Virus record (IMG/VR): IMGVR_UViG_3300025133_000022
Location: 62,001-126,000 of that record
Reading direction: 5' to 3' (one strand)
Source of the DNA: a virus
DNA: 64,000 nucleotides
Part shown: positions 1-64,000 of the stretch, in pieces
Position numbering within the stretch: position 1 is the first letter of the stretch
Layout: every line of letters begins with the position of its first letter
Notes under the pieces: generated by a model
What the model was told of the DNA's origin: nothing
The model's database searches: none
The model's input: only the letters and a program-made list of their open reading frames with translations
Made by a program: the position numbers and the translations under genes

Positions 1-466
1 CGGAAAATATCAAAGCAAATATGGTCTTGTTGACCAAATTGGCAGTCTTATTCCAGCCGTCCCTATTGACCTTACCAAGCTTCAAGACATTCAGAGTTTC
101 TGGGGGTACACCAGTGTACCTAGTAGTGGATGTGAGTGGTGGTCTTCCTTACCCTCCTATTTTCAAGAAGACACCGTATCCAAGGGTCAGTATGCTATTG
201 TTCACAACTCTACTGGCAGTCGCTCTATTGCCTACAAGAACGCAGCTGGCAAAACCATAGTAACCATGAGGATCTGTTCAGAAGAGCAAATCAACAGCAT
301 GTCTCATGGTAGCTTCAAAGGCTACCGTAGCAGAATCTTTGATTGGAGTGAAGCTGTGCATTCTTGCGGAACTCCAGAAGCAATTCGTACTATCGACTTT
401 CTAATGAATGCATGCAAACGTTCAAAAACCTTACGTAGCAGAAACAACAACCCACCTCTATGTTGA
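1..466 (+). CDS. Unknown protein, C-terminal part (truncated by window start)
   Basis: An open frame runs from base 2 to a TGA at 464-466, about 154 codons, and the true start lies outside the window. The visible part is rich in Ser, Tyr and Trp, with no membrane segment and no motif I recognise. An internal ATG at 266 is in the same frame and is probably not the start, because the frame is open and protein-like upstream of it. Confidence 0.6.
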   Translation, partial: GKYQSKYGLVDQIGSLIPAVPIDLTKLQDIQSFWGYTSVPSSGCEWWSSLPSYFQEDTVSKGQYAIVHNSTGSRSIAYKNAAGKTIVTMRICSEEQINSMSHGSFKGYRSRIFDWSEAVHSCGTPEAIRTIDFLMNACKRSKTLRSRNNNPPLC

Positions 467-479
467 GTTAAAAACAAAA

Positions 480-788
480 ATGAAACCTACTGTTAGCAAA
501 GTCAAAAGAGAAAATCATATTCACCATGTTTCTCGCCAATGGTTAAACAATCCAAGTCACCATACTGTTGCTGCAGTACTCTTCTCTGCCACGTATTGGA
601 TCAGGAGAGCTGGTCGGCCAGTTTTAGAGAATTTAGATCTTACAATTGCTGATTGCAGCAGAAAGATTACTTTAGAACTAAACCACGACACAGAAGAGGA
701 AAGAACAAATAGCATACAGAAACTAAAGGTTTTGATAGCACATGCAGAACTTGCATTAACCTATCTTGAAACTGAAATCGAACCATAA
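480..788 (+). CDS. Small protein of unknown function
   Basis: 102 residues, basic at the N-terminus and helical at the C-terminus, with a Leu- and Glu-rich tail that suggests an amphipathic helix. I chose ATG 480 because the in-frame ATG at 408 lies inside the preceding gene. The ribosome-binding site is weak. tRNA-Ser follows 10 bases after the stop. Function not recognised. Confidence 0.6.
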   Translation: MKPTVSKVKRENHIHHVSRQWLNNPSHHTVAAVLFSATYWIRRAGRPVLENLDLTIADCSRKITLELNHDTEEERTNSIQKLKVLIAHAELALTYLETEIEP

Positions 789-798
789 AATCAGTTTT

Positions 799-891
799 GG
801 AGACGTGACCGAGTGGCCGAAGGTGCTTGATTGCTAATCAAGTGTGGGGTAAAACGCTCCACCGAGGGTTCGAATCCCTCCGTCTCCGCCA
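799..891 (+). tRNA. tRNA-Ser(GCT)
   Basis: Class II cloverleaf: acceptor GGAGACG pairs with CGTCTCC, the anticodon loop reads TTGCTAA (anticodon GCT), there is a long variable arm, the T loop is TTCGAAT, the discriminator is G, and CCA is encoded at 889-891. Confidence 0.93.
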
Positions 892-902
892 AAAAGGAAG
901 CT

Positions 903-1595
903 ATGAAAACATTCTTTAAAAAAAGATTCCGTAACCGCAACGACTGCAGATACGAACAGCTCGACCAAAATAGTTTACCTAAACATTTAAATGACGCAAA
1001 GCCAACAATCATTGCACATAGAAAAACATACTATGATTATTGGACCTACAATCGACTTGATCGTATTTCAACGTCAGAAAATATTAAAAAACTAATACAA
1101 CGCAGACGAGAATTACTAGCCGAAAATCATGCAGATACACATTGGGTAGAATTTTATGACAAAGTCATTGCACATGGGTGCAATGTAACTGGCAAAACTA
1201 TTAATCCATATAATGGAACTGTACAAATATCCACGGTATCTCCAAGCCAAAAACGAGACGGGTCTATTCTTTTCAGTAAGAACGACAAGCTTCCTGTAGT
1301 TGTAGATGACAAATGCATGACAGTCTGGTCAAGAGGGCAACGACATATGCTCTTTCGTAAAAGAATCATAAATATGATTGAAGAACTGCTAACAATAGCA
1401 GGCAAAGACAGACTGCCTCCATTACCACAAGAAACCAAACTCCCTATAGAAAAAATGGGAAGAGTCAATCTATGCGGCTTGACAATTCTATATACTGTTG
1501 ACAACCGCTTTGTCACAACCAGCAACTGCTATATCCACTGGTGGAAATTGTACTACATCAGTGAAACTAACGATATCGAATATGTCGAAATCTAA
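903..1595 (+). CDS. Protein of unknown function
   Basis: 230 residues. ATG 903 is preceded by AAGGA at a good distance, so it is preferred over an upstream in-frame ATG that lies inside tRNA-Ser. The N-terminus is very basic (a run of Lys and Arg). The middle is rich in Arg and Lys and the C-terminus is aromatic. A nucleic-acid-binding role is possible but no motif supports it. Confidence 0.7.
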   Translation: MKTFFKKRFRNRNDCRYEQLDQNSLPKHLNDAKPTIIAHRKTYYDYWTYNRLDRISTSENIKKLIQRRRELLAENHADTHWVEFYDKVIAHGCNVTGKTINPYNGTVQISTVSPSQKRDGSILFSKNDKLPVVVDDKCMTVWSRGQRHMLFRKRIINMIEELLTIAGKDRLPPLPQETKLPIEKMGRVNLCGLTILYTVDNRFVTTSNCYIHWWKLYYISETNDIEYVEI

Positions 1596-1669
1596 AAAAC
1601 AATTATAACTGAGTGGAAAATTGTTCTAAACTCAGTTACATACACTAGTGCTCAAAAGCACTAGATCGA

Positions 1670-1742
1670 TGGGGATTAGCTCAATTGGCAGAGCATCGGT
1701 TTTTGATACCGTTGGTTCTGGGTTCGAGTCCCAGGTCCCCAA
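1670..1742 (+). tRNA. tRNA-Gln(TTG)
   Basis: Cloverleaf with acceptor TGGGGAT paired to GTCCCCA, giving the U1-A72 pair typical of glutamine tRNAs. The anticodon loop is TTTTGAT (anticodon TTG) and the T arm is CTGGG-TTCGAGT-CCCAG. CCA is not encoded. Confidence 0.92.
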
Positions 1743-1760
1743 TTTATTTAAGGATATCAT

Positions 1761-1991
1761 ATGCTTTATAGACAATTCGTACTGCAAGACAGCAACACCA
1801 GCACAACTTGCTGGTTGCCAGAAAAGAAAAAAGGTATCGTCCTAGAGCCAGGTGTGCGCATCACCTTAGAGGACGACAAGGAAAGCCGATGGTGGACCGT
1901 CCAGTCTGTAGGCTCAATTACCAAAACCAAAGCTGAAGTAAAAAACAAAGAAAAGCTTCAGCGCAAATACAAATCCACAACTGATATCTAA
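1761..1991 (+). CDS. Small protein of unknown function
   Basis: 76 residues starting at ATG 1761 behind AAGGA. The region around WLPEKKKGIVLEPG to RWWTVQSVGS resembles a small beta-barrel, a pattern seen in several short proteins of this phage. It sits between tRNA-Gln and tRNA-Asn. Function unknown. Confidence 0.7.
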   Translation: MLYRQFVLQDSNTSTTCWLPEKKKGIVLEPGVRITLEDDKESRWWTVQSVGSITKTKAEVKNKEKLQRKYKSTTDI

Positions 1992-1999
1992 CCAACTAA

Positions 2000-2070
2000 T
2001 GGGATGTAGCTCAACGGTAGAGCACGCGGCTGTTAACCGCATGATGAGAGTTCGATTCTCTCCTTCCCAG
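2000..2070 (+). tRNA. tRNA-Asn(GTT)
   Basis: Anticodon loop CTGTTAA (anticodon GTT), D arm GCTC-AACGGTA-GAGC, T arm GAGAG-TTCGATT-CTCTC, acceptor TGGGATG with CTTCCCA (one T-T mismatch at 6-67), discriminator G as expected for Asn. No encoded CCA. Confidence 0.9.
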
Positions 2071-2086
2071 TCAATAAAGAAACAAC

Positions 2087-2575
2087 ATGAATATTCAAAA
2101 TCAAAACATTAGCAACACAACATACCCTGAACTAAACCTGTCAGGTTCTCTGCTTTACGGCAACACAGCCACCCAAACCAATTGGCTAAGCTGTGCTCTT
2201 CACGGCACTAGATTCAAATGGTCTAAGCTTGACTACAGTACTTTTAGGCATTGCGTTGGGGCTGCTAAGCTGCAAAAAACAAGCTTGCGTGGCGCACTAC
2301 TCTACAAATGCAACATGACGGGCAGCAACTTTAAAAAAGCTGACTTAACTGGAGCCACACTTCGAGGTTCATTTGAGGGGTGCAACTTTAAGAACGCACG
2401 CCTACGCAAAGCAAATTTAGCAAACACATCACTGGCAGGCAGCTCTTTTAAGGGAGCTGACCTACGCAATGCAGATCTCAGTTACTGTGACCTAACAGGC
2501 TGTGACTTCAACAATGCCAATATCCAAAACATCAACCTAACCAACGCAGTATTAACTGGTGCAACAGGACTTTAA
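2087..2575 (+). CDS. Pentapeptide-repeat protein
   Basis: 162 residues built largely of five-residue repeats of the A(D/N)LXX type, for example KKADLTGATLRG, NARLRKANLANTSL and GADLRNADLSYCDL. Such repeats form a right-handed quadrilateral beta-helix. Some family members mimic DNA and inhibit gyrase, but nothing here shows a target. It is followed two bases later by a small zinc-ribbon gene, probably co-transcribed. Confidence 0.9.
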   Translation: MNIQNQNISNTTYPELNLSGSLLYGNTATQTNWLSCALHGTRFKWSKLDYSTFRHCVGAAKLQKTSLRGALLYKCNMTGSNFKKADLTGATLRGSFEGCNFKNARLRKANLANTSLAGSSFKGADLRNADLSYCDLTGCDFNNANIQNINLTNAVLTGATGL

Positions 2576-2577
2576 TT

Positions 2578-2718
2578 ATGAAGTTCAGATGCAGTTCTTG
2601 CAAACATAGTAGAAGCAAGTATCCTTACCCTGGCAGCACTTGTGACTACTGCGGCGAATCAACATTCGAAAAGAACAATGGTACAAAATGGAAACGGTTA
2701 GATAAAAACCATTCTTAA
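2578..2718 (+). CDS. Small zinc-ribbon protein
   Basis: 46 residues with two CXXC knuckles (CSSC near residue 5 and CDYC near residue 23), the usual layout of a treble-clef or rubredoxin-like zinc ribbon. ATG 2578 follows the stop of the pentapeptide gene by two bases, suggesting translational coupling. Function unknown. Confidence 0.65.
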   Translation: MKFRCSSCKHSRSKYPYPGSTCDYCGESTFEKNNGTKWKRLDKNHS

Positions 2719-2751
2719 GCAATTCAATTACCATTCACAAAGGAATCAAGA

Positions 2752-3123
2752 ATGAAAGTTGGAGATATAGTTTGCCCCAACGGACTATACAATAGTTCTG
2801 CTGCAGTACTCATCAGTAACATTCGCAGTGCCAAAGTAATGAAAGTGTTTCGTAACGGTAGCAACGGGTCAGATGGTATGGAAATCAAAATCCTAGAAGG
2901 AAATGGTTCCGCCAACCCCCACACTACTTCCATTACATTAGAAATGGGCTGGGGCCCTGGTAGAAGATTCAGAAATCCCCAGACTTTTAGTGCTGGAGGC
3001 ACAGTCAGGGTGTTTCAACGTCCATTTCGAATTATGTCAAAAGCAAACCCTGGCGCAATGGGATTACCCGATTGCGACTTACCCGCCATGGATGATATTA
3101 TGCTCATCATGGCACTCACCTAG
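2752..3123 (+). CDS. Protein of unknown function
   Basis: 123 residues, start ATG 2752 behind an AGGAATC-type site. It is Gly-rich in the middle with predicted beta strands. It ends in TAG (3121-3123), so amber acts as an ordinary stop here: reading through would add only a few residues before TGA. Confidence 0.7.
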   Translation: MKVGDIVCPNGLYNSSAAVLISNIRSAKVMKVFRNGSNGSDGMEIKILEGNGSANPHTTSITLEMGWGPGRRFRNPQTFSAGGTVRVFQRPFRIMSKANPGAMGLPDCDLPAMDDIMLIMALT

Positions 3124-3133
3124 GAAAAACAAC

Positions 3134-3427
3134 ATGTCTACCTCTATCCTTGAGCTCTGGTCCAAAACTCCACAAGAAAAAGCTAGCGCCGCTCTCACTC
3201 TCTCCTACAAGCGTCTCAAAGCCAATGCTGACGCCTATATGGTAGAAGCAGCACAAGAAAAACTAAACGCAGAAGCAGCACTATCAGCGGCACTACAAGG
3301 CAGCAAGACCACACCAGACTTTGCCTCAATTGTCAAAGCCAAACTGCGTTCAGCAGCAGCCGATCTCACATACTCCAAAGGTGCTGAAACTTACACCAAG
3401 TGTTTCAACACAGCACCTTCAGTATAG
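3134..3427 (+). CDS. Helical protein of unknown function
   Basis: 97 residues, Ala- and Lys-rich and probably all helical. ATG 3134 follows the previous stop by 10 bases. Ends in TAG. No recognised domain. Confidence 0.7.
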   Translation: MSTSILELWSKTPQEKASAALTLSYKRLKANADAYMVEAAQEKLNAEAALSAALQGSKTTPDFASIVKAKLRSAAADLTYSKGAETYTKCFNTAPSV

Positions 3428-3433
3428 TGCTTC

Positions 3434-3454
3434 AGAGGAGCCACAAGCTCCTCT
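3434..3454 (+). terminator. Hairpin between gene and tRNA-Glu
   Basis: AGAGGAGC and GCTCCTCT form a perfect 8-bp stem with loop CACAA, followed by ATTAT. It could be a weak intrinsic terminator or a processing hairpin ahead of tRNA-Glu. Confidence 0.55.
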
Positions 3455-3459
3455 ATTAT

Positions 3460-3530
3460 GGCCCGTTCGTCTAACGGAAGGACGCCAGGTTTTCATCCTG
3501 GAAATAGGGGTTCAATTCCCCTACGGGCTA
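3460..3530 (+). tRNA. tRNA-Glu(TTC)
   Basis: Acceptor GGCCCGT pairs with ACGGGCT, anticodon loop TTTTCAT (anticodon TTC), T arm AGGGG-TTCAATT-CCCCT. No encoded CCA. Confidence 0.92.
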
Positions 3531-3562
3531 CTACAAAGAAGCAACCATGCTATGGAGCGGAA

Positions 3563-4357
3563 ATGAACACAATACACAGAGGCCTACGCGGTAAAAATGT
3601 TCTTGGCCTTAAGAGCCTGCTAAAAGAAGCGGGCCTTATTGTCACGCATAACAACATATTTGACCTACAAACTGAAGCAGGTGTCCGCACTGCACAAGAA
3701 AAATTAGGCCTAGAAAAAGATGGTATTGTCGGACCCAAGACATGGTCAGAATTGCTTGCCAAACCAAGACTTTTCAATAAACCTACCGATCCTATCGAAT
3801 GGGTTAAAGTTACTCCCTACTATCCTCAGAGAGATAATGAATATCATCCTGGCGGGACTTGCAATGTCACTAGCCTTGCTATGGTGCTTGCTTACCATGG
3901 GGTCATTCCCACAAAAGCGAATCAGCTTGAAGACGAGCTCTTCATTCGTCTTCAAAAAACAGACGCAATTGATGAATTCAACAAAAACTACCCATCTCTC
4001 AAAAAGATGGGATACAAACCAAGACATATCCACGGAATGCTCGGATGGCTTGCTCGTCAATATGGTTTCTCCTGGAAATACAGTGAAAAAACCTCACGTT
4101 CAGATCTAATTGATTTCGGAAAAACTACAGGGCCTATGATCATTAGTGGACGTTTTACAAGCAGCGGACATATTGTTACACTGGTAGGTATGACTCTCTT
4201 CAATGACTTGATTGTTCATGACCCGTGGGGAGACTGGAATAGCAACTATCGCAAACGCGATGGCAAATACAAAATCTACAATCGTGAAGCCATGGAAGAT
4301 GTGCTTAGCGGCCATAGCAAAGAGCTTAAAAGAGCTCATAGAATAACACCAGCTTGA
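3563..4357 (+). CDS. Endolysin: peptidoglycan-binding domain plus C39-like cysteine peptidase
   Basis: 264 residues; ATG 3563 is preceded by GGAGCGG. Residues about 5-65 match a PG_binding_1 domain (pattern VRTAQEKLGLEKDGIVGPKTW). The rest resembles the C39-like peptidase fold: a Cys in GGTCNVTSLAMVL, a His in SGHIVTLVG and an Asp in IVHDPWGD would form the catalytic set. Known proteins with this pairing cut peptide cross-links of the cell wall, so the likely role is host lysis. No signal peptide is visible, so a holin would be needed for export. The holin is not identified with certainty. Confidence 0.85.
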   Translation: MNTIHRGLRGKNVLGLKSLLKEAGLIVTHNNIFDLQTEAGVRTAQEKLGLEKDGIVGPKTWSELLAKPRLFNKPTDPIEWVKVTPYYPQRDNEYHPGGTCNVTSLAMVLAYHGVIPTKANQLEDELFIRLQKTDAIDEFNKNYPSLKKMGYKPRHIHGMLGWLARQYGFSWKYSEKTSRSDLIDFGKTTGPMIISGRFTSSGHIVTLVGMTLFNDLIVHDPWGDWNSNYRKRDGKYKIYNREAMEDVLSGHSKELKRAHRITPA

Positions 4358-4358
4358 A

Positions 4359-4375
4359 GGCAGCCGCAGGCTGCC
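4359..4375 (+). terminator. GC-rich hairpin after the endolysin gene
   Basis: GGCAGCC-GCA-GGCTGCC, a perfect 7-bp stem directly after the endolysin stop. There is no T-run, so its use as a terminator is uncertain. Confidence 0.5.
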
Positions 4376-4410
4376 TGCTAAAAGAGCTTGGTAACAATAG
4401 GAGTGACCAA

Positions 4411-4815
4411 ATGGAAACGGAATACACGTAGAGCCAAATCAGTTCATTCTTTGAGCGGTTAGAACAAGTAAGCAACGCACTTAACATCTGTGGAGACTAT
4501 GACTTCGAATTCACAGAATGGGAAAGCCAGTCTGGATTCATCACAGTCAGCTGGGAAGAACCAGCTTGTGGTAGCGGTTGTTGTGGCTATGACAGTCATG
4601 AAGGCCAAATACCAGTAGCACTGCTATTTGATCCCAACTGGGAAGCAACAATAGCTGCTGATAAGAAAGCAAAACTAGCTAAAGCAAAAGCTGACAAGCT
4701 TGCTAAAGAGCAAGCTGACAAGCTACAACAGCAACGAAAGGCCGAACAAGCCAAAGCCAACAGGCGTTTGACTTACCAACAATTAGCCAAAGAGTTCGGA
4801 GACACCAGTGTCTGA
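4411..4815 (+). CDS. Amber-interrupted gene (TAG at codon 7), coiled-coil C-terminus
   Basis: ATG 4411 has a strong AGGAGTG ribosome-binding site at 4399-4405. Codon 7 (4429-4431) is TAG, and the same frame then stays open for 127 more codons to TGA at 4813-4815. The downstream product is protein-like: a folded part with ESQSGFITVSWEEPACGSG, then a charged Ala/Lys/Gln-rich coiled coil. There is no ATG, GTG or TTG close after the amber codon to restart translation. The stop overlaps the GTG start of the next gene, a normal gene-to-gene junction. A tRNA with anticodon CTA lies 373 bases downstream. I infer amber readthrough; a recent nonsense mutation is the alternative. Confidence 0.72.
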
Positions 4816-5155
4816 ACACTCTTACGATCCTAACTGGAAGCTACGTATCGTAGTAGATCAAACACTAAAGCCAGGCCAACAGATAGCACAAGCTCTTCAT
4901 GCAGCCATTGAGTTCTTGTTTGTATATCCTGAACAATCAAACACATGGCACTGTCTAAGCAACAGCGTAGTCGTCATGAACTGTGAGCCAGAAGAGCTAC
5001 CCAAGCTCTTAGATCGTTGTAAAAAGAAAAATGTGCAATACTCTACCTTCATGGAGCCTGACATGGATAACCGACTTACAGCAGTCTGCATAGAGCCAAC
5101 ACGAACAGGAAAGAAGTGCACCAGCAATTACAAGCTGGCCATGCGAGACATCTAA
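4808..5155 (+). CDS. Peptidyl-tRNA hydrolase 2-like protein
   Basis: 115 residues starting at GTG 4808, which overlaps the stop of the preceding gene. The pattern LRIVVDQTLKPGQQIAQALHAAIEF matches the N-terminal strand and helix of the PTH2 family (archaeal and eukaryotic type), and TAVCIEPTR fits a later strand. PTH2 enzymes release tRNA from dropped-off peptidyl-tRNA. Its place next to a suppressor tRNA and a tRNA array fits tRNA recycling. Confidence 0.75.
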   Translation: MSEHSYDPNWKLRIVVDQTLKPGQQIAQALHAAIEFLFVYPEQSNTWHCLSNSVVVMNCEPEELPKLLDRCKKKNVQYSTFMEPDMDNRLTAVCIEPTRTGKKCTSNYKLAMRDI

Positions 5156-5162
5156 AGGCTCA

Positions 5163-5181
5163 GCGAGGGCTTGGACCTCGC
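5163..5181 (+). terminator. Hairpin between PTH2-like gene and CTA tRNA
   Basis: GCGAGG and CCTCGC pair around a short loop, followed by GTTTAT. Possible terminator or tRNA-processing hairpin. Confidence 0.45.
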
Positions 5182-5187
5182 GTTTAT

Positions 5188-5259
5188 GAGGAATTAGCTC
5201 AGCGGTAGAGCAGCAAATTCTAAACTTGTTTGTCGGGGGTTCGAATCCCCCATTCCTCA
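5188..5259 (+). tRNA. Suppressor-type tRNA, anticodon CTA
   Basis: Acceptor GAGGAAT pairs perfectly with ATTCCTC, D arm GCTC-AGCGGTA-GAGC, anticodon arm GCAAA-TTCTAAA-CTTGT (one A-C mismatch at 31-39), T arm GGGGG-TTCGAAT-CCCCC. The loop has T33 and A37, A38, and positions 34-36 are CTA, which reads UAG. An 11-base loop with a different stem is possible but less canonical. Its amino acid cannot be assigned. The amber-interrupted gene at 4411 is a nearby candidate target. Confidence 0.82.
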
Positions 5260-5299
5260 CTGCCGTAGGCGTGCGTAGCACGCCTTGTGGATTGAGCTC

Positions 5300-5328
5300 T
5301 TGACACACAAAAACAATCTGGTTATGTT
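5300..5328 (+). promoter_or_regulatory. Sigma-70-like promoter upstream of tRNA-Pro and the RNA region
   Basis: TTGACA at 5300-5305, a 17-base spacer, and TATGTT at 5323-5328. Spacing and -35 match the bacterial housekeeping consensus. It follows a GC-rich hairpin (AGGCGTGC-GTA-GCACGCCT) and precedes tRNA-Pro by about 38 bases, so it may drive the tRNA region. Confidence 0.6.
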
Positions 5329-5365
5329 GTCAGACTGTTCTTTGAAAACCACAATTGAAATGAAT

Positions 5366-5439
5366 CGGAGTGTAGCGCAGCCTGGTAGCGCATCTGCTTT
5401 GGGAGCAGAGGGTCGCAGGTTCAAATCCTGCCTCTCCGA
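5366..5439 (+). tRNA. tRNA-Pro(TGG)
   Basis: Acceptor CGGAGTG pairs with CTCTCCG (one mismatch), anticodon arm TCTGC-TTTGGGA-GCAGA (anticodon TGG), T arm GCAGG-TTCAAAT-CCTGC. C1 is typical of proline tRNAs. Confidence 0.92.
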
Positions 5440-5458
5440 CCTTTTCTAAAGGAACAAA

Positions 5459-5755
5459 ATGGAATACAAAACAATCGAAACAGCATTGAGAAACGCAAGC
5501 GAAAGCGTGAACTTAGCTATCCAGCAGGTTCAGCTAGCGAAAATGAAAGATGAAGCAGTAAGCTGCCACATCCAAATTGCAAGATACTTCAAGATCCATG
5601 ACAACAAGCCAACAACCTACACAGAAATAGCGACTGCTATCGGTCGCCCGAAAAAGTACGTAGCCAACGTGCTTTCTGGTTACTACAAATTCCAGAAGAC
5701 TCAGTGGGGAAAAGGCTGGAAGATGAGAAAATCTTGTCTTAAGCAAGTCCTTTAA
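5459..5755 (+). CDS. Putative helix-turn-helix DNA-binding protein
   Basis: 98 residues, ATG 5459 behind AAGGA. Residues about 55-80 (TTYTEIATAIGRPKKYVANVL) read like a helix-turn-helix, preceded by a helical region. A regulator of the adjacent RNA region is possible but not shown. Confidence 0.65.
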   Translation: MEYKTIETALRNASESVNLAIQQVQLAKMKDEAVSCHIQIARYFKIHDNKPTTYTEIATAIGRPKKYVANVLSGYYKFQKTQWGKGWKMRKSCLKQVL

Positions 5756-5817
5756 GTAAAAGCAATTAGTTAACGAAGAAATCGTTAACCACGACTGAAT
5801 GCCTGAGCAGATTACAT

Positions 5818-5893
5818 CGCCTTCCACGCGGGTAACACAGGTTCAAATCCTGTACTCGGCTTTATGCCGAGTTCGTCTAGCGGCTAAGACACC
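5818..5893 (+). tRNA. Permuted tRNA, unit 1 (anticodon TCC, Glu-like body)
   Basis: The 3' part (5818-5861) precedes the 5' part (5866-5893), separated by a 4-base linker TTAT. Joined in tRNA order they give acceptor GCCGAGT/ACTCGGC, D stem GTCT/AGAC, anticodon stem CCCGC/GCGGG around loop CTTCCAC (TCC), and T arm ACAGG-TTCAAAT-CCTGT, all perfect. The junction is between positions 28 and 29. Outside, GACTGA (5793-5798) pairs with TCAGTC (5918-5923) and AGATTA (5809-5814) with TAATCT (5900-5905). The core has ATGCC before CAT|CG, and AAAC, TTG on the other side. A hairpin GTTAACGA/TCGTTAAC (5769-5789) lies just upstream. The body resembles tRNA-Glu but the anticodon reads Gly codons. Confidence 0.85.
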
Positions 5894-5966
5894 TCAAACT
5901 AATCTCTTGTATCCTTGTCAGTCACCTTCACGCCCATGATTCTGAGGCTGTAAATATCAGACGCAC

Positions 5967-6041
5967 GGCTATGTGGCTCAGTTTGGTTAGAGCAGGGGCT
6001 TCATACGCCCAAGGCCACAGGTTCAAATCCTGTCATAGCCA
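5967..6041 (+). tRNA. tRNA-Met or Ile2 (CAT)
   Basis: Normal cloverleaf: GGCTATG/CATAGCC acceptor, anticodon arm GGGGC-TTCATAC-GCCCA, T arm ACAGG-TTCAAAT-CCTGT. Anticodon CAT can be elongator Met or, if modified, Ile for AUA. Confidence 0.9.
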
Positions 6042-6056
6042 TTTCACACTATTTAA

Positions 6057-6132
6057 TGCGGAGTAGACTGGAGTTTGGTCCCAGCACGGTCTCATAAGCC
6101 GTATGACGTAGGTTCGAATCCTACTTCCGCCT
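6057..6132 (+). tRNA. tRNA-fMet-like (CAT)
   Basis: Anticodon loop CTCATAA as in initiator tRNAs, and an unpaired 1-72 position (T1, C72), which is also an initiator feature. T arm GTAGG-TTCGAAT-CCTAC. The D arm is long and irregular. Initiator identity is inferred from these two features. Confidence 0.8.
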
Positions 6133-6146
6133 CTTTAGAGAATGCA

Positions 6147-6452
6147 ATGTTTGATATAATAATTCCTTTCCTCATGGGCATCGTTCTTGTCGGTGCTATG
6201 ATGGAAAGAACTCTTACAGTCATTCAAGGAAACATTTCACGAACTGCTGTACTTAGCATTCTTATCAGTTCTGTGTATTGGTTTAACATCCAATATGTAG
6301 CGAGTGGAAATGTAGCTGCTTATATTAGTTTCAGTATAGGAACTCTTATAGTTACCTGTTGGCAAAGCTGGCGAGAAAAACAACGCTATGCTGGACAACC
6401 GGGGAAAAGCAGAAGAATGACTGACAAACTTAAAAATATTAAGAAAGAATGA
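6147..6452 (+). CDS. Small membrane protein
   Basis: 101 residues with three hydrophobic stretches (about residues 3-17, 33-50 and 55-72) and a basic C-terminus. ATG 6147 is chosen because upstream in-frame codons lie in the tRNA. A holin-like role is conceivable but the pattern is not diagnostic. The stop codon lies inside the pairing segment of the RNA unit that follows (GAATGA at 6447-6452), so gene and RNA element overlap. Confidence 0.65.
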   Translation: MFDIIIPFLMGIVLVGAMMERTLTVIQGNISRTAVLSILISSVYWFNIQYVASGNVAAYISFSIGTLIVTCWQSWREKQRYAGQPGKSRRMTDKLKNIKKE

Positions 6453-6617
6453 ACAAGAGTTTTCATCGCAAAAATAACGGCCCTAAGGTACCTAGATCTG
6501 GGCAACCAGTCAGGGAAAAATGTGAATCCTTCATGGACAAAGCATTGTGGTGACGGCAGATAAGCTTCTTGAAGCCCTGTAACGACCGGCAGAAACTCTT
6601 ACCTCCTTGTCTTTCTT
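6441..6617 (+). ncRNA. RNA unit 0: non-tRNA body with permuted-tRNA type flanks
   Basis: AAGAAAGA (6441-6448) pairs with TCTTTCTT (6610-6617), and AAGAGTTT (6455-6462) with AAACTCTT (6593-6600), both perfect 8-bp helices. The core matches the tRNA units: GAATGA, then TCAT|CG at 6463-6468, and TTG before the outer helix. The enclosed body, about 6467-6592, does not fold as a tRNA by eye. It holds CTGG-GCAA-CCAG (GNRA hairpin), a CAGGG/CCCTG long-range pair and GCTT-CTTG-AAGC. If processed like its neighbours it would be released as a circle of about 125 nt. Function unknown. Confidence 0.65.
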
Positions 6618-6654
6618 ATGTATTTGAATACTTAGTATTTCCTATTTACTTTTT

Positions 6655-6730
6655 GTCCTTGTAGCTCAGTGTTTAGAGCGCCCGAACCTGAAAAGCAGGG
6701 AGGTCGTCGGTTAGAATCCAACCAAGGACA
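6655..6730 (+). tRNA. Degenerate tRNA, possibly tRNA-Phe(GAA)
   Basis: Acceptor GTCCTTG/CAAGGAC and D arm GCTC/GAGC are perfect. The anticodon region contains CTGAAAA, the usual Phe loop, but the stem around it is broken (CCC/GGG with an inner bulge, 20 bases instead of 17). The T stem has one mismatch and the T loop is TTAGAAT. It may be a decaying or unusual tRNA. Confidence 0.55.
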
Positions 6731-6858
6731 ACAAATACATCTAAGTGCATCCAGACCTTACAGGCAACCCAAGGGTCAAGCCTGCAAGTGAAACTGTACA
6801 TTTGTGGGTACACAAACCCCGTGAGACCGTTCTCGACACGTTAAATCGGAGGACACAC
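6731..6858 (+). other. Structured spacer before RNA unit 2
   Basis: No open reading frame of note. Contains hairpins CAGGC/GCCTG, TTTGTG/CACAAA and GAGA-CCG-TTCTC. It may be a structural domain of the RNA elements or simply a spacer. Confidence 0.4.
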
Positions 6859-12211: not shown

Positions 12212-12826
12212 ATGAAAATCGTATTTATAACAGGAGCTGGTATTAGCACAGCCTCTGGACTCCCCACATACAGGGGGGCCAATGGACTCTACGGCAATGA
12301 GCCAATAGAAGACGGTTACAGAATTGATGAAATCCTAAGTAGAAAAATTGCAAACATAAGACCAGATTTATTTAATAAATATCATGGTCAAATTGAAAAA
12401 GCTATTGCATTAGTTGAACCCAACACTATGCACTATGCTATCGCTGCTCTTCAAGAGCAGCACGATGTACGTATTTACACTCAAAACATCGATGACTTAC
12501 ATGAACGTGCGGGCAGCAAGCATGTTGTTCATCTGCACGGTGGAGGAGCTGAAAAAGAACCAGTCATTCTGTTCGGAGACTACTTGGATCCACAGAAGCT
12601 AAAGTGGATGAAGGCAGCCTGCAAGGCTGCTGATATACTGGTGCTTGTGGGCAGCTCTGCTGCCTTCCACTACATCCAAAGACCTTTCAAGAAAGCCAAG
12701 TATGACCACCCACAGGTCTTTATTCTAGACCCTGATCCACAACATCCACTGGCTGACACGGGTGTACACAAGAAGAATCCAAGCGAATACGCAGACATCA
12801 TCAAAATTATTCCAGAACTATTCTGA
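12212..12826 (+). CDS. Sirtuin (Sir2-family NAD-dependent deacylase or NAD hydrolase)
   Basis: 204 residues with the full Sir2 signature: FITGAGISTASGLPTYRG (NAD binding), YTQNIDDLHERAGSKHVVHLHG (Gln-Asn and catalytic His), and LVGSSAAFHY. The four zinc-ligand cysteines of many sirtuins are absent, making a compact member. Sirtuins remove acyl groups using NAD; some in bacterial defence degrade NAD. In a phage either modification of host proteins or NAD handling is possible. It stands alone between a terminator and tRNA-Ile. Confidence 0.9.
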   Translation: MKIVFITGAGISTASGLPTYRGANGLYGNEPIEDGYRIDEILSRKIANIRPDLFNKYHGQIEKAIALVEPNTMHYAIAALQEQHDVRIYTQNIDDLHERAGSKHVVHLHGGGAEKEPVILFGDYLDPQKLKWMKAACKAADILVLVGSSAAFHYIQRPFKKAKYDHPQVFILDPDPQHPLADTGVHKKNPSEYADIIKIIPELF

Positions 12827-12842
12827 TAATAATTCAACTTAC

Positions 12843-12914
12843 GGACCTGTAGCTCAGCGGTAGAGCATTCGTCTTATATGCGATAGGTCGGAGGTTCAAA
12901 TCCTCTCAGGTCTA
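12843..12914 (+). tRNA. tRNA-Ile(TAT)
   Basis: Acceptor GGACCTG/CAGGTCT, D arm GCTC/GAGC, anticodon loop CTTATAT (TAT), T arm GGAGG-TTCAAAT-CCTCT. A second TAT tRNA besides permuted unit 3. Confidence 0.87.
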
Positions 12915-12937
12915 CTAAATTAACAAGAGAAATAAAA

Positions 12938-13303
12938 ATGATTAAATCACAAACAGTAAAAATGATTAGCTGCAATGACCTAGATTGCATGGTGCAAGAA
13001 GTCTACGAACGTCCCTATTGTTTCCAACAACAAAATGGATGCAAACCCAGGGGGATAGAAAGAGTAACCATCCCCACACTTGGTGAAGACTATGAAAACG
13101 ATACCATTTCTGAAGAAGCCAACAGTATGGGGGTTTCATTCAATGCCTGGCTTAAGCGAGACCCAGAAAAAACCACTGGTTATGGCTCAGTAGGACGATG
13201 CTGGGAAAGGAATTTCTACCCACACTTAGACATGGTTTTGAACGATCTGCATAAACGAGGTCTCGTTGCTGCAGGAGAATACATCATCAACATCGATTGG
13301 TAA
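12938..13303 (+). CDS. Protein of unknown function
   Basis: 121 residues, ATG 12938 behind AAGAGA. It has paired Cys residues near the N-terminus (CNDLDC) and a pattern TIPTLGEDYENDT. No domain recognised. Confidence 0.7.
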   Translation: MIKSQTVKMISCNDLDCMVQEVYERPYCFQQQNGCKPRGIERVTIPTLGEDYENDTISEEANSMGVSFNAWLKRDPEKTTGYGSVGRCWERNFYPHLDMVLNDLHKRGLVAAGEYIINIDW

Positions 13304-13315
13304 CCATCAGTACAT

Positions 13316-13387
13316 GCACCGTTAGTTCAATGGATAGAATGCTCGGCTACGAACCGAAGGATAGGGGTTCAAGTCCCTTGCGGTGTA
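13316..13387 (+). tRNA. tRNA-Arg(ACG)
   Basis: Acceptor GCACCGT/GCGGTGT, anticodon arm CTCGG-CTACGAA-CCGAA (ACG), T arm AGGGG-TTCAAGT-CCCTT. Confidence 0.9.
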
Positions 13388-13404
13388 CTATACAAGGAAA
13401 CAAT

Positions 13405-13962
13405 ATGCAGCCAATAACTCTTATTGTAGAAAACGAAGCAGCGTACCTGCATCTCATCGCCGATTGCTTTGAGCACGGTGCACACGAACCCAACCCATTT
13501 GTTAAGTCTCGAATAGACGAACTAGCTCTCAGCGATGTATTTGTCCGTCTGTCTGAAGATGCTTTGTATAACTATCTCGGATGCTACACTACTGATGTTC
13601 CTCCTGGAACTCTTGTCTATGAAAAAAACAACTATGAATCCTATCAAGAAGCAAGCATCACAGCCAAAGAATACGAAGTAAGAAAGCTTGTTCGAAAAAA
13701 CATGAAGCTGCACTATGAATGCACTCAGGTCCTCGTACCTAAGGCCGAGGACTACCCAATAGTTATTCACTGGCACTGGCTAGATGGCTGGGATAGATCT
13801 GGAAAAATCAAAGAAAGACACTTTATGTGGCATTCGTTATCCAACATCACTCGTATTAACAACAAAGACAATCCAATAAAATCAAGACACATGCAATGGG
13901 AAAGCCAATTCGGCGCCCTGTATGACAAGCTATCCAATACCACTGCAACACAATCTACGTGA
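13405..13962 (+). CDS. Protein of unknown function
   Basis: 186 residues from ATG 13405 behind AAGGAAA; an earlier in-frame ATG lies in tRNA-Arg. Mixed alpha/beta, with an aromatic segment HWHWLDGWDR. Followed by a strong terminator. Confidence 0.7.
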   Translation: MQPITLIVENEAAYLHLIADCFEHGAHEPNPFVKSRIDELALSDVFVRLSEDALYNYLGCYTTDVPPGTLVYEKNNYESYQEASITAKEYEVRKLVRKNMKLHYECTQVLVPKAEDYPIVIHWHWLDGWDRSGKIKERHFMWHSLSNITRINNKDNPIKSRHMQWESQFGALYDKLSNTTATQST

Positions 13963-14008
13963 AGCACCCGTCTCAGCATAAAAATTCAAACCACAACAAC
14001 TTCATACT

Positions 14009-14035
14009 AAAGCCCCGCGTAGCGGGGCTTCTTTT
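14009..14035 (+). terminator. Intrinsic terminator
   Basis: AAGCCCCGC-GTA-GCGGGGCTT then CTTTTG. A perfect stem with a T-run. Confidence 0.88.
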
Positions 14036-14089
14036 GTGAGAGCATTGACGCTCGAAGCAAACTGCATTAGCAGGAGAATCAAAGACATT

Positions 14090-14440
14090 ATGAATAGTGT
14101 AAATATTATCGGCAACCTTGGTCAAGATCCAATGCTGCGACACGTCGCCAGTGGCAAACCTGTTTTAAATTTTCGCATAGCTGTTGATAAATCACGCACC
14201 AGTAAGCACACTACAATGAGTGACACCAGCTGGTTTGATGTCACTGTCTGGGGAGCCGCAGCTGAATACCATGCCAAGTACCTGACCAAGGGCAGTCGTG
14301 TGGCCCTACAGGGCGAGCTGAACCAACGCTCCTGGCAAGACCGCGACGGCAACAAGCGTAGTGCAACAGAAATCATTGCTCATCGAATCGAATGGGTAAA
14401 ACTAAAACCAAACACCAGCAGCGTAGAACAAACTCTTTAA
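14090..14440 (+). CDS. ssb: Single-stranded DNA-binding protein (SSB)
   Basis: 116 residues with the bacterial SSB OB-fold pattern: MNSVNIIGNLGQDPMLR, then SWFDVTVWG and KGSRVALQGELNQRSWQD. The acidic C-terminal tip of bacterial SSB is missing (it ends SVEQTL), so partner recruitment may differ. ATG 14090 matches the conserved start. Likely works with the primase-helicase and polymerase encoded farther on. Confidence 0.92.
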   Translation: MNSVNIIGNLGQDPMLRHVASGKPVLNFRIAVDKSRTSKHTTMSDTSWFDVTVWGAAAEYHAKYLTKGSRVALQGELNQRSWQDRDGNKRSATEIIAHRIEWVKLKPNTSSVEQTL

Positions 14441-14476
14441 AAATCTGATATACTTACCTCTTGCTTGAGGTGAGAT

Positions 14477-14746
14477 ATGAAACCACTACAAAGAATGAGT
14501 CACGTTCTTCAAAACGCAACTATAAAATTTCTAGAAAATATTTTAAGTAAGAAGTTTTTAGTATTTATAACGGCGACAATACTAATGTCGCTTGGTTTGC
14601 TACCACCTGATCTCTGGGTGGCTGTAGCCTTGGCAGTGCTAGGCGTAGTGAGTGCAATTGATTACAAGCATGGAAGTAGATCTTTTGAGTCAACTTCAAC
14701 AGAAACTAACGACTCAACAGAAACCGAACCTACGCAAATCTTATAG
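14477..14746 (+). CDS. Small membrane protein, holin-like candidate
   Basis: 89 residues with two hydrophobic segments (about 28-45 and 48-63) and a Ser/Thr/Glu-rich tail. Two-segment small proteins of this size include holins, but the endolysin is far away. Ends in TAG. Confidence 0.6.
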   Translation: MKPLQRMSHVLQNATIKFLENILSKKFLVFITATILMSLGLLPPDLWVAVALAVLGVVSAIDYKHGSRSFESTSTETNDSTETEPTQIL

Positions 14747-14797
14747 TCAAATAACCCTATTTGAAATGCCTAGATAATTATCTAAAGGTAAAAACCA

Positions 14798-15040
14798 ATG
14801 ACTCCTAAAGAAAGACAACAACTGCAAAACGCAAACCTACGTGAAAGAACAGCTACGGCAACAGCAAAAAGAGCAGGAAGAAAGAATCTAATTTTAAAAA
14901 CAAAGATTCAAAAGCTCGAAGAACAAATAGAACAACTACAGCAACAGTTAGAAGAAGCAAAGAAACCCAAACCAAAAAGCAGAACCAGAAGAAGCAAAAC
15001 CAAAACGATACCCGAGCTGACTAGTGCTGATTCCAAATAG
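14798..15040 (+). CDS. Coiled-coil basic protein
   Basis: 80 residues; a heptad-rich helix (KIQKLEEQIEQLQQQLEEAK) follows a basic N-terminus. Ends in TAG, overlapping the next gene. Similar in design to the 30561-30824 product. Confidence 0.7.
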   Translation: MTPKERQQLQNANLRERTATATAKRAGRKNLILKTKIQKLEEQIEQLQQQLEEAKKPKPKSRTRRSKTKTIPELTSADSK

Positions 15041-15299
15041 TCTTCTAATCGTTCTGTCGATGCTAGGCACTATTGCCTTCTGCTGTGCAATCCTTTGGTC
15101 ACTGCCACAATTGTGGTACAGAATCAAATATGGGAAATTCAAACCTTCTTATGAAGAGCTTGAGCTACAGCACACAAAAGAAATACAAGAACTACACAAC
15201 GCGCACGTTGCGAAAGACCTCAAATTCGAAAGAGAAAGAAACGAAAGCCTCTCAACCGAACTGAAAAACACAATCAAAAAACTGGTCGATAAAATTTGA
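15024..15299 (+). CDS. Single-pass membrane protein with coiled coil
   Basis: 91 residues from GTG 15024 (overlapping the previous gene by 17 bases). One membrane segment at residues 5-28, then a charged coiled coil. The layout resembles an i-spanin (inner-membrane anchor plus periplasmic coiled coil) but there is no adjacent lipoprotein partner. Confidence 0.62.
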   Translation: MLIPNSLLIVLSMLGTIAFCCAILWSLPQLWYRIKYGKFKPSYEELELQHTKEIQELHNAHVAKDLKFERERNESLSTELKNTIKKLVDKI

Positions 15300-15313
15300 C
15301 CTAAGGAAAAACT

Positions 15314-15667
15314 ATGAATACCTACGAAATTCAACGTACCGTAACCACCACAAGAACCATCATCTCGCGCAAAACTTTCACTGAGACAGTTGAAAGCGAC
15401 AGCTTCTCTTCCGCAGCACTGGGAGCAGAAAGCGCTGCCATCTTTAGTAGTGATAGCCTCAGCGTCAAGACAGTCTCTGACTCCACGGAAGAGACCGAAG
15501 CAGTCATGGAAAGCATCAAGTTCGTTGGTGTGGCGAAAGCACCTGAAGTCGCGTCGGCTCCAGTTGATGATGGCAGCGGCCTGACCCCCGCACGCTATGA
15601 TTCTAGCCTCGCGCCAAGTGGAAAGGCATACTTCCCGATGCAGGTTGAACCAACTCCCAACACCTGA
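15314..15667 (+). CDS. Ser/Thr-rich protein of unknown function
   Basis: 117 residues. Very rich in Ser, Thr, Val and Glu, low complexity in the middle. Followed by a strong terminator. No recognised domain. Confidence 0.7.
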   Translation: MNTYEIQRTVTTTRTIISRKTFTETVESDSFSSAALGAESAAIFSSDSLSVKTVSDSTEETEAVMESIKFVGVAKAPEVASAPVDDGSGLTPARYDSSLAPSGKAYFPMQVEPTPNT

Positions 15668-15686
15668 TTTTTACAAAACCAACACC

Positions 15687-15720
15687 AAGAGCGCCCATTA
15701 GTGGGCGCTCTTCTATTTTT
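15687..15720 (+). terminator. Intrinsic terminator
   Basis: AAGAGCGCCCA-TTAG-TGGGCGCTCTT followed by CTATTTTT. Confidence 0.9.
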
Positions 15721-15734
15721 ACACAGGAAAGTTA

Positions 15735-18376
15735 ATGAACCAGGTACCATTGTATATTATCAACTTGGACGACAGCGTCCCACTGCCTGGTGGTACGTTC
15801 GTATTAGATGTTCAAACAGAAAAACTGCATTTATTCAGCAGTGTCGAATCATACAACAAGCAATATGTTATTATTGGTATAGCTGATTGTCCAGACCCAA
15901 CAGAAATACTCGAAGACCCTACATCTGCCCTTGAGCCTTTGCTACAAGTAGGGGTCATGTGTCAAATCACAGAAACAGAAGCTGCAGACACCTTCACGGT
16001 ATATACTCTTCAGGTACTGCATCGAGTCTTGATTAGAAATATCAATAGAAACAAAAGTGAAGACGACCCATATACTCTTTGGGTTCAGCAAGAGCCTATA
16101 GCAGAAGAATTTCTCCCCGCAGAAGAAGAACTAAAGAGAGACATTCAAGATATGATTGGAATATTTCTCCGTAAAGAACAAATCTGGGCAGGTATGTCTG
16201 ATTCAACTATCAAGACACTGCGCTCAGATGAGCATCTTTTGAAAAAGATGCATCTTATGGCAGGGCACATGCTATCAGGTATTGAACGATTAGACTATTT
16301 GCAACAACTCAGCAATGTTGACAGATGGAATAAAGTACTAACTGTGGCTAGCAAAAAACTAAGCGCACAAGCGAGAGCACTACCTCCCCCCGTCTCTAAG
16401 AAAATAGACAAACCTAAAAAGAAAGGTAAGAAACTACTTACTTGGAGAGAACGAGTTGCAGAGAGCGACATGCCTGATGCCGTACGAGAGAAAGTACTAC
16501 GCGAAGTCAGCAAGTTGGAATCTACTCCAAAAAACAGTACCGAGTATGCTCAGACAGCCGACTACCTTCGATGGACTCTAAGCGTTCCATGGGGTAAAAC
16601 AAGCTACATACCAACAGACCTACGCAAACTCCACAGCAAACTAGACGAAACACACTACGGTTTAAGTGAAGTGAAAGAACACATGCTTGAAATCATGTGT
16701 GTCCAAGAGCTTCACGAAGGCTCCACGGGCTCTGTGCTTTGTTTTGTAGGCCCTCCCGGCACAGGCAAAACCACCATCGCAAAATCTATTGCAGACGTTT
16801 CAAATCGTCCACTTATTAGAATTGCCCTAGGTGGACTCAGCGATACTGCTGAATTTCGAGGTTAAGCAAAATGGCCTCGCGTGTTGGCAACAGCACGAAA
16901 ACAATTCCATTAATTGCTGGAACATCCTAATGACAAAGTCAAGGACAATCAGCAGCTAGATATTAGTGGTCACCACATGTTACATTAACTCTATAACCAC
17001 GGAGTTAACAATGAAATATCATGTAGGCGACACACTTGGTTCGTTTCTACTCATCAATAAAGATGGAGTAAAATGGACCGCAAAATGCACATGTGGAAAC
17101 ATTTGGTCAACAAGATTGATACGACTAAAAGGCCGTACCAACTGCCCCAAATGCTCACCGCCACGATCTTATAAGCAAAGACAACCAGGTGAAACAATTA
17201 ACAGCCACACCTTACTTGAACGATTACCATCTAGAAAATGGAAAACTCAATGTAAGTGTGGAGCAACTAGAATATGTTCACCAGCTGATCTTAAAAGATA
17301 CGATACATGTAAAGCCTGCTACGATCCTGAGAAAGTAGCAGGCCAACTCCGACTTCCTCCTAAAGAGAAAGAAACTAATTATCGTATCCGCTACTACAAA
17401 AAACATGCTAAAGAAAGAAACTACGATTGGGAATTGACAAAATTTCAAACCCAAACACTACTTCAAAGCATATGCAACTATTGTGGTAGCGAAAATGCTC
17501 AAGGCATTGACAGAGTAGACAACTCTCAAGGATATACAATTAGCAACTGTGTCAGTTGCTGCAATTTTTGCAATCATGCAAAGAAAAACTATCCTAAAGA
17601 AGAGTTTCTTAATCATATTAAGCGCATTTATGAATATCAGTTCAGAGACTATCCCGAAAGGGAGTACAGCCAAGCGGCTGGAAACATGGAACCCCCACGT
17701 GGGTGAAGATATAGTCCGATCTACATGGAAACATGTAGCAGCGAAAGCGAGTGTAGCCTAGCGAACTACGCTGAACACCATGCATAGACGTACATACGTA
17801 GCCAGCAGACCAGGACGACTCATCTCCGAACTAAAAGAGAAGGGCAGTATGGATCCACTCATCCTTTTAGATGAAGTTGATAAGCTTGCTCACTACAAGG
17901 GCGACCCAGCAGCAGCCCTATTAGAGATCTTAGATCCAGAACAAAACGATCATTTTGTAGACCACTACTTGGAAGTGCCAGTAAATCTAAGTAAAGCAAT
18001 GTTCATTTGCACAGCCAATTACGAAGAAAAAATTCCACAACCACTACTAGATCGTATGGAACTAATCAGGTTCCGAGCTTACGATGATGCTGAACGCGAC
18101 ATTATTACAAAACAATTTCTGCTGCCAAAAATCCAAGCTCAAGAAAACAATACAAATCTACCAGTAACCTTCGAAGATACAGCTTTAACTAGAATAGCTA
18201 AGATTCCACAAGTAAGAAAAATCGAGAAGATTTTAGCTAAGCTTGTTCGCCGAGGAGTTACCCAAGTCCATGTACATGGGAAGAAAGAATACGTCATTAC
18301 AAATGATGATGTATCAAAAATTAAACACAACTATGTGTCAAAATCCGATCGAAAAATAATTGGATTCAGGAAATAA
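15735..18376 (+). CDS. Lon-like AAA+ ATPase lacking the protease domain, two exons
   Basis: Exons 15735-16862 and 17783-18376 encode about 573 residues. The order is an N-terminal Lon substrate-binding domain (residues 1-190), a basic linker, then the AAA+ module with Walker A CFVGPPGTGKTT and, in exon 2, Walker B PLILLDEVDKL. Exon 1 ends LGGLSDTAEFRG and exon 2 resumes HRRTYVASRPGRL, the uninterrupted Lon motif. After the AAA+ lid (KIEKILAKLVRRGV) the protein stops: the Ser-Lys protease domain of Lon is absent. It could unfold or remodel proteins, or feed a separate protease. The genome also encodes two ClpP-like proteins. Confidence 0.88.
16863..17782 (+). mobile_element. Group I intron in the lon-like gene
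   Basis: 920 bases. The exon ends in GGT (U before the intron) and the intron ends in G, as in group I introns. Core elements are visible: a P/Q pair AATTGCTGG and AATCAGCAGC near the 5' end, and GAAGATATAGTCC (P7 3' strand region) near the 3' end. It carries an HNH endonuclease gene. Insertion is in the conserved Lon motif GG(x)DEAEIRG/HRRTY, between Walker A and Walker B. Confidence 0.9.
17011..17706 (+). CDS. HNH homing endonuclease, intron-encoded
   Basis: 231 residues from ATG 17011, which has GGAG just upstream. N-terminal zinc-like repeats (CTCG...CPKC, then CKCG...CKAC) resemble DNA-binding modules of phage HNH enzymes. The C-terminal part CNYCG...GIDRVDN...NCVSCCNFCNHAK is an HNH/GIY-associated type with Cys pairs holding the nuclease fold. 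It would cut intron-less alleles and spread the intron. Confidence 0.82.
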   Translation: MKYHVGDTLGSFLLINKDGVKWTAKCTCGNIWSTRLIRLKGRTNCPKCSPPRSYKQRQPGETINSHTLLERLPSRKWKTQCKCGATRICSPADLKRYDTCKACYDPEKVAGQLRLPPKEKETNYRIRYYKKHAKERNYDWELTKFQTQTLLQSICNYCGSENAQGIDRVDNSQGYTISNCVSCCNFCNHAKKNYPKEEFLNHIKRIYEYQFRDYPEREYSQAAGNMEPPRG

Positions 18377-18381
18377 TTACA

Positions 18382-18579
18382 ATGACAACACAATTAGATA
18401 CAAGCACGATCCCAAACCGCATTTGGTTTGTCAACAGTGGGAATGATATTAAAGGTCAATGGCCTAGCAGAAGACTTGCTCGTGTTCAAAAACGTGAACT
18501 TATCGCAGCAGGAAACACTGCGAACATTAGTTTTAGTTTGGTAACAATTGAAAAACCAATCGTAGATTCACATTCCTAA
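18382..18579 (+). CDS. Small protein of unknown function
   Basis: 65 residues starting 5 bases after the lon-like stop, so likely in the same transcript. Predicted beta strands at both ends. A terminator follows. Confidence 0.65.
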   Translation: MTTQLDTSTIPNRIWFVNSGNDIKGQWPSRRLARVQKRELIAAGNTANISFSLVTIEKPIVDSHS

Positions 18580-18587
18580 GCTGTGAG

Positions 18588-18616
18588 GAGGGGCGGCGTA
18601 GCCGCCCCTCTTGTTT
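18588..18616 (+). terminator. Intrinsic terminator
   Basis: GAGGGGCGGC-GTA-GCCGCCCCTC then TTGTTT. Confidence 0.88.
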
Positions 18617-18635
18617 GAGATAACAGGAGCTAGCA

Positions 18636-19298
18636 TTGCTCAAATACAATCCAGAAAATCGTGTAAAAGATATAATCAAAAACCAAATCCTCGACTTACC
18701 AGAACTACAACACCAACTATCTAAAAATGCCATCTCGTATCTTCGAGAAAGGGTGTTTTTAGGGCAGTGTCAACCATATACTCAAAGAACAAGTAGTGGA
18801 CGACTAACTAGTATGCAAATTCAAACTATTTGTAAATTAAATATCTTGTGTTATCAAGAAAGTTATTATCATCGAGGATTGATAAATGCCGCAACTAAAA
18901 ATAATAAACCAATAGATGTAATCGCATTACATGATTACATCTATGCTCAACTTACACTCATTGTAGCAAACCCAAGATCCGAAATTTCAAACGACTCTCA
19001 AGCTCTTTTGAGAGGTCTAAAATTAAGTAGACGAGCACAAATCGCCCTACTTAATCAAAGAAATGGCCTTTCTGAAATTCTCCAAAGAGAACAACAACTT
19101 CAGCTTGCTCAACTTGGCACGCTAATCCTTCCACCCGCCCTTCTCACCATTTTACGTGAACCAGTTCACTTTGTAGACACTACCGCTACTGCCCTTGGCA
19201 GACTTGCTGAGGTGGTGCTGCGCCAAGGAATCAAATGCCAGGTTTCCACAACGACCAACTCTTTCATTTCAGAGCTTTTAGCAAGCTGCGTCCATTAG
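18636..19298 (+). CDS. Protein of unknown function, first gene of the ubiquitin-like cassette
   Basis: 220 residues from TTG 18636 behind AGGAGC. Helical, Leu/Gln-rich. It overlaps the next long gene by 64 bases, so the two are probably coupled. It sits upstream of the JAB/E1/Ubl-like genes and may belong to that system. No domain recognised. Confidence 0.65.
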   Translation: MLKYNPENRVKDIIKNQILDLPELQHQLSKNAISYLRERVFLGQCQPYTQRTSSGRLTSMQIQTICKLNILCYQESYYHRGLINAATKNNKPIDVIALHDYIYAQLTLIVANPRSEISNDSQALLRGLKLSRRAQIALLNQRNGLSEILQREQQLQLAQLGTLILPPALLTILREPVHFVDTTATALGRLAEVVLRQGIKCQVSTTTNSFISELLASCVH

Positions 19299-21442
19299 CT
19301 TACTATGCATTGTCTAGTGCGTACTTTTGCTCCCAGATGCGTTCCAACAGGTCTGCCAGACCATCTCTAGAGTACATCTACAACTTAATCCAAGAAAGTG
19401 TTCTTGCTTTCGATATTGAATTTAATGGAAAATCAACCTTCCATACAAATTCAATAAGAAGACATCACACTACACCCAAACGCAATATGGGAATGCTTAA
19501 GGTACGCAGAACCAAGCAAGGCTATACAAGCTTACCAGAATCACTTTTGAAAAGCATGGGCTCTCCCTTGCATTTTCCGACCCTGCCACCAAGCTTGACT
19601 TTCACCCCAAATGAAAATTTTGAATTGATTCCATATCGCATACAGATGGAAGCAAAATGGGTAGATCGCAGAGGAATGATCAGTTGCTTAGGTAGTAATT
19701 TTCGCAAATGGGTTGCTAGCCAAGGCCCCAGAAGAACAATAACCTGCAGAGGATACCGACACACTTTAGAAGAAAGCAAAATACCAGAATACAGTATCAA
19801 CTACGTTCCAGGCAAAACTGTTTCTAAAGCCGGAAACTTCTTCCTCTACAGCCAGAACCTCAACATCTACAATCCATACACTAAAGAGTACGAAACTGTA
19901 CTGTGGGTGGGTCTGGCTAGTTGCATGAGCATACAATATCTTTATACTCATCCATACGCTACGAAAATCATGAAGAGTCTTCTGGAAGCTAAAAAGCTTA
20001 AGAAAACCATTACCCCTCTTAGTAGGTATAATGCAAAAACTCCAGAAGGCATACGTTGGAGTGCAGCTACTTGGGAAAAGATAGCAGGTCAAACTTTAGA
20101 CCAGTACCAGAAGCAAAGTCATTCAAAAATTCTCGAAACACTAATTTTAGTTGAAGAACTGTTTTCTACTCCAGAAGGCATCAAGCTTCAGCGCATGGAA
20201 GATCTTGCACAAATAAAAAAACAAGAACTTGACGAATTAGAAGCTCAGTTAGAAATTACCGAAAAACAACTTCTCAAAACACAAACAGCAATAATAACAG
20301 AACTGCAACGCGTTAGAGAATACCAACTGAGCCTTCAAAGAAACCGAGAGAAAATTCCCTCCCTTGTGAAAGAGAAAGAAAAACTCCACCCAGAAGTAAG
20401 TGCACGAAAAGCAATTTTCAGTAAGATTCAAACTGCAATAGAAAAGAAAAGAACAGCATTCGAGCTAAATAAACGAAACTTCTTACGCGCTGACAAATTT
20501 AAGAACTCTAGCTCCTATGCAGAAGGCCTAGCTAAGAGCGGACTGGTAATAGACGACTTGGTTTATAAGAACCAAGTCTCAGGCAGAATGAAAACCGCTA
20601 GTGATAACCCAGACATCACGGTACAGCGAGACTGGAAATTAATAAAAGCCTATATGCATACTACTCGTCCAATCAAGATGCATTTTGGTTTAGAGAATGA
20701 AAAACCAAGAGCTAGTGGACCTCATAGGTTAAAAGTATGGCTTGAAGAGGGTACACCCAAACTGAAAATTTCTCCATTGGTTGCCTGGGCGGCGCTAGGC
20801 TGGGACGAGACTACTTTCAAGATAACTCCTCATGCGGATAGCTGCTCCATAGATACAACACAGCCTGCTATGTCAATCTGTAATGACATCTTGGATCACA
20901 GCCCAACAGTTTGCATGGGAGAGCTCAGTGCAACTGCCAGCTGGGCGTTTCATGATAACAATCCTAAAATGCTGGCGTTAGCAATCCTAAGCTTTCTTCA
21001 AAGTGTTAACAAGAAAGACATCTGGGGGAAAACATATACTACGTTCCCTTTCTGGGAAGATGTACAAAAAAGCAAACTTCCCAACGATTACACACACTGG
21101 GTAGAAAATACTGTAATCAAACAATCAGAAGCGCCTAAGTATTATATATCCAAATGTAGTAATTACTTCTTCGAAGTAACTAAAGGATCTGATGGGTGTG
21201 ATTGTAGATGGGGGCGTCTGAGAAAAACAGACAATGGTCTTGTAGAAACAAGCAACAATAGCCACCTCAACTACATAAGAAGCGATTACAATACAACTTA
21301 TACTTTATTGTGCGCAAATGCGCAATGGGTATTATCTCCATTTGCTGCAATTCAACAGAAGCATGATGGAACTACACCTGGTTGGAACCCCATGTCCTAT
21401 GTGCCACCTCCAACTGATTCTTTAGCTACTCCTACTTCTTAA
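19235..21442 (+). CDS. Large coiled-coil protein, possibly with an E2-like C-terminal domain
   Basis: 735 residues. A central coiled coil (about residues 325-420) separates two globular parts. The C-terminal part has KITPHADSCS... followed about 30 residues later by TVCMGELSATASW and a helix FLQSVNKKDIWG. A Cys-x-Gly motif followed by a Trp is loosely like the active site of E2 conjugating enzymes and PRTRC-B proteins. This is a weak pattern read by eye. Its place directly before JAB, E1 and Ubl genes is the main argument. The start may be internal, since ATG 19235 overlaps the previous gene. Confidence 0.6.
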   Translation: MPGFHNDQLFHFRAFSKLRPLAYYALSSAYFCSQMRSNRSARPSLEYIYNLIQESVLAFDIEFNGKSTFHTNSIRRHHTTPKRNMGMLKVRRTKQGYTSLPESLLKSMGSPLHFPTLPPSLTFTPNENFELIPYRIQMEAKWVDRRGMISCLGSNFRKWVASQGPRRTITCRGYRHTLEESKIPEYSINYVPGKTVSKAGNFFLYSQNLNIYNPYTKEYETVLWVGLASCMSIQYLYTHPYATKIMKSLLEAKKLKKTITPLSRYNAKTPEGIRWSAATWEKIAGQTLDQYQKQSHSKILETLILVEELFSTPEGIKLQRMEDLAQIKKQELDELEAQLEITEKQLLKTQTAIITELQRVREYQLSLQRNREKIPSLVKEKEKLHPEVSARKAIFSKIQTAIEKKRTAFELNKRNFLRADKFKNSSSYAEGLAKSGLVIDDLVYKNQVSGRMKTASDNPDITVQRDWKLIKAYMHTTRPIKMHFGLENEKPRASGPHRLKVWLEEGTPKLKISPLVAWAALGWDETTFKITPHADSCSIDTTQPAMSICNDILDHSPTVCMGELSATASWAFHDNNPKMLALAILSFLQSVNKKDIWGKTYTTFPFWEDVQKSKLPNDYTHWVENTVIKQSEAPKYYISKCSNYFFEVTKGSDGCDCRWGRLRKTDNGLVETSNNSHLNYIRSDYNTTYTLLCANAQWVLSPFAAIQQKHDGTTPGWNPMSYVPPPTDSLATPTS

Positions 21443-21448
21443 AACCGA

Positions 21449-21474
21449 GGGGGGCGCGTAGCGCCCCTTCTTTC
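21449..21474 (+). terminator. Intrinsic terminator
   Basis: GGGGCGC-GTA-GCGCCCC followed by TTCTTTC. Partial termination would leave the JAB gene separately controlled. Confidence 0.8.
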
Positions 21475-21484
21475 AAGAGCAGAT

Positions 21485-22723
21485 ATGAATAAAACACCTA
21501 AAAAAACCTTTGAAATCATACCATTTGGCATTACACCAGACGTGACTGTCTGTATTGATCATGCAAGCCTATTGCGTTACCGCTACTTGGTAGCACAAGT
21601 ATCACCAAACGAAGTTCAATGGTACGCAAAAGTAAAACGAACAGTTACACCAGCTAGCGAACGATCCCGTCAATATTCCAATTCACTATGGACATATCAT
21701 ATCACAGATATGTTCGTTCCCGAACAAAGCGTGAGCAAAGGTTCTGTTGATACTGACATCAAACAAAACCCAGCAGCAATGTATCGACTCATGAAAGAAA
21801 TCGAAGGACGCTATCCTGATGATAGCAGTGAGCTTGGATTCAATACAGAGAAAGCCAACGAAGACATACAGGCTATGCACGTCTGGTGTCATTCGCACCC
21901 GTTCACTCAATATCCTACTCCGAGTGGGCAAGACGACAAAATGTTTTCTGATTGGGTCTATGATAATCAAATAGCCCAAACAATAACCTCTCCGTTCGTA
22001 GCACTTATCTTCGGCTCTAGTGAAAACATTCACGCACGCATATATGACCCGCTTACTCCTGGCATCATGTATGAAAATGTTAAAGTCTCTATCACTGTTG
22101 ATAAAGACTTTGATACAACTTACATGGACAATGCAGTAGCAACCAAGATTGAAGAAAAGACTTTCAATTACGCCAGCGGCGGCACTTACATTCGCTGCTC
22201 TGATGGAGTTTATCGCACTTCTGAAGTAAAAAATGCCTTTGATAAAACCAATCAGAAAAAGCTAATCAGCAAGAAAAACAAATGCTTTTTTGATAAATAT
22301 TTTCCAACAGACTGGGAAACATTTGTTGCAGATTGCAATAGCAAGTACGACAACACCAAAGAAATAATGGAGCTGTGGAACTTCATGTGTCGCTGGCTGC
22401 CTACAAAATTAGAGCGAACGCTTTTCTGCTTAGCTCTTGTAGATACTTCTGAAAGCTTAGAAAAAATGGCACGAGCCAAACAAGAAGACTTATTCCACAT
22501 ATCAGATGAGGACGCTATACTCGTTCTTACAACACACTTCTCATCTGATTCTGTCTGTAGTAAACAACTTCGTTCTGCTTTGACCTTCTCTAAGCGATAC
22601 GCAAAACAAAACAGTGAAGAAGGCAGACTCCGTGCAGTACGCTTTCTTAAGAAGAGCCTAGACAAAATTATCCACAACTCTGCCAGCCCTTCAGGCTACG
22701 TCTTTTTAGAAGACTGCAATTAA
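21485..22723 (+). CDS. JAB/MPN-domain metalloprotease (deubiquitinase-like)
   Basis: 412 residues. The JAMM zinc motif HSHPFTQYPTPSGQDD (about residues 138-153) has both His, the Ser and the Asp of H-x-H-P...P-S-x-x-D. The N-terminal 230 residues are the MPN fold; the C-terminal part has no clear homology by eye. JAMM proteases remove ubiquitin-like proteins or trim their tails. Followed 22 bases later by the E1-like gene, so most likely one operon. Confidence 0.85.
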   Translation: MNKTPKKTFEIIPFGITPDVTVCIDHASLLRYRYLVAQVSPNEVQWYAKVKRTVTPASERSRQYSNSLWTYHITDMFVPEQSVSKGSVDTDIKQNPAAMYRLMKEIEGRYPDDSSELGFNTEKANEDIQAMHVWCHSHPFTQYPTPSGQDDKMFSDWVYDNQIAQTITSPFVALIFGSSENIHARIYDPLTPGIMYENVKVSITVDKDFDTTYMDNAVATKIEEKTFNYASGGTYIRCSDGVYRTSEVKNAFDKTNQKKLISKKNKCFFDKYFPTDWETFVADCNSKYDNTKEIMELWNFMCRWLPTKLERTLFCLALVDTSESLEKMARAKQEDLFHISDEDAILVLTTHFSSDSVCSKQLRSALTFSKRYAKQNSEEGRLRAVRFLKKSLDKIIHNSASPSGYVFLEDCN

Positions 22724-22745
22724 CAAACACCAGCGAGAAATTACC

Positions 22746-23441
22746 ATGAGCACACGTGTATCATTCCAAAGACACAATGGCTTTGTAAGCCCAGAATGTC
22801 TTACTGATACTCTCAATATCATTGGAGTCGGCGCGACTGGCTCCAATGTAGCCCTAACAGCAGCTAAAATGGGGTTTACCAAATTTCGCATTTGGGATGA
22901 CGACATTGTTGAAGCTCATAATTTACCCAACCAGACATATGACCTCTGTCATGTTGGCATGCCAAAAGTAGAAGCACTTAAAACAGTGCTAAAACGCTTT
23001 AACCCCGAGATTGAAGTAGAAGTCAATCAGTGTTACTTCACCGCCAAAGAACATGGTGATGACCTGGAAGGCCCACTCATTCTCACCGTTGACACAATGA
23101 AAGCCCGCAAAGAAATCACAGACTGCTTTGAAGGCAACATTCTCATCGATACCGTAATCGAATCCCGTTTAGGATTCAATCATGGCACAATCAATATTAT
23201 AGATTGTACCAGTGCAAAAGATATAAAGGAATGGAAACATTCTTTATTCAGTGATGACGAAATACCCGAAGGTCCTTGTGGCTTTCGAATTTGTACCACC
23301 ATGGTTGGCATGGTTGCGAACTTTATGGTTCAGCAACTCTGCCAAAAATATGCTGCTCAGAAAACCAATGCAGCATGGAACCCAAAGAAAAAGACAGTGC
23401 TCGCCTTCAGTGACACTAGTCTAGACACCTATTCAACCTAA
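22746..23441 (+). CDS. ThiF/E1-like activating enzyme
   Basis: 231 residues. The nucleotide-binding motif NIIGVGATGSNVALTAAKMG is followed by IWDDDIVEAHNLPNQTYDLCHVGMPKVEAL, the adenylation region of the ThiF/MoeB/E1 family (the usual Asn-x-x-Arg is changed to HNLPNQ). E1-like proteins adenylate the C-terminus of a ubiquitin-like protein. The catalytic Cys is not obvious. A small beta-grasp gene follows directly. Confidence 0.85.
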   Translation: MSTRVSFQRHNGFVSPECLTDTLNIIGVGATGSNVALTAAKMGFTKFRIWDDDIVEAHNLPNQTYDLCHVGMPKVEALKTVLKRFNPEIEVEVNQCYFTAKEHGDDLEGPLILTVDTMKARKEITDCFEGNILIDTVIESRLGFNHGTINIIDCTSAKDIKEWKHSLFSDDEIPEGPCGFRICTTMVGMVANFMVQQLCQKYAAQKTNAAWNPKKKTVLAFSDTSLDTYST

Positions 23442-23454
23442 GGAATTATCGCAC

Positions 23455-23682
23455 ATGCGCACAATCTCTCTCGTCACTCTTCCAGGCTCTGGCCGTAGCG
23501 TTCAGCAAATCGAACCCGGAACCACCCTTGCATCCTTCGCTGCCGCCAATGGCGTAACAAACCGTCAGCTCTGTCTGAACGGTGACACAATCCCAAGAGC
23601 CCAGTGGGAATCTGTCGACCTGTTTGCATATGAAGGCAGGGTAGAAGTGGCCGCACTGCTAGGCAGCAAGGGCAACAGCTGA
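23455..23682 (+). CDS. Small beta-grasp (ubiquitin/ThiS-like) protein
   Basis: 75 residues with strand-helix-strand spacing of a beta-grasp fold: RTISLVTLPGSGRSVQQIEPGT, helix LASFAAANGV, QLCLNGDTIP, and a final strand ending ALLGSKGNS. It resembles the small ubiquitin-like C protein of PRTRC plasmid systems. The tail lacks a terminal GG but has KG two residues from the end, which the JAB protease could expose. The position after E1 and JAB supports a role as the modifier. Confidence 0.7.
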   Translation: MRTISLVTLPGSGRSVQQIEPGTTLASFAAANGVTNRQLCLNGDTIPRAQWESVDLFAYEGRVEVAALLGSKGNS

Positions 23683-23703
23683 GTTTAGCAAACTCAAACA
23701 TCT

Positions 23704-23734
23704 GAATGGATCCTTAAGGGGATCCATTCTTATT
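23704..23734 (+). terminator. Intrinsic terminator
   Basis: GAATGGATCC and GGATCCATTC form a 10-bp stem followed by TTATTTAT. Ends the ubiquitin-like cassette. Confidence 0.85.
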
Positions 23735-23737
23735 TAT

Positions 23738-24121
23738 ATGACAATCAAAATTCAAGTCATTGGTCTTCCAGGTTCTGGGAAGACCACTTATATTCGCAAA
23801 TTCTTAGAACAACACCCTGATGTCCAATACCTAGACATTTGTAATTTTACCGGCAGATGTCGAGAACAAAAATTCAGAAGAGCTTTCAAGAATGCACAAG
23901 GGCCTATCATTGCCGAAAGCGCTTGTGGCATTTACAATGCAGGTTATATCATTAGGGTAAATACCCCAATTCAAACTACGTATCGCCAGCTGAAAGCTAG
24001 AGATGATAAAGCTGATCTAGAATATCTTTCTCTACTGAGTACACAAATAGTGCCTGCCCATTGTACACTGAGGCTGCCGGAAGATCTCCCCGGCCAATTG
24101 CAGACCATACTAAGGAGGTAA
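23738..24121 (+). CDS. P-loop kinase or NTPase
   Basis: 127 residues with Walker A GLPGSGKTTYIRKF at the N-terminus and an alpha/beta pattern like small nucleoside or polynucleotide kinases. A Walker B is not obvious. Substrate unknown. Confidence 0.78.
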   Translation: MTIKIQVIGLPGSGKTTYIRKFLEQHPDVQYLDICNFTGRCREQKFRRAFKNAQGPIIAESACGIYNAGYIIRVNTPIQTTYRQLKARDDKADLEYLSLLSTQIVPAHCTLRLPEDLPGQLQTILRR

Positions 24122-24126
24122 TAACT

Positions 24127-25014
24127 ATGTTACATATCAGGAATCTAGAAGTTCTACCAGAAATAGTAGACAGTGTTTACGCTTCTCCTACTGTGAAGCT
24201 TAAAGCAACCGGACCAATTAACAGTTACGCAATCCTACGAGACATATTCACTCCAAAGCACACTGCTTTAATTCAGCACCTAGGTGATGGCAAATGGGCA
24301 CGAGTCCGTGGATCCAGCGACCTGACAATCTCCGGTCTCCGTGGTCGAGACTCTCAACAAACAGCATGCATCAACAGTCTAGTACACGAAAAGATTTTAA
24401 TTAATACAATTATTGGTCAAGCTGGCACAGGCAAAACCACCATCGCTCTAGCTTATGCGCTTGACCGCTGGTTCAATGAAAACAAAAGAATTGTCCTAAG
24501 TAAACCAACCGCAATGGTTGGTGAAGGAAAAGCTTTTGGACCCGTGCCTGGAGACATGGCTGAAAAATACGCACCATATCTAGCAAGTTATGAAATTGCT
24601 ATGAAGCGACTACTAGGTTGCAACTCTCAAGGTCAACTTGAAGCCATGAAACGCAAAAAGCATCTAGAGTACGTACCTATTGAATTAGTACGCGGCAGTG
24701 AATTCGAAAACTGTACCTTCATTCTTGACGAAGCACAAAACCTTACATGGCATGAGATCAAAACCCTTATCAGTCGTATGGGTGAGGGCACAACGCTAAT
24801 TATTTTAGGAGATCTACGTCAAATTGATATTGTCGATCGTCGCGGATGCACCATACCAGCAAGCACTACGGGTCTATATAAACTAATTCACTCCCTCCCA
24901 TATCAGCAATCTGCGATAAGCAGCCAGATGGAATTGACTACACAATATCGCAGTCCTATTACTAAACTCATCGCCGACGTTGATGAGTGGCTTGCAAAAC
25001 CAAACAAAACCTAA
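24127..25014 (+). CDS. PhoH-like ATPase
   Basis: 295 residues from ATG 24127 with a strong AAGGAGGTA site. Walker A IIGQAGTGKTTIALAYA, Walker B FILDEAQNLT, and LGDLRQID fit the PhoH family, which is related to superfamily 1 helicases and common in phages. No PIN domain is fused. Role in phages unresolved; RNA handling is one possibility. Confidence 0.9.
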   Translation: MLHIRNLEVLPEIVDSVYASPTVKLKATGPINSYAILRDIFTPKHTALIQHLGDGKWARVRGSSDLTISGLRGRDSQQTACINSLVHEKILINTIIGQAGTGKTTIALAYALDRWFNENKRIVLSKPTAMVGEGKAFGPVPGDMAEKYAPYLASYEIAMKRLLGCNSQGQLEAMKRKKHLEYVPIELVRGSEFENCTFILDEAQNLTWHEIKTLISRMGEGTTLIILGDLRQIDIVDRRGCTIPASTTGLYKLIHSLPYQQSAISSQMELTTQYRSPITKLIADVDEWLAKPNKT

Positions 25015-25030
25015 AGTTTATCAAACAACT

Positions 25031-25279
25031 ATGAACAACAACGAACAAATCTCCAAAGAAATTATCAAGCAACTCTCGATGCTTTCTTTGGAGAACCAGG
25101 TTGAAATCCTGGCGAACGTGCTTATGTTTTTAGGTACTGACCACATGTCAGCTGAAGAAAACATTAACCCAAATAACATTGCAGAAATCATACTATTAGA
25201 CCGACGAAGCAATGGAGAAACAGTAGCCAATGCGCTGGCCCTTCAGGGCCTGACTATGATGTTGTGGCTACAGCAGTGA
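25031..25279 (+). CDS. Small helical protein of unknown function
   Basis: 82 residues, Leu/Ile/Asn-rich, probably all helix. ATG 25031 lies 17 bases after the PhoH stop; an in-frame ATG at 24980 inside that gene is less likely. Confidence 0.65.
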   Translation: MNNNEQISKEIIKQLSMLSLENQVEILANVLMFLGTDHMSAEENINPNNIAEIILLDRRSNGETVANALALQGLTMMLWLQQ

Positions 25280-25303
25280 AAACCAAGTACAAAGAGGTAA
25301 CAT

Positions 25304-25753
25304 ATGAGAAGTGGACAGTTAAAAGTCTACAAGAACAGTGGGGCTGCGCAATTCAGCCTTATTGAATGTCGTCGTGACGATCGAGGATTCGTCATCAAAG
25401 AAGGAGCAGTTCTAGTAGAAGTTGCCAAGTGCAACGGAAAAGACAGTGATGGAAACATTCAAGCCAACTGGGGGGATAAAATCAGTTTTGCTATTAATAT
25501 AGCAGATATCTGCAACCTCATGGATGAATACAACGTACGAGCACACCGCTTGTTTCACAACTATAAAGGTACTGTCAAGTCCCTAGAATTTCGTCCCGGA
25601 GCCGGCAAATACGAAGGCACCTACATGCTTCAAGTTAATGAGGGCGGCAAAGATGGTAAAACTATCGTTGTTCCGTTAACTAATGGTGAATATAACATGA
25701 TCATGAGATTACTAGTCGGCTGTGCAGCTCCAAAGCTGCTCGGCTGGGAATAA
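25304..25753 (+). CDS. Conserved-looking beta-rich protein
   Basis: 149 residues, ATG 25304 behind AGAGGTAA. Strands such as LKVYKNSGAAQFSLIE and TYMLQVNE and a basic surface would suit a small nucleic-acid-binding protein. That is inference only. Confidence 0.68.
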   Translation: MRSGQLKVYKNSGAAQFSLIECRRDDRGFVIKEGAVLVEVAKCNGKDSDGNIQANWGDKISFAINIADICNLMDEYNVRAHRLFHNYKGTVKSLEFRPGAGKYEGTYMLQVNEGGKDGKTIVVPLTNGEYNMIMRLLVGCAAPKLLGWE

Positions 25754-25757
25754 TCTA

Positions 25758-26063
25758 GTGTTTAGGATTCATACAAACGGTAAAACCGTCAAGTTATCTT
25801 CTCTGCAATTAGCAGAAGCTCTAGTAGCTAGAAGTATCAATCCAAAAGTTTCAGACCGCACACAACAGACAATACCATCACTCGCAGAAGCAATGGCAAA
25901 AAGCATGGAAGCACAAGGTCTCCTCGGAGACAGTACACCCAGGCAGCTTCTTGCCCTTGGAATCGGAGTTGGATACTATCTAAATACGTTCTTTAGAAAG
26001 AACGAAGTAAAAATTCAGGAACAATTAAATGCAAATGAACGTCATTCTGATGGAAATAGCTAA
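25758..26063 (+). CDS. Protein of unknown function
   Basis: About 101 residues if started at GTG 25758 just after the previous stop; an in-frame ATG at 25722 would overlap that gene. Helical C-terminus with a Gly-rich hydrophobic stretch (ALGIGVGYYLN). Confidence 0.6.
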   Translation: MFRIHTNGKTVKLSSLQLAEALVARSINPKVSDRTQQTIPSLAEAMAKSMEAQGLLGDSTPRQLLALGIGVGYYLNTFFRKNEVKIQEQLNANERHSDGNS

Positions 26064-26217
26064 TCACCCTGTAGTCAAAGCAGCAGCAGTACGGCTTGCA
26101 GTAGAGTTAGCAGAAGGTGGTCTTGCAAAAACAATTGACCGCGCCATCGATAGAATGGCTTACAGCATTGCAAAAAAAATCATAGAAGAAAAGAAACAAA
26201 AAGGAAAACAGCTATGA
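26029..26217 (+). CDS. Short amphipathic helical protein
   Basis: 62 residues overlapping the previous gene by 35 bases and the next by 4. Ala-rich helix and a very basic tail (KKIIEEKKQKGKQL). Confidence 0.55.
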   Translation: MQMNVILMEIANHPVVKAAAVRLAVELAEGGLAKTIDRAIDRMAYSIAKKIIEEKKQKGKQL

Positions 26218-26588
26218 GCCTACAATTCAACACAAAAATTACTATCTTAAAAAACCCACGCGGCTCACTCCGCGCATTCGCAACACTGATCGTGAACGAT
26301 GTAATTCACATCAATGGCTTTCGGATCCTAGAAGGTTCTAAAGGAACTTTTGTTTCCGCACCTCAGAAAAAGGGCAACAAGCCAGACCCAGAAACCGGAA
26401 AGGATGTTTACTACGATGAAGTTAGATTCGTAGAAGAAACCAAAGAAGACCAGTGGCGCGGCCCTGTGGCAGAACAAGCATTCCAAACAATTCTTGACGC
26501 ATACAATGTGCAAAGCGGTACTTCTGGCAGCACTGGTCGCCCAGAGCCTACCAACGAGCGTCCAAAAACTCGAGCCGTTCGCTGGTAA
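26214..26588 (+). CDS. SpoVG-like protein
   Basis: 124 residues. KITILKNPRGSLRAFATLIV, then VIHINGFRILEGSKGTFVSAPQKK match the SpoVG pattern (a small RNA/DNA-binding regulator of septation and gene expression in bacteria), followed by a low-complexity tail. Several phages carry such proteins. A terminator follows. Confidence 0.75.
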   Translation: MSLQFNTKITILKNPRGSLRAFATLIVNDVIHINGFRILEGSKGTFVSAPQKKGNKPDPETGKDVYYDEVRFVEETKEDQWRGPVAEQAFQTILDAYNVQSGTSGSTGRPEPTNERPKTRAVRW

Positions 26589-26595
26589 GTAAACA

Positions 26596-26625
26596 AACCG
26601 GGAGCCCCAAGCTCCCGGTTTTATT
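26596..26625 (+). terminator. Intrinsic terminator
   Basis: AACCGGGAGC-CCCAA-GCTCCCGGTT then TTATT. Confidence 0.9.
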
Positions 26626-26639
26626 GTCTGAGGTAACCA

Positions 26640-27197
26640 ATGTCAAACAACACTAATACCGATGCAGTACCTACCACATCTATCGAAGACATTATGGAAG
26701 AAGTCGTGTCTGGAGCCCAAGCGCATTCAGCTGCTACAGAAATCTTTATGGACTCATTCGTGTTCTACGGAAATACACTTAGCCACTGGCTAGACGAAAT
26801 GGCTGTGGCTATTCCAAAAGAAATTCATCCTGAAGATCTTCAAAGACTGTATCTGGATGTAGCTTATAAAATTCAACGAGCCAGCAATTTCTATACAATG
26901 GCTAGCGCAATCCATGGCGGATTGGTGGATGGTGGAAATATCAAGAAAAGCGATCTTGTAAAATCACTCGTAGATCAATTCTCAACCACTAAGAGAAAAA
27001 GACCTGCTGCCACCATTATTGAACGAATGGCTGACTCTTACATGAATGCAACTGTGCACACTCGCATTGCTGCCAAAATTGTGAAAGATTTCTGGCGCGA
27101 AAGAAAAGATGCGCTGATTGAAATACGAAAATGCTTAGAACAAGTGAGCATCAGTATCCATACAGAGATGAAATACCTCCACGCCAATCGGAATTAA
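26640..27197 (+). CDS. Helical protein of unknown function
   Basis: 185 residues, ATG 26640 behind TGAGGTAA. Mostly helical with Met/Ala/Ile-rich stretches. First gene after a terminator. Confidence 0.7.
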   Translation: MSNNTNTDAVPTTSIEDIMEEVVSGAQAHSAATEIFMDSFVFYGNTLSHWLDEMAVAIPKEIHPEDLQRLYLDVAYKIQRASNFYTMASAIHGGLVDGGNIKKSDLVKSLVDQFSTTKRKRPAATIIERMADSYMNATVHTRIAAKIVKDFWRERKDALIEIRKCLEQVSISIHTEMKYLHANRN

Positions 27198-27200
27198 ACA

Positions 27201-27446
27201 ATGTTTAAAGACACAACAGTAGAACAAAACCAACGTTTAGCCGAAGCCATTCTTACAAGAATGTCTGAGGACGCAACTGAAGGAAACCTTGCTTGGTTAA
27301 CAGAAATCTTATCAGAAGCAATTGAAAGCAATCAAAATCAAGTGACAAACTTACTGTGTGCAGTGTTTAGCTTGGACTGCTATGATGAGCTAATTGAATG
27401 GTTTGATACTGTTCTTGAAGAGTCAGAACTTCAGGACGAATACTAA
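27201..27446 (+). CDS. Small acidic protein of unknown function
   Basis: 81 residues, Glu/Asp-rich and helical. Its TAA overlaps the ATG of the next gene (TAATG), a classic coupling. Confidence 0.68.
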   Translation: MFKDTTVEQNQRLAEAILTRMSEDATEGNLAWLTEILSEAIESNQNQVTNLLCAVFSLDCYDELIEWFDTVLEESELQDEY

Positions 27447-28012
27447 TGAAAAGTCACGAGGACCACAAAAGACTAATGCTAGCCATCCTACATCAAGCAA
27501 TGGATGACTATGTAAAAATGCAACACCCACGCTGTCGACGACGGAAATACGAAAAAGAAGCATTCTGGAGTGCTCGTGACCTGTTCTGGAACAAAAACCA
27601 TGAGCTAAACATCATAAGTGAAGAAGGGACTCCGGTCACACTTCAAACTTTAGCACTAGCAGCTTCAGGTAGAGGGAATGTAAATCTAAACAATTTACAT
27701 TCCCATCTTGTTAACGAGTCTATTAAATACTGGAAAGAAAAACACGTGAAAACAATAAGTATCCCAGAAGACGTTGTCATTGAAGGTCATGCCTATATGG
27801 TTGAACAAGCTGATAGCCCGCACATTGATTTTGATGCAAAAACCATTCAACTAGACAAGAAGAATCCTGCTGCGGAAAAACAATTTATGCAACTTGTAAT
27901 TGAGCTTAGTTGTCATCACAGAGAAATTCGCACAAGCGCAAAAGCAAGACGTGAGCTTAGCGAAGCAGTCTACGAACTGCTTCGCATGAATGATTGTTTT
28001 ACCGGAGATTAG
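27446..28012 (+). CDS. Protein of unknown function
   Basis: 188 residues, with a basic N-terminal part (RCRRRKYEKEA) and a helical C-terminus. Converges on the minus-strand gene 28018-28494. Ends in TAG. Confidence 0.68.
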   Translation: MKSHEDHKRLMLAILHQAMDDYVKMQHPRCRRRKYEKEAFWSARDLFWNKNHELNIISEEGTPVTLQTLALAASGRGNVNLNNLHSHLVNESIKYWKEKHVKTISIPEDVVIEGHAYMVEQADSPHIDFDAKTIQLDKKNPAAEKQFMQLVIELSCHHREIRTSAKARRELSEAVYELLRMNDCFTGD

Positions 28013-28017
28013 AAAGC

Positions 28018-28494
28018 TCAGTAATCCTTCCAGGTCTTAGCAACTCGACCTGCCATAGAAACAAATGTGGAGTTGGGCACAGACTCTATCAAAGAACTAG
28101 CGTTATGAATTTTCTTCGTTTGGTGAATGATTAATTCTGCACCAACTTGGTCAAGCGCATCTTGCTCTACAAGTTTCGCATCAACATAATCTGGTCCGCG
28201 AATAAACACCTGTGGTCGAAGTTGCAAAATAAGTGCAGAAGGGTCAGCTTCAGTAAAAACAACGACCTCATCTACAAATCGACAGCTATTGAGTACATAA
28301 GCACGGTTAATAAGAGGAACAGTTTTGTCTTTGCCATATTTCTTATGTAAATAAGAATCTGCATTAATACCTACGGTTACCCGTCCAAACCTACTAGCAA
28401 ACTCAAACAGCTCAACATGTCCGGCATGCATAACATTAAAAGTTCCTGTAACTAACACATGTGAGGCATGTAGCTTTTCGATTTCTTGAGGCAT
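28018..28494 (-). CDS. Cytidylyltransferase-like nucleotidyltransferase (HldE C-domain type)
   Basis: 158 residues on the minus strand. VLVTGTFNVMHAGHVELF contains the HxGH nucleotide-binding motif, and NRAYVLNSCRFVDEVVVF, RGPDYVD and ASSLIESV match the adenylyl/cytidylyltransferase domain that in HldE makes ADP-heptose. A PfkB-type kinase resembling the other HldE half is encoded at 48121-48924. A single reverse gene among forward genes suggests separate control or acquisition. Confidence 0.82.
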   Translation of the reverse strand: MPQEIEKLHASHVLVTGTFNVMHAGHVELFEFASRFGRVTVGINADSYLHKKYGKDKTVPLINRAYVLNSCRFVDEVVVFTEADPSALILQLRPQVFIRGPDYVDAKLVEQDALDQVGAELIIHQTKKIHNASSLIESVPNSTFVSMAGRVAKTWKDY

Positions 28495-28548
28495 AGTATT
28501 ATCTCCATGAAGCGCTATGAATCAAAGACCTTAGGTCAGCAACTCGCT

Positions 28549-28567
28549 AGACTTGCATATTAAGTCT
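28549..28567. promoter_or_regulatory. Inverted repeat in divergent intergenic region
   Basis: AGACTT-GCATATT-AAGTCT lies between the divergent genes 28018-28494 (minus) and 28595-29224 (plus). It could be an operator or a short hairpin. The 100-base gap should also hold the promoters for both directions, but I could not place them confidently. Confidence 0.4.
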
Positions 28568-28594
28568 AACACACAAAAACAATAGGAAACACCC

Positions 28595-29224
28595 ATGTTC
28601 TGTGCATTTATAACACTAGGTGTGATATGCGCTATTCTCTCAGCCGTAATATTCATAGAAATAGAGCACATACACACTCATTACAATGCCAAGATTAAAG
28701 CAATGACAACACAAGTCACAGAAGCTCAAATAATAGAAGCAGACTTGCAAAACAAAATCAAAAACCTTAACCTGCATTTCGAAGAGCAACAGCAAGCAAA
28801 CAAAATCTTGCAGTCAGAAGCTTACAAACGTGGCGATAAAAAAGGCAGACAAGACGCACTCAAGCGAAGCAAAAGCATAACTCACGGATTTGTTTCCGAA
28901 AACTTCGCTCCTCTTTTCAATCACCATGACTGGAACCCCAAAGATTTCAGGCACATGGGGGACCCTATCGACTACCTGGTGATACCTGGCATGAGCTTAG
29001 TTCACCAGGCAGGAGCACAAGCAAATGTTGAGGAAGTTGTCTTGCTGGACATCAAAACCGGCAACAGTCAACTTAATACCGTGCAACGACGTATTCGAGA
29101 TGCCGTTGTGAACGGCAGGGTGCGCTTTGCAACATACAACACAGACAAGGGCCAGCTACGATGCTGGCCACCTAGTCTGGAATCAGCACAATTAAAGCTA
29201 CCACTCAAAACAAATACAAAATGA
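28595..29224 (+). CDS. Membrane-anchored Holliday-junction-resolvase-like endonuclease
   Basis: 209 residues: an N-terminal membrane segment (2-24), a coiled coil (30-75), then HGFVSENFAPLF...MGDPIDYLVIPG...EVVLLDIKTGNSQLNTVQRRIRDAV. The D-x(n)-D-I-K core is a PD-(D/E)XK nuclease motif as in Holliday-junction-resolvase-related proteins. Membrane anchoring is typical of that subfamily. Confidence 0.8.
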   Translation: MFCAFITLGVICAILSAVIFIEIEHIHTHYNAKIKAMTTQVTEAQIIEADLQNKIKNLNLHFEEQQQANKILQSEAYKRGDKKGRQDALKRSKSITHGFVSENFAPLFNHHDWNPKDFRHMGDPIDYLVIPGMSLVHQAGAQANVEEVVLLDIKTGNSQLNTVQRRIRDAVVNGRVRFATYNTDKGQLRCWPPSLESAQLKLPLKTNTK

Positions 29225-29985
29225 AATCAATTACAGCAGACACCTTTTATGAATGTCGCATTTGCGGTCGTGCCTACATGGAGTCAGGAATAGCAAGTTT
29301 CTGTCATCCAGACACTTTCGTCAAATCCGTTGACCCGTACTTAGTTATGGCAGCAATTAGACGTAAGCTCATCAAAGAGCCGACTTATACAGTCAAAGAC
29401 ATTGAAGACTTTCCTGACGAGTCACCAAGACGTTCAGATTTATACGACATGCAAGAACCAGGAAAAGCCAATCCTGGCAAGAACCTAGAGCCTGAGGAAA
29501 AGCATCCACACAACGAGACAGAAGACGGACCCTGCGAACTCACCGAATGGGGAGACCAAGTAGTCACCCACACTAGCGGAGCTAAACGTGCCAACGGAGA
29601 CAAGATCCGCTGGGACCTCATGCCTGTCGCACCTATGCGAGACACCGCGTTGATCTGGACCTTTGGTGCAAATAAATACGGTGACAGAAATTGGGAGCAA
29701 GGTTTCGACTGGTCGGGCCCCTACGCTAGTTTACAGCGACACCTACAAGCATGGTTCTCAGGAGAAGACTTCGACAAAGAGTCTGGCATGAGCCACCTGG
29801 CTCATGCCGCCTGCAACCTACAGATGCTACAGCAGTTTGAGTACACACACAAAGAGGGTGACAACCGCCCTCACAACAGCTGCCCACCGACTAGGAAATC
29901 AAATGCCGAAAGACAAGAGAATGAGTCCACTAAGGACAAAAATAAAAAAGAAAGACATCTTGAAAAAAAACCTACACGTTGGTGA
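29221..29985 (+). CDS. dATP/dGTP pyrophosphohydrolase-like protein (DUF5664 type)
   Basis: 254 residues. An N-terminal CRICG zinc-like motif, a Pro/Glu-rich linker, then DKIRWDLMPV...FGANKYGDRNWEQGF...LQRHLQAWFSGEDFDKESGMSHLAHAACNLQML. This matches the all-alpha pyrophosphohydrolase (MazG-related, DUF5664) domain common in phages, with Glu, His and Asp metal ligands. Likely role: shaping the nucleotide pool. The basic tail overlaps the next gene. Confidence 0.82.
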   Translation: MKSITADTFYECRICGRAYMESGIASFCHPDTFVKSVDPYLVMAAIRRKLIKEPTYTVKDIEDFPDESPRRSDLYDMQEPGKANPGKNLEPEEKHPHNETEDGPCELTEWGDQVVTHTSGAKRANGDKIRWDLMPVAPMRDTALIWTFGANKYGDRNWEQGFDWSGPYASLQRHLQAWFSGEDFDKESGMSHLAHAACNLQMLQQFEYTHKEGDNRPHNSCPPTRKSNAERQENESTKDKNKKERHLEKKPTRW

Positions 29986-30253
29986 TGTGGTCGTCTGTAT
30001 CCCGAACCATGTGCGAACCAATGTTGCCGGTATCGGAATGATCTGTGGGGAAACTCTCCGCCACACTCGAGTGCTGAGAGTCAGTGGAGAAATCATCACA
30101 GGCAACAAACCCCTAAACACCAAAAGTATTGAAGACTGGAGTGGTGCAAACGCAAGCTTTGCACTTCATGCAGGTGGCTTCTACCTGCTTCGCGAACACG
30201 ACACCCAGTTGTGGGTGCAGCAACTTCGCAACTACATCAAAGAGCATACATGA
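29903..30253 (+). CDS. Small beta-barrel-like protein of unknown function
   Basis: 116 residues from ATG 29903, which has AGGAAA upstream; overlaps the previous gene by 83 bases. The pattern LHVGDVVVCIPN and HAGGFYLLREHD resembles a small SH3-like barrel, also seen in the next product. Confidence 0.65.
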   Translation: MPKDKRMSPLRTKIKKKDILKKNLHVGDVVVCIPNHVRTNVAGIGMICGETLRHTRVLRVSGEIITGNKPLNTKSIEDWSGANASFALHAGGFYLLREHDTQLWVQQLRNYIKEHT

Positions 30254-30564
30254 AGCCATTAGGTACGTTTCTCAACATCAAGGACGTAGTCGGACAAGAA
30301 ATTTGTAGCGGAGACATCATCATTCACTTTGCTGGAAGAGGCAGGTTTTCTATAGGAGAAACCCTACATGTTGTCTGCGGCATCACCAAGAGCAATATGC
30401 CGAAAAGTATTTATGTTGGTTCTATTCCAATCAGAATCAACGAACTGTCAAACCCACTAACCGTTTCTGTAAAATCAAGAAGAACATCTTATGTACGAAT
30501 AGACAAACCTATTAATGCTTCTAGAATTACAGAAGCACGCAAATACATTCAGGAGAACACATGA
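30250..30564 (+). CDS. Small beta-rich protein of unknown function
   Basis: 104 residues; ATG 30250 overlaps the previous stop. IKDVVGQEICSGDIIIHF followed by GRFSIGETLHVVCGI shows the same strand pattern as the previous gene, so the two may be distant paralogues. Confidence 0.65.
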   Translation: MKPLGTFLNIKDVVGQEICSGDIIIHFAGRGRFSIGETLHVVCGITKSNMPKSIYVGSIPIRINELSNPLTVSVKSRRTSYVRIDKPINASRITEARKYIQENT

Positions 30565-30824
30565 CGCCAAAAAAAGCATTAGCCACACTCGTAAGAGCAG
30601 CAATGAGTCAAAACCAATTGCTAGTAGGACCTGCTTTGCACCTGCAAAAAACTATAATCAAGGAGCTTGAAGCTCCCCAATTGCATAGCAGTCAGCTAAA
30701 AGCCATCAAGGCTGAGAACACGGACCTAACGCTACGTATCGCTGAACTAGAAGAGGAACTAGCTGAAGCACGCAAACCACGACGCAGAACAAGGAAGAAG
30801 AATGATGACACTGGAACCTCGTGA
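30561..30824 (+). CDS. Coiled-coil basic protein
   Basis: 87 residues, overlapping the previous gene by 4 bases. A heptad helix LKAIKAENTDLTLRIAELEEEL is followed by a tail of Arg and Lys. Same architecture as the 14798-15040 product. Confidence 0.68.
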   Translation: MTPKKALATLVRAAMSQNQLLVGPALHLQKTIIKELEAPQLHSSQLKAIKAENTDLTLRIAELEEELAEARKPRRRTRKKNDDTGTS

Positions 30825-31422
30825 CATGACACTTGCCACATCAAACTATCCTGACAAAGGAAAGCCAGTGTGGTACATGCATCCAGAGCGAACACCGTTG
30901 GGGTTAGAAGATTTTCAAACCCCACTAAAAAACATCTGCAGGTACAACGGCAGTATTCGCTGGCATCTAATTCGTCATCTTGCACTTGGGGTTCTGTTGT
31001 GCCGAGTTCGATTTGGCACAGGTCATTTCGCCCGCAACATTGCGGGCTATTACGCTGCTCACGACCTACACGAATGCATTGTAGGTGACGTAGTCTCCGG
31101 AATGAAAAAATACCTAACAGGCTTTCGAGAAATCGAGAACGCCTGGGAAGTGCATACACATGAGCAAATTGAAATGCCACTAGACTTATCTCTTAGCAAG
31201 AAGGCAGTCCGAGAACTTGACTTGCTTGCTCTTGTTGTAGAGATGAAACGTCTGGAACATCCAGCAGCATACATTGCTGAACGGAACACCAAACTGACAC
31301 CTACAGAAACAGAGCTTGAATGCTTTGATAGTGTAGCTAAGCTCAGTGATGAAGACTGCTGGAAAATTATCACAGATGCAATTGAAACAGCGAGAGAAGA
31401 ACTACCATGGCAACAAAAATAG
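30802..31422 (+). CDS. HD-domain phosphohydrolase (YfbR-like)
   Basis: 206 residues. RWHLIRHLALGVLL supplies the first His, and YYAAHDLHECIVGDVVSGMKKYL the HD pair, with later Glu residues, as in YfbR-type 5'-nucleotidases and related HD hydrolases. Probably acts on deoxynucleotides, which fits neighbouring nucleotide-metabolism genes. Ends in TAG, overlapping recA. Confidence 0.78.
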   Translation: MMTLEPRDMTLATSNYPDKGKPVWYMHPERTPLGLEDFQTPLKNICRYNGSIRWHLIRHLALGVLLCRVRFGTGHFARNIAGYYAAHDLHECIVGDVVSGMKKYLTGFREIENAWEVHTHEQIEMPLDLSLSKKAVRELDLLALVVEMKRLEHPAAYIAERNTKLTPTETELECFDSVAKLSDEDCWKIITDAIETAREELPWQQK

Positions 31423-32573
31423 AGATTGAGAACAAGACCGGACTAGCAGCACTAGATGCTATCATTAAGACAACCAGTAAGAAACGAGGAGTAGACCTTA
31501 GCGGCATCCGACTCGGAAGCATAAAACCGTTTAGCACTGGCAGCATGCAGCTTGATCTTGGACTTAAGATCGGAGGCATGCCAGAAGGACGAGTCATTGA
31601 AGTCTTCGGACAAGAGTCTACCCTGAAAACCAGCCTATGTCTCGCTGCACTCGCTCGGAAACAACAAGCTCGAATCGCAGCAGGAATTCATAAACGCGAC
31701 CTCATCCTAGACATCGAGCACTCACTGACCGACCCTTTTATTGAAGGTTTCGGTATCGATCTTGACCAGTGCATCATCTTGCAGCCAGGCTCTGCAGAGG
31801 AAGCATTACAGGTCAGTATCGACTACGTAAAATCAGGTGAAATCGACTGCGTACTCATCGACTCTGTTGATGCTATGCAGAATGAAAAACAACAGCGTCG
31901 TCAGATTGGCGAGAATGATGTTGGAGGCATTTCCAAAGACATGGCAAATGCCATGAGACAGATCAGCAAGCTAGCTGTTCAATATAGTACTACCTATCTG
32001 TTCATTAATCAAATCAAAATGAATCCAGGTGTAATGTTTGGCTCCCCAGAAACCACCCCAGGTGGCTCTGCACTACGTTTCTACGCGAGTCTACGAATCA
32101 AATGCATGAGTCGTAAAGCCTGTCCAGCTATTCCAAACGCTACCACTATGCGCATGCGGATTGTAAAAACAAAAATGGGAGGAGATTTCAATGAAATTAT
32201 TGAAGTTCCATTCGTTTTTGGAAAAGGTTTTGCTAAAGCTCTTGATATCGAAGCAGTAGCCAAAGAATTAAAGATATTACGTCACAGCGCAGGTCAAAGC
32301 AAGGTCCAGTGGGTACCAGATGCAGAGTTCGAACCACTCCTTCTCGACATTGAGAAAGGAAAAAGTGCAGGTCAGCAAGCCCTAATCAACACTCCGTGGC
32401 TGCTCGAACGTCTACGCCAAGCGTGCTTCTTGCATGCAAATGCAGACTGTGCACTTTCCCCAAAAGAAGTCCTAGCAATAGGACCCCCAATACTAACAGA
32501 AGCACAGCAGGAAATCATCACCAAGGCAGAAGCCTTGGTGGAGGAACTTGATGACACCTCAACAGAAGCTTGA
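31407..32573 (+). CDS. RecA-like recombinase
   Basis: 388 residues. FSTGSMQLDLGLKIGGMPEGRVIEVFGQESTLKTS is the RecA start with Walker A (GQESTLKTS; the usual Gly before Lys is Leu here). VLIDSVDAM is Walker B, and NQIKMNPGVMFGSPETTPGGSAL matches the L2 region. The C-terminus is longer than in UvsX. Likely carries out strand exchange in phage recombination and repair. Confidence 0.92.
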   Translation: MATKIEIENKTGLAALDAIIKTTSKKRGVDLSGIRLGSIKPFSTGSMQLDLGLKIGGMPEGRVIEVFGQESTLKTSLCLAALARKQQARIAAGIHKRDLILDIEHSLTDPFIEGFGIDLDQCIILQPGSAEEALQVSIDYVKSGEIDCVLIDSVDAMQNEKQQRRQIGENDVGGISKDMANAMRQISKLAVQYSTTYLFINQIKMNPGVMFGSPETTPGGSALRFYASLRIKCMSRKACPAIPNATTMRMRIVKTKMGGDFNEIIEVPFVFGKGFAKALDIEAVAKELKILRHSAGQSKVQWVPDAEFEPLLLDIEKGKSAGQQALINTPWLLERLRQACFLHANADCALSPKEVLAIGPPILTEAQQEIITKAEALVEELDDTSTEA

Positions 32574-32754
32574 GCACCTACAAGATATGCAATCTTTCCG
32601 AGCCTTGTTCATTCGGAACTTGGCTCGTGAACTTGCTTCATTTATACCAACCCAAACTGTCCAAGAAATAGTTGTGCAAGCATATGCTGAACTTCTGGAC
32701 AAACGACTACCGTCAGCTACCGAGGCATCTTATCCGAAGCCTGCAGAACAATAG
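32551..32754 (+). CDS. Small helical protein of unknown function
   Basis: 67 residues from ATG 32551 behind GGAGG, overlapping the recA stop. Helical. Ends in TAG. Confidence 0.62.
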   Translation: MTPQQKLEHLQDMQSFRALFIRNLARELASFIPTQTVQEIVVQAYAELLDKRLPSATEASYPKPAEQ

Positions 32755-32783
32755 GATCAACTACTCAAGGAGGTAGATCCACC

Positions 32784-35036
32784 ATGAGAGAACAACTACA
32801 AACCAGAACAGAAGAGTCCCACGGAGAGCTTAGTAGCGCCCATTTCGGAATTAGCATATCTGATCAAGCTCACGTTATTGGCATTCTAAGAAACCGACTA
32901 TACTCTGATAAAATCATGGCCGTACTTCGTGAGTACGGCACTAATGCGTGGGATGCACACGTCGAAGCAGGTCTTAAAAACAAGCCTATCAAAATCACCT
33001 TGCCAAGCAGGTTCTTGCCAACTCTACGTATTAGAGACTTTGGTCCCGGTATTCCAGAGAAAAACATCTTCGATGTGTATTGCCAGTATGGCAACAGTAC
33101 TAAACGTGAAACAAATACTGCAGTAGGTATGCTCGGTATTGGATGTAAGTCCGGCTTTGCATATTCTGATACATTTACTATTGTCAGTTACCATGCTGGC
33201 ATGAAGAAAACCTATGTCGCATTTATTGACCCAACAAACCTTGGCAAAATGACCAAGCTTGCCGAAACAGAATGTGGCAGCGAAACTGGTGTTGAGATTC
33301 AGATCCAAACCCAAGCCAATGATGTTGACGCATTTCGTAACAAAGCTAGAAGTCTATTCAAGTATTTCAACCCAAGACCAGAAATCAACTGCATACTACC
33401 CATTCGAGAATACACTAACACAGGTACTGGGTGGGCGCTTCGCAGCAAGAACAACAACGATACAGATTCTGGTCCAATTGCGATTATGGGTAACATTGGC
33501 TACCCGATCAAACCCCAGCGCTTAGACAAGCTGCCAGAAAATCTAAAGTCCTTGCTCAATGTTAACATTGACATGCTGTTCCCTATAGGTGCCGTAAGTA
33601 TTGCAGCCAGCAGAGAAGATTTAGAGTACACAGACAAAACTCTGAACGCAATCAGAACCACCCTAGAAATGTGTTTGCGTGAGCTAGAGGTAAATGTAAA
33701 AGAATCTCTAAGTAAAGCAAAAACATTACACGAAGCAAGAAGTACTTTTGTTAAAACAGCAGGTAAAAAATATTCCTGGACCAACAGAAATGGACGACAA
33801 CAAAACTTATCTTGGATTGTCGCTATGGCACACAAAATGTGGAGATCACCAACCACCGGAATCGCATACGACTTAAGCAATAGTGTTTTCTCGCCTCTCC
33901 GTAATAATAAAAACTTACAAGTTCGTGCACTAATGCCAGGAGCCTATCAAACGATAGGTCTTACTTCCAGAGGCACAACCTTTGATCATGGTCAGAATAT
34001 TATTATCGCCCTGTGTGATGTAAAAAGCCAATGGGTTGGTCGCACAGATAATCTTCGTGAAGAATTGCTGTCCAAAAAAGCTATCAATTATCATATTCTA
34101 ATTGTAAAACTGCTCGACGATGACATAAAAGTTAGCTCGGCAGCATACAATAAATGGCTTCAAGAATGTGAGCTTGAAGGCACACCTACTTTCAAGCTAA
34201 GCGACTACGAAGGCAAATCCATAAGAGGCCCTGCAGCTTCACCAAAGACAAGAAATAAAAAAACCGTAAAGAAAGTTTTCAAACTGAAAGCCGACACCTT
34301 TGTTTCTCATGTTAGCGCACCAAGTGACAACTATGAAACATACACCGCAGACTTGAAAAACGGTAGCGGGATATGGATGGAAATCTACACATTTCGTCCA
34401 GTGCTTAGCACTAATGCGATTCTAAAAGAACAGTTGAGCAACTTGCGTGCCATCGGTATCGATTTGTCTAAAACAGATATCATTGCTGTAAAAACAAAAG
34501 AGAAAGAAAAAGTTGGCAAAAAATGGACTCTGTTTGAAGACTGGTACGAGAGCAAGCTTAGTCAATTTGTTAAAAACAGCCCCGATATCGACAAGCTTCT
34601 GAAACTTCAAGCTGTCAAACAGTCTGTCAATGAAAGAGCAAGGTACAATTACAGAAATCGCGCAAACAGTCTTGTCAATATTGGCGGATTGCCAAAGACC
34701 CATACGCTAGTTAAGTTTTTCAATGAAGTCTGGGAAACCCTAGACGCAAGTGGACAAGCTGACATAAATGAACAAAAGAGACAGAAAATTATCTACAATG
34801 CGATTAGTGCATTGCCAGATGACAAACGACCAAAATCAAGCTATAATTTGTATGAAAAACGAACTGCAATTGTAGAACTTTACCCGATGCTTCAACATTC
34901 ACAAGTGTTTCAAATCGGGTATTGGGGAGACGGATATTACAAGTCCAACCCAGCCACAGCTGGCGCCATGCCAAAAGACGAAGCAACAAAAGTTGCAGAA
35001 TATATACAACTTGTAGACAAAAGTAAGGAAAAATAA
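32784..35036 (+). CDS. rIIA: rIIA-like protein (GHKL ATPase)
   Basis: 750 residues with an AAGGAGGTA site. The N-terminal 200 residues are a GHKL ATP-binding fold: MAVLREYGTNAWDAHVEAG (Glu and Asn), IRDFGPGIPE, and GMLGIGCKSGFAYSDTF. This matches rIIA-like proteins of T4-type and other large phages, which protect against exclusion systems by an unclear, membrane-linked mechanism. It overlaps the rIIB-like gene by one base, the standard pairing. Confidence 0.88.
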   Translation: MREQLQTRTEESHGELSSAHFGISISDQAHVIGILRNRLYSDKIMAVLREYGTNAWDAHVEAGLKNKPIKITLPSRFLPTLRIRDFGPGIPEKNIFDVYCQYGNSTKRETNTAVGMLGIGCKSGFAYSDTFTIVSYHAGMKKTYVAFIDPTNLGKMTKLAETECGSETGVEIQIQTQANDVDAFRNKARSLFKYFNPRPEINCILPIREYTNTGTGWALRSKNNNDTDSGPIAIMGNIGYPIKPQRLDKLPENLKSLLNVNIDMLFPIGAVSIAASREDLEYTDKTLNAIRTTLEMCLRELEVNVKESLSKAKTLHEARSTFVKTAGKKYSWTNRNGRQQNLSWIVAMAHKMWRSPTTGIAYDLSNSVFSPLRNNKNLQVRALMPGAYQTIGLTSRGTTFDHGQNIIIALCDVKSQWVGRTDNLREELLSKKAINYHILIVKLLDDDIKVSSAAYNKWLQECELEGTPTFKLSDYEGKSIRGPAASPKTRNKKTVKKVFKLKADTFVSHVSAPSDNYETYTADLKNGSGIWMEIYTFRPVLSTNAILKEQLSNLRAIGIDLSKTDIIAVKTKEKEKVGKKWTLFEDWYESKLSQFVKNSPDIDKLLKLQAVKQSVNERARYNYRNRANSLVNIGGLPKTHTLVKFFNEVWETLDASGQADINEQKRQKIIYNAISALPDDKRPKSSYNLYEKRTAIVELYPMLQHSQVFQIGYWGDGYYKSNPATAGAMPKDEATKVAEYIQLVDKSKEK

Positions 35037-36022
35037 TGATCCCAAGAATTATCACTAACACAACAGTCACCATCCACCTAGAAGGTGACATTATCTCAGC
35101 CAATGCTCAGCATCCAGCATTTGATCAAATCAGAGAAGCAGCCTTGGCACAGGATTGGAATCAAGTTCGCACACTAACAAACGTAAGTGAAGCTATTAAA
35201 GTCTGGTCTGACAATGAATTTGAAATCAATGACGACCAGGTTCTATACAATGGAACTCCGGTTCCATCAGAACTTGAAAAACGCATTTTGGCTTTCGTAG
35301 AAAGCAAAGTTGACTTTAGCCACCTGTTGACTTTTTACCGCAAGCTAATCAAGAACCCAAGCCGCAGGTCTGTCCAGCAACTCTACAAGTTTCTTGAGCA
35401 TGAGTCTATTCCAATCGGAGAAGACGGGTGCTTCTACGCATACAAAGCTGTCCGACAAGACTGGATGAGCTACGGAGCTGACAGACGCACTGGCGAAAGA
35501 CAACTCAACAAGATCGGCATGACACCCACCATGCCTAGAAATGAAGTCGACGACGACCCTACTCGTGGTTGCTCTTATGGCTTTCACGTTGGATCCCTTG
35601 CCTATGCTAGTGGCTTCGGCGGCGGCGGCAGCAAGTTGCTTATCTGTCGTATCTCACCTGAAAACGTAGTTAGTGTCCCGCATGACTGCGCGCACCAAAA
35701 ACTGCGTTGCAGTAGCTACACAGTTGTACAAGAATACGTTGGCCCTCTTCCAGATACTTTCTGGAGTCCAAACCAACCTGACTATGACGATGGTGTGTTC
35801 GAGAACTCTCCTACAGACACTCGCATTGCCAGTATCCAAGCAGAGATGGAAGAGTCCGAAGACCAGCTAGAGCGCCTGCAGACAGCGCTAGAAGCTGCAG
35901 AAGACGCTGAGGTAGGGCAGACAGTACTAAACGGTCTGCTGAACGCCATGACGGATGTTGAAGGCATCCTTCAGCGTCTAGAAACAGATCTAGCTAGCTT
36001 AAATGAGCCCTACGAGGGTTGA
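35036..36022 (+). CDS. rIIB: rIIB-like protein
   Basis: 328 residues starting in the last base of rIIA. The region SVQQLYKFLEHESIPIGEDGCFYAYKAV, then NEVDDDPTRGCSYGFHVGSLAYA and VVSVPHDCAHQKLRC matches the rIIB family. The C-terminus is an acidic coiled coil. Expected to work with rIIA against phage exclusion. Confidence 0.88.
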   Translation: MIPRIITNTTVTIHLEGDIISANAQHPAFDQIREAALAQDWNQVRTLTNVSEAIKVWSDNEFEINDDQVLYNGTPVPSELEKRILAFVESKVDFSHLLTFYRKLIKNPSRRSVQQLYKFLEHESIPIGEDGCFYAYKAVRQDWMSYGADRRTGERQLNKIGMTPTMPRNEVDDDPTRGCSYGFHVGSLAYASGFGGGGSKLLICRISPENVVSVPHDCAHQKLRCSSYTVVQEYVGPLPDTFWSPNQPDYDDGVFENSPTDTRIASIQAEMEESEDQLERLQTALEAAEDAEVGQTVLNGLLNAMTDVEGILQRLETDLASLNEPYEG

Positions 36023-36041
36023 TTCACAACCCTAAAAACAA

Positions 36042-36072
36042 GGGTCGGGTCCTACGGGACCCGGCCTTTTCT
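36042..36072 (+). terminator. Intrinsic terminator after rIIB
   Basis: CGGGTCC-TAC-GGGACCCG stem followed by GCCTTTTC. Confidence 0.85.
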
Positions 36073-36128
36073 AATTAAGAAATCAAATGGAGCAACACTC
36101 TGAACCCATTCAGCCATCAGGAATCTAA

Positions 36129-36452
36129 ATGACACATAGCATGTATATTAAGACTAAAAACTATTCCAAATGCAAAATCGTTTACGAAATCCACAGTCAC
36201 TACATCAAATTCGACATCCAAGAAACAACCAACGACACTTGGAAGACAGTCATCAAAGGCAGTATCAAGTGGGATGGCTGCAGCAACTTTAAATACAAAG
36301 ACACCACTCATTACTGCGGCTTCGCAGAAGCTCAACACTGGCTGGACATTCTACACTGCTGTTACTACATCTGTGAACAGGAGATGCCTGGCTGGGATAG
36401 TCTGGGCGAAGAATCCAGCTGGCCAGAAGGATACAAACGACATGACGCTTGA
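36129..36452 (+). CDS. Protein of unknown function
   Basis: 107 residues, mixed beta with aromatic and Cys/His-rich C-terminal part (HYCGFAEAQHWLDILHCCYYICEQ). No recognised domain. Confidence 0.68.
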   Translation: MTHSMYIKTKNYSKCKIVYEIHSHYIKFDIQETTNDTWKTVIKGSIKWDGCSNFKYKDTTHYCGFAEAQHWLDILHCCYYICEQEMPGWDSLGEESSWPEGYKRHDA

Positions 36453-36732
36453 TGAATTGCAAATTGTAGCAGATACAGCATGGATTACGCTGGGACCCGA
36501 TGGCTTTGGAGTCGTAGTTGCTAACGAGCCTTTGCTTGATGGGTTTAGAGTTGAGGTGACTGGTTTCGAAGGAAGTACTATGTACCACTTCTCAGAAACA
36601 GTGTCACGATACAAAATAGAACAACGACGAGGGAACACTCGTTACAATTACATTCGAGAAACAGTAGCTCGCATTCGCAAAGCTATTACTGATCTACGAA
36701 CATCCCAGATCTTACAAAATCTGGGAGAATAA
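36442..36732 (+). CDS. Protein of unknown function
   Basis: 96 residues from ATG 36442, overlapping the previous gene by 11 bases. N-terminal alpha/beta and a C-terminal Arg-rich helix. Followed by AATCGCCGGCGG before the next gene. Confidence 0.65.
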   Translation: MTLDELQIVADTAWITLGPDGFGVVVANEPLLDGFRVEVTGFEGSTMYHFSETVSRYKIEQRRGNTRYNYIRETVARIRKAITDLRTSQILQNLGE

Positions 36733-36763
36733 TCGCCGGCGGGCAGTAAACGCAAGGAGAAGC

Positions 36764-37051
36764 ATGACTGAAGAGCAAATTGATATCATCATTCGTACGC
36801 TAACTTCCTCTCTTCCTGACATGAATTACACTGTCGCATTTGACCTTGGCGACCAAATGCTAGCTGTAGCTGTTTGTGCTAGACACAAAGACACTATCTA
36901 CATGGTCACAGACCAATCGTCACGCATGAGAATCAGAGCAGAACACAGCAACAGAATTCAAGCATATGTAAACCACCTTACACAGGTAGTAACAGAACTT
37001 TACAAAGAGCTGGCAGAACAAATTATACTAGAGGGCAGCCACAATGAGTAA
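36764..37051 (+). CDS. Protein of unknown function
   Basis: 95 residues, ATG 36764 behind AAGGAGAAG. Alternating strands then a helix; no motif recognised. Overlaps the next gene by 8 bases. Confidence 0.68.
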   Translation: MTEEQIDIIIRTLTSSLPDMNYTVAFDLGDQMLAVAVCARHKDTIYMVTDQSSRMRIRAEHSNRIQAYVNHLTQVVTELYKELAEQIILEGSHNE

Positions 37052-37274
37052 CTGGAACAACGACTCAACCAAAGACGAACTGCAAGCCGAACTTGTCCGA
37101 CTAGAAAGACTGCACGAACGAAACAGATCCAAGTACCTAGAACTGCAAGCCAAAGTTAAGAAATTACAAGCAGAAAACAAAGAACTCAAAACCAAACTAG
37201 GCAAAGAGCAAGACGCCAATCTCGATAAAAGCACCCTGCATTTTTCGGATCTGTTTGGAGGTTTTAAATTTTGA
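37044..37274 (+). CDS. Coiled-coil protein preceding dnaE
   Basis: 76 residues, almost wholly charged coiled coil. Its TGA overlaps the TTG start of the polymerase N-terminal gene, so translation is probably coupled. Confidence 0.68.
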   Translation: MSNWNNDSTKDELQAELVRLERLHERNRSKYLELQAKVKKLQAENKELKTKLGKEQDANLDKSTLHFSDLFGGFKF

Positions 37275-38599
37275 GCAACTTCGTACACTTGCACATGCAC
37301 ACCGAATACAGCACACTCGATGGCATCAACAGGATTGAAACTCTGCCCGACCACATCATAAGCTTGGGTCAGAAAGCCGTGGCTATCACAGACCACGGCA
37401 ACATCAGCGGCAGCTACAAATTTGCCAAGAGCTGTAGAGCCAAGGGCATCAAGCCTATCATTGGCCTAGAAGCCTATTACACTCCACATGACGCAGCAGT
37501 GCGCGAACTAGACGATCTGGGAAAGAGGTACTATCACATGGTGCTCCTGGCCAAGAACGGAGTAGGCTTGAAGAACCTCCGATGGCTAAGCACCAAGGCG
37601 TTTACTCAGGGCTTCTACGCGAAGCCACGATTGGACGATCGCATCATTGCTGATCACTCAGAAGGCATCATTGCTACAAGCGCATGCCTGGGAAGTAGGA
37701 TCAGTCAGCTGATTCTAAACGACCGTAAGGTCGAAGCAGAAAAAATGCTACTGCACCACAATGCGATATTTAAAGACAGCTTCTTCATCGAAGTACAGTT
37801 ACACCCCATGGGTGAGCAACAGCTAGTCAACCAAGTGTTGTTAGACATTGCGAAGAGGCACAGTCTGCCGCTCATCCTTACAAACGACTGCCACTACACT
37901 CACGAGCAAGACAAACTGCTGCACGAAAAGGCACTATGCATGAGTACTAATGCCAAAATGAGTGATCCACCATGGGACCCTGAACGCAAAGCCAAGGGTC
38001 TTACTGGAAAGACCCGATTTAGTTTCGGGCCCATCGATGTACATGTAGCACACCATGACTGGATGTGGAAACATGCACAAGCTCAAGGAATTCCCTATGA
38101 AGCAATTAGTAACACTGCTGCAGTGGCAGACAGTATCCGTGATGATCAATACTTCATGGATATTCGTAACAGATATCCCCGCTATCAGCATGTTGACACT
38201 GGGGAAACTAGCTGGAACGCTTTAGAGTACTTAGCAAAAGAACTTCTTTGGAAAAAAATGAACGGTCAAGTACCAGAAGTCTATCGAAATCGCATGGATC
38301 ATGAACTTGGAATCATTAAAAAAATGGGGTTCTCTGACTATTTGCTTATTGTTCATCAATTTTTAGAAGGGGCTCGGAAAGAAGATGTCTTTATTGGTCC
38401 AGGTCGAGGTAGTGCTGCCGGAAGTCTAGTCAGCTACGCACTGGGTATCACCCAAGTGGATCCAATCAAATACGGACTTGTATTTGAACGTTGGCTTAAC
38501 TACGGTCGTGCTGCTCAGCCAATTTTATTTGACCAACACATGGTGCAGCAAATCAAGAGCATGACACCTGTAAAAGCGCCATGCTCTCATAGTCATTAA
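37271..38599 (+). CDS. dnaE: DNA polymerase III alpha, N-terminal gene (PHP domain and start of the polymerase core)
   Basis: 442 residues from TTG 37271 behind TTTGGAGG. The PHP domain begins FVHLHMHTEYSTLDG with metal-binding His residues and ITDHGNISG, LTNDCHYT further on. The last part, IGPGRGSAAGSLVSYALGITQVDPIKYGLVFERWLNYGR, is the start of the DnaE polymerase core. It then ends in a His-rich tail (KAPCSHSH) before the catalytic Asp motif, which is in the separate C-terminal gene 1.7 kb downstream. The two products must assemble for activity. Confidence 0.9.
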   Translation: MSNFVHLHMHTEYSTLDGINRIETLPDHIISLGQKAVAITDHGNISGSYKFAKSCRAKGIKPIIGLEAYYTPHDAAVRELDDLGKRYYHMVLLAKNGVGLKNLRWLSTKAFTQGFYAKPRLDDRIIADHSEGIIATSACLGSRISQLILNDRKVEAEKMLLHHNAIFKDSFFIEVQLHPMGEQQLVNQVLLDIAKRHSLPLILTNDCHYTHEQDKLLHEKALCMSTNAKMSDPPWDPERKAKGLTGKTRFSFGPIDVHVAHHDWMWKHAQAQGIPYEAISNTAAVADSIRDDQYFMDIRNRYPRYQHVDTGETSWNALEYLAKELLWKKMNGQVPEVYRNRMDHELGIIKKMGFSDYLLIVHQFLEGARKEDVFIGPGRGSAAGSLVSYALGITQVDPIKYGLVFERWLNYGRAAQPILFDQHMVQQIKSMTPVKAPCSHSH

Positions 38600-39318
38600 G
38601 TAGGTATGGCAACCCAGCCATCTCGTACAGTGAAAGTGACACTCTTTACATAGCCTGAATTGTCATGAAACATAACTCTTGCATCATTGGGAGCAGTTAT
38701 GCTTCCGATGCTTAAGCTCATTGTCTCCTGGCTTAATATATTCTCATCGGAATCAAGAAGGCATGCCATCACGGAAACTTCTGCTGCAGAATCTACATAC
38801 CAGTAGACTAGCAATGCAGAAGGCTCCGTGCTTTGTTCGTCATCCCCACCGGAGCCAACATTACCGACACCACTGGTAATCGAGGCTTCCCAGTCACCTC
38901 CACTGTGTTTGAAAGCCCAAGCGTTAACCCAGGTCGTGCTAAACTTTAAACCTATCCCAATGGCGGCATTAGACCATGTCCCAGTAATATCACTTAAATT
39001 CAATCTAGTGATGTACATAAACTGATCAGCATCCCAAGTGCCGTCAACACCTGGGTCAAGCTGCACGGCTAAACTTTGACTTGAAAGAACTGAGTGTGCT
39101 GTAGCGTTTGTGGTCAGGGTATTCGAAGTACCGAGACTGCTACTATCAAGTGCCCCTTGGGTATCGGTGATAGTGTTGCCAACAAGATCTCTGTTTGAAA
39201 GAGTGGCCGCTGGGCTTCCACCCCCGCCAGAAGCAGTAGTATCATTAAGAGCCTCTCCTGAGAGAGGCCCTCCACCAGTTACTGTAACTTGTACCTTACT
39301 ATTGGTTGGACCCGACAT
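38596..39318 (-). CDS. Virion-like beta-rich protein, inverted island
   Basis: 240 residues on the minus strand, third in the reverse operon. Gly/Ser/Thr-rich N-terminus, then strand-rich sequence (WDADQFMYITRLNLSDITGTW, TWVNAWAFKHSGGDW) resembling lectin- or fibre-like folds of virion proteins. Its last bases overlap the end of the polymerase N-terminal gene on the other strand. Confidence 0.7.
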   Translation of the reverse strand: MSGPTNSKVQVTVTGGGPLSGEALNDTTASGGGGSPAATLSNRDLVGNTITDTQGALDSSSLGTSNTLTTNATAHSVLSSQSLAVQLDPGVDGTWDADQFMYITRLNLSDITGTWSNAAIGIGLKFSTTWVNAWAFKHSGGDWEASITSGVGNVGSGGDDEQSTEPSALLVYWYVDSAAEVSVMACLLDSDENILSQETMSLSIGSITAPNDARVMFHDNSGYVKSVTFTVRDGWVAIPT

Positions 39319-39321
39319 GCA

Positions 39322-39729
39322 TCACCAACAAACGATAGTGATCGTACTGCCAGAACTCAGACTTAAGGCATCAATTTGCAAACTAGCAACATTTAAACCT
39401 TCTGCAGTCTCAAGAACAGTACTCCCAGTGCTTTGATAACTAGGAAAGCCACCAGCCCAAATCTCAATAATAGGGTTGTTGTAGATCCCATACATTTGAT
39501 CAGTCTTGCTAAAAGCTTCATCAGCTCGACGCTTCTTATGAATGCGTTGGAGATTGTTCAGCGTGTAGTCAATTGTGTCGGCAGCATCTGTCATGATGAA
39601 TTGTAGACGCCTTGCTGGGCGTCCAAGAACATTGGTGAAATCAATTTGATCACCAGCAGCAACTGCAGTAATCTCAGCACTTCGCTGAGAGCTTGGAATA
39701 GATTTGGAAACAGGCGTATAAGTTGCCAT
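39322..39729 (-). CDS. Virion-like protein, inverted island
   Basis: 135 residues on the minus strand. Beta-rich with ITAVAAGDQIDFTNVLGRPARRLQF and a C-terminal strand GSTITIVCW. It looks like a small structural protein such as a head or tail decoration protein; not identified. The next start follows within a few bases. Confidence 0.68.
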   Translation of the reverse strand: MATYTPVSKSIPSSQRSAEITAVAAGDQIDFTNVLGRPARRLQFIMTDAADTIDYTLNNLQRIHKKRRADEAFSKTDQMYGIYNNPIIEIWAGGFPSYQSTGSTVLETAEGLNVASLQIDALSLSSGSTITIVCW

Positions 39730-39740
39730 CGTAAAACTCC

Positions 39741-40235
39741 TTAAGGATTGTTAATGATTAGTGGTGCGGAATCATAATGCACATCAACAAAACCAACTGG
39801 AGTCCCAGTCATTTTCGCTGTTGCTTGCAAAAAGAAATAATCGCCAGCTTCAGTAAGCCGCGCATCTTCACTTGTAAATGAAAAATTGGCAAAACCGCCA
39901 TCGCCAGCACCACCTGCAAGAGTACAGGTAGCAATACGAACAAATGCAGCATTGCGAAAGCGATATATTTCAAGATCATACTGCCCACCACTGCCATCGC
40001 TCATTAAATGAAAGTGAATGCTAGACATACGAAGAGCACTATCGACTCCAACACGGCCATAATTCGCAGCAGCAGCCCAGCTAAAAGTATTTGGTTGCCC
40101 AAGGACCGAATCTTTATCAACAGGATCGTTAAACCATTCAACCCCAGGCTGATAGGCAAGGGCAGTCATACTAAAACGAAGCTCACCAATAGTGTTTCCG
40201 TCAATAGTAATTCCTGTCATATAGTCAACAGGCAT
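39741..40235 (-). CDS. Virion-like protein, first gene of inverted island
   Basis: 164 residues on the minus strand. ITIDGNTIGELRFSMTALAYQPG and later FANFSFTSEDARL, DYFFLQATAKMTGTPVGFV suggest a beta-sandwich. It begins 60 bases from the start of the divergent polymerase C-terminal gene, so the gap must hold divergent promoters. Confidence 0.68.
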   Translation of the reverse strand: MPVDYMTGITIDGNTIGELRFSMTALAYQPGVEWFNDPVDKDSVLGQPNTFSWAAAANYGRVGVDSALRMSSIHFHLMSDGSGGQYDLEIYRFRNAAFVRIATCTLAGGAGDGGFANFSFTSEDARLTEAGDYFFLQATAKMTGTPVGFVDVHYDSAPLIINNP

Positions 40236-40295
40236 CGAAACTCCAAATTATATTTAATATTACCCACATCACCAACCGGGAGACCGAGCAAATCT

Positions 40296-43200
40296 ATGAA
40301 AAAACTAATTAACAAAATCAAAACCCACTATAACCAAAACCGATTGGCACTTGTCGATCAAGATTTTCTATCCTTTGAAGAAGATCTTAGCACAAATCAA
40401 GATCTAGAGCTAGTAGAACTAGCCCTAACACATAATCTCAAATTTGTAGAAAACCCAACCAATAGCATCATCTTGTACCTAACTGGTCTTACTGACCAGT
40501 TCGACAATGAGAAAGCTAGAGCTGACACGAGAGGTGGCTCTCCCCCTGACATTGACATCGACTTTGAAGCCCTTGGTAGAGACAAGGCGGTCGATTGGGT
40601 GGTTGAAGAGTGGGGGCGAAATCATGTTGCAAACATTATGACCCAAGGCACCTTTAAGCCCAAGAGTCTTACAAGAAGATTTTTCAAGATCACTGAGGGA
40701 GACCAAGAAGTCATGAGAGAAATCCTTCGAATGATCCCGCCCCCACACTTTGGCAAAGAACCAAAGTTAAAAGAAATCATTGAAGGTAACAAAGACAAGG
40801 GCTATGTAGCCCATCCAGAACTAGCTACTGCTCACAAGTACAAGGAATGGTATGAATTCACCAAGAAACTGGAAGGAATGGTTGCTAACTTTGGCATCCA
40901 CGCAGCTGGAATCGTTATCAGCGACTTCCCCATCCCAGACACCATTCCCTGCTGGAAAAACAGCAAGAGCGAATTCATTACCCAATACGACATGCACGAA
41001 GTTGAAGAACTAGGAAGCATCAAGTTTGACTTCCTGGTAATCAACAATCTAGACATCCTGAAAGAATGCGTACGACTTATTAAACTAAGACACAACATCG
41101 AATACGATATTTATAATGTGCCTGACGGAGATGAAAAGGCTTACGAACTCATGGCTCAAGGACTGCTAACCGGCGTCTTTCAAATGGAGACCAGTGGATC
41201 AGCCAAAAAACTGATCCAACGCATCAAGCCTACCAACTTAGAAGAACTTAGCGACATTAACGCATTGAATCGACCTGGACCAATGGAAGCAGGTCTAGAC
41301 GAAGCCTATGTAGTAAACAAGACCAATGGCTACGCTCCCAAGGACATGCCTCCTGCTCTTGCAGAAATTCTAAAAGGAACCTATTGGACTCTGGTGTATC
41401 AAGAGCAAATCATGCGACTGGTATCCGAACTGGCAGGATTCACGCTTCAAGAGGCAGATGACGTTAGACGAGCAATGGGTTGACAACACTTTAGCATAGC
41501 GCTATGGTACTTCATACAAGGAGTACTTATGCAAACCAAAATCACAGATGAAAAGAAGCTAGAAATTGCTCTAGCTTACCAGCAGGGTCAAAGTACAATA
41601 GAGATTGCAAACAACTACGGCTGCTCGACTACCATAGTTTACAGAGCTCTGAAACTGCTTGAGACTCCTAGGAGAACTGGTGGCCATCAGCCACCAAACT
41701 TCAAAGATACTTACTTTGACCAGATCAACACAGAGGAAAAAGCCTACTTCCTAGGCTTAATCATCGCAGACGGAAGCGTATGTCAGCCCTCCAGGGGCGG
41801 TCAAAAAATTTTCCAGTTGGAACTCCTTGAGCAAGACAACAAGCTCATTGCCCAACTCTGCCAAGAACTCCAATACCCTCTGTCCAGGATTAAAACTTAC
41901 CAGCGAACAGGCAGATCAGCTACAAGCAAAGTCTCAATTACCTCAAACCAACTAGCTAAAAGCCTAGCAAAATACGGAGTGGTTGCAGACAAAGCCCCTT
42001 GGACTGAACTACCCACAATAGACGCAAGCCTGATGAGACATGCTCTTAGAGGACTGTACGATGGCGATGGAAGTATTGCCAAGTACAGACTCGTACTGAC
42101 AGCAGGCAACACAGTGATTCTAAACCAAGTGCGTGACCATCTGATCAGCACCTTAAGCCTGAATCCAAAAGCCATTAGAATCTACAAAACAGGAGAAAGA
42201 GCCTGGGCTCTTTCTATCAACAGAAAGCTGGAAAGACAATCTGTGATGAAGCACCTCTACCAAGATGCTTCTGTCGCTATGCAAAGAAAAGCCCGCTGGC
42301 TGGGCAACCAGTCAGAATAACCATTCCGTGAATTCAGAGAAAGCCCAGAGGTGGGTAACCCTGAGCCAAGCTGTAGAGGAATCTACAGAAGGTGCAACGA
42401 CTAGTGAATACAATCCAGAACGGATTATGAATCACCACGAGCGCGGAACATCCCAAGCGGATGAAGATATAGTCTGAGCTACGCCAATAGCCTAAAAAGA
42501 AAGCGTAGAAGCTCAGGATAAAGAGCCTGAGCGATAACAACACTGAAAAAGAAAGTCTCCGTGCTGGAGAAGTACAGAGACCCCTTCATTAAAGGCTGTG
42601 TAGACCACAATATCAATAAGCAATATGCAGAAACTCTTTGGGACGACACTCTACTTGGTTTTGCTAACTATTGCTTTAACAAGTCCCACAGTCTGGCATA
42701 CAGCGTCATCACCTACCTTTGCGCTTTTTTCAAAGCACACTACCCTACTGAGTTCTTCACCTCGTTGATGACTATCCGATCTCAGGTGATGCAACCAAAA
42801 CTATGGGCGCAGAAAGCGCCCCAGTTCGTTAGCGAGGCCAAGAAGATGGGAGTACGTGTTCACGCACCCTACATCCAGAAGTCCAAACTTGGCTTCACCA
42901 TTGAAGACGATGAAATCTACTTTGGTCTCAATGCCATTAAGCAAGTAGGAGTAACAGCTTGCCGAAGCATTATTGCTGCAAGAAAGCGGGGAAACTTTAA
43001 AGACATCTGGGACTTTTTAGCTCGAGTCAACAGACAGAAAGTTACCACCAGAACCTTTGAGGCCCTGGTAAGAGCGGGTGCGTTCGACCGCATGGGTTAC
43101 CTACGGTCAGAACTACTCGAAAAGACTAAAGACATCTATTCATTCTTCAACAACAACATTGAATATGAAGAAAGAATCCAAAATCATAAAATTAGAGCAG

Positions 43201-43907
43201 CTGAAAATCAAAAAAAAGATGCACGCCGTACAGAAATTCAAAAAGAAATCAAGAATGCTAAAACACTTATCAAGCAAATGAAAAAAGAAAAGCTGAATGT
43301 GCCTGCATTTCTACAACATGCTGCCGACTATGACAAAAGATTAAGAAACGTAAGACAACAGATTCGTGCAACCGGGTTAAAGCCAGAAGAAACATTGTCA
43401 GGAAAAGACCTACAAGAGTATAACGAATCTTTGACTCTTCGAAAAAAACCAGAACTCAAGTTGAAAGACAAACCAATTCAGCCAGAGCTTACTAGAGTTA
43501 GAGCTGTAAAGATAAGCGTCGCAGAATTAATGGAACAAGCAGATTTCATTGGATGCTATCTTCATGACCATCCAGCTCCCGTCTTGTATCCAGATACTAC
43601 CCGCATTGCCAACGCACAACAAGGTGACTACCTAGGCATGGCAGGGCAAATTACCAACTGGAAGCAAATCAAAACCAGAAAGGGAGATGACATGGCTTTC
43701 GCCCAGATGGGCGACGGTACTGGTCTCGCAGAACTAATAATCTTTCCATATGTGTACAAAAGACTCAAAGCCAGTGGTAAACTACCAGAGCCAAGAGATA
43801 TTGTTCGGGTTAGATGTGAAGTAGAAACAGCTGGAAACGAAGATAGCGAAGAAAATGGTGAAATTAAAGTCATCGTTAAAGATATCGAAGTCTACCAGTC
43901 CAAATAG
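40296..43907 (+). CDS. dnaE: DNA polymerase III alpha, C-terminal gene, two exons
   Basis: Exons 40296-41480 and 42546-43907 encode about 848 residues. The catalytic pair is in SPPDIDIDF, and the third Asp in IKFDFLVINNLDIL. Exon 1 ends in the conserved QEADDVRRAMG and exon 2 resumes KKKVSVLEKYRDPF...GFANYCFNKSHSLAYSVITY, the normal DnaE order. A coiled segment, helix-hairpin-helix and an OB domain (GDYLGMAGQITNWKQIKTRKGD) follow. The N-terminal 80 residues before the catalytic motif have no counterpart I recognise. Together with the N-terminal gene the total is about 1290 residues. Confidence 0.9.
41481..42545 (+). mobile_element. Group I intron in the polymerase C-terminal gene
   Basis: 1065 bases. 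The exon ends GGT and the intron ends G. The core is clear in the 3' half: CCCTGAGCCAAGC (Q), GCAACGACTAGTG (R, P7 5' strand) and GAAGATATAGTCTGAG (S). The endonuclease gene starts 48 bases into the intron, so it sits in a peripheral loop near the 5' end. Splicing restores the DnaE motif RRAMG-KKK. Confidence 0.92.
41529..42320 (+). CDS. LAGLIDADG homing endonuclease, intron-encoded
   Basis: 263 residues with both motifs, AYFLGLIIADGSV (about residue 77) and ALRGLYDGDGSI (about 176), so a single-chain two-motif enzyme. An N-terminal helix-turn-helix (TIEIANNYGCSTTIVYRALKLL) probably helps DNA binding. ATG 41529 follows AAGGAG. It should cut intron-less polymerase alleles. Confidence 0.92.
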   Translation: MQTKITDEKKLEIALAYQQGQSTIEIANNYGCSTTIVYRALKLLETPRRTGGHQPPNFKDTYFDQINTEEKAYFLGLIIADGSVCQPSRGGQKIFQLELLEQDNKLIAQLCQELQYPLSRIKTYQRTGRSATSKVSITSNQLAKSLAKYGVVADKAPWTELPTIDASLMRHALRGLYDGDGSIAKYRLVLTAGNTVILNQVRDHLISTLSLNPKAIRIYKTGERAWALSINRKLERQSVMKHLYQDASVAMQRKARWLGNQSE

Positions 43908-43915
43908 GAGAGAAA

Positions 43916-45019
43916 ATGAGTACATACAGATGGCGTCCGCAAGAAGAGCGTCTCCTTCAGACGCTCCTGCCTACGAATAGCTACAGGGAAATCTCTGAGC
44001 AGATCAACCGTAGGCACGACAAAGGAATCACCGGATTCCCATGTGAACGCACAGACGAAGCAGTAAGGAAGAAGTGTATCCGCGAAAGCTGGACTCCACA
44101 GTCCTGCACAGGCTTCAGTGAAGCAGACCCACATGACAAGCGCTGGGACCAGCTCCGAGAGATCCAAGAGCAGTACAAGGCCCAGGGCACAGAGAAGCTG
44201 CGAGGAGTAATCGGTGAAGACAAGATCACTACCAAGATCCTGTCTCTTAGTGACATCCACTTCCCGCTTGCACGTGAAGATCTCCTTGCGCAGATCGTCA
44301 GAACGCATGCAGATGCAGATGTAGTCGTAGTCAACGGTGACCTCATGGAGGGTTACATCTTCAGCACCTTTGCAAAGAATAGAAGTATTGCAGCACTAGA
44401 TGAATACCGTGCAGCATTCCTGTTCATCAAGATGCTGAGTGAACGTTTCCCCAAGGTCATTCTTGTAGACGGAAATCACGACATCAGAGCCGGTAGAGCT
44501 CTTAAGTCTGCAGGATTCGACAAGGACGCAAGTCAGATTCTACGTCCAAATCTGATGGCACGCCTTGCCAATGGCGAACTGCTCGATAAGAGTGGACTTC
44601 TCCTTGAAAAGTTGGATTTCAGTAATGTTATCTACGAACCCCGTGAGAGCTGGTTTGTAAAGGTCGGAAAGACCCTCTTCGTCCACCCTCATGGACGTGG
44701 CGGCAGCAAGCCAGGCCACACCGTAACGAATCATGGCGATAAGCTCATGAGACGATACGAAGACAACGAAGTTGATTCGGTAGTATGCGGTCACACGCAC
44801 AAAATCTACAAGGGCATCATCAATGGCAAGCTATACATCGAACAGGGATTCCTTGCTGGCATTCTAGCTTACTTGCACAGCCCCAAGAGCGACTCCCGCT
44901 TCAACTACCAAAATGGCTATGCAGTCATTTACCAGGACGCTGATGGAAACACAGATTTCAATCTCAGCGGCCCTGTCTACATGGGCGAAAGCCTACCGCC
45001 AAAAAAAGAAGCACTATAG
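43916..45019 (+). CDS. Metallophosphoesterase with N-terminal helix-turn-helix
   Basis: 367 residues. All five calcineurin-type motifs are present: SLSDIHF, VVNGDLMEG, VDGNHDIRAG, LFVHPHG and VCGHTHK. The N-terminal 60 residues (WRPQEERLLQTLLPTNSYREISEQI...DEAVRKKC) look like a Myb/SANT-type DNA-binding module. An SbcD/Mre11-like role in DNA ends is possible, but other phosphodiesterase activities cannot be excluded. Confidence 0.85.
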   Translation: MSTYRWRPQEERLLQTLLPTNSYREISEQINRRHDKGITGFPCERTDEAVRKKCIRESWTPQSCTGFSEADPHDKRWDQLREIQEQYKAQGTEKLRGVIGEDKITTKILSLSDIHFPLAREDLLAQIVRTHADADVVVVNGDLMEGYIFSTFAKNRSIAALDEYRAAFLFIKMLSERFPKVILVDGNHDIRAGRALKSAGFDKDASQILRPNLMARLANGELLDKSGLLLEKLDFSNVIYEPRESWFVKVGKTLFVHPHGRGGSKPGHTVTNHGDKLMRRYEDNEVDSVVCGHTHKIYKGIINGKLYIEQGFLAGILAYLHSPKSDSRFNYQNGYAVIYQDADGNTDFNLSGPVYMGESLPPKKEAL

Positions 45020-45027
45020 GAGTGAAA

Positions 45028-45396
45028 ATGAGTAGAATTCTAGGACCTGATGGACAGCCTGTCAGGCCTCAACGACAAATTCCAGATGAAGTAATTATAC
45101 ATCATCTAGGAGACCATGATGGACGACTTAACGCACTAGCAGCCCAGTCTGTACATATGGGAATCATGGTAGAATATCTGGTTGAACAACTAGGTACTCT
45201 GTTACCAAATTTCGATCTTGACCCAGAAGAATTTGCAGAGTTTCGTAAACGCAGATTTGAAGAAATGCAAAACGAAGCAAAAGCAATTGAAGAAGCTCGA
45301 GCCAAAGCCGTTGCAGAGCAGGCTCAGAACCAAGCAGATTTTCCAGACTTGGATCTAGACGAAATTGATGACGGAGATATTAAACCTAATGGGTGA
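45028..45396 (+). CDS. Protein of unknown function
   Basis: 122 residues from ATG 45028 behind TAGGAG. The region DGRLNALAAQSVHMGIMVEYLVEQL is helical, followed by an acidic tail. Likely an oligomerising accessory protein; not identified. Confidence 0.7.
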   Translation: MSRILGPDGQPVRPQRQIPDEVIIHHLGDHDGRLNALAAQSVHMGIMVEYLVEQLGTLLPNFDLDPEEFAEFRKRRFEEMQNEAKAIEEARAKAVAEQAQNQADFPDLDLDEIDDGDIKPNG

Positions 45397-46594
45397 CTGG
45401 GCTTTCGTAGAGCATGCCACCAAGCAGCTCATGCGAGGACGCTCAGGTGATTCAAAAGGACCAACCTTCTGGCCTTCAGAGGCCAGTGCAACCTACGTAA
45501 ATGATGAAGGGAAAGAAATAACTGTTGGGAAATGCCGAAGAGCAATATTCTTCAGGTATCTTATTGACAGTTATAAATTCTTTGAAAAGTACAAAATCTG
45601 GCGACCTCTAGTTGAGAAACTTAAGAAGGAGTCAAAACCTGTAGACCGCTACATGCTATGGATCTGGGCAGCCGGCAACCAAGCTGAAGACTTCCTAATT
45701 GAACAAGCAAAGAAAAGCGGCATCTACGTAGACGAACAAGTCCCAGTGTATATCAAGTCCCACAGAGTATCAGGTAAGAAAGACATTGAAGTTCACAACC
45801 CAGAGACAAGTAAGCTAAGTATCGTAGAGGCCAAGAGCGTCTACGGCTTTGGAGCTAACACAGTACTCGGAACTGAATCCCAAAGAAGGCGAGGATTCAT
45901 GGGTGAACCAAGAGAAAGCAACCTGATGCAGATTGCTCTCTATCATTGGTGGTCCGCCAGTTTGGATGCCGCCTATGAAGAGAGTCGTCTAGTGTACATC
46001 GCAAGAGATACAGGTAGGTATGCAGAATATCTAGTACGTACCATCGATGAAGACGGTACAATTCACATTGAATATAGACCCTGGCACCCAAACAAGGGAG
46101 CATGGACACGAGTAGCATTCACCATCAATCATTTACTAGATAGCTATGAAGCCATCCAGTTAGCTGTTGATAGTGGGCGAATTCCACCAAGGGACTTTGA
46201 CATATCGTGGAGTAAAGAACGCTTAGATCAAACCTTCAAAGCTGGAAAACTAAGTAAAGGTGAAGCAGACAAGTATGTAAAAATCGAGGCACGCAAGGCT
46301 GAGAACGCCTGGATTGCCGAGATGCAAAACCTTGACGAAGATGACCATATGATCACCGCAGCAGAAGAACGTCCAGATATCTTGCTGGCACCAGTCACCA
46401 AGCAACTGGCTAAGTTTCGTGCACATGAAGACATGGGGGCAAGTTACAACAAAGATAAAGCAAAACTTGTTAAAATGCTTCGAGCTGTCAAACCTAAAAA
46501 AGAACTGATGCCTATTGAAAAGGGTGATTGGCAGTGCAGGTTCTGCAAGTTTTCACCAACTTGCTACTTTGATGAAAATTCTGAGGAAAAATAA
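45389..46594 (+). CDS. PD-(D/E)XK nuclease with C-terminal cysteine cluster (Cas4/RecB-like)
   Basis: About 401 residues from ATG 45389 (an in-frame ATG at 45368 is possible). The nuclease core reads HRVSGKKDIEV...KLSIVEAKS, with Asp and Glu-x-Lys. The C-terminus WQCRFCKFSPTCYF has three closely spaced Cys as in the iron-sulfur cluster of AddB/Cas4 nucleases. Probably an exonuclease for recombination or host DNA degradation. Confidence 0.82.
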   Translation: MGDWAFVEHATKQLMRGRSGDSKGPTFWPSEASATYVNDEGKEITVGKCRRAIFFRYLIDSYKFFEKYKIWRPLVEKLKKESKPVDRYMLWIWAAGNQAEDFLIEQAKKSGIYVDEQVPVYIKSHRVSGKKDIEVHNPETSKLSIVEAKSVYGFGANTVLGTESQRRRGFMGEPRESNLMQIALYHWWSASLDAAYEESRLVYIARDTGRYAEYLVRTIDEDGTIHIEYRPWHPNKGAWTRVAFTINHLLDSYEAIQLAVDSGRIPPRDFDISWSKERLDQTFKAGKLSKGEADKYVKIEARKAENAWIAEMQNLDEDDHMITAAEERPDILLAPVTKQLAKFRAHEDMGASYNKDKAKLVKMLRAVKPKKELMPIEKGDWQCRFCKFSPTCYFDENSEEK

Positions 46595-46858
46595 ATGAAT
46601 ACATTCTTCTTCGTTAAGGTAAGACTAGGAAAAACACAAGGGCGCCGAAGCTGGAGCTTCGGACCCTTTGTTCAATTTGAAGACGCAACTCGCCTTCTAG
46701 ACCATATCCCAAAACTCATTATAGGAATGGGTTCAATTCCAAATCGATATACAATGACAATTGAAGAACGCCACTTGACTCAAGGCAAGTGGGTCAAACT
46801 TAATACAAGAAGTAAACTTACAGTTAGTGAAAACATGGTAGTAACAGAATCTAGATGA
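46595..46858 (+). CDS. Small protein of unknown function
   Basis: 87 residues immediately after the nuclease stop. Beta-rich with a basic loop. Overlaps the GMP reductase-like gene by 4 bases. Confidence 0.65.
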   Translation: MNTFFFVKVRLGKTQGRRSWSFGPFVQFEDATRLLDHIPKLIIGMGSIPNRYTMTIEERHLTQGKWVKLNTRSKLTVSENMVVTESR

Positions 46859-47901
46859 CACATATATTAGACAACAAAACATTAGCAGCCGACGATGTGC
46901 TATGCGTACCAGCCATGGGAATCCTGCCCAGCAGGTCTGATGCGAAGATAGCGCCGTTTATCTACAGCGCCCCTATGGACACGGTAACAGGCTACACCTT
47001 AACCAAAGAGCTTGTTGAGCTGGGTCACTTCCCCGTGGTTAGTAGAGCTTTAAAACGAGATGAATGGTTGCGAACCTTAAGAGAATTCGCAGGTCACCCA
47101 CAGGTCTTCTTTGCGATCGGTCTAGACCGAAATCAATTAAAAAACCTAATAGATACACTGATAGAGATGGAAATTGACAAGCCAATTAACTTGGCAATTG
47201 ACATTGCTCATGGAGATATGAAGCAAGCTCACGAACTGGCTGCCTATCTTTCAGAACTGGGCATTTGCCGCTTTATTATGAGCGGTAGTATCTGCACTCC
47301 TTCAGCTGCAATACGAGCTACAATGAATGGCTGCACTCACCTGCGAGTTGGTGTCGGTCCAGGCAGTGTATGCAGCACACGATTAATGACAGGTTGTGGA
47401 TATCCTCAGCTTAGTGCAATCTATCAAATTGCCAAGCTGGGGCCACGTGCCCAAATCATTGCTGATGGAGGAATCAGAAACTCTGGCGACGCAGTCAAAT
47501 ATCTTGCAGCTGGAGCCAACGGAGTTATGCTAGGCGGTCTTTTGTCAAAAACAGTAGAAGCTACTGGGTGGGAGTTTGTTGGGTGGGAGCAACCGCCTAC
47601 AGACGGCACAATATCTTTCCCTATGCCAAGCCCAGAACCCATCTATCAAAAGAACTTTCGAGGGCAAGCAAGCGCATCATTCATGCGCGAACATGGAAAA
47701 ACTCACGCATGTCCTGAAGGCATAGAGAAAACTATCACCTGGGAAGGTGACAAGTTAAAACATACAGTTAAAAGTTTTGAAGCTGGTATAGCCGGTGGCA
47801 TAAGTTTGCTTGGCCTTACTAGCATTGAAGAACTTGGTCCTGAAACTGTAGAAATGGTGCAGGTCACCAACAGTGCAATCTTGGAAGGAAAACCACAATG
47901 A
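46855..47901 (+). CDS. GMP reductase / IMP dehydrogenase-family enzyme
   Basis: 348 residues, a TIM barrel of the IMPDH/GMPR family. LRVGVGPGSVCSTRLMTGCGYPQLSAI carries the catalytic Cys and the G-C-G-Y-P-Q variant typical of GMP reductase. ADGGIRNSGDAVKYLAAGANGVMLG binds phosphate. There is no CBS domain. GMP reductase makes IMP from GMP, so the phage may redirect purine pools. IMPDH activity cannot be excluded without alignment. Confidence 0.85.
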   Translation: MTHILDNKTLAADDVLCVPAMGILPSRSDAKIAPFIYSAPMDTVTGYTLTKELVELGHFPVVSRALKRDEWLRTLREFAGHPQVFFAIGLDRNQLKNLIDTLIEMEIDKPINLAIDIAHGDMKQAHELAAYLSELGICRFIMSGSICTPSAAIRATMNGCTHLRVGVGPGSVCSTRLMTGCGYPQLSAIYQIAKLGPRAQIIADGGIRNSGDAVKYLAAGANGVMLGGLLSKTVEATGWEFVGWEQPPTDGTISFPMPSPEPIYQKNFRGQASASFMREHGKTHACPEGIEKTITWEGDKLKHTVKSFEAGIAGGISLLGLTSIEELGPETVEMVQVTNSAILEGKPQ

Positions 47902-48110
47902 TCAAAACGGTAGATATTGCATGGACTTTTACTTTTTCAACAGAGGTAGAAGTGGAAGTAGATGACGAGCTGGACGAAGAAACAGCTGATGCAGACGCAA
48001 TGAAGAAGGCAGACAATCTGATGCGGGATATGACCTTGCGTCAAGTAATCAACTACCTTTGCATTGACGACTGCTCTGCAGACAATTTCGAAACCACAGA
48101 TGTATACTAG
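47898..48110 (+). CDS. Small acidic protein of unknown function
   Basis: 70 residues, Asp/Glu-rich, overlapping the previous gene by 4 bases. Ends in TAG. Confidence 0.62.
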   Translation: MIKTVDIAWTFTFSTEVEVEVDDELDEETADADAMKKADNLMRDMTLRQVINYLCIDDCSADNFETTDVY

Positions 48111-48120
48111 GAGATAAAAC

Positions 48121-48924
48121 GTGAAAAGCATTTGGGTCGCAGGAGACTTCTTCTACGACGAATTCAACATCGGTAGGTACCGGGGCGAAGGGCCCCGGTT
48201 TCTAATTGATGAAACAGTAACCAGACCTGGAGGAGCCGCCAACACACTGGCGAATGCACGGGCAATCTGCAGAAATTCTGCGATCAAATGCCAAGCCACA
48301 GGCTACTCCCAACCAAAGGTCTTACGTCGTTGGATTCAAGACGACAAAACCATTTTCGAGTACTGGGACTACCAAGGTGGTGTCACAGACCCATGGGAAA
48401 TCTTAAACAAGAAAGACCCCAGCTTTCATGGTGCCAGGGAATTCAATACCCTAGTAGTTAGTGAATACAACAAAGGGTTTAGTAAATGTGATGTAACAAA
48501 CGCAGCGGTATTCGACCTGCTTGTTGTGGATAGTAGGTACAAGACGGCACCGATCAAGGAACTAAAGCATTTGACCCAAACAAGTATCTGGCGCTGCACA
48601 GGTACAGAATACAATGAAAGGTGGGCTGAGCATTTCGACTGGGTGGTTCACACGAACCACGCTGAGAGAATCACAGTGTTCCAGCCCAACGAACAAGACA
48701 CCATTGGCAACTTATCAGCACAGATCGATGTGCCTGAACTAGATATTGTAGACCCAGTAGGCGCTGGCGATACGTTCACTGCTGCACTGGCTGCACATCT
48801 GACAAATGCTGGGGTAGTTGAATTCGAAACCTTGGTTAATGCTACTCGCTTCGCAGTTGCAGCTGCGCAGAATGCATGTGCAAAAAAATTCACAGCAAAA
48901 ACAGACGTACGATTGGAGAAATAA
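48121..48924 (+). CDS. PfkB-family sugar kinase (HldE kinase-domain type)
   Basis: 267 residues from GTG 48121 behind AGGAGAT. TVTRPGGAANTLANARAI and the PfkB signature DIVDPVGAGDTFTAALAAHL (with catalytic Asp) are clear. The spacing resembles the kinase half of HldE, which phosphorylates heptose-7-phosphate. The matching nucleotidyltransferase domain is encoded at 28018-28494. The phage may make an NDP-sugar for modification or host surface change. Confidence 0.82.
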   Translation: MKSIWVAGDFFYDEFNIGRYRGEGPRFLIDETVTRPGGAANTLANARAICRNSAIKCQATGYSQPKVLRRWIQDDKTIFEYWDYQGGVTDPWEILNKKDPSFHGAREFNTLVVSEYNKGFSKCDVTNAAVFDLLVVDSRYKTAPIKELKHLTQTSIWRCTGTEYNERWAEHFDWVVHTNHAERITVFQPNEQDTIGNLSAQIDVPELDIVDPVGAGDTFTAALAAHLTNAGVVEFETLVNATRFAVAAAQNACAKKFTAKTDVRLEK

Positions 48925-51390
48925 ATGTACATTACGAACAAAGAAGAATTAGTAGACGAATTAAAGCCACGCCTTCGTGAATATCTTACAATGATGCTAG
49001 GCGCCGAAGCACAAAAAAAGCAGTTTTGCTGCTATGTACATCAAGAAAACACACCCAGCATGGCATACAACCCAAAGACCGGCTTCACCACCGTTCATTG
49101 TTTTGGTTGTGGTGTAAGTCATGACATCTTTGACGCATGTGAGGAGCTAGAGGGACTGCCTGCGCGTGGATCTGACTGGATTACACAAACGCTACCCCAC
49201 TTGGCGGAAAAGCTAGGTGTAGAAGTACGCCTCGGAGAAGCAAGCCCCACCGATCGAGCTAAAGGCAAATTATATAAACTATGCTCAGACATTACCAAAG
49301 TTTTAAGTGGTACCACATCTCATATCAAGTACCTACAGGAACGGGGCTGGTCTGACAAGTATTTGAAATTTGGCAACATTCCAATTGAAGACTTAAAAAG
49401 TCAACTAATAGAAATGGGCTGGAGTCACTCCGACTTGGACACCAGCCTGATGATCGAAAGCAGTCGACAGCCATATTTTGGAGAAGACATGTCTATGACG
49501 GTAGTCATTGAAGACTACCGTGGGCGTCCTATCGGATTTCAAAGCAGAAGAATAGAAGGCAAGCCCAAATACATCAACACTCCAGAAACTCTTATCTACG
49601 AGAAGAGAAAAACTCTTCTCGGTCTTAATACCGCACTTAAGCTAGCACGCCATCAAGGACTCTACATCGTCGAAGGACCTGGTGACTTGGCGTCACTTCA
49701 TCGTGCCGGTATTGAAAACGCAGCAGCTCTATGCGGCAGTAGCTTTACAGCTGACCATCTACAGCTACTCAAAATGCTAGGTATCAGGAGAGTGTACTTT
49801 GCACTGGATTGGGAAGAGAGTGGCTACAAGGCTGTCCACAGAATCTTAAAGGAAGAACTTCGGTTTGCCCCAGGTGTGAGTTGCTATGTAGTGGCAGCTC
49901 CAAAAACAGGAGAAAAAGATCCATGCGACTTCATCAACAGTCTCAATATTGATGAAGCTGAAGTAGCGTGGAGCACCTTAAAAAAGATTCCTGCTTTTGA
50001 CTGGGTCATAGATAGAATCGGTGAAAACAGCACACCTGAAGACCTGTGTGAAGAGATGGTTCCAATCATCGCAAGTGAGGAAACCGCTGTACGTCGAGAA
50101 ATGTTCGTCGCCAGTCTTGCGCGCCAAACTGGCATCAGTCATCAAGCCATTGATCAAGATGTTCGGAACATTCGTGACGGAAAAACCAAAGAAAGAAACG
50201 ATAGGCACCTAGCTGCTGGAGAACAATATATCCGCGCACTGCGTGATGAACCTGGTAACGCACAATCACTTCTAGCCGAATATGAATCCAATATAGAGTA
50301 TATTGAAAAAGAATTCGGAAAGAACACGATTGGCGTTAACTATCAACTCAGCAAGTACGAAGCACTTCAAGAAAAACGCGCAAGAGAAGCAGAGGCTGGT
50401 ATCGTTGGTGAATTCACTATGGCTCACTACACTCAGTTCAAAGAAGCTTTCTCAGGAGGTGCCACCTGGACTGATGGTGTACTCGTGTACTTTGGTGGGC
50501 GAGAAAATAGCGGCAAAACCGCTACCGTTATTGGGCTGGCTATGGACATTGCGATTAACGATTCTGACGCCATCGTATTGATGCACTTTACTGACGATTC
50601 GTTTGCACAGGTCGAGCCACGACTTAAAGCAAATATTGGCTTAATGATCAAAAACCCTGGGGACCCAACCCTTACTATTGGTATGACTAACAACCCTGTC
50701 AGATGCGAAACACCTGAAGAAAGAGCATGTTACTTTGCTGCAGATGAAAAATTCAGACAACTGATTGCAGATGAAAAACTAATCATCCTAGATATGGAAG
50801 ACGGCAGCACTCTCAGTACGTTGGAAAAAAACCTTCGGCACATCCGACGTAAGCATCCAGAAAGAAAGCTATTTGTAGTTTGTGACAACACTCACAACTA
50901 CATGGACTACCTTCAGCTGGACCAACCTACTCGTATGACTAGGATTTCTAATACTCAAAAGATGCTTACCGGCAAGTACCATTGCGCTATCTTCGCAACT
51001 GCAGAATATCGCAAGAACGCAGCCAGCGACTCCAGTAAGATGAAGCTACCAACCAACGATGACCTTGCAGACGCAAGAGCATTGAAGTACCGTCCCAACG
51101 CTATCATTCACGTCTACAATGACTTGAATGACCGCATGGATGATGCAGAAATTTTCTGGGAAAGCGATCACCAACGAGGTGAGCGACTACCTCGACTCAT
51201 GTTAGTAGTGTCTAAAAACAAAATCAGCAAATACAAAGACAAACTCATGATGGATCTTGACCCAGTCACTGTTTGTCTTCGCGAATACGATACGAATAGA
51301 GCCAGAGAAGAATCTGAAGAATTCTTCGAGAAAAAAGAAAACGGTGAAATCACCGTACAAGATGGTGTGATCGTAGAAGCAGACTGGTAA
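48925..51390 (+). CDS. Bifunctional primase-helicase
   Basis: 821 residues. The order is a zinc-binding domain (FCCYVHQENTPSM...HCFGCG), a DnaG-like TOPRIM domain (YIVEGPGDLASL and YFALDWEESG), and from about residue 500 a DnaB/RecA-type helicase with Walker A VYFGGRENSGKTA. Such single-chain proteins resemble T7 gp4 in layout. It would unwind DNA and make primers for the split polymerase. ATG 48925 follows the kinase stop directly. Confidence 0.88.
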   Translation: MYITNKEELVDELKPRLREYLTMMLGAEAQKKQFCCYVHQENTPSMAYNPKTGFTTVHCFGCGVSHDIFDACEELEGLPARGSDWITQTLPHLAEKLGVEVRLGEASPTDRAKGKLYKLCSDITKVLSGTTSHIKYLQERGWSDKYLKFGNIPIEDLKSQLIEMGWSHSDLDTSLMIESSRQPYFGEDMSMTVVIEDYRGRPIGFQSRRIEGKPKYINTPETLIYEKRKTLLGLNTALKLARHQGLYIVEGPGDLASLHRAGIENAAALCGSSFTADHLQLLKMLGIRRVYFALDWEESGYKAVHRILKEELRFAPGVSCYVVAAPKTGEKDPCDFINSLNIDEAEVAWSTLKKIPAFDWVIDRIGENSTPEDLCEEMVPIIASEETAVRREMFVASLARQTGISHQAIDQDVRNIRDGKTKERNDRHLAAGEQYIRALRDEPGNAQSLLAEYESNIEYIEKEFGKNTIGVNYQLSKYEALQEKRAREAEAGIVGEFTMAHYTQFKEAFSGGATWTDGVLVYFGGRENSGKTATVIGLAMDIAINDSDAIVLMHFTDDSFAQVEPRLKANIGLMIKNPGDPTLTIGMTNNPVRCETPEERACYFAADEKFRQLIADEKLIILDMEDGSTLSTLEKNLRHIRRKHPERKLFVVCDNTHNYMDYLQLDQPTRMTRISNTQKMLTGKYHCAIFATAEYRKNAASDSSKMKLPTNDDLADARALKYRPNAIIHVYNDLNDRMDDAEIFWESDHQRGERLPRLMLVVSKNKISKYKDKLMMDLDPVTVCLREYDTNRAREESEEFFEKKENGEITVQDGVIVEADW

Positions 51391-51423
51391 ACCAATCAAC
51401 AAAAGAAAAACAAAAGAAAAATA

Positions 51424-52095
51424 ATGAACTTACTAAAAATCGGAACCAACACAAAATTAGGCAAGGGTATCGCGGGCTTTTCGCTGCCCGCGATATCAAC
51501 TTGTCCAGGACGCACAGCATTGTGTGAAGGAATTTGTTATGCAACAAGCGGATTTTTCCGTTTTAGGAACGTACGTACGTCACTACAGAGGTCTCTTAAG
51601 GCTGCTGGGGATGATGGATTTGCCACTATCATCAGCAGTGAAATTAGCAGGAGACGAAGCATTAAAGCGGTGCGCATTCACCCCGCTGGTGACTTCTATA
51701 GCGTTGAATATATCAACAAGTGGATTAAAATCGTTACAGACAACCCCAATACCAGCTTCTGGGCTTACACCAGAAGCTGGAGAGTCCCCAAACTTGTCCC
51801 AGGACTCAAGGAGCTCGGAGAGCTCCCCAACATTGAACTCTTCGCCAGCATTGACGAAGAATCAGGGCGCCAACAGAAAACAGAGAAGAGCACAGCAGCT
51901 AGAACTCAAAAGGTTTCTAAAGTCCCTCCGAAGTGGCTCCGCACTGCGGACGTTGTCGATAGCTGGAAAGAAGTAGACAGCACCTACGTCCAGTGTCCTA
52001 ATCTAAAAAATAAAACCATTACGTGTGCTAAGTGCACGTACTGTTTTAAGCCCGCAGGAGGCAAGAAAATGAACGTAGTCTTCACCAAACACTGA
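51424..52095 (+). CDS. GP88-like Cys-rich protein
   Basis: 223 residues. LGKGIAGFSLPAISTCPG...LCEGICYA and a C-terminal CPNL...ITCAKCTYCF pattern match the phage gene-product-88 family, which has conserved Cys likely for metal binding. The biochemical role is not known. Note: a second frame across the middle (51524-51976) is only a shadow. Confidence 0.78.
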   Translation: MNLLKIGTNTKLGKGIAGFSLPAISTCPGRTALCEGICYATSGFFRFRNVRTSLQRSLKAAGDDGFATIISSEISRRRSIKAVRIHPAGDFYSVEYINKWIKIVTDNPNTSFWAYTRSWRVPKLVPGLKELGELPNIELFASIDEESGRQQKTEKSTAARTQKVSKVPPKWLRTADVVDSWKEVDSTYVQCPNLKNKTITCAKCTYCFKPAGGKKMNVVFTKH

Positions 52096-52102
52096 GGAAC
52101 TC

Positions 52103-52369
52103 ATGAACGCAACCGAAGCAAGAAGACTCCAAGATGCTTTCTTTATGAGCCAGCAGCTCGACATGGATAGCATCCTGTCCGAAATCAAGAAAAAAGCTGC
52201 TCAAGGCTACGACAGCATTAGCATCGATGTTGCCAGCATCGACTCCAGGGCCGTAGCCAGAATCGTAAAACAAACCACAATCAAACTACAGAACCTAGGG
52301 TTCACCTGCAAGTACCACGCACATAGTGGACGCAACGAAACAACAAGATACATAGAGGTCACCTGGTAA
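52103..52369 (+). CDS. Small protein of unknown function
   Basis: 88 residues with an alternating helix and strand pattern; the stop overlaps the ATG of the next gene (TAATG). Not recognised. Confidence 0.65.
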   Translation: MNATEARRLQDAFFMSQQLDMDSILSEIKKKAAQGYDSISIDVASIDSRAVARIVKQTTIKLQNLGFTCKYHAHSGRNETTRYIEVTW

Positions 52370-52695
52370 TGTACACAATTACAATCTTGACCAAGAGTGG
52401 CAACACAGCCATTCACAACGTCAGCGAATACGTATTCCAGTCATTCAAGGATTGGTTAATTGATGGAGAAGGCACAGCCAAAACGAACAGCACAATGTTC
52501 CAAGATGGCCTTCCAAACAATCTCAATAACGGCTACCATCAGAAGCCATGCAACATCTTCCTGTTCTCCGATGGAGCAATCCAACGGGACAACATCGATA
52601 CCATTAGCTGGGGAGAACTAGTCAAGCAGCCAGCGACAGTACCGCGTCAACGTATCGAAATGCTTGACAAGCACCCTGACGCGGTGAGCAATTGA
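52369..52695 (+). CDS. Small protein of unknown function
   Basis: 108 residues. N-terminal strand YTITILTKSGNTAIH resembles a small beta-domain; the C-terminal part is Pro/Gln-rich. The TGA overlaps the TTG of the next gene. Confidence 0.65.
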   Translation: MYTITILTKSGNTAIHNVSEYVFQSFKDWLIDGEGTAKTNSTMFQDGLPNNLNNGYHQKPCNIFLFSDGAIQRDNIDTISWGELVKQPATVPRQRIEMLDKHPDAVSN

Positions 52696-53015
52696 GCAAA
52701 CTAGAAGACGCAGGGTGGGATGCCTTCCGAAACGAAGGCATGCTTTGGTGGATCAACAGGATCCTACACACCTTCGGGTGGAGTATCATCATGTCCTACG
52801 ACGAGCAAAACAACTTCATCAAAGCATTCCCAGCCAGAACAACTTGGCTGGACTTCGATGAAGAAACCAATAAGCGCAGACTCAAGCAGTTTCAAAACAA
52901 GGGTAGTGTACCAAACCCCAACGCCCTCACTGAAACAGCAAAACAAAAACAGTCGGTAGATCCGACAGGAGAAACAAATGAGCAACACATTAGAAACCAG
53001 AAGTATACCAAGTGA
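52692..53015 (+). CDS. Protein of unknown function
   Basis: 107 residues from TTG 52692. Trp-rich start (DAGWDAFRNEGMLWWINRIL) then a charged, Gln-rich tail that overlaps the next gene by 38 bases. Confidence 0.6.
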   Translation: MSKLEDAGWDAFRNEGMLWWINRILHTFGWSIIMSYDEQNNFIKAFPARTTWLDFDEETNKRRLKQFQNKGSVPNPNALTETAKQKQSVDPTGETNEQHIRNQKYTK

Positions 53016-53535
53016 CCTTAAGGTTGGAGATCGACTCAGTCGAGTCAGCTACATGAAGATTCTTGGCAAGAGGGGTAACAACTTCTCTGTTGAGAACGAA
53101 GAAGGTATGACCTGGACCGTCGCTGGCTCTATCCTTCAAAACGAAGCCTTCAGCGCAACTCAATTCACTAAGGAACGCGAGGTATCTCGTACTGAAATGG
53201 TTGAGGCCCTTGAAAGCGCTGGTGACAGTGTCTTCACCGTCGTGTTTGACAAAAAGGTTAGTCAGAAATCCATCGCTCAAGAAATCACTGACCTTCAAGC
53301 AGACGAAGAAGGCTTTCAGACTATGAGCAAGCGAGACATCAACAAGTTGGCCAAAACCCTACTAGCAGGTACAGAACGGCGCCTTGTCGGCTATCTAGCA
53401 AGCACTGAGCCAAAGATGGGTCGCAGTACCGTAGTTGATCTTGAGATCGCCACAGATAAGCACAGGCTTCGTCTCGTGGACCACAGGACCATCAAGGAGC
53501 TAGTGCTTCGTAACGTTCGTTACACACTGAAGTAG
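52978..53535 (+). CDS. Protein of unknown function
   Basis: 185 residues, ATG 52978 behind AGGAGAAA. The N-terminal third has LKVGDRLSRVSYMKILGKRG...MTWTVAGSI, a small barrel-like pattern; the rest is helical and basic and ends with strands rich in Arg. It resembles phage proteins named transcription regulators by position only. Confidence 0.7.
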   Translation: MSNTLETRSIPSDLKVGDRLSRVSYMKILGKRGNNFSVENEEGMTWTVAGSILQNEAFSATQFTKEREVSRTEMVEALESAGDSVFTVVFDKKVSQKSIAQEITDLQADEEGFQTMSKRDINKLAKTLLAGTERRLVGYLASTEPKMGRSTVVDLEIATDKHRLRLVDHRTIKELVLRNVRYTLK

Positions 53536-53539
53536 TCCA

Positions 53540-53815
53540 ATGGCCAGCACACCAGCATCAGTCGTTAATCACGCTGTGGTGGAGCTGACCGGACTGGGGA
53601 GGAAGCTGTCGTTCACAGTGATCGGCAGCGACTCCCCAGAGCTCCCTCCGGGGAGCTCTTTCGTTTGCCCAGGCCATGTGTGGTCTGCAGCATTCGCCGG
53701 CAACCACCCGCACGTCAAGTGCGATATCCAGCCAGGACACGTCTACTTCGTAGGCAAGCTAAAGACATTCTGCGCACAGAATGCATGGGGCAGAGAATGG
53801 AGACCATTTAGATGA
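53540..53815 (+). CDS. Small beta-rich protein, first of a tandem pair
   Basis: 91 residues. FTVIGSDSPELPPGSSFVC and VYFVGKLKTF align by eye with WLVVNSDNPNVAPGMRCRA and LFITGRFKTR of the next gene, so the two are probably diverged tandem copies. Function unknown. Confidence 0.68.
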   Translation: MASTPASVVNHAVVELTGLGRKLSFTVIGSDSPELPPGSSFVCPGHVWSAAFAGNHPHVKCDIQPGHVYFVGKLKTFCAQNAWGREWRPFR

Positions 53816-54090
53816 AAACCACACCACTAGGCGAGACCTTTACCGGCGTCCTCGAATTCGACGGCGGCATGTACAACAACAGGAGTAGTTGGCTTGTAGT
53901 CAACAGTGACAATCCAAACGTCGCCCCAGGCATGCGATGCCGCGCCATGAACAGCAGACTTGAAACCCTCTTTGAGGGCAAGAGAAAGAACTACAGCTTT
54001 GGCACCGCGCCCAATGGGCGCTTATTTATCACGGGTCGCTTCAAGACCAGGATGCTATACGGCAGTGCCCTCACGGTGCCTCATGCTTAA
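53812..54090 (+). CDS. Small beta-rich protein, second of a tandem pair
   Basis: 92 residues, overlapping the previous gene by 4 bases. Same strand pattern as its neighbour, with a longer loop between. Ends in a short hydrophobic tail. Confidence 0.68.
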   Translation: MKTTPLGETFTGVLEFDGGMYNNRSSWLVVNSDNPNVAPGMRCRAMNSRLETLFEGKRKNYSFGTAPNGRLFITGRFKTRMLYGSALTVPHA

Positions 54091-54325
54091 AGAAGACGTA
54101 TTTAAGATCGCGCGGGAAGCGTGTGCGGAAAGTCCTTGCTGGCTAAGAGTGAGCACAGAGTACTCTGGAAAGTTCATCAAGCTGCAAGTTGTTCATCACG
54201 CGCCTCACAAAAGCATACAAGATAGCATTACCATGAGCATCGACCCAGCTTGGGAAAGAGAGTTCATTGTCAAAAGCATTACAAGCACTGTCGACAGGTT
54301 GATTAAATATATTGGAAACAAATGA
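54083..54325 (+). CDS. Small protein of unknown function
   Basis: 80 residues from ATG 54083, overlapping the end of the previous gene by 8 bases. Mixed alpha/beta. No motif. Confidence 0.62.
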   Translation: MLKEDVFKIAREACAESPCWLRVSTEYSGKFIKLQVVHHAPHKSIQDSITMSIDPAWEREFIVKSITSTVDRLIKYIGNK

Positions 54326-54537
54326 CACTAAGCGAATTAAAAACACGACTTGAAGAAACTGATCAAGAACTCATCAGGGCAACAACTGATGATATGGTTG
54401 TTGACGAAATGTTAGCTCAAGCAAGCAGTATTAACAACAGTTGCATAAACGATATAGTCGACTTCCTGCTAGAAAGTGGCTACCAAATTAAAGAATTGGT
54501 AGAAAAGTTAGAAAGTACAGGAGTGTTGAATGCATGA
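54322..54537 (+). CDS. Small acidic helical protein
   Basis: 71 residues, overlapping genes on both sides by a few bases. Helical, acidic. Not recognised. Confidence 0.62.
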   Translation: MTLSELKTRLEETDQELIRATTDDMVVDEMLAQASSINNSCINDIVDFLLESGYQIKELVEKLESTGVLNA

Positions 54538-54841
54538 CATGCTAGGTAAGGTAATCGCTAATGGTGATGTAGTTCTGTTCCTCAAGGACGGGTACCACGG
54601 CGCCAGTCACATGGTGGGTGTAGTTGAACGCCAGACTCCTAAGAGAGTGCGGGTCTTCGCTGCCCCTCTACCACAGAAGAAAGACGACTGGGTTCCTAAG
54701 AGCACTAGCAAGACACCAGGCAAGCTCCTGGTTGTGACAGGAGCTACTGGAGTTGTTGGCCATCCTGTTACTCAAAAACTAATTGCGTTACTCAAGGAGA
54801 GTAAAGATGAAAATTCACGAAGCAATTCCTCACGGACTTGA
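54530..54841 (+). CDS. Small beta-barrel-like protein of unknown function
   Basis: 103 residues. MLGKVIANGDVVLFL and HMVGVVERQTPKRVRVFA have the strand pattern of small barrel proteins also seen at 29903-30564. The 3' end overlaps the next gene by 35 bases. Confidence 0.65.
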   Translation: MHDMLGKVIANGDVVLFLKDGYHGASHMVGVVERQTPKRVRVFAAPLPQKKDDWVPKSTSKTPGKLLVVTGATGVVGHPVTQKLIALLKESKDENSRSNSSRT

Positions 54842-55049
54842 AGAGCAAGTCAAATTCGTGGGAACTATAAGGTTGCTGCAGGGATATACAATTATCGACA
54901 TCGTCGATCTTCCAGACAAGCATCCAGGCAAAAGCATTTACGCTGAGGACCCTGCTCGCGGGTGGGCCTTTACCTACCTGTATAAAAGCATGCTAGAGGA
55001 AAACAGGCGAATCATTCATGCAATCACAAAGGAGAGTGAGTGTGAGTAA
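54807..55049 (+). CDS. Small protein of unknown function
   Basis: 80 residues from ATG 54807 behind AAGGAGAG. Not recognised. Overlaps the next gene by 8 bases. Confidence 0.65.
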   Translation: MKIHEAIPHGLEEQVKFVGTIRLLQGYTIIDIVDLPDKHPGKSIYAEDPARGWAFTYLYKSMLEENRRIIHAITKESECE

Positions 55050-55302
55050 CCTGGTCCTAACGGCAAGCCAAGCAGCAGAAGCCAACTTGTGTTGGGGCGG
55101 CACCCTCACTGAAGAATCTCTCGTAATTAACCGCCTGGCAGCTACTGTCAGTTACCTTTATAAAAAACTTGAAGACAGACCCTTGGGTCTGGACAAAGAG
55201 ACTATTGCAAAAGCCATCAACTCCGAACTGGACTGGCTAACACTCGACCAATGTCGTTATGCAGCCAACTGCGTAGTAACGGCAATCCAAGAAGAAGGAT
55301 GA
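55042..55302 (+). CDS. Small helical protein of unknown function
   Basis: 86 residues from GTG 55042, which has AAGGAGAG upstream. Helical, ends near the ThyX gene. Not recognised. Confidence 0.62.
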   Translation: MSNLVLTASQAAEANLCWGGTLTEESLVINRLAATVSYLYKKLEDRPLGLDKETIAKAINSELDWLTLDQCRYAANCVVTAIQEEG

Positions 55303-55305
55303 AAA

Positions 55306-56169
55306 ATGAATATGAATAAAGAAATGGCACTTGAGCAATGGGGCAAGCCCCAAACAGTAGACAGGGACGGCTTCGTACGCCTTGTAGACTACATGGGCAA
55401 CGATACAGCTATCACAGATGCTGCACGAGTTAGTTACGGAGCTGGCACCAAGACTGTTCGAGAAGACACTCAGCTACTACGATTCCTGATGCGTAACGAA
55501 CACTTTAGTCCGTTCGCCATGTGTCAGGTGAAGCTGCACGTACGCTTGCCTATCTTTGTGCATGCGCAATTTGTCAGACACGACAGGTTCCATTGGAATG
55601 TAATGAGCGCCAGATACTCTGAAATGCCTACTAAGAGTTGGCAGCCTGGAGTAAAAGACATACGCGGGCAAGGCAAAGGTAATAAGCAGGTTGGAAACGG
55701 TAAGATGAGCTGGGATGAACAAAACAAAGCCCAGCTAGACATCTCAAATGCCTACCATGTGGGCAGGCTAGCCTATAAGACACTTCTTAAAGATGGAGTG
55801 TGTCGAGAACAAGCGCGAACCGTACTTCCCATGGGTCAGTACACAGAAGCATACGTCACAGCCAATCTGGGTGATTGGCTACTGTTCCTGAAAGCAAGAC
55901 TGAGTTCCCATGCTCAGTTAGAAATCGGGTTATTCGCCGAGGCTATCTTCAAAATGTTCAAAGACCTGTTCCCCGTCACTATGGAAGCTTTTGCTGACTA
56001 CCAGCTGTGTGGAGTAAAAATGTCTGCGCAGGAAATGGAGTGGATTCGTGATGCCCTCAGCCCAATGGTTGAAGTGCTTAAGGACAATCCAAGCACCAGA
56101 GCCAACAGCCTCTCCGGGTCTATCAAGAACAAGAGAGAACGCCTTGACTTCTGGAGAAAGATCACGTGA
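55306..56169 (+). CDS. thyX: Flavin-dependent thymidylate synthase ThyX
   Basis: 287 residues. The ThyX motif appears as FVRHDRFHWNVMSARYSE (consensus R-H-R-x7-S, with Asp in place of the second Arg), and LRFLMRNEHFSPF, EQARTVLPMGQYTEA and FLKARL fit the flavin and dUMP sites. It makes dTMP from dUMP with folate and FAD. It lies in a run of small genes with tight overlaps. Confidence 0.92.
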   Translation: MNMNKEMALEQWGKPQTVDRDGFVRLVDYMGNDTAITDAARVSYGAGTKTVREDTQLLRFLMRNEHFSPFAMCQVKLHVRLPIFVHAQFVRHDRFHWNVMSARYSEMPTKSWQPGVKDIRGQGKGNKQVGNGKMSWDEQNKAQLDISNAYHVGRLAYKTLLKDGVCREQARTVLPMGQYTEAYVTANLGDWLLFLKARLSSHAQLEIGLFAEAIFKMFKDLFPVTMEAFADYQLCGVKMSAQEMEWIRDALSPMVEVLKDNPSTRANSLSGSIKNKRERLDFWRKIT

Positions 56170-56411
56170 CACTCGAGGACTTTAATGAAGCCTGGAGCAC
56201 CTACTGCCGAGAAGCTTCTGCATTAGCCTCCAGGTATTCAGGACAATCAAAGACCGAGCACTTACTCAATCAAATGTATTGCGAGTACGCGACACTGCAC
56301 CAGAGATTTATCAAGCAAGGCTGTAGCCTAGCCTTCATCTGGCCTAGGTTCCATGGAGTCGACAAGGCTAGCTTTGAACTGATGGTAAACCCTGTGCGGA
56401 CTCACGAATAG
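56166..56411 (+). CDS. Small protein of unknown function
   Basis: 81 residues overlapping the ThyX stop by 4 bases. Helical with aromatic residues. Ends in TAG. Confidence 0.62.
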   Translation: MTLEDFNEAWSTYCREASALASRYSGQSKTEHLLNQMYCEYATLHQRFIKQGCSLAFIWPRFHGVDKASFELMVNPVRTHE

Positions 56412-56419
56412 GAAAAACA

Positions 56420-56866
56420 ATGGATAGCAAACAAATCGACAACGAATTAAAAAAAATTGAGAGAGAAATCAAATACCTAAAACGTTTACTGGAAAACAGA
56501 AGATTCTTATCTGAATCACCAAGTGTGGTTTTAAGCGAAACCAAAAACAGACTTGAGTCAGCAGAATGTCGCAAAGCCAGCTTACTCCAGCAACCAGAAG
56601 CAAAGACTTTCCAAAAATCTATCACTGGGTACAAAATCACAGCTACTAAGGAACCCGTTCAGTGGGGTCCTATTGAGATTAACAGCGAGCAAAAGCGAGA
56701 CCCTGACTTGATTAAAATATACTTCAAGCAACGAGGTGCAAGTAAGAACGGGAACGGCTACAAGCGTGGAGCTGCTCTAACTCTAACTGAAGAAGCACTG
56801 GAAAACTTGATGAGCCACATTCCAGAGCACGGAACCTACCCTCATCTACGACTAGAGAGACAGTAA
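56420..56866 (+). CDS. Protein with coiled coil and basic C-terminal domain
   Basis: 148 residues. A coiled coil over residues 1-60, then IKIYFKQRGASKNGNGYKRGAALTLTEEALENL, a basic region. Stop overlaps the next ATG. Confidence 0.68.
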   Translation: MDSKQIDNELKKIEREIKYLKRLLENRRFLSESPSVVLSETKNRLESAECRKASLLQQPEAKTFQKSITGYKITATKEPVQWGPIEINSEQKRDPDLIKIYFKQRGASKNGNGYKRGAALTLTEEALENLMSHIPEHGTYPHLRLERQ

Positions 56867-57168
56867 TGACTAAAAAAACACTCATTCTAACTCCTATTAG
56901 TGGTGCTGACGGGCAGTTAATTCAAGTAGGAGACAACATTGTCTGTACTAGAAAAAACAGTGGTGTTTTGTTTTTTGGCATATATCAGGGATTCACTACC
57001 TCTGACAGCACTAGTCGCAAACAGTATGACTTCCCTAACAACATCAATAGAAGCTATAGATTCTATTATAAATGGAATACGTATGATCATGAGTACATCT
57101 GTGAAAAGGAATGGTGTTTGCCAAACTCTGTAGTAGAGCCAAAAGCCAGAAGAATGTTGAAAAGATAA
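56866..57168 (+). CDS. Small beta-rich protein of unknown function
   Basis: 100 residues. GQLIQVGDNIVCTRKNSGVLFFGIYQGF is the same small-barrel pattern seen in several products of this genome. Not identified. Confidence 0.66.
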   Translation: MTKKTLILTPISGADGQLIQVGDNIVCTRKNSGVLFFGIYQGFTTSDSTSRKQYDFPNNINRSYRFYYKWNTYDHEYICEKEWCLPNSVVEPKARRMLKR

Positions 57169-57180
57169 ACAAGTGAGAAA

Positions 57181-57738
57181 ATGAAAACCATTGTAATTAA
57201 TCTATTTGGAGGTCCGGGTGCTGGCAAAAGCACCCTAGCCTCCGAGTTGTACGTGCTGATGAAACGCCAGGGCCTATCAGTTGAGCTCGTACGAGAGTAC
57301 GCAAAAGACTGGGCATACCAAGACAAGCACATCGACACCCTGATGAAACAAACATACATCCTTGCCAAGCAAGCTCAACGAGAGTCCAGCCTGTATTGGA
57401 AAGTGAAGTACATCATCACCGACTGCCCTATGGCTCTGAGTGGATTCTATGCTCAAAAGTATCTTGGTACACCAGCCATGAGCGTACTGATGCTGGAATT
57501 CCTACGAGAAGCTGAACGCGCAGATATTAAGCACGTGTACTTCCAAGTACCAAGAAAGAAAGAATACAACCCAAATGGCAGGTACGAAAACGAGGCTGAT
57601 GCTATCGCTATTGACCAAGAACAAGCCACATACTTCGGGAACTTCTTCAACCCCATAAAACTGGAGGGACCAGACAACGAGTTGGCCCTCCAGATCTATC
57701 ACACACTAAGGATTCAAGAACAATGCACGCAATGCTAG
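57181..57738 (+). CDS. AAA/NadR-like P-loop ATPase or kinase
   Basis: 185 residues. Walker A LFGGPGAGKSTLASELY, then VREYAKDWAYQDKHID and IITDCPMALS (Walker B-like), and RYENEADAIAIDQ. This is the pattern of the NadR-type or thymidylate-kinase-like ATPases often found in phages. The substrate is unknown, with NAD or nucleotide metabolism possible. Confidence 0.78.
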   Translation: MKTIVINLFGGPGAGKSTLASELYVLMKRQGLSVELVREYAKDWAYQDKHIDTLMKQTYILAKQAQRESSLYWKVKYIITDCPMALSGFYAQKYLGTPAMSVLMLEFLREAERADIKHVYFQVPRKKEYNPNGRYENEADAIAIDQEQATYFGNFFNPIKLEGPDNELALQIYHTLRIQEQCTQC

Positions 57739-58253
57739 ATATTGAGACACTGGGTACTGGTCCAGACGCCCCTGTGCTTAGCGCAGCAGTTGTCTTCTTT
57801 GACCCAGAAACAGAAAAGACATTCGAACAGGCAAAATTCATATTCAATGTAACTTTGCAAACTACTCGAGTCATTGATTTCACCACCGTCACATGGTGGA
57901 TTAACCAAAGCCCAGAAGCCAGAGCTCACTGGATGAATGTAAAAGAATACAATACCCTCGAACAATTCGTGCAGTTTTGCGAAACCCATAGCAAAGTAAC
58001 TTGGTGGGCTAACAGTCCAGCATTCGATGAAGTTATCATGAGCTCGTTGCTCCGTGACGCTGATGAACGAGTTCCTTGGAAATTCTGGACCTGGCGTGAC
58101 GTCAGAACCATTAGGAACTTCCTATTCAACCAAACAAAACCAAACAACAATAACGTGCACGACCCTCTAGCAGATTGTCTTGCTCAGATCGAACTTGTGA
58201 ATAGGTTTTATGCTCAGCAAGCCATGGTAGCCATACTCCAGGAGCAAAAATGA
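57723..58253 (+). CDS. DEDD-type 3'-5' exonuclease
   Basis: 176 residues. MLDIETLGTGPDAPVLS holds the first Asp and Glu, WWANSPAFDEVIMS the second Asp, and NVHDPLADCLAQI the His and last Asp. This resembles the phage exonuclease VIII-like (RNase T/DEDDh) family. It may proofread or process nucleic acids. The start may be ATG 57723 or the internal ATG 57732. Confidence 0.85.
   Translation: MHAMLDIETLGTGPDAPVLSAAVVFFDPETEKTFEQAKFIFNVTLQTTRVIDFTTVTWWINQSPEARAHWMNVKEYNTLEQFVQFCETHSKVTWWANSPAFDEVIMSSLLRDADERVPWKFWTWRDVRTIRNFLFNQTKPNNNNVHDPLADCLAQIELVNRFYAQQAMVAILQEQK

Positions 58254-64000: not shown

What the first reader, a model, noticed from the sequence alone, without database searches (positions are those of the whole stretch)
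4411..5259. Amber codon right after a strong start, with a CTA-anticodon tRNA 0.4 kb downstream
The frame 4411-4815 has a strong AGGAGTG site, ATG, TAG at codon 7, then 127 open codons with protein-like content and a normal overlap with the next start (GTG inside the stop region). A tRNA reading UAG lies at 5188-5259. TAG is also the normal stop of many genes in the window (for example 3121-3123, 3425-3427, 15038-15040, 32752-32754), so this is not full recoding. The gene looks like a readthrough switch: its product depends on the phage suppressor tRNA.
Basis: partly seen in the sequence, partly recalled or inferred. Interest (0 to 1): 0.85.

Follow-up and report, generated by a model that had tools for sequence, protein, structure and literature searches.

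The report
Phage gene gated by amber codon
A bacterial virus that otherwise uses the normal genetic code has one small gene with a stop codon near its start, and 0.8 kb away it carries the one tRNA that can read that stop, so the gene is probably translated only through the virus's own tRNA; this has not been tested in the laboratory.

Summary
Frame 4411-4815 has a Shine-Dalgarno site, ATG, TAG at codon 7, then 127 open codons without a usable start. A well-formed tRNA with anticodon CTA lies at 5188-5259. The frame is a real gene: distant phage homologues share its N-terminus (METEYT*SQI / MNAEYTEEQI), its core (ACGxGCCGYDxH) and its C-terminus, with sense codons where this phage has TAG. An all-frame scan of the 192.5-kb record found no other stop-interrupted gene, and ARAGORN found only one CTA tRNA. 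Amber is not recoded genome-wide. However, late genes almost never end in TAG (1/53), against 26/162 early genes (p=0.004). A syntenic relative ends 10 of 30 orthologous late genes in TAG where this phage has none. This is what an active amber suppressor would select for. The best reading is that the phage's own suppressor tRNA reads a recently acquired amber codon in an early gene. Whether this is a regulatory switch or tolerated, incipient recoding is open. A recent nonsense mutation or an assembly error is not excluded, because no second sequence of this locus was available. Phages with suppressor tRNAs and standard code are known, so this is a new variant of a known kind.

The parts
4399..4405 (+). 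Shine-Dalgarno site AGGAGTG, 7 nt from AGGAG to the ATG
   Evidence: sequence
4411..4815 (+). Amber-interrupted gene (134 aa if TAG is read): N-terminal helix, beta domain with ACGSGCCGYD motif, long Lys/Ala/Gln-rich helix ending YQQLAKEFG
   Evidence: homologues; weak model (pLDDT 69) places the first helix at 7-23; full-length but low-scoring Foldseek matches to uncharacterised phage proteins
4429..4431 (+). TAG at codon 7; Glu (GAG) in L070; near Gln in L089
4808..5155 (+). Peptidyl-tRNA hydrolase 2-like gene; GTG start overlaps the TGA of the amber gene; SD GGAG at 4798-4801
   Evidence: Pfam PF01981 E 2.7e-5 (24.8 bits, cut-off 23); sequence
5188..5259 (+). tRNA with CTA anticodon (anticodon at 5220-5222), A73, no encoded CCA: putative amber suppressor
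   Evidence: ARAGORN; Rfam 67.1 bits; drawing

Best explanation
A functional early phage gene has an amber codon in place of a sense codon at position 7. The phage's own amber suppressor tRNA, encoded 0.76 kb downstream on the same strand, reads this codon in competition with the host's release factor 1. Full-length protein is therefore made only once, and only as far as, the suppressor tRNA is present; otherwise translation stops after METEYT. The rest of the genome keeps the standard code. Early genes can end in TAG because they are translated before the tRNA accumulates, or because short extensions do no harm. Late genes have lost TAG stops because the suppressor would extend their products. 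Shown here: the gene, its start, the TAG, the tRNA, and the late avoidance of TAG. Inferred: charging and activity of the tRNA, the inserted residue (Lys is my first guess from U35, A73 and the nearest annotated relatives, with Arg and Val tRNAs almost as similar), timing, and dependence of the protein on it. Whether the arrangement was selected as a switch is not shown.
For: Homologues prove the frame and the start: METEYT*SQI aligns with MNAEYTEEQI, and ACGxGCCGYDxH and the C-terminal end are shared. It is the only stop-interrupted coding frame in 192.5 kb and lies next to the only CTA tRNA. The tRNA is well formed. Late genes end in TAG 1/53 against 26/162 early (Fisher p=0.004), although out-of-frame TAG makes up 27% of stop triplets in late genes. 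Reciprocal-best late orthologues of relative G004 use TAG in 10 of 30, this phage in 0. Pooled relatives G004, G006 and G010 show no late/early contrast (p=0.28; difference of log odds ratios p=0.012). TAG use in the family's late genes does not follow GC content (rho 0.06). The homologues with sense codons lie on contigs without a CTA-tRNA pattern.
Against: One sequence only: a near-identical contig (99.9%, G011) does not cover the locus, so a sequencing error, strain variant or fresh nonsense mutation cannot be excluded. The TAG is not seen in any relative. Several family members have few late TAG stops with unknown tRNA content. TAG-ended early genes show no excess of back-up stops. The tRNA's anticodon stem has an A-C mismatch. 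No release factor or class II (PF00152) synthetase gene was found, though host enzymes would suffice.
Confidence: 0.6

Rival explanations
1. The TAG is a recent nonsense mutation, or an assembly or sequencing error, in an ordinary dispensable gene; the CTA tRNA is a coincidence.
For: One base change from GAG, CAG or AAG would do it; homologues have sense codons; only one metagenomic sequence covers the locus; the neighbouring tRNA region is variable and absent or uncovered in relatives.
Against: No other stop-interrupted gene in the genome; the frame and all conserved motifs are intact; the stop is the one of three that the phage's only suppressor-type tRNA can read, 757 nt away; late genes avoid TAG.
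Confidence: 0.25
2. The suppressor tRNA serves another purpose, such as disturbing host translation or host defence proteins by reading through host TAG stops, and the amber codon in this gene is merely tolerated as a by-product (incipient recoding). This overlaps with the best explanation: the codon is still read by the tRNA, but was not selected as a switch.
For: CTA suppressor tRNAs occur in phages without recoding (clade 8 of zeta crAss-like phages; PMC12386605); suppressor before recoding, and a genome that begins to gather TAG codons, are described in crAss-like phages (PMC7886860); late genes avoid TAG, which only requires an active suppressor.
Against: Only one TAG in the whole genome, close to the tRNA, at a very early codon.
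Confidence: 0.3
3. METEYT* is a short leader reading frame (minigene) that controls the overlapping downstream genes, in particular the Pth2-like gene, by termination or peptidyl-tRNA drop-off; the part after the TAG is not translated.
For: A 6-residue frame with a strong start lies just upstream of a peptidyl-tRNA hydrolase-like gene; lambda bar minigenes are a precedent (own knowledge).
Against: The 127 codons after the TAG are conserved protein with the family's N-terminus split by the TAG; the Pth2-like gene has its own SD.
Confidence: 0.05

Closest known systems
Phages with genetic code 15 (TAG read as Gln; Lak phages, many crAss-like phages, phAss-1)
   Same: Phage-borne CTA tRNA reads TAG inside a phage gene during infection of a presumably standard-code host; late genes treated differently from early ones.
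   Different: There many genes, mostly late, carry in-frame TAG. Here one early gene does, late genes have none and also avoid TAG as stop, and TAG is a normal stop in early genes; no RF1/RF2-family gene found.
Standard-code phages with an unused suppressor tRNA (zeta crAss-like clade 8; alpha-group OKSC01000115 'suppressor pre-emergence'; beta-group OFRY01000050 early TAG accumulation)
   Same: Suppressor tRNA in a genome without general reassignment; OFRY01000050 is described as beginning to accumulate TAG codons (PMC7886860, PMC12386605).
   Different: Here the TAG is in a small accessory-type early gene next to the tRNA and at codon 7, and an early/late contrast in TAG stops is measurable.
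In-frame stop codons with readthrough in bacterial genes (PMC7918605)
   Same: A single in-frame stop in an otherwise intact, conserved frame.
   Different: A cognate suppressor tRNA is encoded nearby; conservation of the stop among relatives could not be shown.

Membership tests
Genetic code 15 (TAG-recoded) phage | Many in-frame TAG codons in conserved, mostly late genes | tested here: not met
   Whole-record scans: one gene only
Genetic code 15 (TAG-recoded) phage | CTA suppressor tRNA | tested here: met
Genetic code 15 (TAG-recoded) phage | TAG no longer used as a stop | tested here: not met
   TAG ends 26/162 early genes, but only 1/53 late genes
Genetic code 15 (TAG-recoded) phage | Code-switch helpers (RF2, synthetase) on the phage | tested here: not met
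   No PF00472 or PF00152 in the record; other synthetase families not searched; helpers are not always present in such phages
Suppressor-dependent readthrough of a single gene | Conserved protein on both sides of the stop, no restart after it | tested here: met
Suppressor-dependent readthrough of a single gene | Stop codon conserved among relatives that have the suppressor tRNA | tested here: inconclusive
   No relative covering the locus; distant homologues have sense codons and no CTA-tRNA pattern
Suppressor-dependent readthrough of a single gene | Full-length protein made and dependent on the tRNA | not testable with these tools
   needs protein and genetic data
Pyrrolysine tRNA | Atypical shape (6-bp anticodon stem, 3-nt variable loop, 1 nt between acceptor and D stem; own knowledge) | tested here: not met
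   Ordinary cloverleaf: 5-position anticodon stem, 5-nt variable loop, 2 nt before the D stem
Pseudogene / nonsense mutation | Further inactivating changes, or other broken genes nearby | tested here: not met
   Frame and motifs otherwise intact; no other interrupted gene; a fresh single mutation remains possible

The most novel reading that the evidence does not exclude
A dedicated translational time switch in a standard-code phage: one early gene, and perhaps the overlapping Pth2-like gene, is held off by an amber codon until the phage's suppressor tRNA from the same region accumulates, while late genes have been cleared of TAG stops so that they tolerate the suppressor.
Probability: 0.22. 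Interest if true: 0.8.

Novelty: new variant of a known kind. Interest (0 to 1): 0.55.

Why it matters
How phages move from the standard code to stop-codon recoding, and why many carry suppressor tRNAs with no obvious target, is open. This genome has the tRNA, one readable amber codon and a measurable clearing of TAG stops from late genes without in-frame recoding. It would be an intermediate in which a suppressor is active late and gates a single gene. The late-stop test used here can be applied to any phage with an apparently idle suppressor tRNA.

Tried and rejected
Direct searches with the 134-aa product in viral contigs and phage records gave nothing. Homologues came only from a degenerate DNA pattern for its CGxGCCGY motif; most pattern matches were chance. 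Profile search of bacterial genomes: none. Other in-frame TAG candidates were examined and rejected: a Ro60 gene with a normal later start, a ribonucleotide reductase N-terminus followed by an in-frame endonuclease-like ORF, and reverse-strand frames over real genes. Search for CTA tRNAs in relatives: matches were Arg(TCT) tRNAs, a Glu-tRNA D loop or chance. No excess of back-up stops after TAG-ended genes. The weak phrog_14742 match (E 0.06) covers only the C-terminal helix and was not used alone. A first ORF script was faulty and its output was not used.

Full report
What was checked. The window is bases 62001-126000 of a 192,537-base virus record. Its first and last 535 bases are nearly identical (530 matches) and a 75-kb contig that is 99.9% identical runs across the join, so the record is probably close to complete. 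At 4411 a gene starts behind AGGAGTG; codon 7 is TAG; 127 sense codons and TGA follow; the next gene starts at a GTG that overlaps this TGA. No ATG, GTG or TTG occurs in frame for about 112 codons after the TAG. A tRNA with a CTA anticodon lies at 5188-5259.

The gene is real. Codon statistics favour this frame, but the homologues are decisive. A pattern for the motif CGxGCCGY found L070:3925-4422 (also L053) and L089:4281-4712(-), from contigs of 54.6 kb (125.7 kb for the L053 copy) and 288 kb. The first begins MNAEYTEEQI where this gene reads METEYT*SQI. All three share ACGxGCCGYDxH and related C-terminal ends. A second gene in L070 looks like a paralogue and begins with a similar GYTKAQV (by eye). 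Vibrio phage D69 has a weak relative (E 0.06). The TAG therefore replaces a sense codon just after the start of a recurring kind of small phage protein, and the ATG at 4411 is the true start. A weak structural model (mean pLDDT 69) begins its first helix at residue 7. Foldseek finds full-length but low-scoring matches to uncharacterised phage proteins, among them one of Rhizobium phage RHph_Y68. The function is unknown.

It is unusual within its genome. In a scan of all six frames of the record for coding frames broken by any stop codon, with no restart nearby and not overlapped by another gene, this was the only case. ARAGORN finds 24 tRNAs and one CTA anticodon.

The genetic code of the phage. 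TAG is not reassigned: no late gene was found with an in-frame TAG, and TAG ends 26 of 162 early plus-strand genes. It ends only 1 of 53 late minus-strand genes (Fisher p=0.004); the late region holds the major head protein genes. Out of frame, TAG makes up 27% of stop triplets in the late genes, so composition is not the reason. In the syntenic relative G004 12 of 40 late genes end in TAG, and 10 of 30 reciprocal-best late orthologues do so where this phage has none. In relatives G004, G006 and G010 late and early genes do not differ (pooled p=0.28); the difference between this phage and them has p=0.012. Across 68 loci around the head protein gene (37 with at least nine scored genes) TAG use varies widely and is unrelated to GC content (rho 0.06). 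The nearest relative also shows none (G012, 0 of 32), but its tRNA region is not in the contig. Some other loci are also poor in late TAG. The gene calls come from a simple codon-usage script of mine, not from a standard gene finder. The pattern is what an amber suppressor active in late infection would leave behind; it is supportive, not proof.

The tRNA. It is an ordinary cloverleaf with a G-U pair and an A-C mismatch in the anticodon stem, A73 and no encoded CCA. It is not a pyrrolysine tRNA by shape. The nearest annotated phage tRNAs are Lys, Arg and Val. U35 and A73 make Lys my first guess; the homologues show that several polar residues are tolerated near this site. No release-factor (PF00472) or class II synthetase (PF00152) family gene was found on the phage; other synthetase families were not searched.

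Relatives. None of the 36 related records searched encodes the gene, and none of those searched for it shows a CTA tRNA. All are fragments or distant, so this says little about close relatives. The distant homologues with sense codons have no CTA-tRNA pattern on their contigs. The TAG and the tRNA are therefore seen together only here.

Interpretation. The most likely account is that the phage's own suppressor tRNA reads this amber codon, so that the protein is made conditionally (0.6). Two versions cannot be separated: a selected time switch, or a tolerated amber codon in a phage whose suppressor has another use (incipient recoding). Both have partial precedents: crAss-like phages with suppressor tRNAs but standard code, and one that is starting to gather TAG codons (PMC7886860, PMC12386605). 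A fresh nonsense mutation or an assembly error remains possible (0.25), because only one sequence of the locus exists in the collections searched. The neighbouring Pth2-like gene invites speculation about peptidyl-tRNA recycling, but nothing tests it.

Noticed in passing
window 7071-7239 (+), with L006:15441-17021 (+): Y RNA-like element (Rfam YrlA, 40.9 bits, E 1e-7, below the gathering score of 69) in the same phage genome as a Ro60-like protein (vWA_Ro60 E 2e-18, TROVE E 5e-5): a possible phage-borne Ro60-Y RNA pair.
   Followed up: partly
window 37271-43907: DNA polymerase gene in pieces (37271-38599, 40008-41483, 42561-43907) with a group I intron at 42257-42493 and three reverse-strand ORFs between the first two pieces.
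   Followed up: no
L006:17645-18916 (record 57645-58916): What looks by eye like a ribonucleotide reductase N-terminus ends at PPGRGL and runs in frame through a TAG into an endonuclease-like ORF; probably an intron with its homing gene.
   Followed up: partly
window 4808-5155: Peptidyl-tRNA hydrolase 2-like gene between the amber gene and the suppressor tRNA; a weak relative in a 373-kb virus contig (L001).
   Followed up: partly
window 6655-6730 and 7937-8021: Rfam reports tRNAs that ARAGORN misses (45.5 and 51.1 bits).
   Followed up: no

What the first reader, a model, noticed from the sequence alone, without database searches (positions are those of the whole stretch)
18636..23682. Phage ubiquitin-like cassette: JAB protease, E1-like enzyme, beta-grasp protein, and a large possible E2-like protein
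JAMM motif HSHPFTQYPTPSGQDD, ThiF/E1 motif GVGATGSNVAL and a 75-residue beta-grasp protein are encoded in order. A 735-residue protein with a CMGE-type Cys precedes them, and a 220-residue helical protein precedes that. Similar gene sets are known as PRTRC plasmid systems and as bacterial antiphage conjugation systems; finding one in a phage suggests modification of a phage or host protein. The E2 call is weak.
Basis: partly seen in the sequence, partly recalled or inferred. Interest (0 to 1): 0.78.

Follow-up and report, generated by a model that had tools for sequence, protein, structure and literature searches.

The report
Phage-encoded ubiquitin-like tagging gene cassette
A large bacterial virus carries, side by side, the genes for a small ubiquitin-like tag and for the enzymes that would activate it, attach it to other proteins and remove it again; many unrelated phages carry versions of this set, so viruses of bacteria may run their own ubiquitin-like signalling, although no conjugation has been shown.

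Summary
The five genes are real, at the stated coordinates, in a 192.5 kb phage record. A second viral contig (L050) has all five in the same order, so the cassette is conserved as a unit. E1: ThiF/UBA5-type adenylating enzyme; motif residues kept except the Arg of NLxRQ, and an invariant Cys178 aligns with ThiF Cys184. JAB: complete JAMM site, nearest solved relatives Rpn11/AMSH/JAMM1. Ubl: beta-grasp family, ending SKG-NS (SKG-NA in L050), consistent with JAB trimming to Gly. An HMM made without window or L050 finds the 735-aa protein at E=2e-4. Some 50 fetched viral contigs, including crAss-like phages, pair such an E1 with a JAMM protein. It works like PRTRC (Iyer 2006 class 6d) and Bil systems but is filed under neither: PRTRC models fail, its E1s form a separate clade, no Pfam E2 model matches. 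Substrate and actual conjugation are unknown. New variant of a known kind.

The parts
18636..19298 (+). 220-aa mostly helical protein of unknown function, first gene of the cassette; overlaps the start of the E2-like ORF
   Evidence: ORF; ortholog L050:3163-3678, E=3.8e-5, same place; no family match
19235..21442 (+). 735-aa E2-like protein: N-terminal region, coiled coil, C-terminal UBC/E2-like domain. A later Met (codon 36, 19340) is an alternative start outside the overlap
   Evidence: ORF; ortholog L050:3656-5764; family HMM without window and L050 E=2e-4; fold
20405..21091 (+). UBC/E2-like catalytic domain with P532-H533 and proposed active-site Cys560 (codon 20912-20914), motif TPH(x26)CMGE
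   Evidence: A11 profile match G000:C1:82405-83091 (A11 includes this sequence); H533 and C560 invariant in 28 sequences, partly chosen by motif
21485..22723 (+). 412-aa JAB/JAMM metalloprotease: E43, H136, H138, S147, D150 (HxH to D at 21890-21934)
   Evidence: Prok-JAB E=0.003, below Pfam cut-off; phage JAB HMM E=1.4e-8; JAMM residues invariant; profile finds Rpn11 E=1.5e-4
22746..23441 (+). 231-aa E1-like adenylating enzyme; GxGxxGS, DxD, K74, D116, candidate thioester Cys178 (codon 23277-23279)
   Evidence: ThiF E=3.9e-19; profile finds UBA5 E=1.6e-20; Cys178 invariant in 27 E1s and aligned to ThiF Cys184
23455..23682 (+). 75-aa ubiquitin-like beta-grasp protein; proposed mature C-terminus Gly73 (codon 23671-23673), tail NS removed
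   Evidence: thiS E=0.016; L050 ortholog E=5.5e-8; family profile hits MoaD 1.5e-5, SAMP2 2.3e-5, ThiS 2e-4; single copy in the genome
15735..16865 (+). Context: first exon of a Lon-like AAA+ gene (LON substrate-binding domain, start of AAA)
   Evidence: intact 567-aa ortholog in L050 at the same place
16966..17706 (+). Context: HNH endonuclease-like ORF of a group I intron splitting the Lon-like gene; intron core match 17556-17738
   Evidence: Rfam Intron_gpI E=4.1e-10, 45.3 bits, just under gathering 50; HNH by eye
17780..18376 (+). Context: second exon of the Lon-like gene; no Lon_C peptidase domain
   Evidence: no Lon_C in the genome record
18382..18579 (+). Context: 65-aa ORF between Lon-like gene and cassette; a 62-aa ORF sits there in L050

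Best explanation
A phage-encoded ubiquitin-like conjugation and deconjugation cassette. Inferred cycle: JAB removes the NS tail of the Ubl, exposing Gly73; the E1 adenylates it and takes it as a thioester on Cys178; it passes to Cys560 of the E2-like domain, whose coiled coil gives a scaffold or substrate contact; E2 transfers it to a protein amine; JAB also removes it. Shown by computation: gene order conserved in L050; families of E1, JAB and Ubl; complete JAMM motif; E1 motif residues apart from the Arg of NLxRQ; UBC-like fold of the E2 family. Inferred: processing, thioester steps, isopeptide bond, target. Targets are guessed to be DNA-replication or repair proteins, or host proteins, because the cassette lies among early and replication genes here and in crAss-like phages.
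For: Synteny with L050 for all five genes. E1 profile: UBA5 1.6e-20, ThiF 4.3e-20, UBA1/UBA7 about 1e-18; Cys178 invariant and matched to ThiF Cys184. JAMM residues invariant; Rpn11, AMSH, JAMM1 found by JAB profile. Ubl profile hits MoaD, SAMP2, ThiS with their C-termini aligned; two sister Ubls pass the ThiS cut-off and carry GG. E2: HMM without window/L050 gives L003 4e-8, L050 7e-5, window 2e-4, next 0.1; AF2 of L106, E2 core pLDDT mostly 92-97, best 50 rows all E2/RWD, Z 7.0-7.6, rmsd 3.0-4.1 A over 94-120 residues; window model itself, all 50 rows E2-related but Z only 2.2-2.9. PHx4-30CxG motif in 20 of 45 ORFs just upstream of JAB against 8 of 404 others (near-copies not removed). JAMM gene near E1 in 51 of 55 fetched viral loci.
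Against: No experiment. Window E2 model is poor (mean pLDDT 57) and Foldseek gave no E under 0.001 for L106. Window Ubl alone matches the family HMM only at E=0.1 without L050. Several relatives' Ubls lack a terminal Gly (L007, L010, L013, L019), so the chemistry may vary. The Arg of the classical NLxRQ motif of E1s is Asn in the window and absent from phage relatives. Some E2 relatives were picked by motif, so invariance of H533/C560 is partly built in.
Confidence: 0.76

Rival explanations
1. Sulfur-carrier pathway (ThiS/MoaD/Urm1-like): the E1 makes a Ubl thiocarboxylate used for tRNA or cofactor thiolation; the large protein is an accessory factor.
For: E1 and Ubl also match ThiF/ThiS/MoaD; tRNA genes including Lys, Glu and Gln lie about 10-20 kb upstream.
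Against: No ThiG, MoaE, rhodanese or tRNA thiolase in the family scans of the adjacent genes; the E2-like gene travels with E1 and JAB in many loci. The wider neighbourhood was not annotated gene by gene.
Confidence: 0.1
2. The E2-like protein is a catalytically dead RWD-like scaffold and the Ubl acts without covalent transfer through it.
For: An RWD structure shares the fold (one row); the PH-to-Cys spacing of the window protein is longer than in classical E2s.
Against: Cys and the HPH-type His are kept in members found without using the motif (L050; window by HMM).
Confidence: 0.1
3. A system used against rival phages or host defence (like Bil), rather than on own or host replication proteins.
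For: Same logic as Bil and CBASS Cap2/Cap3 (PMC11354881, PMC10097602); E1 matches PADLOC E1-E2 models.
Against: No known defence effector among the adjacent genes scanned; it sits among replication genes; the E1 tree places it with other phage cassettes but Bil was not included.
Confidence: 0.2

Closest known systems
PRTRC plasmid system (Iyer 2006 operon class 6d; NCBIfam TIGR03734-03742)
   Same: Ubl, E2-like, JAB and E1-like genes together; order C-F-B-A-ThiF in L045 resembles Ubl-E2-JAB-E1 of several phages; Ubl ends AGTKG; plasmid hits of the phage E1 of L003 are nearly all annotated PRTRC ThiF
   Different: No PRTRC model reached (ThiF 25.6 bits vs cut-off 144.75); no PRTRC ParB in the record; PRTRC E2 lacks the His upstream of Cys, phage E2 has HPH; E1s in a separate clade
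Bil (BilABCD) ISG15-like antiphage system
   Same: Ubl, E1, E2, JAB gene set; JAB trims the Ubl (PMC11354881)
   Different: BilD has two adenylation domains and a Cys domain, BilA two Ubl domains, BilB a CEHH motif; here a 231-aa E1, one Ubl domain and PH...C
CBASS Cap2/Cap3 and other E2-E1-JAB fusions (Iyer 6a, 6b)
   Same: E1 similarity; E2 with His and Cys
   Different: E1 and E2 are separate genes here; a Ubl is encoded; no CD-NTase seen in the adjacent genes
crAss001 gp79-gp76 and relatives
   Same: JAB (annotated metalloprotease) next to a ThiF-like E1 in the same E1 clade
   Different: gp78 is not shown to be E2-like (E=0.2); the gp79 N-terminal Ubl is by eye only

Membership tests
PRTRC system | PRTRC ThiF, A, B, C models at curated cut-offs | tested here: not met
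   ThiF 25.6 bits vs 144.75; no A, B or C match
PRTRC system | PRTRC ParB gene | tested here: not met
   No TIGR03734 match in the 192.5 kb record, which may be incomplete
PRTRC system | E2-like protein B homologous to the 735-aa protein | tested here: inconclusive
   hhalign of PRTRC B with phage E2 family: no significant match, only the C.G region aligned
Bil system | E1 with inactive plus active adenylation domains and Cys domain | tested here: not met
   E1 is 231 aa with one ThiF domain; feature of BilD from PMC11354881
UBC/E2 fold superfamily | UBC fold | tested here: met
   Family member L106: Z 7.0-7.6, all 50 rows E2/RWD. Under Z 8, and the window's own model is weak, so met at family level
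UBC/E2 fold superfamily | Active-site Cys with an upstream His-Pro-Asn-like motif | tested here: met
   HPH...C.G in the family; window TPH(x26)CMG, with longer spacing
UBC/E2 fold superfamily | Thioester with a Ubl | not testable with these tools
   needs biochemistry
JAMM metalloproteases | E...HxH...S..D | tested here: met
   E43, H136, H138, S147, D150 invariant
ThiF/E1 adenylating enzymes | Nucleotide-binding motif and catalytic Cys | tested here: met
   Pfam ThiF 69.2 bits vs cut-off 28.1; Cys178 at ThiF Cys184. Arg of NLxRQ absent
Ubiquitin-like beta-grasp proteins | Profile match and C-terminal Gly | tested here: met
   Family profile to MoaD/SAMP2/ThiS; structure not predicted; Gly73 is followed by NS

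The most novel reading that the evidence does not exclude
Phages of many lineages, from crAss-like phages to phages of uncultured phyla, run a viral ubiquitin-like pathway with its own E2 family (not in Pfam), sometimes with tandem Ubls (L010, L051) or an E2 followed by RING-like zinc regions (L009, L095), acting on replication or host proteins; in this phage the tag may feed a peptidase-less Lon-like AAA+ unfoldase next door.
Probability: 0.3. Interest if true: 0.88.

Novelty: new variant of a known kind. Interest (0 to 1): 0.74.

Why it matters
Complete E1-E2-Ubl-JAB sets are known from bacterial plasmids and antiphage systems. A phage-borne clade with an unrecognised HPH-type E2 would mean that phages themselves modify proteins with a ubiquitin-like tag, and gives short, single-domain enzymes related to UBA5 and Rpn11 for studying how such cascades arose. 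It also reinterprets genes annotated as thiamine biosynthesis in crAss-like phages.

Tried and rejected
Single-sequence scans of viral contigs with window E1, JAB and E2 found nothing; alignments did. First Ubl HMMs did not pick the window Ubl; L050 resolved this. PRTRC B against phage E2 by hhalign: no match. Pfam, NCBIfam, PADLOC and PHROGs give no E2 family for the 735-aa protein, and Pfam none for ten relatives. PDB sequence search with the E2 profile gave nothing significant, mostly coiled coils. crAss001 gp78 as E2: not significant. Lon-like gene as a constant partner: found only in window and L050 among the loci compared. Literature: no paper found on a phage E1-E2-Ubl-JAB cassette; subscription papers and preprints are not in the library, so prior description is not excluded.

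Full report
Observation. The five ORFs exist at the given coordinates, all on the + strand, nearly abutting, in a 192,537-base virus record. Neighbouring genes include RIIA/RIIB, UvsX, primase and a split DNA polymerase, and PhoH: a phage early/replication region.

Conservation as a unit. Close relatives were not found by single-sequence scans. Alignments of E1s fetched 36, then 55 viral loci and 80 loci from bacterial genome contigs. L050 repeats the whole window block in order: Lon-like gene, 62-aa ORF, helical protein, E2-like, JAB, E1, Ubl, PhoH; E-values 4e-5, 1e-3, 6e-20, 1.5e-55 and 5.5e-8 for the five cassette proteins. In 51 of 55 fetched viral loci (not de-duplicated) a JAMM protein is encoded within 3.5 kb of the E1, and 32 of 55 also have a nearby ORF with a loose E2-like motif.

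E1. ThiF E=3.9e-19. A 27-sequence profile finds UBA5 (1.6e-20), ThiF (4.3e-20) and E1 catalytic subunits. G27, G29, S33, D51, D53, N59, K74, D116, R121 and C178 are invariant among phage and PRTRC E1s. C178 aligns with ThiF Cys184, which is known to form a covalent link with ThiS (own knowledge). The Arg of NLxRQ is Asn in the window (NLPNQ). A maximum-likelihood tree of 83 E1s puts 54 (36 viral, 11 genome contigs, 6 named phages, window) on one side of a supported branch (98/91), apart from PRTRC (with 4 viral, 95/89) and from ThiF; window and L050 pair at 100/100. The root is for drawing only.

JAB. Weak in Pfam (E=0.003, under cut-off), clear with a phage profile (1.4e-8). All JAMM residues are invariant. 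The nearest solved structures by profile are Rpn11 (1.5e-4), then AMSH and JAMM1.

Ubl. thiS E=0.016 alone. The 19-sequence family profile finds MoaD, SAMP2, archaeal PF1061 and ThiS with C-termini aligned. Terminal motifs: window SKG-NS, L050 SKG-NA, L051 TKG-N (twice), L104 IKG-N, L105/L106/L112 GG followed by a tail of varied length. This fits processing to Gly by JAB. Relatives without a terminal Gly exist, so the inference is not universal.

E2-like protein. No family library knows it (ten relatives). Relatives share a coiled coil and then YxLGxFxI...N...HPHV...G.PC.GN, the classical E2 HPN(x7)C layout in members such as L009 HPHISGSGHACFG; in the window and L050 the spacing between PH and C is longer, 26 and about 20 residues. 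Relatives were partly selected by this motif. Two safeguards: L050 was found by phmmer without it, and an HMM without window and L050 recovers L003, L050 and the window protein as the top three (4e-8, 7e-5, 2e-4; next 0.1). AlphaFold2: window domain mean pLDDT 57, yet its 50 best structural rows are all E2-related, Z 2.2-2.9. The 224-aa L106 member: E2 core pLDDT mostly over 90, 50 of 50 rows E2 or RWD, Z 7.0-7.6; Foldseek alone gives E2s at probability up to 0.84 but E over 0.1. Z under 8 is below the level the tool calls clear, but the rows are unanimous and span the whole domain.

Comparison. Iyer et al. 2006 (PMC1779556) described class 6d (Ubl, E2, JAB, E1, helical protein; I equate it with PRTRC from its gene content) and phage tail TAPI/JAB, and in the passages read not this cassette. 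PRTRC models and ParB fail. Bil differs in E1 and Ubl architecture (PMC11354881). So: it works like these systems, and is not filed as a member.

Context. The Lon-like gene upstream has LON and AAA domains but no Lon_C and is split by a group I intron with an HNH-like ORF. Among the loci compared it accompanies the cassette only in window and L050, so a link to tag-directed unfolding is speculation.

Noticed in passing
window 15735-18376: Lon-like AAA+ gene without peptidase domain, interrupted by a group I intron (core match 17556-17738) with an HNH endonuclease-like ORF 16966-17706; L050 has the uninterrupted gene.
   Followed up: partly
window 37271-43907: DNA polymerase gene in three pieces (37271-38599, 40008-41483, 42561-43907); a group I intron at 42257-42493 (62.9 bits) lies before the third piece, and minus-strand ORFs lie at 38596-40235.
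   Followed up: no
window 799-13388: Array of 15 tRNA genes by ARAGORN, including one with anticodon CTA at 5188-5260 (called Pyl by the program; possibly an amber suppressor).
   Followed up: no
L009 6204-7991; L095 3978-5294; L089 4344-5715: E2-like proteins followed by Cys-rich RING- or B-box-like zinc regions, a possible E2-E3 fusion; Pfam matches weak.
   Followed up: partly
L010 4875-8028 and 9804-10292; L051 3135-6157 and 7806-8282; L107 3211-5879: Two E2-like paralogs in tandem (L010, L051, L107) and Ubl proteins of two beta-grasp-like domains (L010, L051).
   Followed up: partly
L007, L011, L012, L019, downstream of E1: A reverse-transcriptase-like gene follows the cassette in several phages (by eye from the sequence).
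   Followed up: no
L004 (crAss001 gp76-gp79): gp76 (annotated thiamine biosynthesis) and gp77 (metalloprotease) look like E1 and JAB of the same kind of system.
   Followed up: partly

What the first reader, a model, noticed from the sequence alone, without database searches (positions are those of the whole stretch)
37271..43907. DNA polymerase III alpha split into two genes by an inverted virion-gene island
The N-terminal gene ends after FERWLNYGR plus a His-rich tail, and the catalytic PDIDIDF lies in a second gene 1.7 kb away. Between them are three minus-strand genes with virion-like beta-rich products. No intein motifs are seen at the break, so two polypeptides likely assemble. It looks like insertion or rearrangement at a loop of the polymerase that tolerated separation.
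Basis: partly seen in the sequence, partly recalled or inferred. Interest (0 to 1): 0.75.

Follow-up and report, generated by a model that had tools for sequence, protein, structure and literature searches.

The report
Phage DNA polymerase III in pieces
This virus of bacteria makes its DNA-copying enzyme as two separate protein chains cut right beside the active site, an old arrangement shared by a whole group of related viruses and not the recent work of the gene island that now lies in the gap.

Summary
The split is real but partly misread. The phage's only detectable replicative polymerase (DnaE/Pol III alpha; no PolA or PolB found) lies in three coding pieces. The first break, just before catalytic PDIDIDF, shows no intron or intein. 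Every close viral-contig relative (54% identity or more) with both halves on the contig is split at this same place: one clade, SH-aLRT 100. Both new ends are conserved: a chain-1 tail GRxATPLIF and an ~83-aa extension of chain 2. The gap ranges from 251 bp to 4 kb. A minus-strand gene of the 39322-39729 family sits there in deep branches; unrelated plus-strand genes replace it in another branch. A more distant contig has a matching segment uncut, as an inserted palm domain in one open frame. Best reading: an obligate two-chain polymerase, cut inside an inserted domain, with the dNTP-binding motif on one chain and the catalytic aspartates on the other. It works like split gp43A/B and NrdA of T4-type phages.

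The parts
37271..38599 (+). dnaE chain 1 (442 aa, TTG start): PHP domain and first part of the palm with GPGRGSAAGS and FERWLN
   Evidence: Pfam PHP and DNA_pol3_alpha; phrog_405 positions 41-440; aligns to Taq and E. coli Pol III alpha
38510..38596 (+). Conserved tail of chain 1 after the break (AAQPILFDQHMVQQIK... ending PCSHSH)
   Evidence: Conserved with stop codon in relatives; non-synonymous change below synonymous. The Cys/His ending is limited to part of the clade
38596..39318 (-). Island gene 1 (240 aa), unknown function
   Evidence: ORF; no Pfam, PHROG or PADLOC hit
39322..39729 (-). Island gene 2 (135 aa), unknown function; family recurs in the dnaE gap of relatives
   Evidence: ORF; HMM matches in the gap of L015, L017, L018, L019 besides L012, L013; single copy in own record
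39741..40235 (-). Island gene 3 (164 aa), unknown function; homologue in the gap of L002/L013
   Evidence: ORF; 45% identity in L002; single copy in own record
40296..40544 (+). N-terminal extension of chain 2 (residues 1-83), conserved in the split clade, homologous to the insert of L083/L091
40296..41480 (+). First exon of dnaE chain 2: extension, then PDIDIDF palm and fingers to RRAMG
   Evidence: Pfam DNA_pol3_alpha 97-259 and finger domain; Taq 459-770
41481..42545 (+). Group I intron (ends set by reading frame and RRAMG|KKK motif; catalytic core 42257-42493)
   Evidence: RF00028, 62.9 bits, E 2e-14; splice test
41529..42320 (+). LAGLIDADG homing endonuclease ORF inside the intron
   Evidence: Pfam LAGLIDADG_3 and phrog_4645
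42546..43907 (+). Second exon of dnaE chain 2: end of fingers, HHH and OB domains
   Evidence: Pfam HHH_6 and tRNA_anti-codon; spliced chain 2 of 848 aa is 49% identical to unbroken L004 homologue

Best explanation
The phage's Pol III alpha is made as two chains that must assemble. Chain 1 (442 aa) carries PHP and the dNTP-binding motif GPGRGSAAGS. Chain 2 (848 aa after removal of a group I intron) carries the three catalytic aspartates and everything after them. The cut lies inside a palm insertion of about 110-120 aa that a more distant lineage keeps uncut; the leftover ends, a chain-1 tail and a chain-2 extension, are conserved and probably form the joint that holds the halves together. The split clade inherited the cut once; genes in the gap have been gained and exchanged since. 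Shown: three-piece anatomy, one-clade distribution, conservation of both new ends, homology of the extension to an uncut insert, the intron. Inferred: non-covalent assembly, polymerase activity, the joint, and how the cut arose (insertion of an endonuclease-bearing element or of a minus-strand gene are both possible).
For: Same split in every relative at 54% identity or more in which both halves can be read, none fused; single clade with SH-aLRT 100. Tail and extension conserved as protein with non-synonymous below synonymous change. Extension matches the insert of L083/L091 (hhalign E 9e-7; hmmsearch E 0.0017 and 0.0097), which in L083 is uncut in one frame with the palm on both sides. GPGRGS motif kept in every chain 1 and D85, D87, D245 invariant in chain 2, matching Taq PDIDTD and KMDF: neither chain has a whole active site. 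No second copy of either half and no PolA or PolB in the record. Precedent: split gp43A/43B co-purify and have polymerase activity, split NrdA is functional (PMC2988022).
Against: No direct evidence of expression, assembly or activity. The match of extension to insert covers only 24 columns; the likeness of the chain-1 tail to the front of the insert is by eye. The insert is absent from the sister group L089/L033/L034, so it must have been lost there, gained twice, or moved. The virus record may be incomplete, so another polymerase could be missing from it.
Confidence: 0.75

Rival explanations
1. A minus-strand gene of the island-gene-2 family inserted into a continuous dnaE and caused the split, but in the ancestor of the clade; the present three-gene island is a later elaboration. 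This concerns the origin and can be true together with the best explanation.
For: Island-gene-2 relatives are in the gap on both sides of the deepest fork: window, L012, L013 and L015, L017, L018, L019.
Against: The branch L020-L032 has plus-strand genes there instead; no relative with an uncut gene and a clean target site was found; L091 has an endonuclease ORF, not such a gene, within the insert.
Confidence: 0.25
2. A homing endonuclease (with or without an intron) fractured the gene inside the inserted domain, then was lost, as proposed for other phage genes-in-pieces. This too concerns the origin only.
For: L091 carries a LAGLIDADG ORF inside the same insert; dnaE in this clade is repeatedly hit by such elements: group I introns in window, L002 and L012, split inteins at FADY|CFNKSHS in others; precedent mobE/NrdA (PMC2988022).
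Against: No endonuclease was recognised in the gap of any split-clade member, though most gap ORFs were only inspected by eye; no Rfam intron around the L091 ORF.
Confidence: 0.35
3. The two halves are rejoined covalently, by a split intein or by RNA splicing across the gap.
For: Relatives use a split intein elsewhere in the same gene and the window splices a group I intron at break 2.
Against: Tail lacks an intein first residue and block A/B motifs; extension lacks a terminal intein motif at the palm junction and has no Pfam intein hit; no Rfam intron in the gap; both ends are conserved as protein up to the stop and from the start codon.
Confidence: 0.05
4. The locus is a decaying pseudogene and the phage uses the host polymerase.
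For: Gene in three pieces.
Against: Catalytic and dNTP-binding motifs, PHP histidines and reading frames are kept across a deeply diverged clade.
Confidence: 0.03

Closest known systems
Split family B polymerase gp43A/gp43B of Aeromonas phages 25 and 44RR
   Same: Replicative phage polymerase cut into two genes with intervening DNA; two chains co-purify and polymerise (PMC2988022)
   Different: Family B polymerase; here family C, cut next to the catalytic aspartates inside an inserted domain, and kept by a whole clade
Split NrdA of Aeromonas phage Aeh1 (mobE insertion)
   Same: Essential enzyme in two peptides that function together, no intein (PMC2988022)
   Different: Other enzyme; cause known there (endonuclease insertion), not here
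Two-gene Pol III alpha of Cellulophaga phages phiST, phi13:1, phi19:2 and Tenacibaculum phage Larrie (Cbastvirus)
   Same: Same cut in the palm between FERFLN and PDIDxDF, two genes
   Different: Genes adjacent; chain-1 tail of about 50-60 aa unrelated in sequence; chain-2 extension short; not close in sequence, probably an independent cut
Cyanobacterial split DnaE with split intein (Npu, Ssp)
   Same: dnaE in two genes; many relatives of the window carry a homologous split intein at the FADY|CFNKSHS site
   Different: Cut elsewhere in the protein and healed by protein splicing; the window itself is continuous there
Jumbo phage MIJ3 split PolB with split intein and HNH endonuclease (PMC6892783)
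   Same: Phage polymerase gene in two parts with a gene between
   Different: Heals by a split intein; not seen at break 1 here

Membership tests
Pol III alpha (DnaE, family C polymerase) | PHP, palm/NTPase, fingers, HHH and OB domains in order | tested here: met
   over three coding pieces
Pol III alpha (DnaE, family C polymerase) | Three catalytic aspartates (PDxDxD and KxDFLG) | tested here: met
   Invariant D85, D87, D245 of chain 2, aligned to Taq
Gene-in-pieces enzyme (split NrdA, gp43A/B type) | One ancestral reading frame now two genes with own start and stop, both conserved | tested here: met
Gene-in-pieces enzyme (split NrdA, gp43A/B type) | The two chains assemble into an active enzyme | not testable with these tools
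Gene-in-pieces enzyme (split NrdA, gp43A/B type) | Homing endonuclease at the cut | tested here: not met
   None recognised in the window's gap; one inside the insert of L091
Split intein / fractured gene | Intein blocks A and B after the N part, blocks F and G before the C part, nucleophile at +1 | tested here: not met
   contrast the real split intein in L016-L019
Group I intron (break 2) | Catalytic core matching RF00028 above gathering score, splicing restores frame | tested here: met
   62.9 bits against 50; 848-aa frame, 49% identity to unbroken homologue
Group I or II intron (break 1) | Rfam intron match in the gap | tested here: not met
   None at E up to 1

The most novel reading that the evidence does not exclude
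A clade of phages replicates with an obligate two-subunit Pol III alpha whose single active site is shared between the chains and held together by a dedicated joint derived from a palm insertion; the same cut arose independently in Cbastvirus phages, so the palm just before the catalytic DxD is a natural splitting point of DnaE.
Probability: 0.5. Interest if true: 0.6.

Novelty: new variant of a known kind. Interest (0 to 1): 0.5.

Why it matters
If true, it is a natural split of Pol III alpha through the catalytic palm, kept by a whole phage clade and apparently repeated in another phage group. It would offer a ready cut site for two-part or switchable DnaE enzymes, and a case in which the steps from continuous enzyme, to inserted domain, to two-chain enzyme can be compared among living lineages. 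It also shows dnaE in these phages as a repeated target of introns and split inteins, including inteins at the very site of the cyanobacterial DnaE split intein.

Tried and rejected
Split intein or intron at break 1: rejected. Chain-2 extension as a degenerate duplicate of the palm segment GSLVAYALGIT: MAFFT kept aligning the two, but profile comparison found no support (7 columns elsewhere). Stop-codon recoding: TAG ends 8 of 41 large ORFs and the chain-1 stop is TAA. Second copies of either half or of island genes 2 and 3 in the record: none. Extension in named phages: no match. Photosystem genes as a host hint: none in 10 records. Close DNA relatives among named phages: none.

Full report
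What is in the window. The window lies in a 192.5-kb IMG/VR virus record. Gene 37271-38599 encodes PHP and the first ~100 positions of the Pfam Pol III alpha domain. The frame ending at 41483 resumes at position 97 of the same domain with PDIDIDF and runs to RRAMG. A third frame, 42561-43907, holds the HHH and OB domains. PHROG 405 is covered in order: 41-440, 441-745, 753-1054. So dnaE is in three coding pieces, not two.

Break 2 is ordinary. Between RRAMG and KKK lies a group I intron (RF00028, 62.9 bits, gathering score 50) with a LAGLIDADG endonuclease ORF. Removing 41481-42545 leaves one open frame of 848 aa, colinear with the unbroken homologue in L004 and 49% identical to it. The exact ends were chosen to keep the frame and the motif; they were not tested on RNA.

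Break 1. Against Taq Pol III alpha (2HPI), chain 1 matches through the FERFLN region and chain 2 starts at residue 459, so the chain is cut immediately before the first catalytic aspartates. No Rfam intron lies there at E up to 1, and the edges show no intein motifs. ATG 40296 is the likely start of chain 2, because homology to relatives begins there.

Relatives. Scans with chain 1, its alignment and the chain-2 alignment gave viral contigs with 54% or more identity as well as more distant ones. Wherever both halves are on a close contig, the gene is cut at the same place and never fused. The chain-1 tail reads GR[AG]ATPLIF in most; the CSHSH-like ending is confined to part of the clade. The chain-2 extension is about 38-58% identical to the window's. 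Non-synonymous change is below synonymous in both ends, though synonymous sites are near saturation, so the ratios are rough. In a 73-row tree the split group (18 rows) is one clade with SH-aLRT 100. Its sister (L089, L033, L034) has a continuous dnaE without insert, and the next group out is L083/L091 (quick method, no bootstrap).

The gap. It holds three minus-strand genes in the window, several genes on both strands in L012, two minus-strand genes in L013, and one main minus-strand gene in each of L015-L019 and L024. The L020-L032 branch has plus-strand genes instead. The distance from chain-1 stop to chain-2 start runs from 251 to 4020 bp. An HMM of island gene 2 built from the window, L012 and L013 finds relatives in the gap of L015, L017, L018 and L019; L016 matches only a wider model that was built with it. 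So one such gene is probably an old resident of the gap and the three-gene island a local elaboration. None of the three proteins belongs to a named family, so 'virion' remains a guess.

An uncut form. In L083 one open frame runs FERFLNPDRLGSPYISTTQLSFDEF...YDNPDNSHLLYAIGCTDDPP...GGAGLCDIDVDF, about 110-120 aa more than a normal DnaE, whose junction there is 5-8 aa. The extension profile of the split clade matches this insert: hhalign E 9e-7 over 24 columns, hmmsearch E 0.0017 for L083 and 0.0097 for L197, the same contig as L091. No other locus outside the clade passes the threshold. L091 has the insert interrupted by a LAGLIDADG ORF. This suggests the cut happened inside an inserted domain. 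The likeness of the chain-1 tail to the front of the insert is by eye only. L083 shows a frame change further upstream, so its gene is not wholly continuous, and the sister group lacks the insert, so its history is not simple.

Function. GPGRGS is in every chain 1, and D85, D87 and D245 are invariant in chain 2, matching PDIDTD and KMDF of Taq. From established knowledge of Pol III alpha the palm needs both parts; assembly is therefore inferred, not shown. No PolA or PolB was found in the record, which may be incomplete. Split gp43A/B and NrdA show that phages can live with such enzymes (PMC2988022).

Known parallels. Cellulophaga phages phiST, phi13:1 and phi19:2 and Tenacibaculum phage Larrie match a chain 1 ending at the same palm site; in phi13:1 and Larrie the next gene was seen to be the rest of Pol III alpha. 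Their tails are unrelated to the window's. PHROG families covering only the N part (7513, 461 aa) or starting near PDID (12219, 823 aa) also fit a cut there, but their members were not inspected. Bacteroides phage BS-TP1 ends its N piece here with a tail weakly like an intein (E 0.0012, below Pfam's cut-off). I found no paper describing this split of Pol III alpha; the library holds only open-licence papers.

Verdict. It is a conserved, probably two-chain Pol III alpha with an additional intron: a new variant of a known kind.

Noticed in passing
window 15735-18376: Second group I intron (RF00028, 45.3 bits, E 5e-10, just under the gathering score of 50; 17556-17738) with an HNH endonuclease ORF (16966-17706), interrupting an AAA+ ATPase gene that looks Lon-like...SDTAEFRG | HRRTYVASRPGR..., phrog_15585 positions 251-393 then 394-576.
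   Followed up: partly
L016 12055-17666; L017 12024-15261; L018 12081-16457; L019 6634-9209: Phage-borne split DnaE intein at FADY|CFNKSHS, the site of the cyanobacterial DnaE split intein; the L006/L017 N half matches the DnaE split inteins of the PDB (E 1e-20). N halves also in L020, L021, L023, L025-L028, L031, L032, L176, L186.
   Followed up: partly
L002 10555-11570 and 12745-13665: Further interruptions of dnaE: a group I intron inside PPD|IDIDF (89.8 bits) and a LAGLIDADG-containing break at FANY|NKSHS.
   Followed up: partly
window 799-13388: Cluster of 15 (ARAGORN) to 18 (Rfam) tRNA genes, including one with a CUA anticodon at 5188-5260; TAG still ends 8 of 41 large ORFs.
   Followed up: no
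window 48925-51390 and 46855-47901: A DnaG-type primase with a weak DnaB-like match at its C-terminus (possible primase-helicase fusion), and an IMP dehydrogenase/GMP reductase gene.
   Followed up: no
window 32784-36022: Two adjacent genes that look by eye like rIIA and rIIB; no Pfam hit.
   Followed up: no
L202 (Bacteroides phage BS-TP1) 2127-3860: N part of Pol III alpha ending at the same palm site with a tail weakly similar to an intein splicing domain (E 0.0012), possibly a remnant of a split intein.
   Followed up: partly
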